The notes beneath the pieces were generated by a model. The model did not search any database. It saw only the letters and a program-made list of their open reading frames with translations, and was not told the origin of the DNA. A program made the translations under genes and the position numbers. A stretch of 64,000 nucleotides of DNA, taken from NCBI GenBank assembly GCA_026874595.1, contig CM049313.1, forward strand, positions 34,933,159 to 34,997,158, in the 5' to 3' direction. Origin of the DNA: Sipunculus nudus. Its lineage: Eukaryota > Annelida > Sipuncula > Golfingiida > Sipunculidae. Positions within the stretch are counted from its first letter, which is position 1. The number at the start of each line of letters is the position of its first letter. Positions 1 to 64,000 of the stretch are shown here, piece by piece.

Positions 1-2751
1 TACATGAGCATCATTGTCTCGCACAACAAGTAATCTGACCAAGAATGTCTGCCTTTTTTGTGTGCCTAAGGGAAACGGTAAATCATGAAATTTTAAAGTT
101 AAGCTATTGCTGATGCAGTTCAAGTTTATTGGGGCAGCCATATTGCTTCTTGAATGAATTGCATGTGGGCATTAACTGGCTGCAAGTTCAACCTTTTGCA
201 CTTTTAAATAATGATGCCCTGCCATCTGGTGCCTATAAAATGAACAGCCATCTTCCAAGGCAGCAGTTATGCAGAGCACTGAGAAATGCTATGGCTTACA
301 GCAGCTTCATAGGTGAATTAAGTTATGTTGTTGAAGTTTACATTTAGTTAATCTTAAAAGCTCAGCTTCAGAGATATAATATCTTGGAGTCTGCATTGTT
401 TGATTTACCACTTCCCTTGGTTAATGTAATAACATTTCAGTCCCTGACAGTATATTTTGTGAAGTTTTAAAGTGTGTATAATTTAACATATAAATAGATT
501 AAGGCCCTGAAATAGCCTGAATGATACAGTTGATTAGTAACCTAGTATGTCAAACCATAAATAATCAAAACTGTCATTCATACATTAAAATGTGACACTT
601 CAAAATGATTTAATGACAAAACAAATTCAACATGTAATATACCGTGTTAACTTGTGTGGGAAGTATCATGCATTTTGAAACACACTTTGTTTTACTACTG
701 CCTTTTTTTTTCCTGTAAGTCTCATTCCTCTATGGTATGACTGATCATGTGACCACAAAACATGCCTAATAGTATAACAAGTGACTTAGCCCTGCATCTG
801 TTCCCACAAATCAAAATGTCCTGAGAAGCATGCTAATTTGTGATGAAATTAAACTGAGCCTGAGGATTATTTTCCTGCATTGTTCTTTAACAGGGGTCTT
901 AACACAAACAAACACAAGATATGTCTGGTATTTAGTTGAGTTTTGCATAATATTTATATGATACTGACAGTGCAATGTGTGGGGTACAAATCTTACCATT
1001 TGTGGAAACCAGTACTTCACTGTTTCTATGCTCAACTTTTCAGATATAATACCACATATGATGATACCAAGAGCAAATCTGTTCCAGTGCAACCTATTGT
1101 AAATGACATGAATACAAGGCTCCTGGCAGTTAAACCAGTGTTCCATTGATTCATGTCACTACTGGTAAACAGGGACATCTTATTTTGTATATTTGGATTA
1201 TAATGCATTTGAAGACCAATTTGGAAAATAAGATCTGTGGTCTGTTTGTGTGGCCTGCAAACATTCTGACACTGCAATGTCAATTTGTACGGTCTCGGTT
1301 ATAATGTGCTTAAGGGGATTATTGTGATATATAACGACCATGACTTAATTAAAACTGCACAATGGCAACTGATGGAGTGATTTCATAAGATATAAACTGA
1401 TATTTCAAATTTTATTTTAGTGTGAAAATGTGAAAAGTTCTTTATAGTATTTAGTAAATATAGAACAGGTTTTATTCTGAATGTGGCCCACACAAGACCT
1501 TAATGAAGTTCCATGTGTCCCTGGGGAAGAAAATATGCCAGCCTATGCTGTGGATCATTCATACAGAACTTGCAGGAATGACTTTAGTAGGAGTATTGTT
1601 TAAAAATCAAAATTCTCAGGGAGGAGAGAGTTTAAACTACTGGTACTGTGGAATAATACCCTGGAATAAGTTAATTAATTTTTTAGCATTAACAACCTAG
1701 AATGTTAAGACACTTTCAAAAGAAAATATAAACTCCTTCTAATGAACAAAATGAGATCTTTAGAAGATAATCAATATTACAGTCTGTTATAGTAATGTGT
1801 CTTTTTCTTCTCAAGTCAAGGAAGTACTTATGATGGTTTCTAGAATGTCATGTATACAAGTGAGGCAAAGGCTATCTCATGTGACAATTGGATGATGTCC
1901 TATATGGAAAATAATTATAAGCACCATAATAGAATTTCTGTTACAAAGGATTTATTACATGTGTAAGACTCTGTCAGACTTGTTTTACATTAATGCTGTA
2001 AAATGCAAATAACTTTTATTGTCTTTGTCTGTGATATAATGCGTGTACTGGAGAAACTGTCTTGGAAAAACTCATTTCAATTTAATTCATGTAGAACTGC
2101 CAGGTTTGGATCCCTAAAAAACTAAATATTAACAAATAATTAAGATCACAAATTAATGAATAGGCCAGGGATATCACTAAGACAGTTACGGAAGAAGATA
2201 CAGGGATAGCTCACATACCATGAAGTGCCTATTTTTATAAACCCGATTTTGGCTATGTAAGTAAGTTTTTATTGTAGCTCAGCACAAAGCGAAAATGCCA
2301 GTCTGTCAAGGTCAAACATGGCATTATTGAACTGATGGAAGGATAAAAATGGTACAGGTTCTTTCTTGAACCAGTCATGTTTAGTATAGCATACTAATTT
2401 TACTAATTACAATCAAGCCATGAAACATCTGAATATAAAATATTAAACCTACACTTCATGTGGGAAACAAAAGTGATACTGACAGTCATCCATAGTAGGA
2501 CTGTAATAATACTGATAAATTATCTGAGGATACCTGTCATATGAAGTTACTTCACTCACAATATTATAAACAAAATGTTATATAGAAGGTATATTGCAGT
2601 TTAAAATTACAGGCTTATAAATAATGCTTCTTTTGTGCATCTCTGACTTTATATCATGATGTACATCATTATGTGAGAATTTGAGATCACACCGTGCCAT
2701 TTATTATTGACATTGTGACAAGCATTGAGATATTGTCAGTCATGCCACTGA
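1..2751. other. AT-rich non-coding DNA, no feature seen
   Basis: I see no exon, RNA gene or recognisable repeat here. Short ORFs occur on both strands, but none shows domain structure, cysteine spacing or splice-bounded coding potential. If the fibrillin gene continues on the minus strand, this lies in the intron after the first cbEGF exon. I looked on the minus strand for further DIDEC-type cbEGF exons and for TB-domain cysteine clusters and saw none. Confidence 0.5.
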
Positions 2752-3034
2752 TGATGAACATAGTGTTCATAGTTAATCATCTGAAAAAGCTGGTATCTTC
2801 TGACTTCATCAGTTATACTAAATGGTGAACATAATTGTGTTCACAGTTTACCATCTGAAAAAGCTGGTATCATCTGACTTCATCATTTATACTAAATGGT
2901 GAAAATAATTGTGTTCATAGTTTATCATCTGACAAAGCTGGTATCTTCTGACTTCATCAGTTATACTAAATGGTGAATATAATTGTGTTCACAGTTTACC
3001 ATCTGAAAAAGCTGGTATCTTCTGACTTCATCAG
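2752..3034. repeat. Tandem repeat, 74-bp unit, about 4 copies
   Basis: The phrase CTGAAAAAGCTGGTATC recurs starting at 2781, 2855, 2929 (one mismatch) and 3003, giving an exact 74-bp period. Each unit continues with CTGACTTCATCAGTTATAC, then a GTGAACATAATTGTGTTCAC inverted motif. Copies differ at only a few positions, so the array is recent. The period is not a multiple of three, so it does not encode a protein repeat. Confidence 0.95.
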
Positions 3035-3734
3035 ATAGATCTACAGGCACTGGGACAAAGGGTACATACCAGAGGGCAACTATTTAATATCAGATTTGGA
3101 GAAAAGGCTGTGGGAGTATGATTCATTTTTATTTTTTTTTAATTCCCTCAGTTGAATTTCAAAAACAATTTAATGCTGTGATCATCAATGTTTACAAAAT
3201 TAACCATGCATCATGTGCACAGTTGTTATATCAGCAGACATATTAATATAAGTCCTCAGCCTTTATGGAGTGATAACAGTGAAAACCAGATGTCACACCC
3301 AGCTATTTATGATCATTCATCATCCTTATGTCATTAACAATCTCAGTTGTCATATATCATCTAAATACTCCCTGAGCCTGGCTGTGCTTTCTGTAACAAA
3401 GATCATGGGTATGCTGACAAGTCCCTTCATCACTAAAGGTATATTTAGGCTCTTGCTGAAGTATCCAAAATCACAAGTCTGTGTAGGGCTTCACATAAGG
3501 GGAGGTCCTAGTGTCCAGGGCTTGTGAGTTTGCTTGTAGTTGTGAGTGGCCTCTGACTCTTAAACCTGTCCAACTAAAAAGCTTTCAGTCAAAATTGAGA
3601 AGCTAACCAGGCTACATTTATGGCAAAGATCTTTTCTGCAAATTTCCCCTTATTTCACTTAATGTAATTCTTAAATTACATAATTTAACAGTTTAAAGAG
3701 CAATAACTTATCAGGATACTTAATTTTACTTTTG

Positions 3735-4286
3735 TTTGTAAAAAGAGTGTTTCCTGTAAGGGAAAGGTTGCTATAGTTTGTAACAGAGTGGTTCCGGTAA
3801 GGGAGAGGTTGCTTTGGCTTGTAACAGAGTGTTTCCTGTAAGGGAGAGGTTGCTCTTGCTGGTAACAGAGTGTTTTCCTGTTAGGGAGAGGTTTGGTATA
3901 CCTTTGTAACAGAGTGTAACAGTGTTTCCTCTAAGGGAGAGGTTGCTATACCTTTGAAACAGAGTGTTACCTGTAAAGGAGAGGTTGCTATAGCTTGTAA
4001 CAGTGTATTTCCTGTACAGGAAAGGTTGCTTTTGCTTGTAACATTTTTCCTAGATCCTGTTCGGGAGAGTTTGCTTTTGCTTGTAACAGAGTGTTTCCTG
4101 TACAGGAGAGGTTGCCATACTTGTAACAGAGTGTTTCCTGAAATGGAATGGTTGCTTTTGTTTGTAACAGAGTGTTTCCTGTATCTGTAAGGGAGAGGTT
4201 GCTATTGTTTGTGACAGAGTGTTTCATGTATGGGAGAGGTTGCTATTGCTTATAACTGAGTGTATCCTGTATGGGAGAGGTTGCTA
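3735..4286. repeat. Minisatellite, ~41-bp unit, about 13 copies
   Basis: A unit reading GAGTGTTTCCTGTAAGGGA, then GAGGTTGCT, then a variable stretch and TTGTAACA repeats with a period near 41 bp. Later copies carry small insertions and substitutions, for example CTGTACAGG or CTGTATGGG in place of CTGTAAGGG. ORFs on both strands cross the array and look repetitive, but 41 is not divisible by three, so they do not form a coding repeat. Confidence 0.92.
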
Positions 4287-6949
4287 ACTTTCCATTAATT
4301 TTCACCATACAGTTTCATGTTTTTTGCAACAGAATTGAGCCCATGATAAAGAAGATAATGAAAGATATTGCTTAAATATTACATTCTCCTGAGGTTGTTT
4401 GTTTATCAAAAACTGAGCTGTAAATGAGTCAGTTTAAATAGAAGACTTTTTTCTGATCAGGTTTTCTCCAGGACAGGTAGGGATTTCGTATCTGTGAAAG
4501 CCAAGTTGAACAGTAATGTCAATAAGTGTCTAGCCCTGTAAAGATTGTGGCAGGTCATGGTTCTGTCAGCTGTTTGAGGTAATGTAACAAAATAGCTTAC
4601 TACAACCTTTACACCCATCTATGTTTAAACAATGTCTGTGACCTTGGATTTTATTCTGAATCATGATAACATGTGTAAACTGGCCTCAATACTCATGCTC
4701 CTGGAGCCAGTATTTGTATCCATATTACACTCTTGTTACATGTCTGTGTTTCAGGACAGGAATGTTGCAGTTTTCTAAATCTTAGTTTTACAATCTGATG
4801 ATGCTTTTATTTCTTTGGTACACTCTCAAGTAAAGATCAGCAGGGGCCAATCCAGGATTTAGGAAAAGGGGGATCCAACCGAGGACTAAAGACAAAACCT
4901 AAAAAATGTCCCCAGGTCCTGAAAAGGGAGGTTCCAAGCCACAGTAATTGGTTTGAGTCCACATAAGTGATCTGTCATGTATTTCTAGGATGTTATGGTT
5001 ATTTCTTAACAAAGCTTTCACCCTGTTACCACTGGTTTTAAAGGTGTCCAAATACCTTAAAGATGAAATGTAAAAATCATATGAAATGAAGAAACATAGG
5101 TCTCTATTGTTTCTCCTTGGGGAAACAGACCTGTATACATTATTTTGTATTTTTGTTAGGGACATATTTTTTATAAATCTCTGTTAGACTCCAGCAGTCT
5201 TCAGCTTGTCATTGTCTCCATACCATCTGTGAAAACCATTGTCATTTTTTACAAGTGTTTTCATATCCTAATATTCTTGTCTGTATCTTCTGGTTATGTA
5301 ATATCTTGTATACCTACATACTAAGGAGCTATGACCTAGTCAGTGTTTCTTAAGAACAAAGACAACATATGTTATTTCATATATGAATGCATTAAAAACA
5401 ACACATGCTGTCACTACCATACAATATAAAATATCCAATTTCAAGAGGATATGTGTGTGCATGAGAAGTATTCATATAATTTACAAAGCTACAAGCAAAA
5501 CAGCTTTATAAACTATATATTTTTACATCAGCATTTCTGTTCTCAGTATATCATGCTGACATTGCACAAGATCTAATTGTTGTCCTTAATATTAACTCCC
5601 TCTCTCCCTTGACAGAGAATAAACAGAAAACCAGTTAACTCTAATTATTCAGCATCCATATCTAATAACTGTGATGTTGTGTTTTTTTTTACACATCTAG
5701 CAGCAGTAACTTTCAGCCCAAGTTTGTGTAGGTGTGCAGTCACAGAGATCTGACTCTGCTGAAAGCACCTACAGCCAAAATACTGCCCAAAACAAAAAAC
5801 CAAATAATGCTTCTTTGTACCAGTGATTAAATTACCAAGGTAAAATTAAAATTATTTGTTTCTCATTTCATAGTATTCTTTTGGGACCTGATGATTGATA
5901 ATGATATGGGAACTAAATTTTTAGCAGAACATAAAATAAGGACTTTTTGAACTCTTTTAACAGTTTCTTTTCAAGATTCAAGGTGAGTTTTAACTTTAGT
6001 GATGGGAAAATCACTGATGGATTGAACTCATTACAGACTTGTCTTTCATACATTTGCAGTTAACAAAGGCCACATATACTCATTAAAAATCATTTTTTAT
6101 GATGCCATTCAAAAATATACAAGTATGAAAAATTCCCCTGGAGTGGATAACCTCAGCTGTGAACTGACACCTAAGTGTGACAATGCTGGAAGCGTGTTCA
6201 TTTTTTTTAGGTTTACCCACTCATAGCAATGCCCAAAATAATGAATTATCCCTGAGATCAAGTGGTTAATATGTCTGACTTTTGACCCACAATAAGACAT
6301 GATTTCTATTAAGAACATGACAGTTTGGGTTCTTGCTGAATCAAGTGTTAGAAATAACTTTGCAGATTCCAGGTACCTCCCATGTTTCCTTGAATAAGTT
6401 TAGCCTTAAAACAAGCCAAGAAGATAGCAATATCAGGAAGGATAGGGAAGGAAGTTTATATTACAAATCTGGCTAGTTTCCCTGGCACGGACCTGTTTTT
6501 AACAAGATCACCACAAGAGTGCATAATACACCCGTTCTATTTATTTTTTTTACCTGTGACCCCATAATCCACCAATTTCTGGTAAGTTATGTGTGGATTT
6601 TGTATATACCGTAATCTAACTCAGTTGAGAAAATCTATTGATTAGAAGTTTTGGTGAGTTTTTGTGAAAATCCATCAATTCCCTGGTAATTTATTGTGGT
6701 AACAGAAGTAATCTGTCAGACAGACCGACAGACAGATGCAGAGACCATGGATATGCCCCATGGACAGGTGTATGATAATAACAAAGCAGTGATAAACAAC
6801 ATGAATATAAAACATGAACTAGAATACTGGTAGTCGACAAGCGACTACGTGTATCTGCCAAAATCAGAGTGGAACGTGTGAAGTGAGGCATGGATTGAGT
6901 GGCAAGGGTAAATAGAGTGAGGTGTGTTGCATATTAGCATGGATGTCTG
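4287..6949. other. Non-coding DNA with one poly-G/GGATCC-type repeat relic
   Basis: This is mostly featureless AT-rich sequence. At about 4842-4875 there is a degenerate CAGGGGCCAATCCAGGATT followed by a purine-rich G run. It is the same motif seen inverted next to poly-C at 39757, 46562 and 52892. From 6718 a GACAGACAGA-type tract starts the repeat domain that follows; a stretch at 6830-6900 (GCGACTACGTGTATCTGCC) recurs in diverged form at 17845-17900. Confidence 0.5.
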
Positions 6950-8125
6950 CAGCCTATATGTGTATATAGGTATCGCCACCTATCACAAATCCAGAAAGCT
7001 GCCCAAGATGTATACATATGAAAAATTTTAGGCAGAAATGTCAAACCACTACAGAGATACGAGTGATTTTAGCCCACGGCAGACAAACAGACAGACGCTG
7101 TGCAAAAATGGTTGCAGGTTGTGTTTTGTGTTTTGAGATATGAGCCTGGATGTCTGCAGCGTATAGGTGGCGCCACCTGTCAAGAAAGCTGTCCAGGATG
7201 TATAAACCTGCAAAATTTTAGGCAGTTATGTCAAACTACTACAGAGATATCAGTGATTTTAGCCCACAGCAGACAAACAGACGGACACTGTGCAAAAATG
7301 GTTGCAGGTGCCCCCCCCCCCCCCCCGGTTTTGTGTATGATAGAGCGCTATGTGAGATCTATACAAATGCAAAATTTTGGCCAAATCGGTCAAACGGTTC
7401 CTGAGATATGAGCTTGGATGTCTGCAGTGAAAACATGAATGTAGGTGGCGCCACCTGTCATAAAATCAAGAAAGCTGTCCAGGATGTATAAAACTGCAAA
7501 ATTTTAAGCAGATATATCAAACCACTGCCGAGGTATGAGTGATAATATCCCACGGCAGACAAACAGACGGACGCTGTGCAAAAATGGTTGCAGGTGGCGC
7601 CACCAGTTTTGCATATAATAAAGAGCTATGTGAGATCTATACACATGCAAAATTTTGGCCCAATCGGTCAAACGGTTATCGAGATATGAGCTTGGATGTC
7701 TGCAGCGTGAACATGAATGTAGGTGGCGCCACCTGTCATAAAATCAAAAAAGCTATCCAGGATGTATACGCATGCTGAATTTCAGGTGAATTAGTCAAAC
7801 CAGTGCAGAGATACGAGTAATTTTTAACACAAGGCAGATGAACAGATGGAGACTGTGCAAACATGATTGCAGGTAGTACCACCATTTTTGCGTATGTTAT
7901 AAAGCTATCCAAGGGCTACATTTGTACATTTGTGGGTTTATGTATGGAAACTGATGCACAAATGGATGCTGGGCAGATAGGAAAGGTAAGAGGTCAACGT
8001 AAATTGGTTAGGCACCAGTTCACAAGTAACCCGATAATTAGTGTAAGTTTTGGAAAAATCCGTCCAGTAGTCTCAGAGGAGTTCTTTGGAAACGAAGGCC
8101 ATGGCGGCGGAACCTGTTCAAAAAC
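6950..8125. repeat. Tandem/composite repeat centred on GGTGGCGCCACC
   Basis: A unit of about 280 bp contains GTAGGTGGCGCCACCTGTCA, then an AAAGCTGTCCAGGATGTAT segment, a GCAAAATTTT segment, CGGCAGACAAACAGACGGAC and a GTGCAAAAATGGTTGCAGG segment. The perfect 12-bp palindrome GGTGGCGCCACC occurs at 7166, 7444, 7593 and 7722. A 16-base C run at 7311-7326 replaces the palindrome in one copy. The last copy decays after about 7900 and the region ends near the poly-C at 8153. It has the look of the internal part of a non-autonomous mobile element; no coding capacity is seen. Confidence 0.85.
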
Positions 8126-8152
8126 AAAGTACAGTATTCTACGTTTTAAGCG

Positions 8153-8193
8153 CCCCCCCCCCCCCCCCCCCCCGTAATAAACGCTCCCCCCCC
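8153..8193. repeat. Poly-C tracts (21 and ~10 bases)
   Basis: A 21-base C run at 8153-8173 is followed by a second C run at about 8184-8193. This is one of more than a dozen long C or G homopolymers in the window. It generates proline/glycine-rich spurious ORFs on both strands. Confidence 0.95.
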
Positions 8194-8199
8194 CCACCG

Positions 8200-9219
8200 G
8201 ATTTGGGAGATCACTTTATGAAACTAAAGGATGAGCCATCCTAACCTCACTTTTCTCCCTAGCCAATATAACACTAGCGACAGCTTGTCACCCGAAACGT
8301 CGATTTTAGATGAACTGAAGACGATGGGCCCTATCAGTTTATTTCCAAAGGCCTGAGTGTCATGTTGTCATGGCTAATATAACACGTAATGCTTTCATTT
8401 CTCCCCGAGAAGCTTAAAAGTTACAACCAGTTTTTATTCAATCTCCGTTAAGCTTTATCATCTAATATAATAATAATATTAGTTACACATAACAGAATCA
8501 GTGGTCAGGTGTATCATAGATAACACTGAATGAGGGTTTCCGTTAAGGCAGACCCTGCAGGTGGCCATGCTGATCGGGTGACCTGAATTCAGGTACGTAT
8601 GTAGATGTATTATGCAATGAAATATATATTACTTACCGTATTTGCTCGTGTACAGGACGATAAATTTTATCCTAAAATATTGGCAAAGAAGGGCGGCCGT
8701 TTTATACACTGGTACAAGTTTCTAAGCATCCTCAGGGCGGCCAAGGATAATTTACGGCAATTTGAATTATTACGTCGGCCGAACTTGATGCCGTGAATAT
8801 CAGTGATCATGTCCGTATGGTGGTAATATACACTCAATTTAGAAAATTACAATGCTTTGTTTTTGTTTGAATTTATCGTTTATACATCAGATTTCCATGT
8901 GCACATAGTTAAATAATTGGTAAGAAAAGGTTTGCCCTTGCCGCATTGACACAAGGATTTTAACTGAATCAATATATGAAAGCCCTTCTGACAGTAGAGC
9001 CATTGAATTTACGCGACCGCGGACGGAATTGCGGAATAGACAGACCAAAACGGAATTCCCAATCCTGATAATATATAAGTTTTAATGTATTTTTTGCCAA
9101 AAAATATCTTGGCAATTCACTTGAAACATGTACACAGTGATATAATTGTCGATGCCGCTGACAGCATGCAGGGCTTACCCGTGTACTCAAGATCCCAGTG
9201 CCCTGGGTTAATCTGTCTG
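8200..9219. other. Non-coding DNA, nothing recognised
   Basis: No exon or RNA gene was recognised. CpG density is slightly higher than in the surroundings after about 8640, which may reflect younger repeat-derived DNA next to the foldback at 9220. Confidence 0.4.
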
Positions 9220-9603
9220 TTAGTCTCTCCAACAGACGCCAGGTGCCGCTACCCGCTTTTGCACCAGTATATCTGTTATTGGACGCCATTTTTCTTAGGA
9301 ACGGAAGTGTTGTTTGGCATGCGCAAGGAATCCCCCCTACTATACCACCCTTGCAATAGACAAGCAAAAGTGGATTATTTTTGCCTCACAACCAAACAAT
9401 ATTGTTTACTTGTCTTTATTGGGGTCTGCCGGGTTTGTGCAAGGGCGACATCCATTCTGGTTTCACCTCCAGATGCTAGGGGGTTTCCTTTCGCATGCCC
9501 AACGGCACTTCCGTTTTTCAAAATTCTTGAAAAAAATGGCGTCCAATAACAGATGTACTGGTGCAAGAGCGGTAGCGGCACCTGGCGTCTGTTGGAGAGA
9601 CTA
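9220..9603. repeat. Foldback element: ~125-bp inverted arms
   Basis: The left arm (9220-9340) reads TTAGTCTCTCCAACAGACGC, then CAGGTGCCGCTACC, TCTGTTATTGGACGCCATTT, CGGAAGTG and GGCATGCG. The right arm (9476-9603) carries the same landmarks in the same order on the opposite strand, with a few substitutions and a short insertion near GGACGCCATTTTT. A spacer of about 135 bp separates them. The arms are long and about 85% alike by eye, so a transcript would form a strong hairpin. It is most likely a foldback transposon or MITE. Two ORFs of 132 and 154 codons run through it on opposite strands and look accidental. Confidence 0.85.
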
Positions 9604-10699
9604 ATCTGTGTGTATACAGCGCTCGCGCAAGGGATGCTGGGAACTTGCCTAACCAAGTGCCATCCAGTAGCACGTAATATGCATGTTAAAACAACGATGA
9701 TTTTTTCATATGGTGCCGTATTTACTGCGTAAAATGTTCTTGAGTCCAGTGAATGCGGACGCTGTCAGCTGGCTTGTACACTGACATACACGGAGATTCG
9801 CTCATGGCACTTCAATTACAAGACAACCAGTAGCGCATTATAATTATAAATAAGAAGCGGCCTTTCCTCAGGTGACAATGTTTGTCAAGCTTGTATTAAT
9901 GGACTACGTCGAGAAATGAATGTATTATAACGGGTAAAAAAAGTTCAAGAAAGGGACCGTGTTTCCGCAGGATATAAATATGACAAATTTCCAAACAATT
10001 TTAAAACAAAACCCCAGATTTGGTTCATATACACACTGAAGTAAATATAATACGCTGGAGTCTGAGGGCCAGTATTTCAGTTTTTTTTTAAAAACTTTTG
10101 CATGTAATATCAAGCACAATGAACGACAAAAAAGACAATTATTGTCGATGCCTTTCCACGTCATTAATCGGCTCAGCTGTCAAAGGTATTTGCGCAAGGT
10201 GACTGACATAATCAGGGTACCGATGTCCCGTATTATTTTTTTTCATCATTCAAATAAATACTGTTTTACATATTTTTATATGAACATTTTATATATTCTG
10301 CTACCTTATTAGGCGTTGACTTTTATAAAAGCGTTCATTTATTACCATCCTTATTTTTCCTCTTCACCTGCAAAGGAAATCTCAAACTGTAGTCATTCAG
10401 ACAATTCTCTCATGCAACATAAAATAAAATCGTCTGCAAATTGGTATCACTTGGATTACACAACCATTGTTAAATGATCATTGTTTTTTTCTGAATTGTC
10501 CTGAATGTGCTGTGAAGTCAAACACATGTACACATGTTAAATTGGATGAGAGCGCCCGGGGCGCTTATTATGTAGAATAAGGTATCCCAAAACTTCGTTT
10601 TGGCGGATACAATTACAACAACTGTTTCTTTGTAGGTATGAATGCTTGAAGTAGTCTGTCAAGTAATACAAATATATTAAAGTAATAAACTCTGCCTAC
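9604..10699. other. Presumed fibrillin intron, nothing recognised
   Basis: This sequence lies just after the donor of the cbEGF1 exon on the minus strand, so it should be the start of the next fibrillin intron. I found no repeat or further exon. Confidence 0.5.
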
Positions 10700-10825
10700 C
10701 TTCACACTGGTTAGTACGGGGATTACGGGTCTGTCCAGATTTACATCCACATGTGTATGATCCCAGAGTGTTCACACACTGTCCACCTACACACAGGTTG
10801 GGGATGGCCTCACACTCATCAATAT
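10700..10825 (-). CDS. Fibrillin exon: first calcium-binding EGF domain after the hybrid domain
   Basis: This 126-nt exon encodes a complete cbEGF. It starts DIDECEAIPNLC, has six cysteines in EGF spacing and ends TNQCE. The calcium-binding signature D-I-D-E at the start and the Asn/Asp-hydroxylation motif CVNTLGSYTC are both present. It is bounded by TTTCAG at 10826-10831 and a GTAGGC donor at 10694-10699 (minus strand), phase 1-1. Length and phase are those of single-domain cbEGF exons in vertebrate fibrillins. In the protein it follows the hybrid domain directly, because the preceding exon ends with a lone G that completes the first Asp codon. Fibrillins are secreted matrix glycoproteins that assemble into 10-nm microfibrils; calcium in such domains stiffens the rod. 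The next exon should be another cbEGF or TB1 but is not in the window. Confidence 0.95.
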
Positions 10826-11127
10826 CTGAAACAAGAATAGTCAACAGCTTAATTTACTTATCAATAACTGGTGACTCCAAATAGGTGACATATAAAAGAG
10901 CCTATCTTCCAGACAGTAATCAGACCCACCACGCCCCCTTCTCTCATCGCTTATATGGTTGACTTCATTTTCATATTGCTCTTCCTGCTTCAGAAACAAC
11001 TTACATTCATTATTCTATCCAATAAAATCAGCGTTATGAGTTCATGGAAAACGGGCCTTTACATTGCTCAGTTTGTGCAAATTGTTTTCTTCATCATTTG
11101 ATTAATAGGTTGGGTATGTATTTATAC
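10826..11127 (-). other. Fibrillin intron, 302 bp
   Basis: A short intron between the hybrid and cbEGF1 exons. It begins GTATAAATAC on the minus strand and ends TTCTTGTTTCAG. It contains no repeat insertion, unlike the neighbouring long introns. Confidence 0.9.
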
Positions 11128-11325
11128 CTTGGCAGTTGTTGTTTCTTGAATTGTAAATGAAACCTCTCTTGCAGGGATGAGGCTCAGGTGGACACTGCTC
11201 ACATGGTAGCCCCCAGGCTTGACCAATTGTAGAACAGCACAAGGTCTTGGTACACACCACTCCAGTCAGCTCTCCTTTACACATGTTATCCTCAATCTGG
11301 GTGAAGCATGGGCCGGTTCGATAAT
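11128..11325 (-). CDS. Fibrillin exon: hybrid (TB/cbEGF-like) domain 1
   Basis: This 198-nt exon is the most diagnostic one in the window. It encodes [16 protein letters not shown], then [15 protein letters not shown], then [18 protein letters not shown], then KRGFIYN and NNNCQ. The double Cys, the AWG-x-PC-E-x-CP signature and the PHPC-x-RGF tail match the first hybrid domain of vertebrate fibrillins, which in FBN1 is also followed directly by a DxDEC cbEGF. There are nine cysteines, an odd number. In human fibrillin-1 this domain also has nine, one of them unpaired. Acceptor AAG at 11326-11328 (minus, weak pyrimidine tract), donor GTATAA, phase 1-1. LTBP-type TB domains are unlikely because of the EGF-EGF-EGF-hybrid order. 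Confidence 0.96.
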
Positions 11326-12443
11326 CTTCAATGGGAAATGTGGTGCAGAGTAAATGTATTATACAAACGTTAAACTTTATATCTCAAACCCCAAATCTTT
11401 TATTTTTCCTGACTGATCTATGATCAGGTTCAGGTAACATACATTCAGTTTAAAGTTACTGATCATCCCTTACTTATTGATTTAAGGCTATGCACATGTT
11501 TAAACTGCAGTACCACATGCGTATTTGGCAAATCTGATGTCATGTTCTTCTTGGATAATTGACCTAACCATGAACTACATATGACTTTCATAGCATTTTC
11601 ATTAAATGATTAATCATGAGCAGAGCAGTTGCGAGCAACCAATAAGGTTACCATTGACAGTGAAAACAGTAAATCTCCAGACAAACACAAAATTTTCTTG
11701 ATTTGGGTGACAGGAAAAAAAAGTCAACAGGAACACCTGTAGTCTGTGCCAGTACCAGTGTCCACTTTTTCCAGGATCTTTTTTTTATAAAAAGGAGACA
11801 ATATAACATTTCTGGCACATGGGTTGCACGAACATTTTCTGCCAACGGCCAACTAATATTATGCCTTAGCTTGTACTAAATCATATGAGACAAATAATCT
11901 AAACTTCACAATAACTGCGTTATGTTCATCACCGGAAAACTGACATCAACAAGCAATTCCAGCTAATGATGTCAGCAAATGAGAAGTCATACCTGACGTA
12001 CCTTTGTCTTTGTGACATCAATATTGCTTTATAAACATTTCCCACAACCACAGACATTGAAAGCCTTTTGTTAAGGGGATGTTGGGGGGTTCATTTGCAT
12101 CATTAGGTCAAAGGGGCAGAGCATAAGGGCTGTGGTGGCAAGGTCAATTTCACTTTTAGATATCCTATTCTTTAATGTACCAGTATGAAGCAAGACTGCA
12201 TGATGGGTGCATTGGAACCCCTGAATTTTTAGGATCCATGGCACGGTGAAAGACTTACTAAAGAAAGGACTCTGTTAGCCACATAGGTTGACAAACCATC
12301 ATTCTGAAAGGTCAACCAAACAGTTATCATTCCTGAATTACTTTCAGTGATAACTTTAATGAAAGTAGGTAATATGGAAATAAAAACTAATCAATAAGAT
12401 GCTATTCAAGTAATTTGCTCTGAAGATGAATGTTCACACTTAC
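11326..12443 (-). other. Fibrillin intron, 1118 bp
   Basis: The intron between the EGF3 and hybrid exons. It begins GTAAGTGTGAAC (minus strand) and ends CATTGAAG, an acceptor with a poor pyrimidine tract. I see no repeat family member in it. Confidence 0.88.
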
Positions 12444-12539
12444 CAGACTGACATGTTGAGCCAGTGAAGCCATACTTGCAGGCACAGCGGTTTGGTGCAA
12501 TACAACGCCCCCCATTCTGACATCTACTTGAGCATGAAG
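12444..12539 (-). CDS. Fibrillin exon: EGF domain 3 (non-calcium-binding)
   Basis: This 96-nt exon encodes [12 protein letters not shown], then [19 protein letters not shown]. Six cysteines have EGF spacing, with CxNGGxC and CACxxGFxGxxC motifs and no DxDE calcium signature. The APNRCACxYGFTG stretch is very close to the third EGF of human fibrillin-1. Acceptor TTTTCAG and donor GTAAGT (minus strand), phase 1-1; the length equals that of the equivalent FBN1 exon as I recall it. In fibrillins this tandem EGF run belongs to the N-terminal assembly region. An ORF of 82 codons contains this exon plus unspliced flanks and is not the real protein. Confidence 0.95.
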
Positions 12540-14569
12540 CTGAAAACAGACCATATATATGTAATTGAATGTCTGTTTCATTTTTAAAATAAATCTGGAA
12601 AAATATTCTAAACAGAAGAATTCCACTATCACCATTCTTATGATCTGTGATCAACCAGCTTCTCAGAGATGGTGGCTCATTTCTATGAAGACTGATTCAA
12701 GTCTGGAAGGCATTCTTGAAAATTTTCTCTGTCAAGGTTCTCTGTAGTAACTGTGGAAAATTGATATATAATGCAAATGTAAACTGGTCAAGATAATACC
12801 TTTAAAATAAATATAAAGAGTTTAAGAATTTATATGAAATCTAAACTTAATCTGAGGAGTCAAGCAGTATTCTTTATAAGGAGATGTGCCAGTAGGCAAG
12901 GTGCACTCATAATTTCAGTTTCATGCAGTTTTGTAACAAATAATCAGCTTAGTTCACAAATACTGAAAAAAATACAATTCAAATATCTGCACATTTTGCT
13001 GCACTGAGTCCACAGAGATGCACTGAGGGCAAAAAAAGGCACACACACACAAAGATTTGCACTACATCCTCTGTTCAAATTCAAACATATATGTCAGAAA
13101 CGTGTGGAATTCACTAGCACAATAAGATCTGATGTAGAGGTGCCAGATCAACAACCATAAAACCTCATACACCCACACGAATTTAACTGAATTTGGACAT
13201 CCGGTGAGATCTGTAGACAACAGAACAAAGCATCTGCTTTTAATTACACCTCTGCCATGTAAGCATAAATATCAAACAACTGTATGTACATTCTTAACGT
13301 TTTTTTTGTGGAACTCGGGTCCAATTATGTGGCCCCCTTTTTTCATCAGAATATTTTTTAAGCTGTCTACCAAAATATTATGTGATATGATTGAGGTCAA
13401 TGTACTGCTTAACCTCCTCCATCTGCCATGCTTTCATCCGCAAAACTTAAATATCTGCCACAAAGGACAAAGTCCAAATATTTTTATTACTTATTTCCGC
13501 TGCACCTGCAAAACTTACTTTCTAGCAAATACACTGGTGTAAGCCCCATTTACCCTCTATCAAAAATCAATTTCCCCATCTCCTTTCATTACATCTTCTT
13601 ATCAATTTAAGTTTTATTTTTTTTTGGGGGGGGGGGAGGGAATATTGTGGTTTTTTTTAAACAGAAGTATATCGTTATGTGCAAAGTTGATAGGTTGTGT
13701 TTAAAAGTTAAGTCTATTTCAAGGTGTTGTTAATAAGACATTTTCAGTTATATCGACTGGCATTAGCATTTCATTCAGAAGGTACCAGAGATTGATTAGG
13801 CTTTGTATTCAGACAGGCACAGAAATGCTTAGAAAATGAGTAGTTTCAAGGATTTTGATTGAAAGAGAACTGAAATAACAGCCCAGTCAATTAGCCTCCC
13901 CTATAAATTATGTTTTCATAAAGACCTGCAGTGGACAGGAATTATCCATTGATGTAAGTCTTACGAAGACCTGTCAATGCATTATTATAACTAGAATAGC
14001 AAAACCACATGTCATCCCCTCCCCTCCCCATTTGTATACAGGTTAAATCAATATATATATATATATGGTGACATCAATATTGTTTAGATGGCAATACAAA
14101 TAGCTAAAACTGAAACTTTTACCAATTGAGAAGAGTTCAAACTCTTTCTAGACAGGTCAGCAGTGTCTTTGTGTCACAAAAAAAAATTATAAATTTATTT
14201 CATACTTATTTAATCATTACAAATCTCCACATTTGAACTTTGAATGCCAGGACAGTGTTTACCTGTCTAGAAAGAGCTGGAAAGAGCTTAACAGGATGGT
14301 GCCTAAGCTAAGTAAGCTTAGGTCATCACTTATATGTCGCAAGACCTTACATCTCATTAGTCATATCACTTTCAGAATTATTCATATTGAATCCATACAT
14401 GGGACAGCATTATTTTTCTGTTAGATATAAATCAACACATTTGTCTGACTTACCTATGAGGTAAATTAGGGGGATCTTTAGCGCAATGTATAAAGGTGAC
14501 CCAGGGGTTGTGACACACAGCTGACTCGGAAGATATTCATAAAAGGAATTTCATCATCTGAATGCCAAA

Positions 14570-15060
14570 TTTTGTAAGTGGTATTTTCATTCAAATTCAG
14601 GTTTCCAAGGCGATTTTTCATGGACCTCCTTGAATGACAAGTTAGAAGATTCTAGGTCCAATGGTTACCTGTTAACTGACAACCACATCTTTTGAGGTCT
14701 CAAAAATAAAGGAAAAATGTGTATTTTTTTTTTAAATCCAGGTGGCGAAACAAGTCGGCAGGAACTGATGAAACGCTCAATGATCAATATGCATGCAAAG
14801 AATCATGATGATCAATGCATTAGTAGTTCAGATACTGGAGCTTTTGTATCAAATTTTTAACAATCTGGGGCTGGGGGTAATTATGAACTCTATAGCCTGA
14901 ATGAAAGAGACCTTGTTTCAGGTTTCCAAGGAAATTTTTCATGAATGTCAAGTTAGAAGATTCTAGGTCTAGTGGTAAAGATTTGTGCCCTGTTTACAGA
15001 CGGATGAATGAACAGACAGATGGACAACAGACAAAGAGATATCCTAAATTTGGTGTATTT
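14570..15060. repeat. Partial copies of the ~345-bp arm unit
   Basis: This holds one partial and one near-complete copy of the unit that is tandem at 24520-26125. Landmarks in order are CAGGTTTCCAAGG, TTTTTCATGGACCTCC, TTAGAAGATTCTAGGTC, AGGTCTCAAAAATA, CAGGTGGCGAAACAAGTC, AACTGATGAAACGCTC, GATCAATATGCATGCAAAGA and ATTTGTGCCCTGTTTACAGA. The GGTGGCGCCACC palindrome is damaged here. No element ends are seen, so this is a truncated relic. Confidence 0.8.
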
Positions 15061-15384
15061 AAGTTGATTGTTCATTTTGTAACCTTTATTTGTGAAAATG
15101 TTTGTTCATCTCCTTGGTATAACAGAATTTTACTTTTGATATTGCATTCCAGATTGTTAAAAGGGACCTTTGAATAAAAAAATACTTGAAAATAGCAAAA
15201 TGCACTTTTACAAGATGGGCCAGACCTGGACGACCTTCAGTAATTATGAGGATGCCTTGGACACTATATTATTATAATATATATAAATATATAAGTAACA
15301 GACAGGACACTTTTACTACAGGTTAGATTCTAATTAAGTTAACATTTCACTGTTCTTGCCAGATGAGATTGGTCAAGTAACACG

Positions 15385-15398
15385 CCCCCCCCCCCCCC
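15385..15398. repeat. Poly-C tract, 14 bases
   Basis: An uninterrupted 14-base C run between GGTCAAGTAACACG and AACTGAATAATACC. No other structure is attached to it. Confidence 0.9.
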
Positions 15399-15965
15399 AA
15401 CTGAATAATACCATGATTATATATTAGATTTACAGTTGACTGGGACAGCATGGGTGTTGCAGCTACTTACAGTACTCATCTCTCTATATGGGAAAGCCCC
15501 GTGACAGCAGACGACAACTTAATTCACAAGGGTCAAGGACATGGGTCATTGCCAAACGGCATGCGTAAGGGGGTTTTGTAGACGCCAGAATGCAGAACAT
15601 GCCAGAGAAAATCTTATTTCTAGCAGCCTAATTTGTCAAAGTTGAAACATACGGCAGGTCACTTTAAATTTTTTGTTCTCTGCACAATATACTCACAATA
15701 TCTGACACTGAATTGTGATTCTTTTTCCTCCCTTTTAGAAAAAACGGATACCGTTCATTGAAGGGAACCCCATTCTCCGGAACTTGGGTCAGTCATTCCT
15801 TGAGCATGCGTATTGCGTACAGTATGAGTGTGTTGTTTTATCATTCGCCACCAGAGGGCTCTCAGTGTACAAGAGCCTTTGCCAAACGCCACAACCATAT
15901 GATATTTTACTCATATACCTCATGGGCTAACATTGTGTTGTTCACTGTTGCGCGGTTGCTGTGAA

Positions 15966-17622
15966 AGTCATCTGAGCTATCTTTGTCCGTCGTCCGTCCG
16001 TCTGTCTGTTCGTACATGCGTCCGTTAACAACGCGCAAATCGTAACCGCGCATGGACCTAGAAACATCAAACTGAACACCCATGCGGGTTCATAACATAT
16101 CTCCTGGGAAACCTGAAATTATGTCAATGTGACCCAATTCCTCCGAGCTATGGGGCTCGAAAATCCCCCCCCCCCCCTTGAATAATTAAAAATTTTATAC
16201 AATATCTCCATTATATCAATAAAGTTCTCATGAATTGATTGCCACGTTTCTTTCCATGCATATTGAACAAATAGTGTTTCATCAATTTCTCGATACTGAT
16301 GGCACCACCTGTATGTTTTCAAATTTGTACGCATTTTTTTCTCTATTTTTAGACCTTCAAATGAAGCAGACCGGACGATAACAGGGCACACACCGTAACC
16401 GTTCGACGTACAACCATTTAATTGTACATCCAAGTAGGTCCTAGGCAAATATCCTGAAAGGAGGTCATGGTGAACTATATTAATTCTGCTAGTTACTGAA
16501 TGAAACCTGATTAAAGCACCTAGAGGGTCAGACAGGGCACACATTGGAAACGTGAAATTAGGTCACCGTGACCTATATTCCATGGGTAACTGGCCAAAAA
16601 CGTCAATTTGACCACCCTGAGAGTTAGAAACGGCAAAAATTGTATCCATTAGACCCAGAAACTTCTAGCTGTACATCCATGGAAGTCCTTTGCAAAGCTC
16701 TTCGAGCTTGAAATTAGGTCATAGTGACATATTCTGTGAGCTACTGGCCAAGCACCAAGATAGCCAGACGGGGCACATTGATCCATTTGGCCTACAATCT
16801 TCTGATGTGACATTCAGGATGCATGGTCCTGGGTAAATGTCCTTGGAAATATGAAATTTGGTCACTGTGACCTATATACTGTGAGCTACTGTTATATATA
16901 CTGTTAGCCCTAGAAGCTCTTAATGTAATAGAAGTTTTCTTGGAAACCTGACATTAGGTTATGATGACCTATATTCTTCGAGCAACTGGCCAAAAATATG
17001 ATTATGAGCACCTAGGCAGTCATGCATGCCACCAAACTTTACTGTTAGACCTAGAACCTTCATTAATGACATCCAGGGAGGTCCTTTGCGAGTCTCCTAT
17101 GAATCCTGCTATTAGGTCACCTTGACCTATATTCTCTGAGCTATGAGCAGAAAAACTAATTTTGAGCAACCATAAAGTCAGACAGGTCACAAATCTTAAA
17201 TGTTGGCTGTAGAAATGTCTTTCTTAATATAAAAGAAGGTATTAGTAATGTCTCCTTTCAAGGCTTTGACAAAAGGTCATTGTGACCTATATTATGTGAG
17301 CTGTGTAATACAGCATGATTTGAGTAACCTATTATAAGTAAGATGGACACAAGCCATAACAATTTGACGTAGAAACTTATGACTTAGCACTAGGATTTTG
17401 TTGGAGTTCCTTCTAAAGTTTTCTTGCTGCTACCTATTTTCTAGGAACTACGGGCAGAAAAACATGATTCTGAGCACTCTGGAAGTCATTCTACCCATTG
17501 TTCAAGGTTCCTTACCAAATATATTTTGCCAGATCATAACATCAATTATTAATACATGCATCACCTGTATACATGTAAAATTCACCTGAGCGTCATGACC
17601 CATGGGGCCGTAGCGAATTTGC
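15966..17622 (+). mobile_element. Composite non-autonomous element with AGGTCAnnnTGACCT array
   Basis: The left part begins GTCATCTGAGCTAT, then GTCCGTCGTCCGTCCGTCTG, the family's GTCC/GTCT tract, followed by one arm unit (GACCTAGAAACATC to TGATGGCACCACC near 16310). From about 16430 to 17300 a degenerate tandem unit of roughly 170-200 bp repeats the order GACCTAGAA, GGTCCT, GAAATTAGGTCACNGTGACC, then GAGCTA(C/T)TGG. The right end is ACCTGAGCGTCATGACCCAT followed by GGGGCCGTAG at 17583-17622. No coding capacity is seen; the 141-codon minus ORF at 16119-16544 crosses a C run and two unit types and is spurious. Confidence 0.75.
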
Positions 17623-17819
17623 CCGTCCAGAATGTGAACACATTTGGTGAAAGGAACATTAGGTTAATACTATTTGTTATGAACTGACCAATTATGTAGG
17701 CTTCCAACTCCAGTGTATTTTCCTCATCTCTAGCCCGAACCATTTCGGTCCCATTCATTACTCGAGTAAATAACAGTATCTAAAGTATATAAGCGTGACA
17801 GGCTTTAATCTGCTCCTGC

Positions 17820-18480
17820 AACATGTAGTCTTGGATGTGGTCATTCGACAAGTAACTACCGTGTATCCGCTAAATCAATGGGAAGTGGACTGAGTAAGGT
17901 AGAACCCTTCGTATGTCTGGCATCAGAGATGCCAAGTATCCCTAGAGTTTACGCCACTGGTCACCTTTCAACCAGGCGTCCGCTTGTGATCCCTTGCTAT
18001 TGACATGCTACAAAGTTGGCGCTACATGTCAAGTTCATTGGGGAAATGGTAGGCGCAAAACTATGTGCAATGGGAATAGATGTCTAAGATCTATTTTAAT
18101 ACATATTTCATATTGATATATGAAGCTACTCAAGAGAAATATGTTATTTTATATAAGTTGTACTAAAACTTAACAAATTACGTCCAGGTCAGCCTAATAA
18201 TTAGTCATAATACAAATTTGATTGCCTCGAACTCAAAAATGTATAAAAATAAATGCGTAATAACGAGTTCTTAGGAACATTTAGAGTTAATAGCTTACAT
18301 ACTGTTTAGTAACCACAATAAAAGGTTTAAACTGCACAAAGACAGGAAATTTATTGTAGGTGGCGCCACCGGTTTAGCTTATAAAATAAAGCTAATTAAT
18401 ATGTTTGAACATGAGAAATTTTCCGGTCAAATCGTACCGTGCACTCTAGAGACATCTCCGTTCTCCCCTAAATAAACAAG
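17820..18480 (+). repeat. Diverged relic of the GGTGGCGCCACC repeat
   Basis: The segment at 17845-17900 (CGACAAGTAACTACCGTGTAT) resembles 6835-6860. GTAGGTGGCGCCACCGG at 18356-18372 is followed by TTTAGCTTATAAAATAAAGCTA and GAGAAATTTTCCGGTCAAATC, parallel to the 7590-7680 unit. This is one decayed copy without recognisable ends. Confidence 0.6.
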
Positions 18481-18821
18481 CTTCCCACGCCGTTAAAATC
18501 CATGGATTTTTTAAAACAGAAATTAAGTATTAACAGTCATGATATTTTGGGCATTTTTAAAGAGATATGAACAAGTCATCAAATTTTATTTGCAGGCTGT
18601 CTAAAAAGTCTGTAATCCACGCTTGCTTTCTGTAAGTAAATAGTCATGACTGAATGATGAAACGTTCGGAACCCGAAATCTTACTCGCATCGGAGCCCAA
18701 GCGTCCGACCGGAATCGCGGAATTTCGGGCAGTTTGAACAAGAAGATAATTTTTGGCTTTTTAGCTCAGCTGACTATAAGTCATCTGAGCTATAGTCATG
18801 GTCCATTGTCCGTCGTCCGTC

Positions 18822-18856
<35 letters not shown>

Positions 18857-20306
18857 CCGTCTGGATGTCCGTCCGTAAGACTGGCACGTTTCGACACCGT
18901 TGGACCTACGAATCTGAATTTCGGCATACAGTTAGATGTCCCCATAATCTCCTACCATGCCAAAAATTGGGTCAATAGGACTTCGTTCCCCTGAGATATT
19001 AAGGAAAAACCTCAATTTTTTATTAAAAATCTATTTTCACACTTCAGGACTGCCTAAAATCAAAACCACTCATCTGGTTTTCTTCATATTTACCATAAAT
19101 ATTCCTCTATATAGTTCCTATGTACATGCCAGATATTAAGTCAGTATTATATAATTTAAAAAAGTTATGAGCCCAAACATAATGGACTTTGTAAAAAAAT
19201 CAGGAAGATATTTGGTCACTTAAGACCTAAAGTGTTAAAGGTAGGGACTTTTTTCAAGTAATACAACTTATATTAATCAAAATTTAACTGTATACCAAGA
19301 ATTAGATCAAAATTTGTTAAATTTTTTTAAATATTGGCAAAAATATAAAATTGGTACCTTAAATTTTGCCCAACTTTGGCCATGGCACGTTTTTTTCCTG
19401 TAAGTACTGTGGATTTAATTTTCACACCATGTATACATAAGGATTTAATCTGTTAAAATCTGAAATTTGAAAATAAAAGCTGCAAAATTAGGCTAGTTAT
19501 TGAATTTTTTTGGAGGCTCTTGTTGTATTCCCTTACATTGTCAAGCAGTCCACTTTGATGACTGTAGGTCATTCAGTGCACATCTCTATGCTCCCCAGGC
19601 TGTTGACATAATTTTAGATGTCCCCAAAATCTCCTACCATACCGAAAATTGGGTCATTAGGACTTTGTTCAGGACTTCGAGATATTAAGGAAAAAAACTC
19701 CGTTTTCCATAAAAAAGCCATTGTTACACTTCAGGGCTGCCTAATATCAAAACCACTGATCTGTTTTTGATCGTATTTAGGATTCACATTCTTTTAAACA
19801 TTTTCTATGAACTACAAAAATTAGGTTAGTATTGGGTATTATTTTGAAGTTATGGGCCAAAATATAATGCAATTTGTTAAAAAATCAGGAAATATATTTA
19901 CTCACATGAGAATTGCTGAACCTAGAGACTTTTTTTCAGGAATATAACTTTATTTAATCAAGATTCAATTGTTTACCCAAAATTAGATCTGAATTTTGCA
20001 AATTTTTCAAGTTATTAGCATAAATAAAAAATCAATACCTTGAATTTTGTCCAACTTTGGCACTGTTGATTTAATTTTCACAGCATATATACATAAGGAT
20101 TTAATCTTTTAAAATCTGAAATTTCAAAGAAATCGATTGGAAAGAATAGCTTTTATTCATGTTTTCATACACCATGTCAAGTGTTGTTTACATCTAGCCC
20201 ACCTAGTAGTACAGCCTTCACTTGCATTATGTAACCCACCCCAGGCAGCTTGCCTTGGGTCAGCTTGGCCACTACCAGCAGGCTTCCCCTCTGCTCTGCA
20301 CTCCCT

Positions 20307-20328
20307 CCCCCCCCCCCCCCCCCCCCCC
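20307..20328. repeat. Poly-C tract, 22 bases
   Basis: The longest uninterrupted C run in the window, inside the long element at 18767-22034. Confidence 0.95.
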
Positions 20329-20881
20329 AGATGGTGCAAAAACTAGATGAATGTTATTATTTTCTGTATGTGATTCATTCTTATTTTAGGCTATGCTACA
20401 TTTTAGATTTTGTATTGTACCACTAGGGTTACAATGATTAAAGTGTACATTTAATTGTGTCCACAAAGTGGTGTATTGCTATGAAAGTGTGGATGTTCAT
20501 GAGATAAGTAATTCCTTACTTCAGAGGAGTAAAAACTTCACCAGGTGTGAAATTGACTATTAATTTCAGTAATTAATTAAAACTTGGATAGTAATTAGCA
20601 CAATGATATTGTTTGTTTCTCATTCAACCAACAGTGTGTATACTTTATTTGAAAAGATGTTTTATTTTATCAAATTTACTGAATCTTTTATTTTATTTTG
20701 GTGAATAAAATTAAGCAGGTACTGAAAACTCCAATGTGCAAAACTTTTTAATAGTGATTCAAGGAATATTCTTGTAGATGCCATGTTGTGGCATTATTTT
20801 CTTTTAAATTCAGTTTAAACATTTATGATTTAAAAATAATAAAATATATGTGTATGCATAATATGACCCAATATGAGCTAC

Positions 20882-21020
20882 ACTCTGGATATATGATGAT
20901 TGCAACTTTTGCAACAATTCTAATATTTTAACTTATAGTTTCAGTTTTTTACTCTGTATATATAATGATTGCAACTTTTGCAACAATTCTAATATTTTAA
21001 CTTATATTTTCAGGTTTTTT
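20882..21020. repeat. Two-copy tandem repeat, 69-bp unit
   Basis: ACTCTG(G/T)ATATAT starts at 20882 and 20951. Both copies share ATGATTGCAACTTTTGCAAC and AATTCTAATATTTTAACTTA almost perfectly. It lies within the larger element at 18767-22034 and looks like a recent slippage duplication. Confidence 0.95.
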
Positions 21021-22779
21021 CATTTAAAATTTATAAAACCTGTAAATAAAAAAAAATGATTCAGATAAAAACTTCTTAATGGAAAAAGTGGATATGCTTA
21101 AAAAAAATAGGCTTATATATAAACTTAAATGCATTATTCCCTTGAAAGTGAATTAAGGTATTAGTCCATTCTGTCCACTTGCCTGTCCATCTGTAAATTT
21201 TCCATCTGTAAATTTTCATACATTACAGTATCTCAAAACTTTTACTGTTTTTCTTCATGACAGTCTTGTCAGAGTATTAGTTTGCAATCATATATTTAGA
21301 ACTTTACTATAACCAAGTAGGAGGGCCCCTTTCCTCTTAGCTTTTCATATTCTTATATAAATGAAAAACATTACAATAGAATATTTCTACATCCACCTTC
21401 GTGCTGCCCTCACTTTTCCCTTCTCCGAACCCCATCCCAAAGTCAGCCTCAGTAAGCAAGAACAAGATGAATCAGATATATTCATACTTTAATATTTTGT
21501 ATAACTATTCGTCCATAGGTACCTATGTACATGCCAGAAATTATGTCAATATTGTGTAATATGTAGACATAGTGGGCATCACAATAATGTACCTTGTCAA
21601 GACTAAAGAGATATTGTGTCATACAGTCACAAATTCATAAATCACTTCATCAGCATAGTTAATCATAACATCATATCTGTCAAATTGAAAGCTTGCAGAC
21701 TACCATACACTTTAGATCCTTCAACAAATAGCCTTATCATCATTCTACTACTGCTTATTACTGCTGTCATTGCATTCATATTTGCTCAAATATATCACAA
21801 TTTTCTACACCTCTTTAATAAATAAAAAAAATAAACCACTATATATGACTCTATTAATCCATCAGTCAGGTTATTTCATTTATCATTTACTCACATATTA
21901 CATTACATTCCTTTATAATAGCCCAACATGTCCATGATATTCATAAGCTTTATCGACTCGATATAGTATCACAGTGGAGAAACATTTATGGTCCAATCAC
22001 GATCAGCTGAGCGCCGTGACCCATGGGTCCCTTGTTTTTAGCATGCACTGACCATTGCCAAATATTTAAAAAAAATGAATTATGTAAACACTCCTGACAA
22101 CAATCCCTTAGTTTCAAATCATCATATAAAGACACAATATCTAACCATATAATGATAGGGAAATCACAAACAAATTTAAAATAAAATTTACACAACCCTT
22201 CTAAATTTGACGCAGATCACCACCAATTGGTTCGCTCCTAATTCCCATTTGATGCCCAGAAATTTTGTCCTGAGCGTTCCGTATGCTTCAACATTTCTTT
22301 TTATTGAAAACACAAAGCATTGACGGTGACAAATTAATTTTTAATTATGTCTGGATATTTTAATTAAGAGATGGAAAGTTTCACTGTTTAGATCGTACCT
22401 GGCCGTATTTCATTTACTTCATGACCCATAATTAGGGAGGCTTCTTTATCTGTCTCATTTCTTAGCACATGCAAAATTTAACAGAAAATTTTAAAGTAAT
22501 TTTTAGTTAAACATTTTAAGGACCAATGTTGGGAGTAAAACTGCACCCCTAAATATTAACAATTGACCCGCGGGTCATGACGCTCAGCCGACTGACATGT
22601 TGATAATGTGTCCTTGCACAGACAACTAACTAGATATTTCTTGGCACCGCAGGTGCCAGAGTATCCCCAGACATAGTACGGCCACCACCCTTTAAGAATA
22701 GGCCCCCATTTTTAGCAGCATATACTGACACTTGGCAAGCAATTATTGTTTCTTCTATCTATCAATCCACAATCTTTTT

Positions 22780-24010
22780 GAAGATGTTGGTCCTGTGACC
22801 TTGACCTTTGATCTCATGACCCCAAATTCAATTGGGGTCTTGCTTTTATAATGGGACATATATGTCAAGTTTGACATCTATACATCAATTAAAGGAGGAA
22901 TTATCATCCAGAAACTAATTTTTTGACAGATGGCTCCTGTGGCCTTGACCTTTGACCTTGTGACCCCAAAATTGATATTGATCATCCACTTTTATATATA
23001 AATCGATAGAGGTCTAGATTTATTGATGGGCCATGTATAAGTCAGGTTTGAAATCCATATATTAATCCAAGCTTGAATTATCATCTCGGGAACTAATTTT
23101 TGGACAGATGGCTCCTGTGACCTTCACCTTTAACCTTGTGACCTCACAATTGACAGGCGTCTTCCTCTATTGGCAGGGGAACTGTATGTGCAAGATGAAA
23201 TGTCTTAGATGAAATGTTTGGCTGAAAATGCATCCACAATCTTTTTAAAGATGTGTCCTGTGACCTTGACCTTTGACCTCATGACCCCAAAATCAATTCT
23301 GGTCTTGCTTTTCCAATAGGACATATACAAGTCAAGTTTGAAATCCATACATCAATAAAAGCAGGAATTATCATCCAGAAACTAATTTTTGGACAGATGG
23401 CTCCTGTGCTCTTCAGCTTTGACCTTGTGACCTCAAAATTGATAGGGGTCTTCCACTCTTGGCAGGTGAACTATATGTGCAAGATGAAAGATCTGAGATG
23501 AATTGTTTGGCTAAAAATGCATCCGCAATCTTTTTAAAGATGTGTCCTGTGACCTTGACCTTTGGCCTCATGACCCCAAAATCAATTGGAGTCTTGCTTT
23601 TTCAATGGGACATATATAAGTCAAGTTTGAAATCCATACATCAATAAAAGCAGGAATTATCATCCAGAAACTAATTTTTGGACAGATGGCTCCTGTGACC
23701 TTCACCTTTGACCTTGTGACCCCAAAATTGATATGGATCATCCACTATTGGCAAACTGAGCTATATATTCAAGATGGAAGACCTGGGATGAAAGTTTGGC
23801 TTAAAATGCATCCACAGTATCTTTTAAGATGCGAGTCCAGTGACCTTGACCTTTGACCTCATGACCCTAGAACCTATAGGGTTCTTACTATAGTGGTGGG
23901 CCATACATAAATCACGTTTGAAATCCATGTGGCTATCAACACTTGAGTATTCATAAGAGGTGTGTGATTTTCACCAAATATGGACACATTAAAGGTCAAG
24001 GCCATTCTCA
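22780..24010 (-). repeat. ~150-bp tandem array rich in TGACCTTGACCTTTGACC
   Basis: Units of about 145-150 bp alternate between two types, giving a ~295-bp higher-order period. One type has TGTCCTGTGACCTTGACC, CTCATGACCCC and TCAAGTTTGAAATCC. The other has GCTCCTGTGACCTTCACC, CTTGTGACCCC, CCACTATTGGCA and GTTTGGCTTAAAATGCATCC. Core phrases start near 22790, 22930, 23108, 23250, 23400, 23545, 23690 and 23838. The same two unit types appear inverted at 50850-52100. Confidence 0.9.
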
Positions 24011-24486
24011 TGGTAAAGGTCATGACCCAAATGTAAATAGATCTCATCCCATAACCCATCTCTCTTCATGTGCATAATATGAAAGAAATCTGTCCATTTG
24101 TTTTTGACTTATAATGCTTACAGTATTGTCAAGTGGCAATTATGGGGGTATTAAAAGGCGTAAAAACAAGGAAAAGATAATAGGTGGCGCCACCAGTTTC
24201 CGGTATATCACAAGGCTATCCAAGATCTTCGGTCACCTTGATTTTTGGACCGGTCCATGCAAGGTTACTTGGGATATTTAAGAATTTGTGGTATTTTCAG
24301 CAAAAATGGACCTATTCAAGGTCAAGGTCACTCTCCTAGCATAGGTCATGACCCCATTTTAAATAGGCTTCGTTCCGTTACCTATATCTATATAAATTTA
24401 AAGTTTGAAAAAGATCAGTGAAATATTTTTTGAGTTATCCCGCTCACAAGGTTTTTCTGCGGCGGCGGCGGGACCGTCGTGAAACC

Positions 24487-24517
24487 ATAGTATCCCGCCT
24501 TTGTCTTGGGATACTAT
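24487..24517. other. Perfect 10-bp stem-loop
   Basis: ATAGTATCCC at 24487-24496 pairs perfectly with GGGATACTAT at 24508-24517 across an 11-base loop. It sits beside a CGGCGG triplet run (24461-24471), at the junction between the two tandem arrays of the surrounding element. It may be a boundary relic of an inserted element. Confidence 0.6.
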
Positions 24518-24519
24518 TA

Positions 24520-26125
24520 AGACAGGTGGCATCATTGTTCATGCATATTAGCTTAAGTTCATCAAGACCAATAAGCACAACAAATTTGATGACAATCCAA
24601 CCAGTCTTTCTTGAGGAATCTGGCAATTTGTGTGTATTTTGCATTATTTCTGGGATGCTCAAACATACCCCAAAACTCACTGTGACCCAATTTCAGGTTT
24701 CTGGGGAGAACTTTTTAAGAACTCTCAGGATGTCAAGTTAGAAGATTCTGGGCCATACTTTTAGTTATGATTTGTGCCCTACTTATGTATCAAATTTTCA
24801 ATTATTCTGAGGGGTGCTTATGAGCCCGATAGATAAGAAAATATGGGTTACAGAGACCTTAATTCACATTTTCAAGGAGACTTTTAACAGATCTCCCTGT
24901 ATGTCAAGTTTGAAGATTCTAGGACCAATGGTTACAATTTGAGCCCTGTTTAGGGACGACCGCATCCTTGAAGGTCTCATAAATAGAGAAAAAAAAAATA
25001 TGTTGAATTTCTTTTAAATTTGGGTGGAGCAACCAGTCCGCAAGAACTGATGAAACACTCCATGATGAATATGCATGCAAAGAATCAGGGTGATCAATGC
25101 AATAGTTGTTCAGATACTGGGGCTTTTGTATCAAATTTTTCTAAGCCCCATAGCTCTGACAATATGGGTGACAGAGACCTAATATCAGGTTTCCAAAGAG
25201 ACTTTTCATGGGCCTCCCAACATGTCAAGAAAGAAGATTGTAGGTCTTGTTGTTACGATTTGTGCCTTGTTAACAGATGACCGCATCTTTTAAGGTCTCA
25301 AAAATAGATAAAAAATAGTAAAAAATTTTTAAAAATACAGGTGGCGCCACAAGTCTGCAGAAACTGATGAAAAACTCCATGATCAATATCAATGCAAAGA
25401 ATCATGGTGATCAATGCATTAGTTGTTCAGATAATGGAGCTTTTGTATCAAATTTTCTGTTATTCTTGGGGGGGGGGGGGGAGGGGGTAGAAGCCCAATA
25501 GCTCACAGGTTTTGTGTAACAGAGATCTAATTCCAGGTTTCCAAGGAGACTTTTCATGGGCCTCCATGCATGTCGAGACAGAAGATTCTAAGTCCAGTCA
25601 TTAAGATTTGTGCCCTGTTAACAGATTGGCATCTTTTAAGGTATCAAAAATAGAGAAAAAAAAATCGTGAAAAAAGCGAAAAGTTCAGGTGGTGCCACCA
25701 GTCTGCAAAAACTGATGAACACCCCATGATCAATATCCATGCAAAGAATCATGGTGATTAATGCATTAGTTGTTCAGATACTTGAGCTTATGTATCAAAT
25801 TTTTCATTATTCGGGGGGGGGGGGGGTACTTCGGAGCCCCATAGCTGGAAGAATATGGGGAACAGAGACCTAACTCACGGTTTCCAAGAAGACTTTTTAT
25901 GGACCTCTCTAGATGTAAAGTGAGAAGATTCCAGGTCCAGCGGTTAAGATTTGTGCCCTGTAAACAGATGACGGCATCTTCTGAGGTCTCAAAAATAGAG
26001 AAAAATAATTGTAAAAAATCGAAAAATACAGGTGGTGCCACCAGTCTGCAGAAGTTGATTAAACACTCCATGATCAATAACCATTCAAAGAATCATGGTG
26101 ATCAATGCATTAGTCGTTCAGATAC
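24520..26125 (-). repeat. ~345-bp arm unit, four tandem copies
   Basis: The start of each unit is marked by the palindrome or its derivative at 25020 (damaged), 25340, 25688 (GGTGGTGCCACC) and 26031, giving spacings of about 320, 348 and 343 bp. Each unit runs GTCTGCAGAAACTGATGAA, GATCAATATNCATGCAAAGA, GGTGATCAATGCATTAG, TGTATCAAATTTT, a G run of 13-14 bases, AGCCCCATAGCT, GGTTTCCAAGGAGACTTTT, AAGATTCTAGGTCCAG and GTGCCCTGTTAACAGAT. The conserved G run coincides with the homopolymers at 25468 and 25814. Confidence 0.9.
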
Positions 26126-26785
26126 TTACAGTCAGCTGAGCTAATAAACGATTGTCGGTGGCACACTTGTATGAGATTAAGCTATGATCCTATTTTTATG
26201 GACATGCAAATTTCAGGCTAGTTCGTTCATGTATGTAAAACGCTTTAATTGCACGGATTATGAAAATCTGTAGAAGTTAAGCGCAAAGGTTATTTCTGGG
26301 CCTTGTTGGTTCTTTGAATTTGGGCTTACACGACAAATGCACAAGCCAACGGGAACCACGCGTTTTCCTTTAAAAGCGCACCTTCTGTTCACAGGTTCGT
26401 CCTCTAGTGGTAATAACATATCACATGTTTTCTGGTTATTCCTTTTAAATGACACTGCTGTACCTGGACTTTTATAAATAACAGCAAACGTGATATATTT
26501 TGATATAACGGGATTCAGAAAACGTTAACTAGAGCTGTAGTCCGCACAGGAAAGGTCAAACAATGTATTCTGATGAACATGGTGTTGATATCACCGTACA
26601 GATGGCGCTAATGGATGGCGCACCTGTGACATGCGCAGTAAAACGTATTTCACTTTATATCTGAACTTTTGAAACTACACGGGGCGGTTCAATCATGTAT
26701 CATTATTTTACACTGTATGTCATTCCTGAATAAAACTGAAACTGAAGTCAATCTTTATGAATTTACATGAAATCTCTTTACTTAC

Positions 26786-26881
26786 GTTGTCCACAATATG
26801 GTCCTTCGTAACCAGGGCGACAGGCACACCGGTTGCCGGTACAAGTTCCGCCATTTAAACAGCGGACAGCACAGCCTGCTT
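26786..26881 (-). CDS. Fibrillin exon: EGF domain 2 (non-calcium-binding)
   Basis: This 96-nt exon encodes [13 protein letters not shown], then [18 protein letters not shown]. It has six cysteines in EGF spacing with the CxNGGxC and CxCxxGYxGxxC patterns, and no DxDE calcium signature. Acceptor CAAACAG (minus strand) and a strong GTAAGT donor, phase 1-1. The equivalent FBN1 exon is also 96 nt as I recall it, and its domain ends with the same CGQ. It joins EGF1 upstream across a 1.26-kb intron and EGF3 downstream across a 14.2-kb intron. Confidence 0.95.
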
Positions 26882-28144
26882 CTGTTTGAAAGGTAAGTAA
26901 ACAACATTAAATGTTTGTTAGAAGGATAAGTTAACAACATTAACTGTGTGCCAAAAACTTAACTTTAAATACAGGATAAGAAACATAAACATCAAGGGTT
27001 GTTGCCGCAAACTGACTAAAAGCTCTGTAAGGACTTGCCACGGGAGAACCCTAGCAATGGTTTACAAGCCTGCCCAAGGAATTAAGTTTAAATGATGTTA
27101 TGGCAGTAGATCTGTATGGCAATATAAAATGAGAATTTAAAGATGAAGCCACATAAGCAATGTGAAAAATTGAGTACAGGGGATGCAATGCTTTCAGGAA
27201 CACGGGGGTAAACGTCTGTGACGCTCTTTATCTCTTTCGGACGCTCGGGGATCCAAGCGTCGATTCGGGCGCGCGAATTTCTGACTATATGAGCGAGCGC
27301 AGGCAATGACCATTATGCAGACTACATCATTGAGGTTTAACAAACCAGTAATTCTGTAAACACTGTGCTGAAAGTGACCCTGACATTTTATTATAATCAT
27401 ATAATGATTTATGATAATTTACAATCATTATAATGATACGATTATGATGTTATATAAAAAAATTTAAATTTAAATAATTTTTCTAAATTTGAAACCGACC
27501 CCTTCACTTGGGACGCTCCATAATTCCCCTGACTCTCCAATTTTTCTTTCTATTTATAGTATGGAAAATTAAGACTAGAGCAAGAAGAAATGTAGACATC
27601 AAGTGTAAAACACGGGGAATACATACATGAAATATAGTGGGGGGAAGTTTAGAGATTAAGCATAACCTGGTGGATTTCATGAGCGTTATAATATTTCATT
27701 ATGCAATTTAAACATTGGGGACATTAAAAAAAGAAATGTTATATTGATGTATAACTTCAGGGAAACGCAAATATTTCAACAAGATCAGTATACGTCTATT
27801 CCGTAAAATATGTTGTAAAATCTTAAAGGAAATGTTAAGTCGAGACGCTTTTATCTTCAGTAAAACTGAGACTCACATTAAATGTTCGCCATTTGAGCCT
27901 ATGGAACCTTAGTGAAATTTCACTGTCCTAAATCAATCATTGTACTTTAAAAAAAACACACATTATACTCTGTAGAGTATAATTTTGCTGTTAGATAATC
28001 ACCACATTCAGGCGGACAGGGATGGTGGAATGGAGTTATAGATAGAATGGTACACATTAGGCCAAGGTACAATTCCTTTTCTAGACACGCCCCTTTATTC
28101 TAAGACCAAACGGGTAAATAAATGGCGGAGGTATATAAACTTAC
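26882..28144 (-). other. Fibrillin intron, 1263 bp
   Basis: The intron between the EGF1 and EGF2 exons. It begins GTAAGTTTATA on the minus strand and ends CTTTCAAACAG. It holds an AT-rich stretch with short ATTATAAT inverted motifs near 27395-27480, but no recognised repeat family. Confidence 0.85.
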
Positions 28145-28246
28145 GTTCCTTCTTGGTACTGCATGATGGCCCGTACTTGTTACCTCCACACTTGCATAAG
28201 TTTGGCCTGATACACAGTCCAATTCCACAGCCACTTTTACACAGAG
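28145..28246 (-). CDS. Fibrillin exon: EGF domain 1
   Basis: This 102-nt exon encodes LCKSGCGIGLC, then IRPNLCKCGGNKYGPSC, then STKKE. Six cysteines are in EGF spacing. The CGxGxCxRPNxCxC pattern is that of the first EGF of vertebrate fibrillins, where the loop is short and there is no calcium site. Acceptor GTTGCAG and a strong GTAAGT donor (minus strand), phase 1-1. The equivalent FBN1 exon is, as I recall, 99 nt, so this one is a codon longer. In fibrillin-1 the FUN-EGF1 unit takes part in N-to-C head-to-tail assembly; the same role here is inferred. Confidence 0.94.
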
Positions 28247-29027
28247 CTGCAACAGAATTATAAACAATTAAAAAGTATGCAAACGAAAATGAAACGCTGC
28301 AATTCAGATCATTTAAATGATCCATATTGAAACATAAAGCATTAAATCAAATACATTTTCTTGTCATCAAATATCTATAGAGAATAAAGCTGTGTCGGAA
28401 TCTCATTGCAAAGAGAACCTTGTTTTTTTATATACACGGTAACATGTACCACAGATTGTCACCAGTGCCCCCCTGTGGTTATCCTTGATATTAGTTTTAG
28501 TTTTATTCACAAAGATAGTGAACACTGAGCTTGAACCAAATTGCAGGACACTTCTGACAAAGAATATTTGTATTTCATCAATTATCTTTTAAAAAATCCC
28601 CTCAGTCATATGTTATATGGTAAATGTGTATTTTAGAGGGGTTTCTTAATGGCCTCTTATACAATCTTTAACACAAATAATAAACAAAAGTAATATTCTG
28701 TAATATACAGGAGATGTATGCTTTTATAATAATAAGGGCTATATAATGGAAGGTGGTGTTGTATGAGAGTCATTGTTTTTCCATAGTCGTTCCTTTTGGC
28801 ACAGATTTTGATCTTCCGCCATAACGTTATGCATGATGTTGATGACATCGCCAAGAAAACGTTGAACTGTACAAGCTATATTTGGGCATTTATGGTTATT
28901 ACATATCAAATATACCTATAATCAAACTCTATAAGCATTATATTTTATAAAAGTATTCATTTCTTATTATTATAGAATAATAACATTTTGGAAACAATCC
29001 GTTAAAGATAGTAAACTAAGTCTTTAA

Positions 29028-29323
29028 CTAGGGACCCATGTGTCTCGAAGTTCAGATGAAATTGTCTATAATGTTATGTTTTTCATTATTGTAGGGGGTA
29101 ATTAAGAGCCCCATAGCTTGGAGAATATGGGTAAAAGAGACTTAATTCCAGGTTTTCCAAGGAGATTCTTCATGGACCTCTCTGGATGTAAAGTAAGAAG
29201 ATTCCAGGTCCAGCGGTCACGATTTGTGCCGTGTTAACGCACAGACGGTCGGATGGCCGGACGGACGACGGACAAAGACTTATCGCTATAGCTCAGATGA
29301 CTTACAGTCAGTTGAGCTAAAAA
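29028..29323 (-). mobile_element. Short (~300-bp) copy with both family ends
   Basis: On the minus strand it runs from TTTTTTAGCTCAACTGAC (about 29323) through the hairpin and a GTCCGTCGTCCGTCCG tract, one partial arm unit and an AAATTTCATCTGAACTTCGAGAC-like end, to GGTCCCTAG at about 29031. T follows CTAG outside. It is a compact two-ended version of the elements at 18767 and 50186. It contains no tandem array. Confidence 0.8.
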
Positions 29324-29744
29324 ATCAGGTGGCTCCATCAGTCTTCAGGAACAGAAGAAACCAGTCATAATCAATAAAAACACCTAGTTTCGGGACACTA
29401 GATGAAACCACAGATGAGAAACTGACATCATTGCTCTCCTTTGACGGTCTCAAATGCAGGAAGAAAATCGTAAAAATGGGAATAAAATACAGGGGGTGCC
29501 ACCAGTTTTCGGGAATTAACAACCCTAGTCGTTGTCGATATTCAAGGCAAAATTAAGGGCAATACATTCATTAATTATCAAGATACTTGACATTTTCTGT
29601 TAACTGTTTATATTATTCTTGAGGGGGGGGGGGGGGGTACTCGCAAACCCCATAGCTCTGACGATTTGTGCCTTGCTAACGACCGGCTAAACGGACAAAA
29701 GGGCATTGCTATAGCTCAGTTGACTTTCAATCAGCTGAGCTAAA
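29324..29744 (-). mobile_element. Second adjacent partial element copy
   Basis: The right limit is TTTTTAGCTCAGCTGATTG on the minus strand (29727-29745), with CTGAGCTATAGC completing the hairpin. A G run of 16 bases at about 29622-29637 sits at the same place as in the 345-bp arm units. GGGGGTGCCACCAG at 29490 is a damaged palindrome. It abuts the previous copy, so the two may derive from a head-to-tail insertion or a broken array. Confidence 0.65.
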
Positions 29745-32350
29745 AACCCTCTCATATCATTATTTAAATATTATTTTTAAAAGTAAACCCTGTGTAGTGC
29801 AGATTTTCAATGTTGGTACGTTTTTCTAGTAAAAACGGGACTATGATACAGAATTTAAGAAAAGATAATTAACTGATAGCACGTACCTATTCAGCCATTT
29901 AAATGTCAAAAGCCAACACTAAAATATTTGACGGACCTTTTTCTTCTTCTGATATGGCATTATCAGTAACGCGGTTAGCAGGAGTAATGGGTGGATATTA
30001 TAAGTGTGTATAAATATATATATATTTTTTAAGAAGCCAATCTTGTTCCAATGAATAAACCAAGTTAACCTCGGGGGAAATGTAGAACAGCTGTCTCGTT
30101 TGATGCTATTTTGTCTTACATCATAGGTTTTGTAGGATGTAATACTAAAAAAATTATAGCAAGAACAGCTTAGTAAATCTAAAAGACCTTTAAAGAGAAC
30201 ACGCATGTGCTATAACTGTGAGGTCAGAATGAGTGACATTCCTTGGGCTCAATATGTCCCGCTCTGTTAATACGGCGTCATTTCATGGTGCCCTTCAGTC
30301 TATTTGCCTGACACAAGTCAGGTCATATTTCACTAAATCATAAAGCCGAACAAAAATGACGGAGCTTGATCATTTCTTCACTTGCTGGGGTGTGGCCTCT
30401 CCAGATTCAGAACAAGTATGTATATCTTATGATAGACACTTGTTACACTGCTTGTAGTTATATGGCCAGCTTTGATGCTAAAAGATCTGGCAGGTCAAAT
30501 GTACAAATAAGCGAGATCAGATGGATCTGACACATATATGAGTCCTAGATCTTGTCCGGACAATCTCGAGAAAACTACACTCGATCACCTATACATCATT
30601 GTTTTTTTTTATTTATTTATTTGTAGGGAGAGTTCTCTTACTGGGTGCAGTACATGTATAAAATTTATAAAAACCATCAGACTTGTAATCAATTTAGATT
30701 GTTCAATTCCAATTCAATTACAGTTGAACGTTTATTTATGTAACTATTGATGTCTGTTCCATTTGTTAAGAAAATATAAATTTAAAAAAACGAGACCATT
30801 GATCAGGAACACGTATCTGTTCAAAATATTTTAAAAATAATTTCATGGGCATGTGTGCAGATACCCGAAATTCAGTAAGACAGACCAAGTAGCACTTTTA
30901 ATGCTTGCAAACCGCTATCTTGGAAATTTCAACACACCACATAAAAACAAATGAGAATTCGATATTTTAGCAGTGACGGAATCCTAGAACAATTAGAGAG
31001 CTTATAAGTTCAATTCATATCTTTTGCGCTTTATTACATTTTGCCTTAAATTTCGATTACATCTCAGTTAAGAAATAGCCTTCAGTTTGATGACAACGGG
31101 CTTCTGTGTTGCCGGTTACCTGTGATGGGAATACCTCGCCATTGCAATATGTGAATATTCGTTGATAAATTTTTCCAGTATTCTTTTTTTTTTTAATCTG
31201 GATTTTTGAATTTGTTTGGGTGTCAGTGAACTTCCCTGCATGTATGTACACCGAGTGATTTAAATCTACTAGTATATAAATGAAGAATGACAAAGCGCCT
31301 GTTTGTTTTTCTTTATCGCAGTTTCTCCTCATCCATTCTGAACTATTTTTCCTGTACATCGAACGCCATTGTGCATATTTGGTATGCTCTACTGAACGGA
31401 AAAGGTTTCGAAAACACTACCGTATGGCGGCATTGGTCAAATTACAGATTTCGTTTCAAAATGCCCGAATAGCGCCCGGTGCCAGTCTTTAAACGATCTT
31501 ATATACTTCATTTACTTCACGTGCTATTGCCAAAAAGGTCACTTTGACGAGCGAAAGATAGAAGAAAAGGCCACCTTCATGCCTTTACAAGGAATGGTGG
31601 TTTGCCATTTTTATTTCTTTTATAAATATCAAAATACATATCAAGTACACTATGAGCTCGCATTTTAGTTTGTGATTTATTAATATACGCGGACTCCAAT
31701 GATAAGTTCTGAGTTATCATGGCTGACAACTGATATATGGCAGAGTAATTTTAAACTAAGGCGGGTCCGTACATTTATTTTACAATTGTTTACAAGCATG
31801 GACTTTATGTGTCAGGAACTTTGGGCGTAACGTTGTAATAAATGAATTATTCAATAATGGTAAAATGTCACAGATTATCAACATACCACCTCTATCTGAC
31901 ATTTTCTTAAAATGGATTTCAAATAAGAAATATAACGAGGTTACTGATATTTCAAAATATCTTGAGAGCGACTTGTTTAATGGAATATCAAAATATTGTG
32001 CATAATTACACTTCAAGGGCATTGCCAAACTATTTTGCCATATTTTACCTTGTTTGTCCATACTGCACTTTTACTTAATTAAAACTTTTGAGTTAGTTTA
32101 CCCAGACAAGTGTGTTTTGTATATAGCAAGATAATTTAACATAGACCACAAATTTGCTACGGCACGAAAAGTATATTATTGAATTCGTAATACATCATGC
32201 CAATTATGCTCTACTAAATGTTTAAGCACCACAAATCTGAATAATGAAAAAAAGGCAGTCGGATAATTTCTTTGGCATTTCTAAATTAGCTCCCACCCTA
32301 AGGACTTTTAGGGATTGAAGAGTTTTTTCCTATAATTATTATTAGGCAAA

Positions 32351-32735
32351 ACTAGGGATCCATGGGTCTCGACGCTCAGCTGAATTGTCAATTAGTGATA
32401 ACACAGTATCACCGTTATATTATTGGGATCATTTTATCTGATTTCGTTGTAGTATCTCTAAAAACATTGGAGATATGAAGACTTTATTATAAGTAGGGAT
32501 TCAAGCGCCTGTGATTCGGATATGTTTATGAGCTTTTTTCAAAATATTGGTCCTGTGACCCCAGAATCCATAAGTTTCTTCCACTATTGGCAGGTGAGCA
32601 ATATCTGGAAGATGGAAGGTTTGGGATGGAAAGTTTGGCTTAAAATACATCCATTATCGTTTTAAAGAAGTTTGTCCTGTGACCTTGGCCTTTGACCTCA
32701 TGACCCTAAAATCAAAAGGGTTCTTATATTATTTG
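32351..32735 (-). mobile_element. Truncated element: one end plus AGGTCA-array unit
   Basis: The minus-strand end reads CAGCTGAGCGTCGAGACCCA, then TGGATCCCTAG (about 32350-32385), with TTTT outside. The body at 32530-32715 matches array units, with CCACTATTGGCAGGTGAGC, GTTTGGCTTAAAATACATCC and GTGACCTTGGCCTTTGACC. The hairpin end is missing. Confidence 0.75.
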
Positions 32736-33181
32736 CCGGTCAGTACTCCCAGGAGCTGCAACTGAGAGAAATGAAGATGGCGTTATGCGCCCGCTTCTAG
32801 GATTGGCTGAGAGCAGCGGGGCCATTATAGAGCGGGGTACCAGTCCAGAGGTGTTTTTCCTAATATAGTGTTTACTTTTGCTATCTCTGAGCGTTAAGAA
32901 TCATTTGTCTCTCGTTTAAGATGTCGTGGTTGCTTGTATTTTATTACTTCAAGAAATGGCAATTACCTTGATCAGACGCCGGGTGTATATTTTTTAGACC
33001 CTGCTTTGATCCGGCCGGTGTTTATAAAAATATCAGGCTCGGCATACAAAAACTGACACACACAACAACACATCGATACAATAAACCCGTTGGTCACTTC
33101 TTGGGAACGTAATTGAAACATCGCTAGTAAAAGCATTGTGTAAGGAAAAAAAAACAATGTAATATAAGATAATGTACTTGC

Positions 33182-33264
33182 CCTTGCTACATTTGTTGCC
33201 CCCTGAAGGAACAGTCCAGCCTGGACAACAATACTTGTGAAACTTGGACCCGCATACGTGTGGC
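33182..33264 (-). CDS. Fibrillin exon: end of fibrillin unique N-terminal (FUN) domain
   Basis: This 83-nt exon encodes [16 protein letters not shown], then [11 protein letters not shown]. It matches the FUN signature of vertebrate fibrillins: VCGS, then YCCPGW, then PGGN/SGGN-x-C. Four cysteines are present. It starts in phase 2 after a strong TCTTTTTTTCAG and ends in phase 1. The FBN1 exon that carries this segment also has, as I recall, 83 nt and the same phases. The GT-type donor at 33177 is four bases further on and would put EGF1 out of frame with an early stop, so the exon must end before GCAAGT. The upstream exon with the signal peptide and furin cleavage site was not found. Confidence 0.94.
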
Positions 33265-33654
33265 CTGAAAAAAAGAGAGCATTTGTTAGATAAATTGATA
33301 TTAAATGATTTCTTGATGTTTGGGAAATTTACACCAGACCTTTCCCACTTCAAAAGCGTCACATTTCCGCTGAGTGTACTAGTCCGTTTTTAACAAGACA
33401 GATCAGACTTTGTTATATTTCAAAGGATAACGTGAAAACATTAAATATATTGAAACGTCCCTCTCAGAGCATCTGCCATGTAATAGTATTTGGCATGGCC
33501 CCCTCCCCCCCCCCCCTATCAAATAATTGTTTTACGGGCAGTTGGTTGGTTGTATATGTGCGGAAGTTTTTTCAAGTCACTGGATGCAAATCGACATTTG
33601 CAAAACTCTTCTGACTTCCCGGCCAGATGTCCTTGTTAATTGAGTTAGAATTGT

Positions 33655-34010
33655 TTTAAGGGGGCCCACATGTTATTCACACGTGGATATTAACAAAACA
33701 AATAGCTTGTGTACAATGGGATCGGTGTTTAACTTAACCATTTGCATTATATTTGTTTTGTTCTTTAATTGTAAAAAAAAAAAAAAAAAAAAACATAGGC
33801 AATCATGTGTGTGCAACGAGTATATAACAAAATTGAAAACAACAGCAGTTCCTCGGAGCTGTGACAACACTGAATATTACACTTTAACACTGACTCCATG
33901 GTACACAGGCCGTTCGTTTTGTTTATATCCTCGTGTTTATAACATGTGGGGGCCCATCGAAATAATCAAAACACATTCATCAAGGACATCTGGAGGCAGG
34001 TCAGACGAAC
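33655..34010. repeat. Dispersed repeat with ~24-bp inverted termini
   Basis: GGGGGCCCACATGTTATTCA (about 33660) is mirrored by CGTGTTTATAACATGTGGGG and GGCCC (33933-33957), giving an inverted pair about 300 bp apart. The right flank, with AAATAATCAAAACA, AAGGACATCT and CAGGTCAGA, recurs at 61425-61505. A 22-base A run lies inside (about 33773-33794). The matching sequence outside the right terminus means the true boundary is not settled. Confidence 0.6.
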
Positions 34011-34029
34011 TAGGTTTTGCATATGGTGA

Positions 34030-34117
34030 CTTTTTTTTTTAGCTCAGCTGACTTTAGTAAGCCTATAATGTTTTACTAGTCAGCTGATCGTCATGAACCT
34101 AGGTCACTTGTTTTTTC
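34030..34117 (+). mobile_element. Minimal ~85-bp element: the two ends only
   Basis: TTTTTTTTTAGCTCAGCTGA at the left and GTCAGCTGATCGTCATGAAC, then CTAGGTCACTTG at the right, with T runs on both sides, are separated by only about 30 bp. It lacks the GTCC tract and the arms. It marks both limits of the family very cleanly and is best read as an internal-deletion derivative. Confidence 0.75.
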
Positions 34118-34266
34118 TGTTTGTCAACATGGACGCATATACCGTACTTACTAAAAACTTGTAGATGAATGAGGCCATACATCCGTCACAGCGGCATCAT
34201 AAGAACCTTTCCTAGCAGGAATAACTTACAGTTCATTCATATGTACGTAAAGTATGCAAGATATTA

Positions 34267-34491
34267 CATAAATACATCAGAAAAACATAAATACTTCAGG
34301 TAAACATAAATACTTCAGGTAAACATAAATACTTCAGGTAAACATAAATACTTCAGGTAAACATAAATACTTCAGGTAAACATAAATACTTCAGGTAAAC
34401 ATAAATTCTTCAGGTAAACATAAATACTTCAGGTAAACATAAATACTTCAGGTAAACATAAATACTTTAAGTAAACATAAATACTTCAGGT
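34267..34491. repeat. Minisatellite, 19-bp unit, ~12 copies, forkhead-like core
   Basis: The unit GTAAACATAAATACTTCAG repeats about twelve times with very few changes (CATCAGAAAA in the first copy, TTCTTC once, TTTAAG once). Every typical unit holds GTAAACA, the forkhead-family core. The unit length is close to two turns of DNA. Because the repeats are contiguous with no spacers, this is not a CRISPR-like array. Confidence 0.97.
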
Positions 34492-34632
34492 GAATAGCTG
34501 ACTTTAATTTTAGTTTCCAAAATCAAATGCTATTTCCAATTAGTCTTAACTTTCTCATGGGGAATTTCATAATGAAAGATCTAAAATTTAAAGTTATGAA
34601 ACATTAAAAGTAGTGCCTTTTACACAGTAACC

Positions 34633-34636
<4 letters not shown>

Positions 34637-34696
<60 letters not shown>
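34637..34696. repeat. (AT)30 microsatellite
   Basis: Sixty bases of uninterrupted AT dinucleotide. It creates a spurious Tyr-Ile ORF on the minus strand. Confidence 0.98.
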
Positions 34697-34700
<4 letters not shown>

Positions 34701-35769
34701 ACGCTGTTTAACTCAATATTCATTATCGCCCTAGAACCTGCGATCAATGTGCATAAATATCCATTTTTTCCATAACATTGATAATCATATATAACCATAT
34801 AAATGATTATTTCAAGAGAAAACAATCAGTTAATGTCAGAACGATCGAAAATCAAATTAACCCTATTGCATCGATCAGTACATAGACATAATGACATATT
34901 TTGATGACCCTACTTCTGTTTTATATTGTCATACAGTATCGATTCGTTTATCCGCTCCTCAGTTATCCGGAATATCATTTATCCGAATTCGTTAAACTTA
35001 ACCCGTCATATTTAGGATAATTTAACAGTTGATCTATTAAGAATGGTACTCCCAGTCATACGAATGACCCTTTTAAACCTAGTGACTTATTTATATTTTT
35101 GTGAATCGTATGTTGACATTTAAGCTGTTTGCTCAACTTGCATATCTTTCATGACAAGCGCATTGTTGTGAACATTCCATCGGTTCACCGGGAATTTTAT
35201 CATAAATACAAAAGGACAAAAGAAATTTAATCTCCTGTTGTTATGAGTGTGCGGTTGCCCTCGAAATATAAGAAATAATAAGGAATGACCCCTTGGCGTT
35301 CTCCATAATTAAAGAAATTATAAGAAATGATCCCTCCGCGTTCTTGATAAATCACATCCCCTGTTCTGCCCACTCAAACGCCACTTCTTGCTATCACGTG
35401 ACCATTAACCTTGACGTTTTATTCCCTCTTTCATCACGATATTCAATACAAAGGACGATGTTTTTTCTTAGCCGTATTTTATGAAGCCTACTAACACACA
35501 AAGTAGAAATGTACTTAACTTTGTCAGGCCTGCATTGTCTCACAAGATAATGTTATCTTTAATGTCAGGATATAGGCACGGTTAGCGGTTTTAGAAGCAC
35601 AGTTAGCGGTTTCAGAAACATGGTAAGCAGTTTCAAGTGTTTGGGGTCAATCAATTTATCTTGAGTGTACGGACAGCTTATAGTTTGTTCTAACAGTGGG
35701 TTCCCGTTGAAATTATTATTATTCTCTCACACTTAAATATCATCGCTCAATTGACACTGAGGTGGATGA
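34697..35769. other. Non-coding DNA; possible pogo/Tigger-like terminus at 34934
   Basis: No exon was recognised. At 34934-34990 a TA followed by CAGTATCGATTCGTTTATCC and then repeated TTATCCG motifs is reminiscent of pogo/Tigger-type termini (TA target, CAGT start, TTATCCGG motifs). No matching opposite terminus was found, so this is weak. Confidence 0.3.
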
Positions 35770-36213
35770 TGGATTAAATACCTAATTTCAGATTAAAACC
35801 TCCATGACCACCTTTCGCCAGGCAGAGGTCGTTTCTACTCAAAACGAACCTATTCTAGTTGCACACTGTGTGATGGCCCGGACTGATTGTCTCAAATGTC
35901 AAACTTGAAAATCAATTTGTAACATTTCGAGGAACACCATATGTATACATTTCACGTGCGCATCTTAAAAAATATTACTTATTCCGTGAAATTCCTACCA
36001 CAAACTCCCATATATATGTTATTTGCCTTGAAACAATTATTATCCAAAGTATTCGAGCGGACTGCATTACCTTCTTCACAACATTTATATCTAGATAATC
36101 TGTTTATGTAGAAGACCCGATGCATTGTGGAACGTGGATTCAAGCGCTCGCAAACCATATAATAGTTAACCAGCAGAGTCGTATTCTGGTGAGTCCGATT
36201 CTGCGCAGTGTGC
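35770..36213 (-). repeat. Dispersed repeat family (~420 bp), copy 1
   Basis: On the minus strand this starts GCACACTGCGCAGAATCGGA (36213) and continues ATACGACTCTGCTGG, AATAATTGTTTCAAGGC, AATTTCACGGAATAAGTAAT, AAGTTTGACATTTGAGACAA and GTTTTGAGTAGAAACGACC. The same landmarks, in order, occur on the plus strand at 42490-42900 and 57520-57870. A 79-codon minus ORF lies inside and is not conserved in the other copies. Confidence 0.85.
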
Positions 36214-36456
36214 TGCATGACAAGAACTTTTGTATTTTACAGGTTTCTGGGATATTCTGTGCCTGATAGTTGTTTTAGACACTAATTTATTTATGAGACA
36301 AAACAACCGACTTCTGAATGTGAATAAAAAGACTGCTGTCCAAGAGGATGATTTTAATGCAATTTTGAAATGGTTTGTCTGGTATGGGTTTAGTTCTATT
36401 CCAGTAAATTAGGCCCATGCTTCAGTCTTTCACTACTGTTCCTTTTTGTTTTGAGA

Positions 36457-36493
<37 letters not shown>
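36457..36493. repeat. (ATT)12 microsatellite
   Basis: Uninterrupted ATT trinucleotide of 37 bases. Confidence 0.97.
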
Positions 36494-36494
<1 letters not shown>

Positions 36495-38471
36495 AGAGAA
36501 CGGACATGAACACTTTTCTGCACGTGCCGTGTGTCGGAGACACGGCCAGGCTGGACTTGACAGAACCTATTTATAAATCCCATAAAGGCAGATGCTGTAA
36601 TAAATGTGGACGGGTCGCTTAACTAGATCTGCTGGCACATCATAACTGCCCCAGTTACTAGGACTAGCTTATTTCATCTTGGAGTTAGTCTCGCCGGATA
36701 TATAGCACTGCACTCTATGGCCAAGCTATATAAAATGCCCTCTGATCAACCACAAACTGTCCTGGATTACCGGTCTGACAGAAAATGCTGTGTGTATGTA
36801 GGTTTGTGTCTGCAAGTAAATTTTTTTTTATAATCTTGTGTAGTTTGATTGGTAAAAATTATAAAGGTTGACGGTTAATCAGCCGATAAAATTAACATGA
36901 ATACATACTGTCTAAATTACCTTGCATGAGTGTATTGTACTTTTTATTACCTGCTTAAAGTTGATCAAGTTTTTACCCGTGTCTGTCAACCGGTACGATT
37001 GGAAAGAACATTCATGGACAGAATTCTCTCAAGAAAGACTCAAGTGAAGACACTAAATATTAAGTAGGCCTAAATTTGCAGGTGATTATGTCCTGAGAGT
37101 TTCTACGATTTGCTGCAGGCAGAGTTGCAGGAAAGGACGACCCCTCGACTGCTACAGAACTACGCATACATGCACGGAACCCCTATTGTATAGACGGTTT
37201 TTCTGTCAGTACTCTACGTATACGCTGTGAATCGATAGCAATATCTGTATGATTTATGACGATATGCCCCGGCGCGACCGCAGTTTATAAACACTTTCAT
37301 ATCCCTACGATTTCCTGTAATTTCCTACACTACGATTTGATACGATTTCAGAAAATCACAGAAAGTCTTAGGAAATTGTAACGGTGTGCGGCCTGCTTAA
37401 GTTGCTGTCCAGAGTGTGTGAATGAGGTGCAGTGACAAATGTTTCGAAGTTTAAGCTGTAGATATATAACTTCCTGCTCATATTTTACTGTAATTATATA
37501 ATTTAAGTGGAAATGAGTGGCACGTGTCAAGTTACATATCGTTTAACGTTTACACCTGACTTTCTAAATTTATGGGACGTTTCTTCAGCACAACCGAGTT
37601 AGTTGACGCAGAAGAAGAGCACTGCGGTAGGCTGTACCCCTCTGGCGACATAAATCACATGTGCAGTGGTGTACCCTTTAGTTCAGACTCAAAGCTTTGG
37701 TACAAGTTGTTCAGCCCAATGTTTACTATATCCGTATTAGCTCAAACTCTTTGGAATAGGGTTACAACATGCGGTTTTGATTGGATCCGGCGAAAAAAAA
37801 ATTAGTCCTGTCAAATCTGTCAAGTTGATGGTTGATATCCTGAGCTTCCTCTCTGTACTTTAAAACTACCATATTCTATAGTTTCTGTTAACACAACTGT
37901 TCACATTTGTTTTCATTTTTCATTTAAAAATGCATTCTCTGGTATCCTTACACAAGATATATATTTTGTAACGCTATTTTTAAATGTTATGACAAATATT
38001 TATCTTTAGAACGGATCCTCTGATAAAGAAAAGTTTGTTTGAGCAATTTTTGACTTTATAAAAATTCATAGTGGAGAGTAGCGAGTGAATTGAGATAGAC
38101 TGAAAGGTATTGGGTAAAAACATCTTATTCATCTTTGAAGGAATTTGCGTGGTGTAATGCTCATTGATTAATTGGTCATTCAATGAAACAAAGTATCTCC
38201 GTAATTGTGAATACTGCTGATATTATTAACATAAATGTTATGGATTATTTTTGCCATAAGAACAATATGAACTAAGCCACATATTTCTTATTAATGGAAA
38301 AGGAAAAAAAGCTTCAATAATGGATACTGTTTGATAAGCAAGTGAAGTATTATCTTCAGTAATCCATTAAATCGAAATTATATATAGCATCCCATTATAA
38401 AGTCCCTATGGAATGTGGAAACGTATGCTGCTTGTGCTTGCTAATTACTAGAATTTAGTATATCGGGTATA

Positions 38472-38476
<5 letters not shown>
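36494..38476. other. Non-coding DNA, nothing recognised
   Basis: I see no gene. Short ATTTCCT/ATTTCCTA motifs cluster at 37305-37350 and again at 45085-45175, possibly a diverged low-copy repeat. Confidence 0.4.

Positions 38477-38535
<59 letters not shown>
38477..38535. repeat. (TA)n microsatellite, 59 bases
   Basis: Uninterrupted TA dinucleotide flanked by TATCGGGTATAC on the left and TATCGGGCGTATAC on the right. The near-identical flanks suggest that the array expanded between two copies of a short motif. Confidence 0.97.
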
Positions 38536-38537
<2 letters not shown>

Positions 38538-41500
38538 GGCGTATACAAGAGACCAGGCTTGTTAACTAACTTCTCTTTTTACCAAATAATGGGAGGAGAT
38601 GCCGCCGCTCAGTCCTTTTGTATTTCCTCCATTAGAGAAGAGTTCTCGGTCAGATAAGTGAGATCGCGAAGTTGTGAAGCAAGTACCCACACCCCAAAGT
38701 ACCCATGAAAGAAGTTAAAACTCGTATTGTTCAGGGCGGGTCAGGTGTTAACAAGGGCGGAAACAGACAAGTTGCGAGTAAGTGCTTTCCCCTTAAACTT
38801 TTTCAAACCAATTCGGCTTAAAAGTGCAAAGTGAATTGGGAATAAAAAGTGTCAGAGCTAAGAGCCAAATGTTATATAAAGGAAAGTAAAACGATATCGG
38901 TCTTGTCTTTTATCCTATTTTTATCTGTACCATGGGCAGGAGAGTTTTTATTTTTAATATATTCTCTTGCTCGGGCAATAAATGTTAAGTATTGTTTATC
39001 AACTGCACTATTAGTCTTTGTTCTTGCCTTACCGTACAATGTTCTTTTCTTTAACTTTTCATTAAAACGACGTATTCGGTCGACCTATTAAACTGACAAA
39101 TATATTATAATCCGGAAATTTCATTTGAAGAAGATGAGGTCTTAAAAGTCAATCGACAATAAGCAGATTGGTGGAAATGAGTGAAGTCATGTATAGTAAA
39201 GATATATTTGCTGAGACCACTTGATTTTAATGATGAAATACATATACATTTTCTATATATATGATAAGATTGTACTTTAACCATACTTCGGGAAATTCGT
39301 GTATTCGTCTAATAGATACTCATCGTAGTGGAATTTAAGATCATCAGTTAAGCAAACTGATTAAACAGGAACCAAATATATGTTCCAGTCTGTATCTTTA
39401 GAAAACCTTGATTGTTGAAAATAACATTAATAGCTCAATATGTGTTACTGAACTTGGTCACTTGGTCTCTGCCGAGAATCTTTTCTTGCATATATAAAAC
39501 GAACGTGTCCTAAATCTGGTTTCCATGGAAATGATGCTTATCACGTACGGAGATTCTTTGTGGGTTGTATGCTAAACGATTTAACGGGCACTCTAGATGA
39601 AGTGGGATGGTGCTGGGCTGCTAGGGGAAACCCCCTCCCATACCCTCCCCGGTGTACTTCTCATTAACTTTTAAGGGGAAAAAAATTCATGTATACTAAT
39701 GACTTCAGAACTTAGTTTTCATAATGTCCATCAAGCGTAAATATTAGTAAGTATTGCCCCCCCCCCCCCCCGTTACGGTTCGGGAATTTCTGGATCCGCC
39801 ACTGCTGGCACAGGTAAACAAGTGTGCCGTGAGTGCTGGTAGACTTTTTACATAACTCTTGCTTTTTAGTATTAAGCGTATATTATACCATTTTCCAGAC
39901 TTTATCGAAAAAAAGGGCTGGCGCTCTTTGCGATCCCACTGAATCCGCCCCTGGGAGCGTTATTACACCAGGGGTGAAATTTGTTTTCCACGTATTGCTG
40001 ACAGCTGGCGTTTAACTGGAAAACCCTCTTATTTATTAAGTTTCTTAACAATTCCCAAAACACTGCACGTACCGATATCTATACATGCAAATTAACTAAT
40101 TGAACTGTTGCCATGTGCGGTTGTTGCCCTATTTCTATTCCACCTGTGAAACATGAAATACATCAAAATACACTTTGTTTACATAAAAACAGATTGATTT
40201 ATTTACTAAAACTTCAAAATGTTGATGTGTCAGACTGTTGAGACAATCGAAGAAACAAATTTATGACCAAGGAATGTCTCGTTGCGTTCAGCGGACAATA
40301 TGTCACCTGTTAAGTCTGAGTAAATTGCCAGCAGGATTGGAGCTTTCTTATATTGCTTGAATACTGGTCTTTATATCATGTGGCCTGTAATAGTCAGAAC
40401 ACTGGTATGCACAATGTCAGGAATCCGGGTTTACATGATGAGTATCTTTATTTGCCAATAACTTATAGGCCGACGGGAAATGAGTGGGTGTATTAAGGAA
40501 ATAGAGGGAAGAAAGGTATCGTATAGACAGGTCAAGCTTAATGTAACAAACCGTCAGGAAGAGGAAACATTTATTTATAAATGATTATCTTTAGAGCAAC
40601 CAATATAATGATACAAATATAAATATTTACATTTATTAAGTTCTGCCTTGAGTAAACACTTCTCTTCCTTTAATGGGAAAACACATAAAGTGTATTTATG
40701 TTAAATGTTATCATATCTGTAAGATCATAGGAAAAAAAGTTAATATAACAATTAGGTATAATATGGGTATCGTATGGATAACCTATTGGAAACTAAGGGT
40801 CTTTTCTTCTGTATCATTATACAGAAATCAAAAGTAACTATTTCTGTCAATGCTTCATTAAATCAATTTTACCAGATATTGAAAAACTGCGTCATCAGTA
40901 CTCCATAAAGTCACCTGTTTGAACTGAGTAAAATATTGGCCGAAATACCATACTCTTGTAAACACGCATCGCCAGAGCAAATCGTGAAAGCTGCTCATAG
41001 GAATATGACTCAGATGGACTAAATGATATTGTCCAAAATACCAAGAATTATTCAGGCAGCGCTTTGATGCTGAACGTGTTTTCGGAATCAGTACACATTG
41101 TGCAACTGCATGATCTATGATGCTGACCAGGTAGCTGAGAAATGCTATACTTTAACAAATATACAAAAACAAATGATTGGTATATTCTAGCTGTACTTAT
41201 TAATTACAATACTTCTTCTTTGGATCTTTCCAAACTGAGATGACGCATAAATGGCTATCAGACTTGAACTCGACACTTAATTTATTTCCTCGTCCAGTTA
41301 TAACACACAGAGACGGGACAATGTGACAACTGCGTGGTTATTTCCCCTTCCTTTTTGTTTACTTATATTTCAGCCATCGCACGTACTTACGGACAGTTCT
41401 TAGGTTTCCTCTCTTTTCATTTTTTTTAATATTAACTGTTTTTTATACTGTGCTACCCATGTAACATGATATGATATTAAACTTTTTCTCATATCAAAAC

Positions 41501-42489
41501 GCACAACGGGTAATATACTCAAAACGATAAGGTGAGTATTCCATAAATATAACAAAATAAATATATAAATATAACAATTTAATAATTGAATCAGAAACAT
41601 TAATATCTATTTCTATAATTCCAACGTTTATTATAGATAAGGGCCATATATCAAATCTTAAGATACTAAAGAAAATGTAATTTATTAAGAGGCGAAGCTT
41701 GGTAAGCTCTGACCTAGCTTTAATTTGACTTTTTAGTGCAAACTTTAATATGGAGCAGGTGCGGTAAGCCCGTTTACGAGGTTAGCTTGCCCAGGCACGA
41801 TGTAATATTGAAACAAGATACCACATTGCCTAATTTTTACTTTGTGCTATACATTGTGCATGTCAGTGAACAATGATGTAATCGAAGAGTAACGTTAGAG
41901 AAAAAGCCAATATATGTGGCGCCATCTATAGCTAACATCTGCTTTTCCGTCGCATAATCAATTATTGCGCCCTTTTCTCAGATATTTGGCGACAGTCCTT
42001 ACACTCTTAATGAAATAACATGAAATCATTATGTCTACATTTCCATGAAGACAGAAATTTTAATTAAAATCGATCCTCCTTTAAGGGAAGTAGGTCATTA
42101 CTATGACGCAAACTGCTCAAAATATCGCAGCTGTTGGATAATTATTATTCCTGTGACACTTGGTGTTCATGGCTGCAATCGTTCTTGACGTATTTGGTAA
42201 CTAACATCATATCATTTATGGAAGCAAACACATCAAACTGTCCAATTGTAATCCCTATAAAATCCACATTCAGAAAACTATTCAAACAAATCAATACTCA
42301 TTTCATTCCTCCTCCTCTAAAATATTGTTAACTGTGATATGAATGCTTGAATGCTATTTTGTGACTTATTTACTCAAGTATCACTTCGTTTCGCATAAAG
42401 TAGGTCAACTTAGATGGCGTCACGCCTCCACTGCGGAGATTAATAAATTTCACTATAGGCCTTCGATCAAGATCACAAGAACAGAGTTA
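38536..42489. other. Non-coding DNA with poly-C/GGATCCGCC motif
   Basis: No exon or RNA gene was recognised. A 15-base C run at 39757-39771, followed by TTCTGGATCCGCCACTG, is a copy of a short dispersed motif; GAATCCGCCCCTGG at about 39941 is a second. GTGGCGCCATCTATAG near 41924 resembles half of the GGTGGCGCCACC palindrome. Confidence 0.45.
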
Positions 42490-42905
42490 TATCCTCACTG
42501 CGCAGAATCGGACACACAAGAGTACGACTCTGCTGGATAAATATTGTAGGCGTCAAAATCGGCGGCCAATATTTCACCAGGGGTTCTAAATACATCAAGG
42601 GCTTAGGTATATAAGTAGTGAAGAGGGTATAATCATCCTTTCAAATATGTTGGATAAGAATTGTTTCAAAGCAAATTAGATGGGTATTTTAGAAGTAAGG
42701 ACTTTACGGATTAAGTTATATTTTGTGAGCATGCGCATGTGATATGTAAACATGTGCTTCCTTGAAATGTGACAAAGTTATATTTTAAAGTTTGACAGTT
42801 GAGACAAGTAGATCCGGCGGTCCCATGCTGCCCAACTGGAAGAGGTTCGTTTTGAGTAGAAACGACGTCTGGCGGAAGAGTGGTTTAAATCAAGACCAAA
42901 ATTAT
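42490..42905 (+). repeat. Dispersed repeat family (~420 bp), copy 2
   Basis: Begins CACTGCGCAGAATCGGACAC at 42497. It then has TACGACTCTGCTGG, TTCAAATATGTTGGATAAGA, ATTGTTTCAAAGC, ATGCGCATGTGATATGTAAA, CTTGAAATGTGACAAA, AAAGTTTGACAGTTGAGACA and GTTTTGAGTAGAAACGACG. It is collinear with the reverse complement of copy 1. ORFs on both strands here are short and not shared with the other copies. Confidence 0.85.
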
Positions 42906-44059
42906 AAAGTTCTTTTCTTATTGAAGCCATTGCATTCAGGCTTGGGGAACGATTTAATACCAGGTGCACTTTTGCTTGTAGAAAGCCTGGGTTGTGGAGC
43001 CACAAATAATACTCCCCTGCGGCAGTTTAAGTAAAGGAAATAGGGCACCGGTGTGGAATTCTGAGAGCTTTACCTAGGCACCCGGCCCGAAGTACATCGC
43101 AACCACTATGTGTCAAGTGTCTGGAACACCAAGAGTCAGTTTCACATAACTGTACGTGTGACGTATTTATATAATCATGAAACGCCTCCGGTCAGATAGA
43201 GCCCCGGGTGTAAATCTCGCCGTAATGACTGTGTATATAAACAGCATCGGCAAAAACTTGAACATATATAAGGGGGCACTTCATCACCTCACAAAGAAAA
43301 ACACGTGATCTTTTCATTGAGCTAGTCTGGCGGGTTAAACACAGCACTTTTTATGGTAAACATTTGATTTGTTAGATTTGTAAACTTGAAGAATCGAGAT
43401 ATTAAATGCGTTATATATAACTTTGCAAATTAACTGTGCACCTAACCATAATTGCCAACACTGTAAATAACTTTTGTTCCTAAGTTATTTGAACTCATAA
43501 CCGCGTAACTTCCCCCCTCATTATCCGACACGATTACCATAAAAATGATCGTAATCATTAACTCTGAAGGTAATATTCTGCTGTGAAAGCTGTGAAAGTA
43601 ATATTCTATATGAACTGCTATTAATTTACACATAAACCTTACAGATTAATGGGAGGGTTAATGGGAAGGCTGTATCACTCCCAAACGAGTGCGTCTTGGG
43701 GGGGGGGGGGGGGGAGGTCCCTCGATGTTATGACCCAGCAATGGGGATGGTTATACTTCCAGAACCCGCAGGTGCGGTAGACACTGGGCCTTGGGACACC
43801 AGGCTACAAAAAATGATATGATTTGAAGCGAGTGTTACCGCCCTGTCACGCAGTCCCAAACCGAAAAGGAACTCTGCAGATGTAATATACTTAGATTAAG
43901 AATTAGATAAGGGAGCATAAAAAATTTAAGCAGTTACCTCCACCAAAACAAATAAAAAAAAACTTACAGATTATTTTACATTGATTGTGTAAATAGTCAT
44001 TTTAACTATTCGAGGCATTCTCGATGGTTCAGGTGGTTTCGTTTAGTAGTGTCTTATAT
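42906..44059. other. Non-coding DNA with a long poly-G run
   Basis: No gene was recognised. A run of about 17 Gs occurs near 43697-43714. Confidence 0.45.
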
Positions 44060-44195
44060 GTCTATTTGTGGAGGAAACAGGAAAGCAAGGAGAAAACCCA
44101 CGGCCTAAGACAACCCACTCTCATAGCCACGCCGGCGATCGAACAGGGTTGCAAGGGGGAGAGCTCGGCGTTTAACCGCTCGACTGCCAAGACCC
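44060..44195 (-). mobile_element. tRNA-derived SINE with V-type central domain
   Basis: On the minus strand the head has a pol III A box TGGCAGTCGAGCGG (44176-44189). About 45 bases on is a B box GTTCGATCGCC (44134-44144), the layout of a type-2 tRNA. It continues into GAGAGTGGGTTGTC, CCGTGGGTTTTCTCC and TGTTTCCTCCACA. The order GTGGGTTTTCTCC, a short gap, then GTTTCCTCC is the conserved central domain of V-SINE superfamily elements, which include molluscan members such as RUDI. The 3' tail and the target duplication are not clear. Whether the copy is still functional cannot be judged. Confidence 0.75.
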
Positions 44196-47100
44196 TAAAT
44201 GTATCTTCCAACAATGATACACCTTAAACATTCCAAACAATATCAAATTTTTGTCACTTTGAGACTATTTACCTCATTTATAAAATTGCATTTCTCCAAG
44301 CAGGTCCCCACCCCCTTTTAACAATCATCACCGCCCAGGAAGTGTTTCGGAAGTTATATTACTTCCATATCTGTCCATCCTTTCTGTGACGCTGTCAGTC
44401 CGTCAGTAAGTTTGTTTTTATGTATTCCGGTCATGTTAAGGGGCATATAACAACAATGGATTGCTTTCATTGAAAATCTAAGGTCTAAGAGCGCCCAGGA
44501 CTGGGAATCAGGCCTCCCTCTATACAAAAGCGCCATCCTTCCCTTCTATAGTTTTATAGGTTTTAATATGTTTGTCTGCTTGAAGTCACTGCCACTGGTG
44601 CCGACATTTAGAGCAGGAATTCAGCACTGTGTCCATATTGTAGTGTACGGACACCCAGGTATTTAAATGGCGAGCCCGATTTATGTGTAACAACTCCTTT
44701 ACTGAGGTTCATTCATAAGGCTACCGTGTACAGTATGCGCAGATTGGCACACTGCGCAGAATCGGACTCACTTCCGGCTTTTTCAGAGGTATGCGCAAGT
44801 TTACTGAAAACGCTTTGAACGGAATATGGTAAAATTTGTTTGGAGGGAAAGAATTATAACCAAGGAAAGAAACATTAAATTTCGATCTGATCGGGATCAG
44901 CAGGGTCTTAATAACGCCTTTCCGCCTGTCTGAGACAGGAAAGCACGTACACGGAAAGGCATTTTTCTTTTTGTACCAATCCGTTTGAAAGGGGAACACC
45001 TACATATTTTCTACATTAGTAGCTGATAAGTAGTAACAAACATGACACAAAAAGAAAACTTTTACAGGTGGTCTCCCATTGACTCCCTATACCTCCTATA
45101 TTTTCCTATAAAAATCGTCTATAATTTCCTATACTTTCCGGCATTTAGGCCCCATCTCCTATATTTCCTGTTATTTTCAATGCCCAATCGCGTTTCTGTA
45201 TGACGATGTTACTATTGAAAACATTAATTTCTTTTTGCATGCTTGTGAGAATGTAGGATGGCATTATAAGATCGCGGAATCAGAAAGTTTGTAAATCAGT
45301 AACTGAAAGTTTGATATGATGGTAGGATGCATTTTTAGCGGAAAGGCAAAGTTTTCTGCTGAAAGGCAAACCTGTATTAATGCATTTCAATAGGAAAGCA
45401 GAAAAGTATTACGATCCAGGATCAGGTTGGGTTTTGAAAGGATGCTTTAACATTGAGAAACAGGGCAATATGTCCTTCCCGCCCCAGGGATAGCAGATAC
45501 ACCAGTATTAGGGACAGCCTGTTTTCTGCAGAGCTCACCTGTGATCCGACCATGGAGCTTGTTGAATCGTAATACGAATGTTGTATGTAGCATGCACATC
45601 AAATTTTGATTATCATACTCGCGAAGGTACACATGTGAACTCTATTGTGGGTGGACTTTCTTGGGACACCTCGAGTGCAAAACCATCAACTGTCTTTTCC
45701 TTTCTTTCCTTTTTGTCCGTGTTTGCGCTTGATCTTAAATATGGCTGACTGGCCCTAGGGACCTATTTAATTATAAGTAACGGATTTACTTTTTATATTT
45801 AATGTTACCTGAAACTTATTTCCAAAGTTGCACACGCCGTGACCAATCCCCAATTATCGCTCGGTTCCGTCCCTGTTTACAGTAGCTCTCCAATACTGTT
45901 GGTTTTCATAAACTTACCTTAAATCAGGTTACAGGTTATAGATTTGCACCTGATATTTTTTCACTTTAACCTAATTTTCAAGCTACATATCCCATCTGAG
46001 CTATCCCTGACATTGCTACCTTGCGGGTATCCGGGGAGGGGGCTGTGATGCCGGGGTATGGTTGGAGAGGACGTTGGGAGAGGGAGGGGAGGGAATGACC
46101 AGATTACAGACATCTAGTTTAATTACAGATTTCAAGGCTTTCTTCCCACGCTGTGGGTGTGTGGCGGCCATAGGCGTATCTCCGACTGACAGGTACTGAC
46201 CGTTTAACTCCGTATCACTAAATAAGGAAACCAGGCGGTGCACCGCCCATTTTTTTAACATACCCTGTCTATATATAGCAAATTCACGGCGTAGCATCCA
46301 TTTCTTTCAAACATGACCCTAGATGTTGGGATAACAAGAATTGCGCTATCTGGTGGCGGGTTTAATGGAGGTCCCGGGGATGCGCACACCCTCTTTTGCG
46401 ACAATAAATTCATGAAAATTTAAAATAAACGCATAATAGTATAAACCAGGTTTTTGTCTCGTAAAATTTTCTTCCTTACTTCTACATTTCGAGAGATATG
46501 CATATACATAATGTCAACGGGCACTTCCGTCATATATGTTTACCTGGTGTTGATGTTGAGCAACCCCCCCCCCCTTTCTAAGACCCTGTATCCGCCCCTG
46601 CCAACGGCTATATATTTTGCTTCAACATGGCTCTTAACTTCTCATGACCCGCAACTGGTGAAAATGGCGAGTTTTTCATTACTAAACCAAACAAGTTATT
46701 GGTGAAGCAAATCCTGCATGAACCTGGCAGTTGATATAGTCCTCGCCAAAACGGTCCTTGACAAGCATGTATTAAATAACAAAACTTAAATCAATTGTTG
46801 GATTACAGGATAAAATAGGGTAGGGGTAGAAAAAAGTGACAGAATATCCACCCCGCTGCTCCCGCCAGTAACCCTCTTCTAAGCTATACTGTTACGGTTC
46901 AAGCAATACTAATCTTGGAAGTCCCAAAACTTAGTACAAATGATGACTATAGCCGCAGCATGTGTATGGTGTTTTTATGACTCTGTTTATCAGTACTGGT
47001 GTTCCCGCTGAATCCGAAGGAAATGTGATACATAACTAACGCATCCTGGCCCTCAGATATTTTTTGCTATTTATGTGGCAAGAGAAATCTCTCCGGTCAA

Positions 47101-50100
47101 GTACATGGAAATGCCTGTTACATTGTAGCAGATGCCGCGGTTGAAGCAAGGTGTACAGTTTTCCGTCACAATATTAATCATACTTCTTTTACGGAATAGA
47201 AATAGCAATAACCGAATATAAGAACCTCCTCGCATATATTTAAAGTAACTTAAATAAAATAAAACAAAGCACTCACGGAGCGCATACCCCTGAAAATGTC
47301 CAAACTTTTTATTAATAATAGTCAAATAATATTGTCCACTTCCAAAATGACATTCTCTTGAATTAAGATAGATCTGCGGACAGACGATTGAGCACCTCGA
47401 CTGAAACAAACTGCAAAATTAGCTATGCTTCAAATTTTCTATGCACCCCCCCCCCCCCCTTCCCCCGAAAAAAATTATAGAAGTAAATTTTCAGTAGATG
47501 AAACAAGACATAATGTAAGAGAAACATGGGAGAAAACGCAATATCTGTCCAGGCAGTATCTCTCTAAATGCGACACGACAATGTGAATCGTATATCTATC
47601 CATAAATGCAGTTATACAGTTCCTATTGTACCTTTCAGTACCTCTCATGTCAAGATGATTATGTAAAGGGATACGTTGATCCAGCTTTAATGAATGCGTG
47701 ATATGTTCTGCTGGTATCATCCTCTCGTGTTTTTGCTGGCTTTTTTTATCGTGATCTGGTGGCATGGTAAGCTTTTTTTATCAGCAGGAAACTTGGGAGG
47801 AGTTTGCTATTTACCAGGGTGGCAAACACTGCTGCTTTGTGTCCTGAAATCCACAGCTGCGCACCATACACCCTTTCCCAAATCATGGCAGGAAAAAATG
47901 GAAATCTGGAGGAGAAAACCACTTTCATACAAACAATGAATCAACAGAATAAGGAAGGCAACGCCCACCTAGAGGAATTTTGATTAATTTTGTCTGGTCA
48001 AATTGTTCTGGACAGGAAGTACTTGCTGGGAAATGTTCCACCTTTTTCCTTGTATCGTCTTGCAACTAGTTTAATTGGAATACCCCTGGCCTTAATCATA
48101 TCTGATGTAATCATGAGCGAGGTCTAGGAAGAAGATATCCATTTCGCCCTTCTTTGACCTCACTCTTAATCGATTCATGTAGAAGGTTCTATTTGTTTAT
48201 ATTAAAGGGGCTGGTATAGAAACAAGACCAACTGGTCTTAATTAGCTCACCCTGTTAGACGTGATATCCCCTTTTCACTTTCTTGCTTAAATCATGTTGC
48301 CAATTTTTCGCATTCAATATATTGCCATGATTAGAATAACATTTTGGATGAGACTCGCCGAACTTCCCTCTGTTAGAAAACCCTTCTTTTATATCTTTCT
48401 TTATAAACCTGGAGATTTCGTGACGTATTTTCTTATTAAAATGCGTGCACTAGGCTAGAAACCAACCCATGAGCTATAGAAGACTGGACCAACGTGTAAC
48501 TTCATATACATGTATATCTTTATGCTGGTGGTATGAACTCAATATTGATGCCTGTTGGCCGATGGTTTTAACTTTATGCCGCTTATCCTAAAATTCCCAG
48601 GGCTTGTATCCAGCCATTGTCCCTCTCTTCCCATTATTCAGCAAAAGATATACCAAAGATTTTAAAATACTATGAATCCAAAGTGAACGCTATACTCTCA
48701 AGTTTAACTAAGCGTTTTGTTGAATCAACATAACCACTAATATGTCTTCCCGCACAAAATATGTCTTCCAGCACATGTGTACCTATAGTCATCTTTAATA
48801 TATACATGTTCAAGCACACGGTCCAGAATTTATTTCAAATCATTTACCTTGCAAAAATACAACAAAATCTGACGTCAAGATCAATTCGGACAAGTTACAG
48901 GAGGCAGAAAACGAATGAGGAGATCAACTATATGTTCATGTATATGTCAGTAGCTCCTGCGGTTGCCAAGGTTGATAGTACAAGACCAGGATGGTAACCA
49001 CACTGTAACCACATGTAAACAGCGGTTGATTACAGAAGCACCAGGAACCCGTCGTGGTAGACCTCTCTTTAAATTGGTGCTAGGAGTGGAACCACGAAGT
49101 TCAAGGTATCTGGCCTCCCGTCGTGTTGTAGCATCGTGCCCGATGCTAGCACAGACATGCTGAAGTGTGCTGGCTAGCTGGATGCTGAGACTGCTGGTAT
49201 GCACAGCAGCTGGCGTCTGGCAGGTTCCTGTTTCCGATGCTGTTAACGGTACTGGAACCAGTGTTCTATAGTTAGGACACGGCAGCAACGTTTCAGGACA
49301 CCCGTGTACATGATGAACAGGGTCCTGCTTGAAGGGTGTTTATATGAGGAATCTATTTCTAAAGGTATACATTTCAACCATATAATCAGGCGATCAAGTG
49401 GTTGCTGAGAACGTATTTCATTTTGCCTAAGAAGTAATGAATCAACCAACTGGAAGACGAGAGCTTCTTGTTTAAGTGAAAGTTTACTATTTTGGGCACT
49501 CCGCAGAGATGTCACGAATCAATATTATAATTGATGGTTGTGGCTGGCACTCCGCAGTTGTCTTGCAACTGCTCGTTTATAGTCCTGCACGATGCCAAGT
49601 GTGTCCTAAGGGGGTCAATTTACATATCATCCTATAAATCGTGAGAATTTTTCTATTGTTTGGAGTAGGGGCTATCTCAGGGTTATCTATTAGAAACTAC
49701 GTAAACCGACCAAACGTAAGAAAGGGCAATTTACTAATAAATGTGGATAGCCCCCCGTCCTCGGTTTACTTACCCCTGTGAATCTGAAACCTAAAAATAC
49801 AGAATCGGGATAGTAAAACCCACATACGATATGACCCAAACTCCTCTGCTTTCCTATTGGGGACGTAAGGCTGCTATTTTTCTCAAAATCGCACAAGGTA
49901 AACAAGTTTACACTGAGAATCAACAGGCTTCCTTGTCGCAAACAACATCTGAGGAATGCACCGAGTGACTTAGCATCCACCCCCTCAGACCCTGCATGTC
50001 GTCATGCCCCCCTCTTGACTTATTTCCAGGTTGGTGGACCCTCTGGACCAGTTCGTGTGTGTCGGATCCTGTTTCACCTCCTACGGCTCTATGAGATGAG

Positions 50101-50185
50101 ATGTTGCCATGTTAAAGGGATGCCAACATACCCCACAGACAGATAATTCGCTCATGGCTACTTGTTTGTTTTATCTTTGTTTTGC
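44196..50185. other. Non-coding DNA; poly-C motifs; isolated repeat end
   Basis: No exon was recognised. GCACACTGCGCAGAATCGGA, continuing CTCAC, at 44747-44771 is an exact 25-base match (inverted) to the end of the dispersed repeat at 36189-36213, but the body is absent. C runs followed by a TCCGCCCCTG-type motif occur at about 46564-46600, with a further C run near 47447. A relatively GC-rich stretch at 48960-49290 has a 113-codon minus ORF that I could not match to any family. Confidence 0.4.
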
Positions 50186-50690
50186 TTTTTAGCTCAGCTG
50201 ACTGTAAGCCAACTGAGGTATAGAACTGGCGCTTTGTCCGTCGTCCGTCCGGGCGTCCGGCCGTCCGTTAGCAGGGCACAAATCGTAACTGCTGGACCTA
50301 GAAATTTCTAAGTGAATATCCACGGAGGTCATTAAAAAATCTTCTTGGAAACCTGAAATTAGGTCACTGCGACCTATATCCTCCGAGCTATGGGGCTTGA
50401 AAGAACCCACCAGAATAATCAAAAATATAATACAAAACCTCCAATATCTTGATAATTAATGCATGGATTGTCATGAATCTTGCCTTGAATATTGACAATG
50501 ACTAGTTTTTGTCAGTTCCCGAGATATGGTGGCGCCACCTGTATTTTATGTTATTTTAACGAATATTTAAAAAAATTTTTTTAAATATAAAATGAAAACA
50601 ATCATGTCAGTTTCTCAGCTGTAATTACATCTAGTGTCCCAAAACCTGGTGTGTTTATTGATCACAAGTGGATGCCATATGGTTATCACC

Positions 50691-50727
<37 letters not shown>

Positions 50728-52188
50728 CATCCGTCCATCCACAAAAAAACTTGTTTCCAGATAATAACTCCAGGTTGTATTGACACATGGATTTCAAACT
50801 TGACTTACATATGGCCCACCACTAAAGCAAGAACCTATATGATTTTTGGGTCATGAAGTCAAGGTCAAGGTCATAGGACTCACTTTTTTAAAAAAGATTA
50901 TGGCTGCATTTTAAGCAAAGCTTTTCACTCCAAACTTTCCATTTTGCACATTTAGCTTACATGCCAGTATGGGGAGAGAATAAATGAATTTTGGGTCACA
51001 TGGTCAAAGGTCAAGGTCACAGGGACCATCTGTTCACAAATTTGTTTCCAGATGATAACTCCAATTTAGTTTGACATATTGGTTTCAAACTTAACTTTTA
51101 TATGACTCACCACTAAAGTAGGAACCGTGTTGATTTTGAGGTCCAGCGGTCAAAGGTCATGGTCACAGGACTCATTTCTTTAAAAAGAATGCATATGCAT
51201 TTGAAGCCAAACTTTTTCTTCCCAAACCTTCCATCTTCAAGATATTGCTAACCTGCCAATAGGGGATGATTCTGTTCAGTTTTGGGGTCATAAGGTCAAA
51301 GGTCAAGGTCACAGTACCCACTTATGTAGAAAGATTCTGGATGCATTTTAAGCCAAACTTTTCATTCAAAACCTTCCATCTTGCACATATAGCTGAGCTG
51401 CCAATAGGGTAAGAAACTGATTGATTTGGGGGTCACAAGGTCAAAGGTCATGGTCACAGGGGCCATCTGTCCACATATTTGTTTCTGGATGATAACTCCA
51501 GTTCAGATTGACATATTGGTTTCAATTTTGACCTATATATGACCAACAAATAATGTAAGAACCCTTTTGATTTTTGGGTCATAAGGCCAAAGGTCGAGGT
51601 CACAGGACCCACTTCTTTAAAAAGATTGATGATGTATTTTTAGCCAAACTTTCTGTCCCAAAATTCTATCTTCCAGATGTTGCTCACCTGCCAATAGTGG
51701 AAGTAACTTATTGATTTTTGGGTCACAAGGTCAAGGTCATGGGGGCCATCAATCCACATATTAGTTTCCAGATGATAACACCAGTTTGGTTTGAAATATT
51801 GGTATCAAACTTGACTTATATATGGCCCACCACTAAAGTAAGAACTTTTGATTCTGGGGTCATGAGATCAAAGGTCAAGGTCACAGGACCCACTACTTTA
51901 GAAAGATTGTGGATGAATTTTAAGCCAAACTTTTCATCTCAATCCTTCCATCATCAACATGTGGTGCACCTGCCAATAGGGGAAGTTACCTTTTCTTTTG
52001 TGGGTAATAAGGTCAAAGGTTAAGGTCACAGGGCTCATCCATTCACAAATTAGTTTATGGATTATAACTCCAGTTTGGGTAGACAGGTTGGCTTCGAACT
52101 GATCACAGGACCAATATTTTGGAAAACCTCATAACCATATATCCTTATAGACAAATGCAGCTGAGCCTCGAGACCCATGGGTCCCTAG
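50186..52188 (+). mobile_element. Complete ~2-kb composite non-autonomous element
   Basis: The left end is TTTTTAGCTCAGCTGACTGT at 50186. It is followed by GTCCGTCGTCCGTCC, one arm unit, the palindrome GGTGGCGCCACC at 50528, and a CTGT tract (about 50691-50727). Nine ~145-bp units with GGTCAAAGGTCAAGGTCAC-type cores follow (50857-52030). The right end is GCAGCTGAGCCTCGAGACCC, then ATGGGTCCCTAG at 52185-52188, with TTTTG outside. Arm, array and end are in the same order as in the reverse-oriented element at 22560-26146. No ORF of transposase size is present, so mobilisation would need a partner. It is the best reference copy in the window. Confidence 0.85.
50850..52100 (+). repeat. ~145-bp tandem array with repeated AGGTCA motifs, ~9 units
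   Basis: Cores lie near 50859, 51004, 51149, 51293, 51439, 51585, 51727, 51868 and 52011. Typical cores are AAGGTCAAAGGTCAAGGTCA or GGTCAAAGGTCATGGTCAC. Between cores come ACAAATTTGTTTCCAGATGA, TAACTCCAGTTTGG, TTTCAAACTTGACTTATAT, CCACCACTAAAGTAAGAACC, TTTTAAGCCAAACTTTTCAT and CTGCCAATAGGGGAAG. These are the reverse complement of the units at 22780-24010. Confidence 0.92.
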
Positions 52189-52370
52189 TTTTGTTTGCGT
52201 TTGGACAGATACGCACGACTTCTCCTTTGACGACGTTTCAACATGCCCAGTAGGAACCCGTAAAGATTTCGATGGGCTGAGCTGGTTTCACTGATAGGCC
52301 CTTCGCAAAATAATACCAAATCCTCAGGATTTTAGGGGAAAGTATGAATAACGACATCCCCAATACTCCC

Positions 52371-52389
52371 CCCCCCCCCCCCCCCCCCC
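52371..52389. repeat. Poly-C tract, ~19 bases
   Basis: A long C run; another of about 16 bases lies near 52892 and is followed by ATATACTGTATCCGGACCTG, a diverged version of the poly-C/GGATCCGCC motif. Confidence 0.9.
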
Positions 52390-53674
52390 GGTTTTACTTG
52401 GCATCGTTCCCAACAGTGCAAGACCAAAATTGACGTATTTCCGGGCGTGGCAACAGAGAAGCTGGATGTTACGGTTGAATGTTACCACCGTAATCTGTAA
52501 TACATATATTTCAGAACGATGCACTGACAGATGTAGTGAATTGTGAAGCATCTGCAGCACATCCTCTCTTACTGCACCCATAGATGATCCGAACATTCAG
52601 CGCCAGTGTGACATATTGACTTTTGTATTATGTAAATTAGTCATCTCCATAGGCTTAAGTTAAACCTTAGTCAGAGCTATAAATGTAAAGTTGAATGTGC
52701 AACAGCTTGAAAAAGTACCCTACTTAGCTAATATATACTACAGAAATACCGGTATATAAATTATATAGATTAAATCTATATACTACCGCATAAGGTGCAA
52801 TACGTAAACAGAAGTGGATGCAGAGGGGTAGAAGGGTCCTTCTAGCAACGAAACATTTTCTCAGTATTTCAAATCAACTTTTGCAGAATAACCCCCCCCC
52901 CCCCCCCATATACTGTATCCGGACCTGAGGACATTTTTAGGGGTTTATTGGGTTGGTCCCTCCATTCGTAAACCCTGATCTGCCCCTGAGTAATCTAGCA
53001 TGTCCAGGGGAGGATAAAGGACTTCAGATTACGGAGCTCATATATCCAGGCGGAGGGGGAGGATATATGGAAGTGTTGGGGAATGAGGTAGGAAAAGGCT
53101 GTGATGATGCAATCTCATGTAACTTAGTACGGTGCAGGACATTAAAGAGAATCTCTAAAAAAAACAGGCTGACACAGGTTAGTGAAACAGTATTAATGCT
53201 CGTGACTAAAAATGTTACATATCGAACATTCCAAAAAACAATTTTTTATAGCCTATATACATTAACAAAGGTCAAACCATTACAAGCATATCAATCAATA
53301 TTGCCCTTCAGTTACTGTGTATAACCTATATGTGACCTATCAAGGTCACTTTCAATTCCCCCTTTGTAATTTTTACCTAGGAAAGCTGCGCACCGGTTCA
53401 CCCTCAGATGTGCTAAAAACAAATTGAGATTGGCAAGAAAAGCTGACCCTTATTCCTATAAAGTATAACATAACATATATACCATTAAAACCGTGTGGCA
53501 TTAGGTCAACAAATCCCTCCACCTGTTCAGTCAAGTGATCTCACATTTTTATGACAAGTGCATCAGAGTATTGCTCCGCGGCTGGGAGACGTTTATTTGG
53601 ATGTGTCACACTGTAACAGCTAGGCCACACACAAAAATTAGTTGTTCAATGGATTCACATCTTCGGTTTTCTTG

Positions 53675-53677
<3 letters not shown>
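52390..53677. other. Non-coding DNA, nothing recognised
   Basis: A 123-codon plus ORF at 52953-53324 crosses a GGAGGGGGAGG tract and repeat-like sequence; it shows no domain. No other feature is seen. Confidence 0.4.

Positions 53678-53730
<53 letters not shown>
53678..53730. repeat. (AT)n microsatellite, 53 bases
   Basis: Uninterrupted AT dinucleotide, third of the long AT arrays in the window. ORFs through it encode alternating Tyr-Ile and are spurious. Confidence 0.97.
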
Positions 53731-53731
<1 letters not shown>

Positions 53732-53799
53732 TTTTTAGCATATGACACCATGACCTCCGTAATGTTATTTTTTGCCCTTCCTCCATTTCTTCAACAGAT

Positions 53800-54190
53800 T
53801 TCTTTAAACCCTTTCAAACACAATCCGGTTTTAAAACGTCAGATTCAAAGCGGATTGGTCAAATCGGTTTAAAACCGCAAAATTGTGCGTTCACACGGGC
53901 CTTTAGCACAAATGCATGAGGTGTACATTTTACAAGTGGAACAACGTGACAACATGCTGACACAAGCATTCGCTGCGACTTAGTTTTGCTACGTAAATAA
54001 TAGGTCTAAACCGTTTTGAAAGCGAATTGGGCGTTCACACGGCACATCATAGTCCGATTCGCATTGGAAACGGTTTGAAACTACCTCCTGAATTGGATTC
54101 AAACCGCTTTGGATTGCAGTGTTAACCCTCAATTTGCATTCAAAACGGTTTGAAACCGGTTGGCATTTGCCATGTGAAATGAGTCTTATA
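53800..54190. repeat. AAACGGTTT-rich, inverted-motif repeat (possible MITE)
   Basis: Motifs such as GGTTTAAAACC, AAACGGTTTGAAAC, AAAACGGTTTGAAACCGG and ATTCAAACCGCTTTGGAT recur in both orientations. GCGTTCACACGG occurs at 53888 and 54030, and a related TTCACATGGCA on the minus strand near 54170. The density of self-complementary motifs suggests a miniature element, but I could not define paired termini. Confidence 0.5.
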
Positions 54191-57100
54191 TATAGGAATA
54201 AAAACAGACTGATATTTTTGTTGATAACATTCATTATTTTGATAACTGGCGCAATCTTTTCTTAGCAAGCTTGCAAATTCACCGTATTGTGTCAAGACAG
54301 ATTAAGTTCTCGGAGTCCGAAGTACAATTATTTATTTGGCGTGGCCTATGTATGCAGTATGGATTTTTTTAAAGATAACTTCAGAGTTTATAAGGGATGA
54401 TGAATGAACGAAAGGGCGCCGACACGTTCGTCATCTGCTTTCACTAAACACAGAGGCGGCTTTCCCAGGCACCTGCACTTTTTTGCGACGGGGCTAAGTC
54501 AGATTGAACATCATGAGAGACAAAATGTAGTTCCTCTACTCCAGCTCGCCGTTTCCTCTTCTCTCTGTTTCTTATACACCCTGTGTACCATGCTGAACCG
54601 ATTATATCATTATTTCAAATGACGAAACATATTGTGAACATTTTTCTTATTTCATCGATCACTTGCTCAAAATTATTGGCCTGAACATAAGGCTACTGCA
54701 GAATATATAAAAATTGTCTGTGTGAGAGCAAATTTTAGTACCGACGGGGTGTAAATATACCAGGAAATTTCGTCTCGTCTCTTCTATTTTCTTTTTTCTA
54801 TTCAGCTGTAAAAAAAGACGGATGTACCCGATTTGCAAGTACCGATGCTTGTGCGGGGTCCTTAACATTGCACCGAAAACTTATTCCTACACTACAGTGC
54901 ATTGTGTACATTTGCATTCAGTCACCGTGTGACCTATGAAATCGGGAAATAACAGCCGTAACCAGTGTGTAAGGTCTGTATTTGTTGGCTTTGATGATGG
55001 AGTTATTTTAAGATAAAACTATATTGTCTGGTATATTTACAGAGATAGACACATTTTGGGTAAGAGAAACAAACTGTAATAATTTTTTAATTATTCAAGT
55101 AAATTGGCTGATTCAGAGATTTTTTCATCAGGGGACGCCCCTATTAGAGGTTATGTTTGAATGTCATGCATTATAATGCCGACCCATTACGACCTACCAA
55201 TCCATCTAAGGCATTATGACGGGTGCAAATACAGAGCTTACAACAAATGTTCGACAGATTGGCAATAAATATTCAGAACATTTAGATCTTTACAAAACAC
55301 GGCTTAAACTAGCATATTACCCGTTCTTGCATTGGAACTGGTCCAAGGAACTTCGGGTTTGTACGGGACGGTTTTTCCAGAGGCCGAGTTCACTCAAATA
55401 GTCTCTGATAGATCGCGCTGCGATAGACCCTTCGCGAAATAACGTCATATTTCTCATAATGCATTGGGAGATATGGAGATACCCCTTGGCATCCGAAGAC
55501 CAATACACGGGCATTTCCGAGACGAGTTGGGAAACTACGGTTGAGTGGCCAAACAGTCAATAATATTGATACAGTTGGGGTTGGCGACACGAAGGCATTA
55601 TATAAAAGCTTTAACCATACGTCGCAATTACTTATTGTATTGCAACTGTCAGGTGTCCCTTCATCGATAAAAATGAAGAATCTGGCTATATCTGATGGAA
55701 AACGATGTCCGACATTTATAATAATCGTTTCTCATGGGTGAGCTAGGATAAGTGGAAAGCGTTGTGATTGGTCACCTGTTTGTATATAAAAATATGGTTA
55801 TATCTAAAAATATGGTTTAAATCATATCTTGCTCAAAGTATCGCGATACGTATCGTATTGACAACTGATGTATCGTCTGATCCAGATTTATCTATGGGTG
55901 ACTACGTGTGGTAGACTAAGAGGAAGGCGATGGACACAGTATATAGCTGGTTTCCCGCCTGAAAAGACGTCTGTTCATCCCCAAAATTTCATGAAAGACA
56001 TACCAGAGCATGAGCGTACTACAGTGGTGATAGAAAGAGATAAACCGTTCCCAGGCTCCAGGGACATATGGAAATACAGTAAACAAAAGAGCTAACACTT
56101 GAGCACTGGCACCTCAGGGTCCCGTTCATTTATACTGAGGCATGGGTGGCAACCCTTGTTATAAGTGTGCTACGAGTGTAATATTGAAAGAAAGAAATGG
56201 TAACAATGTTTTCTGGCTCAAGCATGGGTTGGTGACAGCAAAAGCTGTCGCAGAAAGAAAACTCAGCGAACCCAATCAGCAATAATGGCAGGAAGATCAT
56301 TCAAATTGACGGGAAGATAATCAACTTTGTGATCTTAAGTAACTTTAGCTTGAGATAGGCTTGTGGTGGGAGAATGATTGAGGTAGGATGAAAGAAAAAG
56401 GGTGATGACCCGGTAATATTTTGCTATTGGCGCGTTTGTAAACAGTGGCAAGCAGTGAAGAAGGTCCCCCTCAAAAGCCAGACACAGGCCTGCAGCAGCG
56501 CGATCAGATACTCCAACAGGGACGGAGGTCACTGGGTGCACTAAATCGGCGTTCAGTTCCCTGGTTGGATTACTACGCATCTTTTTGTCGACTAAAGAAC
56601 GGCTAGATATAGATGTCTTTGTGCTTTTTTATCCAGCAGAAATGCCACATTGACAGTTAGAAGCACGCAGGTGCATAAACCTGTCATAAGCTCACACTCA
56701 AATTGCATTTGTGAATGATGGACAGAATGTATGTGAGAAAAATAACAACTGCGGATTGTAGTCAATTTGTTATTTGTTAAAGTCATACAATCAGAACGAC
56801 TCATATCAACAATACTGAAGTAAACACCAGAGAAAATTAGTGATAGATTGTTCCACTTATTCCTAGTTATACACAGTTGTTTCATTCACTCCGCTGGGCC
56901 CTTCTCGTTCATTATTTATTATTAAATGTAGCAAAAAATGAGTCGGAAATCATGTTGATAAAACGTCCTGGGGAGCATAAGCAATGGACCGCTCAAATAG
57001 AAAGGCGTTGTCAACTTAGGAGTGTCCTTGACCTTCTTAACAGCTGCCAACTTAGAAGACTCTTTCCATACATATGCATGACTTTGGTCACCTTTAACTG

Positions 57101-57519
57101 CAGTTACTTTTGAAATGCTTTATAAACTATTGTCATTTTTGCATACGCTTAGTTTAAATTTGAATAGATATATGGGCCATGTTAAAGCAACATGTTCTTG
57201 TATACAGAGCAAGTTCGGCTGTCTGTTTCCAATACTTGCCTGTTCTTTTTTTTTATTCAAACTACATGAAGAAAGATAACAAAACTTTAAACATCAACCA
57301 CGGAAAATACTTCGCTCATTCCTGACTTCCACGGAAAATGCTTTTTGAATGGGAAATATTTCAAGTTTATTATCGGATGTTCATAATTCGACATGTTGAA
57401 CTAAAGGACACCGGTCCATTGATTCTTATCAAGGATTGTCTATTTAATGAGGAAAAAGGTACCTATACGATACGACCGGCCGGTTGCATTCTTTGCCTTT
57501 CGTTTTCAGGTTATATATT
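54191..57519. other. Non-coding DNA, nothing recognised
   Basis: Short ORFs on both strands show no domain and no splice-bounded conserved segment. No repeat family of the window is seen here. Confidence 0.4.
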
Positions 57520-57870
57520 ACATAGCTAGAATCAGACTAACAAGGGTAGGACTCTGCTATTTAGGGTTTATGGGCGTCACAATCTGACCCCCACAATGCA
57601 CCGCGGCTTCTACTTACACCAGCGGCAGAGGTAAAAATGTAGTGAAGAGGTTAATGTAGTCCGTTCAAATATGTTGGATTAGAATTGTTTCAAGGCACAT
57701 TACATAAGCATGGATGTTTTTGGGCCAAGGAATTCACGGAATATGTAATATTTTGTAAGCATACGCATGAGAAATATAGATAAAAGACGTTTTCTTGAAA
57801 TGTAACAAATTTGTTTTCAAGTTTGACTTTTGGGACAAGCAGTCCCGGCTGTCCAACTGTGCCTTGTACC
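57520..57870 (+). repeat. Dispersed repeat family (~420 bp), copy 3 (3' truncated)
   Basis: Landmarks are AGAATCAGACTAACAAGG, GTAGGACTCTGCTA, TTCAAATATGTTGGATTAGA, ATTGTTTCAAGGCAC, AATTCACGGAATATGTAATA, TTCTTGAAATGTAACAAA and TCAAGTTTGACTTTTGGGAC. It is collinear with copies 1 and 2, but ends near TGTCCAACTGTGCC before the GAGTAGAAACGACC segment. Confidence 0.8.
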
Positions 57871-58989
57871 CTCCCATTTAATACACGTTCCAGTTTATCT
57901 TTTGGGACCTGGAGCCTTTAAATAAATGATAGAAATGCACTCTACCAGGGTTTCACATAAATAATACCATGAAGTATACCACAATTCATGCACATGCAAA
58001 TCAAAGATATAGTATATATATAATATGTCTGTTCTCCTAAATACTGAAAAGTTATAAAACTGTATACCGGTACGCGTCACCAGACAGTTCTCGCCACTTT
58101 TATAAACAAACCTAGCCACTGCGGAAGATGTTCCCAGCATATACATGGTTCATATACCATCCTACGATTGTATTTATTTATAATGTATTACGCAGCCACT
58201 TCTGCACCTTATAGAATACCATTTTATACCCGTGTCATCACATTGATAATAATGCTCTTGATCGATTGTGATACCTCATATAAAGATAATAATTTATCAT
58301 AATTCTTATCGTACGGTTACCCATCGAGGGCATATCCTCAGGCCTTGAAGATTAGAAAGACATATTTGCGATTTTAGCATTTACCAATCTCCTCCTATCA
58401 ATCGTCGATCACAAATGGAGTGCGGGATGGGACAGCGTTGTTCCGGTGGTTACGATCCGTTTGCCTCCTCCTACCCTACCACAGGTTTAAAATCCATATT
58501 TATAATGATGGGGTACAGAAATATTATTATAATATATATATATATATAAATTATTTAAGAAGCCAGAATTTTTTCACAGGCTTTTCTCAAACTAGAAATT
58601 TTCGATCTTTAGTACAATCCCCTGCGAGTAAATCATTTAATATAAACGTTTCTCTATGGCATGATTTAGTCATCGTGTGAGCAATATAACATTATGACTA
58701 TATAAGTTATTTCTAAAATTCAGACAAATTAAGTTTGGCAGGCTGCATAATTGAGATGAATTGTCTTTTTTAACTTCAGGTCTGTCTGAAATATGTACAG
58801 CATGGCTTGCCGTGTCTGCAAAGTTAGTAAATCTCGGACTTAAATTCCTTGGAATGTTTGTTAAATGCTGACAGATAAGCTTTTGTAAGGGAGACGGGAG
58901 TCCAAGCTGAGACATGCCAGGCCTAGTGTTGGGTTCGGTGGCCACAGAAGGAGCCTTGCCGATACAAAAATCGGAGCGAAAGAATACGA
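57871..58989. other. Non-coding DNA, nothing recognised
   Basis: No gene seen. A short (AT)n lies at about 58532-58548. The last 200 bases are upstream of the promoter-like site at 58995. Confidence 0.4.
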
Positions 58990-59095
58990 GACGCACGTGA
59001 CGTCACGTCTTCTTTTGGTGCTGACAGACCTAATTAATGTCCCCAGCGCCTGTCTATAAAAGGGACCAGAGCTGGAGTGATTTTCTCGTTCGCTG
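58990..59095 (+). promoter_or_regulatory. CRE-palindrome plus TATA-box core promoter candidate
   Basis: A perfect 14-bp palindrome ACGTGACGTCACGT at 58995-59008 contains the full cAMP-response element TGACGTCA. TATAAAAG follows at 59055-59062, about 50 bp downstream, in CpG-richer sequence. By the usual 25-32 bp rule, transcription would begin near 59085-59092 and run on the plus strand, opposite to fibrillin. The first downstream ATG (59142) opens only a 17-codon frame. A GTAAGA donor-like site lies at about 59365, so a spliced 5' UTR is possible. Without a recognised gene downstream this may also be a promoter-bearing repeat such as a solo LTR. Confidence 0.5.
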
Positions 59096-61404
59096 CTGAC
59101 CACTTGCCCCCAACACTTCTGGGACTCTGGTAGTTGTCGTCCATGTCAGACCGAATTACGACATCTGTGCTGAAAAATCCCCTTCCTCTGGGCTGATTAG
59201 TAATACCGCCACTTTAAGGCTATACACCGAGTCTGACAAAGCAATTAGGTTCATGCAAGCGTCACTGCCTCAACACACAGTTGTCTACAAACCGTGCATG
59301 GTATGGCAAAACCTCGACCCAACGACTCTGTTCTGGTGGTTCGTTGGGACGATCTAATGGACCAAGTAAGAGGCAAAGGGCAGCAAGTACTCGGATTACA
59401 GTGGCTTTATTGTACAGTTAAACCGTTCTACATACTTCGTGACATTTTTGGAGCATTCTCATAACCCAAGGCTACTTAATTTATCTTATCTAGATAACCT
59501 ATTGTTATTAACACGAAATTGAACTGGCGTATTTTTTTCTCACACGCACATTTTACTGCTCGTGTGTCTACATGAAGACTGGCTGGCGACGGGGTCGAGG
59601 CAAAAGGCTTAATCCGGAAGAATGACATTTTCATTTTTTTTTAATGTGCGCCATTTTGTATCCCAAGATCCCATAGTCGTGCATCCCCGAACTAAAGTAG
59701 TTACTGACAATTGTTTTCTCCTGTTGTATATTCAGGTTGACACATCTTCTAAACTCATTTTCTCATTCAAGGCATGCTCAACATTCTTCAACAATCATCA
59801 ACAACTTCAAACTGTTTTGTATTTAATATGGTAATAACATTTTCCGCCGTATTGGGCTCCATCGTGTAATGGTATTAAAGGCGGAACAGGTCTGCATCTA
59901 TAAGTTATGATAGACATATGATAGGCATATGATAGACATATGAATATACCCTATAGATACATATAATGTACCTTATCAACGCTACCGGGAATGGGAAGTT
60001 TCCACTTAAAATGTGAACAATTTAAGCTAAATCACATGGCATATAGTCTGAAAGTCGACTGAGCTCATCACCTGGGTTATAACGTCAAAATCGAACATTT
60101 TTGGGTATTTTATTGAATCACTAAGAGCTATTAGTACTACCCACTAAAACCTTAACTTAACCTCAATCATTCGTTATTCTGTCTGTGGGAATGCCGTGTT
60201 CTCTCCCGTCTACTCATCTATTAAAAGCGTAGGCAATATAGAAGAACCATACACTATTCAACAATTGGTTATCGATTTATCCTCATGCAATATACAGAGC
60301 CATCTGTATATCCCAACCTGCACGTTGCACATATTTATTTCAGGTGATTAGATCTGTGTTTTCGTTTACTGTCTGAGAGACAATGGGTGCTCATATAAAT
60401 ATTTTACAAGAATATGTGTATTTCTCCAGAACCGGAAACAGATGCGACATATCGTGTCATGAATGTGGGTGTATACAAGGGGGATGAATTGTTGCGTGAA
60501 GCTCTGGGAAAGCCATCCATTCTACTGCACGAGTAAGACTATGGGATTACCGGCATTGCATGGGATTCACCTGTGGTCAAAAGAGCACCTCTGATAACAC
60601 CTCTAAAAACATGGTTCGTCAATCTCTGCATTATATCGGAACTGGTCCATTAATTAATTACTGCAAAACATGCGGTAATCACCGGTGATATATCTACTGT
60701 GAGACAGGTCATATAATGTAATGACTGTAAAAGAAATTAGTTAGATATTGTTGAATTGTTCAAATTTCGTAATAAATACAAAGACTCCTGTACTTTGATT
60801 TTATAGATTCTGGTACAATCGCTAAAATTAAACGATCGCGAAACGTTCAAAATTAGGAAACTGCAAAATTTCAGCCTCGTGAATATTAAACCAACCACAG
60901 TAGTATGGACTTGATCGACACAGTTTTTTTGCAATATTATTGATGAAACTTTCCCTCGCCTTTACAGGGAAGATAACATCGATGACTGCACGAACACATT
61001 CCCAGTCTCAGTCCCCATATATACTACCTTATGTACCTTATATACAAAACACAATAGAAAATGTTACATTAAGTTAACTGTTATTTATTAAATGGCTGCC
61101 CATAATCCTTTGATTAAGCCCGTTGATATGGCTTCATTATTAAGATAAAATTACCACAGCGCCCTGACAACTATAAGTCTATACACCTTGTAACTGTGGT
61201 GAGGTAAATAAATAGTCGGCCGTATATTGTGCGTTATACCATTGAACAATTCAGCTCTTTCATTTCAAATTCTGGTTCAGGAGGTTATTTTGCAAAAACT
61301 AAGCTACTCTGTTAAAGGGGCCCAATCTCCTATCTGACCTTTATAACTAAAGGAAATCCCTTGGAGCGTGTATAAAAAAATAGGCCAGAAACGTGGATAT
61401 CACC
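59096..61404. other. Non-coding DNA downstream of the promoter candidate
   Basis: I found no clear coding exon. CCCAACGA and TCGTTGGG near 59318-59350 form a short stem-loop. A 14-bp ATAGACATATG-type tandem occurs at 59908-59945. Confidence 0.4.
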
Positions 61405-61505
61405 GCACACAGGTTGCTTGTTTTTGTTTATATAATATGTGGGGGCCCCGCTAAAATAATCAAAACAAATACAACAAGGGCATCTTGAAGCAAATCAGAT
61501 ATGCC
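61405..61505. repeat. Second copy of the GTGGGGGCCC dispersed repeat
   Basis: TGTTTATATAATATGTGGGG and GGCCCC, then AAAATAATCAAAACAAAT, AAGGGCATCTTGAAGCAAAT and CAGAT match 33933-34005 with scattered differences. The inverted left terminus found at 33660 is not visible here. Confidence 0.7.
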
Positions 61506-64000
61506 AGAGCTTTCAAGTTGGCAAAAGTCGTTTTGCAATAAGTGACCTTTCTACCACTACATATATATGCAACCTACCACCTAAGGTCACATATTTTTCC
61601 CTTTTGTCATCATTGCTGTGTTCACAAATAATCAAAGTTGTTGATAAACAAGTTCATACATGTAGGCGTAAGAAATGTTCACAACAAAAATTACCCTGAG
61701 TTCATTTATATATACACAGAGGATGCCAGAAATCACAAATTCGTTTTCAAAGGGTAGGTGAATGGGTACCTTTAATGTTCCCCCACCAGAAAGGAAAACA
61801 ATCGCCCCATACTGCGTATATATGCATGGCCACTGTCGTCGAAAATGGGGATGAATGGTTGTGATTTTTCTGCATTAAAACCCCCATCGTGTAATTTTTA
61901 TACATGTTTAAAATTATCTAGGTCAACTAAGGTTAACAGTGTTGGTCTGTTATTTTTAAGCGGTGGCCATTGAAAGACTTAGTGTCGCAATGAATATTGG
62001 GAATGATCGGGGGGACCACGGTATTCGGTATTCGGGCCGCAGTATTTTTGCTCTTGTAAGCTTGTGGGAGACGTTTTATATCAGAATTCAGTTACAAAAC
62101 TGTCTAGAAGAGGCCCAGGCCTGAGGCTGTTGTAAATGTTATATAGGAAATCTTAATACAGCCCCGTGCCATGTATAGTATGGGTGGTCCTTCATTTGGT
62201 ACCTTTAATGAACAATCAAGTCTAGAAACGTCGTATATGGGCCTACTGTATACATTCATAGGACAATCCCATGGCATTTTAATCGTTTCCAGTCTTGTCT
62301 TCTTGTAACAGAAATAAACGTGTCTGATTGCGGGCGAAATGGCTTTGGCAGCCTTTATTCTCTGTCTGCAGAAGCTTATTTAGGTTTTATGATACAACAC
62401 AGATGCTGACAGTTTCTGACCCCGACCACGCTTTATTCGCCACAAAATACATACATCCTTGCAGAGACATGCAAACATGGCGGTGTGCCACCTTTCCGCC
62501 ACCTATGGTCGCTAACGGTGACACCGCGACCAATTTGGTGCCATCGGAAATGTAGGTCAAAAACAGACACTATAGGTGGATTGCAAAATATCTTTACTTA
62601 CAATATATTCTGTCTAACATTCTATTTATTTTAATACTACATTACTGAATATTTAAACCCATAGATACATATTTTCCATTTTTGGCCTACTAGCTATATG
62701 GTAAACGAAAATTGACATGAAAAGCATTATACGGTCATTACACCAAATTAAAAACCATTGTATTAAAAAATTATTTAAATTCAGTCAGTATCGAATTTTA
62801 AACGGTAAGTCATTCTTTTTTTATATTTTCAATTTTTATATTTAAATGAGCTGGTTAGCAACTCCTTATTTACATCAAGATTGCTTTGGGGCATTATAAA
62901 CTCTCCCGACAAATATTTGTTGCAGAGTCAAACACGGTTCCGTTAAAACCAACAAACAGACATGAATCACGTACAATCAATTCAAATGCTGTCAGATTTG
63001 AACATTTACTGTGATATCTTCAAAGAGGCCACCGTCTTAGTATGTATGTGATGCCGAATCTGCAAAATGGCAGTTTGCAGCCATGGCAAATGAGTAGGAT
63101 ATGGCACACCCGAAGAGGCCCTAAATTTTAACCAGATGCACATGTATCCGTTTGGCATATGTCATAAAATACATCCTTTCTGAACAGAGAGACGTACATC
63201 GAAGCGACACGGGTTGGCCGGGCCAGGTGCTCAGTGGAAAGCGGGGTTGGACGCTAAGCAGGTCAACTAGGGTGGAATAATACACTAACCCTGTTTAAAT
63301 GACCAAGGCATAAATCACGATCTAGTACCTGGAGATACATCATGATGCAGGCGTGGTCGTCTCATGTACCTTTCATATCGTTGCATCACTGATCTAGAAA
63401 ACATTCGCAGGCCGAAAATACGCCAGTATCCTTGATCACCAGATGCGGAATGTTACCAGGGTCTAGATAATACTCTATAGTGTGTGTGCTAGGCAAGCGC
63501 AAAAAAATACCTGAATCCAAGCCTAAAGAGAAATCCCAATTACGGTTCACCAACTTAATGGCTGCATCACAGGTTATTTCTGTCCGCTAAAACAATGGTG
63601 CCCTTACTAGTATGATACTTTCATAAAATGTATGACGGCGATCTCGCCCTCAGCCGGGATAAAAAAAAATAACCTAGCTAGCATGGTAAAGATCATTATT
63701 TAATCTTTATAAACATATATGGTGATACACAGTTCCTAAAGTCACTCTATTCAAAATTTCAACAAAATATGTCCATAAGTTTTTTTTTAAGTTATATATG
63801 TTGACGATGTGTTGAATAACTGCAGGAAACCCCAAGACTTGACAATAGTATCATCTGACATTTTTTTTTAATTAAAGGAAGGCACATGGTGCGTGACCGC
63901 ATCTCTGCAACTTTGATATAATCCAATTGAAGAAAAAACTTATGACATAAGAAAGACCATGGAATTGACACGGCTAGCTCTAAGAGCCAACAGGGCCATA
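61506..64000. other. Non-coding DNA, nothing recognised
   Basis: No exon, RNA gene or repeat family of the window was recognised. A 75-codon plus ORF at 62328-62555 has no recognisable feature. Confidence 0.4.

Follow-up and report, generated by a model that had tools for sequence, protein, structure and literature searches.

The closest described relatives of the DNA analysed here are the HINEs, which in published cases are gene-less derivatives of coding Helentrons. As described for DINE-1 (PMC4067079), such an element has 13-bp subterminal inverted repeats (subTIRs), an inverted repeat about 3-22 bp from the 5′ subTIR, a 3′ stem loop, a microsatellite and a preference for TT. The same account gives subTIRs, stem loop and boundary Ts as common to the Helentrons of other species, and describes a proto-Helentron of Phytophthora infestans that has a 5′ TT and a 3′ CTAG and inserts between A and T. 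The Cg_HINE elements of the oyster Crassostrea gigas, as described in PMC7492417, carry a 5′ subTIR with a complementary inverted repeat, a microsatellite (GTCY, GTCC or GTCK in six elements), central repeats that lie in one orientation without exception (two elements have double arrays), and a 3′ subTIR with a palindrome. They insert into T-rich or TT sites with no duplication found, and their autonomous partners are left unresolved in that paper, which also counts the pearl family among HINE-classified elements.

We analysed a window of 64,000 nucleotides of the genome of Sipunculus nudus, in which several loci carry one or both of two conserved ends. The loci have the appearance of old copies from a single HINE family. 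We put at about 0.9 the probability that they are copies of a non-autonomous Helentron that would have spread by rolling-circle replication, with a Rep/helicase from elsewhere, a start at the 5′ repeat, a stop at the 3′ repeat and palindrome, and TT as the target.

Structure of the ends

Read 5′ to 3′, the elements consist of a T-run, AGCTCAGCTGAC, five bases, a partner inverted repeat (GTCATCTGAGCT or a variant), a GTCC/GTCT tract, tandem arrays, TCAGCTGAGC, a few bases, the palindrome GACCCATGGGTC, five bases with a final G, and Ts. The 3′ TCAGCTGAGC is an inverted copy of the 5′ AGCTCAGCTGAC, which gives subterminal inverted repeats at both ends; GCTGAGC of the 3′ end is AGCTCAGC of the 5′ end inverted. 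The CTGA core of the 3′ subTIR is invariant in all seven aligned 3′ ends.

A word search of the window at up to three mismatches returned seven matches to TTTTTAGCTCAGCTGAC, against 0.21 expected. Six are 5′ ends, and the seventh, at 53403- (a sign after a position gives the strand), is probably a chance match, with an end-profile score of 4.3 bits. The palindrome GACCCATGGGTC, at up to two mismatches, also gave seven matches (1.37 expected), six of them 3′ ends and one (14498) a weak candidate; the 3′ end of the element at 34 kb is absent from this set because it is too diverged. Profiles run over the whole window found six intact 5′ ends (18758+, 26147-, 29323-, 29746-, 34036+ and 50186+), one truncated 5′ end in which the outer repeat is missing (15962+) and seven 3′ ends (17613+, 22034+, 22560-, 29028-, 32352-, 34110+ and 52188+), which bears out the original prediction that at least seven loci share one or both ends. 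Scores were 15.0-82.6 bits for the 5′ ends and 27.4-37.8 bits for the 3′ ends, and the best of 20 mononucleotide shuffles reached 9.0 and 10.9 bits, respectively. Rows used in building a profile score well partly by construction; the 5′ profile was built from four 5′ ends, with 15962, 26147 and 34036 not among them, and the 3′ profile from all seven 3′ rows found. The opposite strand of four 5′ ends was also matched by the 5′ profile (13.0-19.1 bits), as expected of an inverted repeat. Both ends are real, beyond chance.

The individual features of the ends are preserved to different degrees. The 5′ end had been predicted to form a hairpin, usually followed by a GTCC/GTCT tract. Indeed, the partner inverted repeat is recognisable at five of the six intact 5′ ends, 34036 being without one, but only three of these five fold better than shuffles as single-stranded DNA (z of -5.8, -4.1 and -2.8); the ends at 50186 (z -0.85) and 26147 (z +0.44) fold no better. 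The hairpin is eroded in these two. The tract is clear at four of the seven 5′ regions (18758, 29323, 50186 and the truncated 15962) but not at the remaining three. At the other end, the 12-bp palindrome is perfect in three of seven cases and eroded or altered in four. The final four bases are CTAG (three ends) or CTTG (two), as predicted, but ATTG and GTAG also occur, once each. None of six folded 3′ ends was clearly better than its own shuffles. Pairing within the palindrome held in 87.8% of cells across the seven 3′ ends and in 86.1% in shuffles; 141 of 500 shuffles were at least as high as observed. One change affects both sides of the palindrome (CATG to CGCG at 22565), and 91 of 500 shuffles match it. 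The 3′ palindrome is thus seen as sequence, without proof by covariation.

Copies in the window

The interiors are built of repeat modules, here called A, B and C. The element at 50186-52188 (plus strand) is complete. It begins with the T-run and 5′ subTIR (50186-50202), followed by the partner inverted repeat (50208-50219), a GTCC tract (50236-50269) and module A matches at 50232-50434 and 50444-50565. A second tract, of CTGT (50691-50727), lies between the A matches and a B array at 50738-52084, and the element closes with the 3′ subTIR (52158-52166), the palindrome (52172-52183) and CCTAG (52184-52188), after which comes TTTT.

Two further copies have both ends. The one at 18758-22034 (plus strand) holds a diverged A match (18844-18998, 59.7 bits) and C repeats at 18933-19469 and 19615-20124 with a fragment at 21489-21622; its palindrome (22018-22029) is followed by CCTTG and TTTTT. 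The copy at 22560-26147, on the minus strand, has two arrays: from its 5′ end at 26147 it runs through an A array (26126-24636), an A fragment (24277-24154) and a B array (23948-22763) to the palindrome GACCCGCGGGTC (22565-22576), AATTG and then TT.

The original prediction had treated 29028-29744 as one locus. The locus is real, and extends to 29746 on the minus strand, but it contains a pair of 5′ ends with a single 3′ end: no 3′ end of its own was found for the 5′ end at 29746, an inner 5′ end lies at 29323, and the 3′ end is at 29028. Module A matches span 29671-29063, and the inner 5′ end falls within one of them. The 5′-5′-3′ order with its one 3′ end may reflect a single tandem rolling-circle product, in which the inner copy is without a 3′ end, rather than nested elements; the introduction of PMC7492417 states that where Helitrons are arranged in tandem, the 3′ end is often missing from the inner copies. 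The locus would be explained equally well, however, by one element having inserted into an older copy, and a T-run of its own precedes the inner 5′ end. We regard the odds of a tandem product as even, and either history is compatible with the HINE reading.

The shortest copy, at 34036-34110 (plus strand), consists of two subTIRs, an imperfect palindrome (34094-34106) and ACTTG, with no array. It folds by pairing of its two ends, that is, of its subTIRs (z -4.0). Just downstream lies a 19-bp tandem repeat (34266-34491; 11.9 copies, 95% matches).

Two loci are remnants. The first, at 15962-17613 (plus strand), listed in the original prediction as 15966-17622, has lost the outer 5′ repeat but kept the partner inverted repeat and the GTCC tract; A-derived units reach to 17454, the palindrome is eroded and there is no TT outside the 3′ end. 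The second, at 32352-32743 (minus strand), listed as 32351-32735, has a 3′ end and one B unit (32710-32575), with no 5′ end found. A possible, weak eighth locus at 14496-15052 has two minus-strand A matches, with a 3′ end and a GTCT tract whose scores, 8.4 and 7.6 bits respectively, do not exceed those of the best shuffles.

Separately, the window contains three copies, in two orientations, of a dispersed repeat about 260-390 bp long (35823-36210, 42496-42871 and 57528-57854), for which self-comparison gave no link to the HINE copies.

Boundaries and probable target site

TT lies directly outside all six intact 5′ ends. Since the earlier search words themselves contained Ts, we reran the 5′ search without them. 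AGCTCANNTGAY, the 5′ word minus its Ts, occurs at 16 places at up to one mismatch, and TT precedes six of them, which are exactly the six 5′ ends; the other ten comprise four partner inverted repeats, one 3′ subTIR and five unexplained places. Downstream, TT follows the five-base tail at five of the seven GACCCATGGGTC places, the exceptions being 17597 and the weak candidate 14498, where TA lies outside. With the 34-kb end counted and 14498 dropped, TT adjoins six of the seven 3′ ends; the exception, 17613, has no TT. The frequency of the TT dinucleotide is 0.104.

Similarity between the copies ends at the T-runs. When the six 5′ ends are aligned on the base that follows the T-run, their mean pairwise identity reaches 0.94 over the 12 bases starting there and 0.93 over the five preceding ones; further outward it is 0.36, 0.19, 0.29 and 0.24 (0.27 in random sets). 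For the seven 3′ ends, identity is 0.65 in the subterminal repeat and 0.66 in the palindrome, figures lowered by the 34-kb row being anchored a few bases off, and it is 0.24-0.30 past the outer Ts (random, 0.27). Similarity continuing past the ends, which had been named in advance as refuting the family, was not seen in the window, apart from a small ambiguity at 34 kb. There the element is flanked by a repeat that recurs at 33.6 kb in inverted orientation and at 61.4 kb. The clear similarity of this repeat ends before the T-run and does not clearly resume past 34110, and when the locus is aligned locally with the 61-kb copy, the match takes in a few bases of the supposed 3′ end; comparison with these related copies in the window did not give a clean, readable empty site. 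The repeat itself occupies 33574-34025 as an inverted pair at 33.6 and 34.0 kb, with a third copy at 61431-61499, and the shortest element starts near its break-off point.

These boundaries bear on other classes of transposon. A MITE, that is, a remnant of a cut-and-paste DNA transposon with terminal inverted repeats and target duplications (a label once used for the pearl elements of bivalves), would account for the inverted copies of AGCTCAGCTGAC at both ends and for the shortest copy folding back on itself. The inverted copies are uneven, however: the 5′ copy starts at the T-run and the 3′ copy is set back by about 22 bp, with the palindrome and tail between it and the end. Moreover, the longest words common to both ends within 8 bp, for five pairs of ends, are of 5, 0, 0, 5 and 7 letters; the 7-letter word (50186/52188) is T-rich, and such words blur the duplication test, but with that blurring the five pairs show no target duplication of constant length. 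We therefore consider a MITE very unlikely.

Still more improbable is a canonical Helitron, with 5′ TC, 3′ CTRR and insertion between A and T, or a family like the proto-Helentron. Three of the seven 3′ ends are CTAG followed by T, the 3′ end reported together with a 5′ TT for the proto-Helentron (PMC4067079), the 5′ ends likewise start with Ts, and the palindrome stands just ahead of the 3′ end. However, there is no 5′ TC (the T-run is followed by AG), four of the seven 3′ ends are not CTRR, and the flanks are TT rather than A/T. The original prediction had held the class open because CTTG does not fit CTRR, an objection that falls away: as given in PMC4067079, the CTRR rule is stated for canonical Helitrons, and Helentrons and HINEs are described there as having subterminal inverted repeats.

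Finally, a tRNA-derived SINE is highly improbable, for although TAGCTCAGCTGA of the 5′ end resembles the A-box consensus of polymerase III promoters, no B box (by consensus, at up to two mismatches) lies within 150 bp of five of the six 5′ ends (the sixth has one at +130), no tRNA and no Rfam family was found in the window, and the elements reach 3.6 kb and have a 3′ palindrome.

Interior modules

The interiors had been thought to differ completely, which is not the case. A profile grown from the approximately 343-bp unit of the 22560-26147 element found module A in six loci (14.6-15.1, 16.0-17.5, 18.84-19.0, 24.2-26.1, 29.1-29.7 and 50.2-50.6 kb). Module B, whose 145-bp units alternate to form a 290-bp pair, is present in three (22560-26147, 32352-32743 and 50186-52188), and only module C is private, to 18758-22034. 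Unit length varies from one array of module A to another, the matches at 16.2-17.5 kb being shorter, at 75-277 bp. In both elements that carry the two, 22560-26147 and 50186-52188, A comes before B; the latter looks like a B part to which a head, with a tract of its own, has perhaps been joined. The orientation of the modules relative to the ends is constant in all six loci that have both a recognised end and a module, as the original prediction had stated.

A phylogenetic tree of those A matches that cover the chosen part of the model (18 of 29) did not group the monomers of the 22560-26147 array together; 26126 pairs with 29407 (0.95) and 25118 with 14836 (0.75). Simple amplification of this array in situ, which we had considered, is therefore unsupported.

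Elsewhere in the window, at 6922-7908, lies an array of approximately 278-bp units in minus orientation relative to module A, with no recognised ends nearby. It has the GGTGGCGCCACC palindrome and a GTCTGTCTG-like tract in common with module A, and the A profile also matches it at 7.2-7.8 kb (16.4-67.0 bits).

A receptor-like core in module B

The most conserved stretch of module B is AGGTCA-A-AGGTCA-AGGTCA, which recurs at intervals of about 145 bp (22763-23948, minus; 32575-32710, minus; 50738-52084, plus) and holds both DR1-spaced and DR0-spaced pairs of half-sites. In an alignment of 18 of the 20 B matches, whose units are not independent of each other within one array, the 18-bp GGTCAAAGGTCAAGGTCA has a mean majority frequency of 0.94, against 0.74 for the remaining unit. 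The two partial matches left out, 23881-23948 and 50738-50834, start beyond the motif. Among the 144 windows of its length GGTCAAAGGTCAAGGTCA ranks third, and it overlaps every one of the six best windows of 20 bp. At up to one mismatch, AGGTCAAAGGTCA has 13 matches in the window, all inside B arrays.

The core includes AAGGTCAAGGTCA, which is part of a DR0 probe used on thyroid hormone receptors in papers on oyster and Schistosoma. The Schistosoma paper reports that receptor alpha binds DR0-DR5, the oyster paper mentions the oyster thyroid hormone receptor binding to DR0-DR5, and a word of the core is present in a primer of an oyster cryopreservation paper. It is conceivable, if unlikely, that the B arrays are mobile arrays of putative nuclear-receptor binding sites, which would seed multi-site hormone-response arrays into introns (here of a fibrillin-like gene), or through which the element would exploit a host receptor for its own expression. 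Recombination between units, or binding of the element's own enzyme, would explain the conservation of the core as well. A search of the open-access literature for AGGTCA together with Helitron matched a plant chromosome paper, and 'Helitron' and 'nuclear receptor' co-occur within one open-access paper; the receptor idea may still be in print. The core had no match in viral contigs, a viral collection and so silent on animals.

Coding content and host gene

Of the 115 open reading frames of at least 45 amino acids that overlap the eight loci, a Pfam search of 14 gave no Rep, helicase or transposase match; one match, to a pox family (E 0.075), is at chance level. The longest stop-to-stop frame contained in the window is of 156 amino acids, so there is no intact autonomous Helentron within it, although remnants of one may lie in the other short frames.

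The window does contain exons of a host gene. On the minus strand, fibrillin-like exons span 10680-33389: a fibrillin unique N-terminal domain (33036-33389, E 7.1e-11; fibrillin-1 chain match E 8.7e-6), two EGF modules that fall short of the family cut-offs (28098-28346, E 0.0017; 12409-12696, E 1.8e-5), a TB domain (11105-11383, E 9e-8; fibrillin-1 chain match E 2.5e-29) and a calcium-binding EGF domain (10680-10853, E 7.1e-10). The elements between 14.5 and 32.7 kb are thus most likely intronic in a fibrillin-like animal gene.

Discussion

The non-autonomous Helentron-type reading put forward in the original prediction is upheld by the subTIRs, the partner inverted repeat, the microsatellite-like tract, the central repeats, the palindrome, the boundary TT and the absence of a coding domain from the open reading frames tested. 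What we read directly from the DNA is the ends and their order, the adjoining Ts, the shared modules and their constant orientation. The enzyme, the rolling-circle step, the polarity of the strands and the choice of target are taken over from the HINE family. By that analogy, the Rep/helicase of an autonomous Helentron elsewhere in the genome would recognise both ends and nick at the T-run ahead of the 5′ subterminal repeat. One strand would be peeled off via rolling-circle replication until the 3′ subterminal repeat and palindrome served as the stop signal, and the copy would enter the genome at a TT dinucleotide, leaving no target duplication. With the interior free to vary, arrays could expand, shrink and be swapped while the ends stayed.

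Wherever a feature gave a clear result, the elements agree in layout with published HINEs. Compared by description, they share with Cg_HINE (PMC7492417) the 5′ subTIR with its inverted repeat, a GTC-type microsatellite, the 3′ subTIR with its palindrome and insertion at TT or T-rich sites, as well as a satellite-like central array in constant orientation and two elements with two consecutive arrays; however, the A unit here is of approximately 343 bp, in contrast to the average of 140-180 bp reported there. The likeness to DINE-1, HINEs and Helentrons as described in PMC4067079, again by description, extends to subTIRs, 5′ inverted repeat, 3′ stem loop, TT preference and boundary Ts, and to internal simple or tandem repeats. 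The pearl family and DTC84 of bivalves, judged from their descriptions (PMC5139131, PMC7492417), are similarly modular and gene-less with short central arrays, but their central repeats, reported as about 160 bp, differ from those of the present elements. The proto-Helentron of P. infestans, as reported (PMC4067079), shares the 5′ TT and the CTAG of three of the seven 3′ ends, but it inserts between A and T instead of at TT, is about 14 kb long and codes for protein.

Neither the 5′ hairpin nor the 3′ end had any match in the viral contigs, and the 5′ hairpin had none in prokaryote genomes, collections that are silent on the distribution of the family in animals. The plain 17-mer of the 5′ end did match two viral contigs, but these are the same stretch and have no partner inverted repeat or GTCC tract, and we took the match as chance. 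A search of the literature for the end words as letters gave no transposon paper, by title or start of abstract, among the open-access matches listed.

A pattern previously left unclassified is now assigned to a published kind of element. Within one window, the same ends are seen with one array type, with two, with a private one or with none, a range of interiors that is relevant to the spread of satellite-like repeats by Helentrons. If the core of module B were bound in cells, HINE copies would carry regulatory sites.
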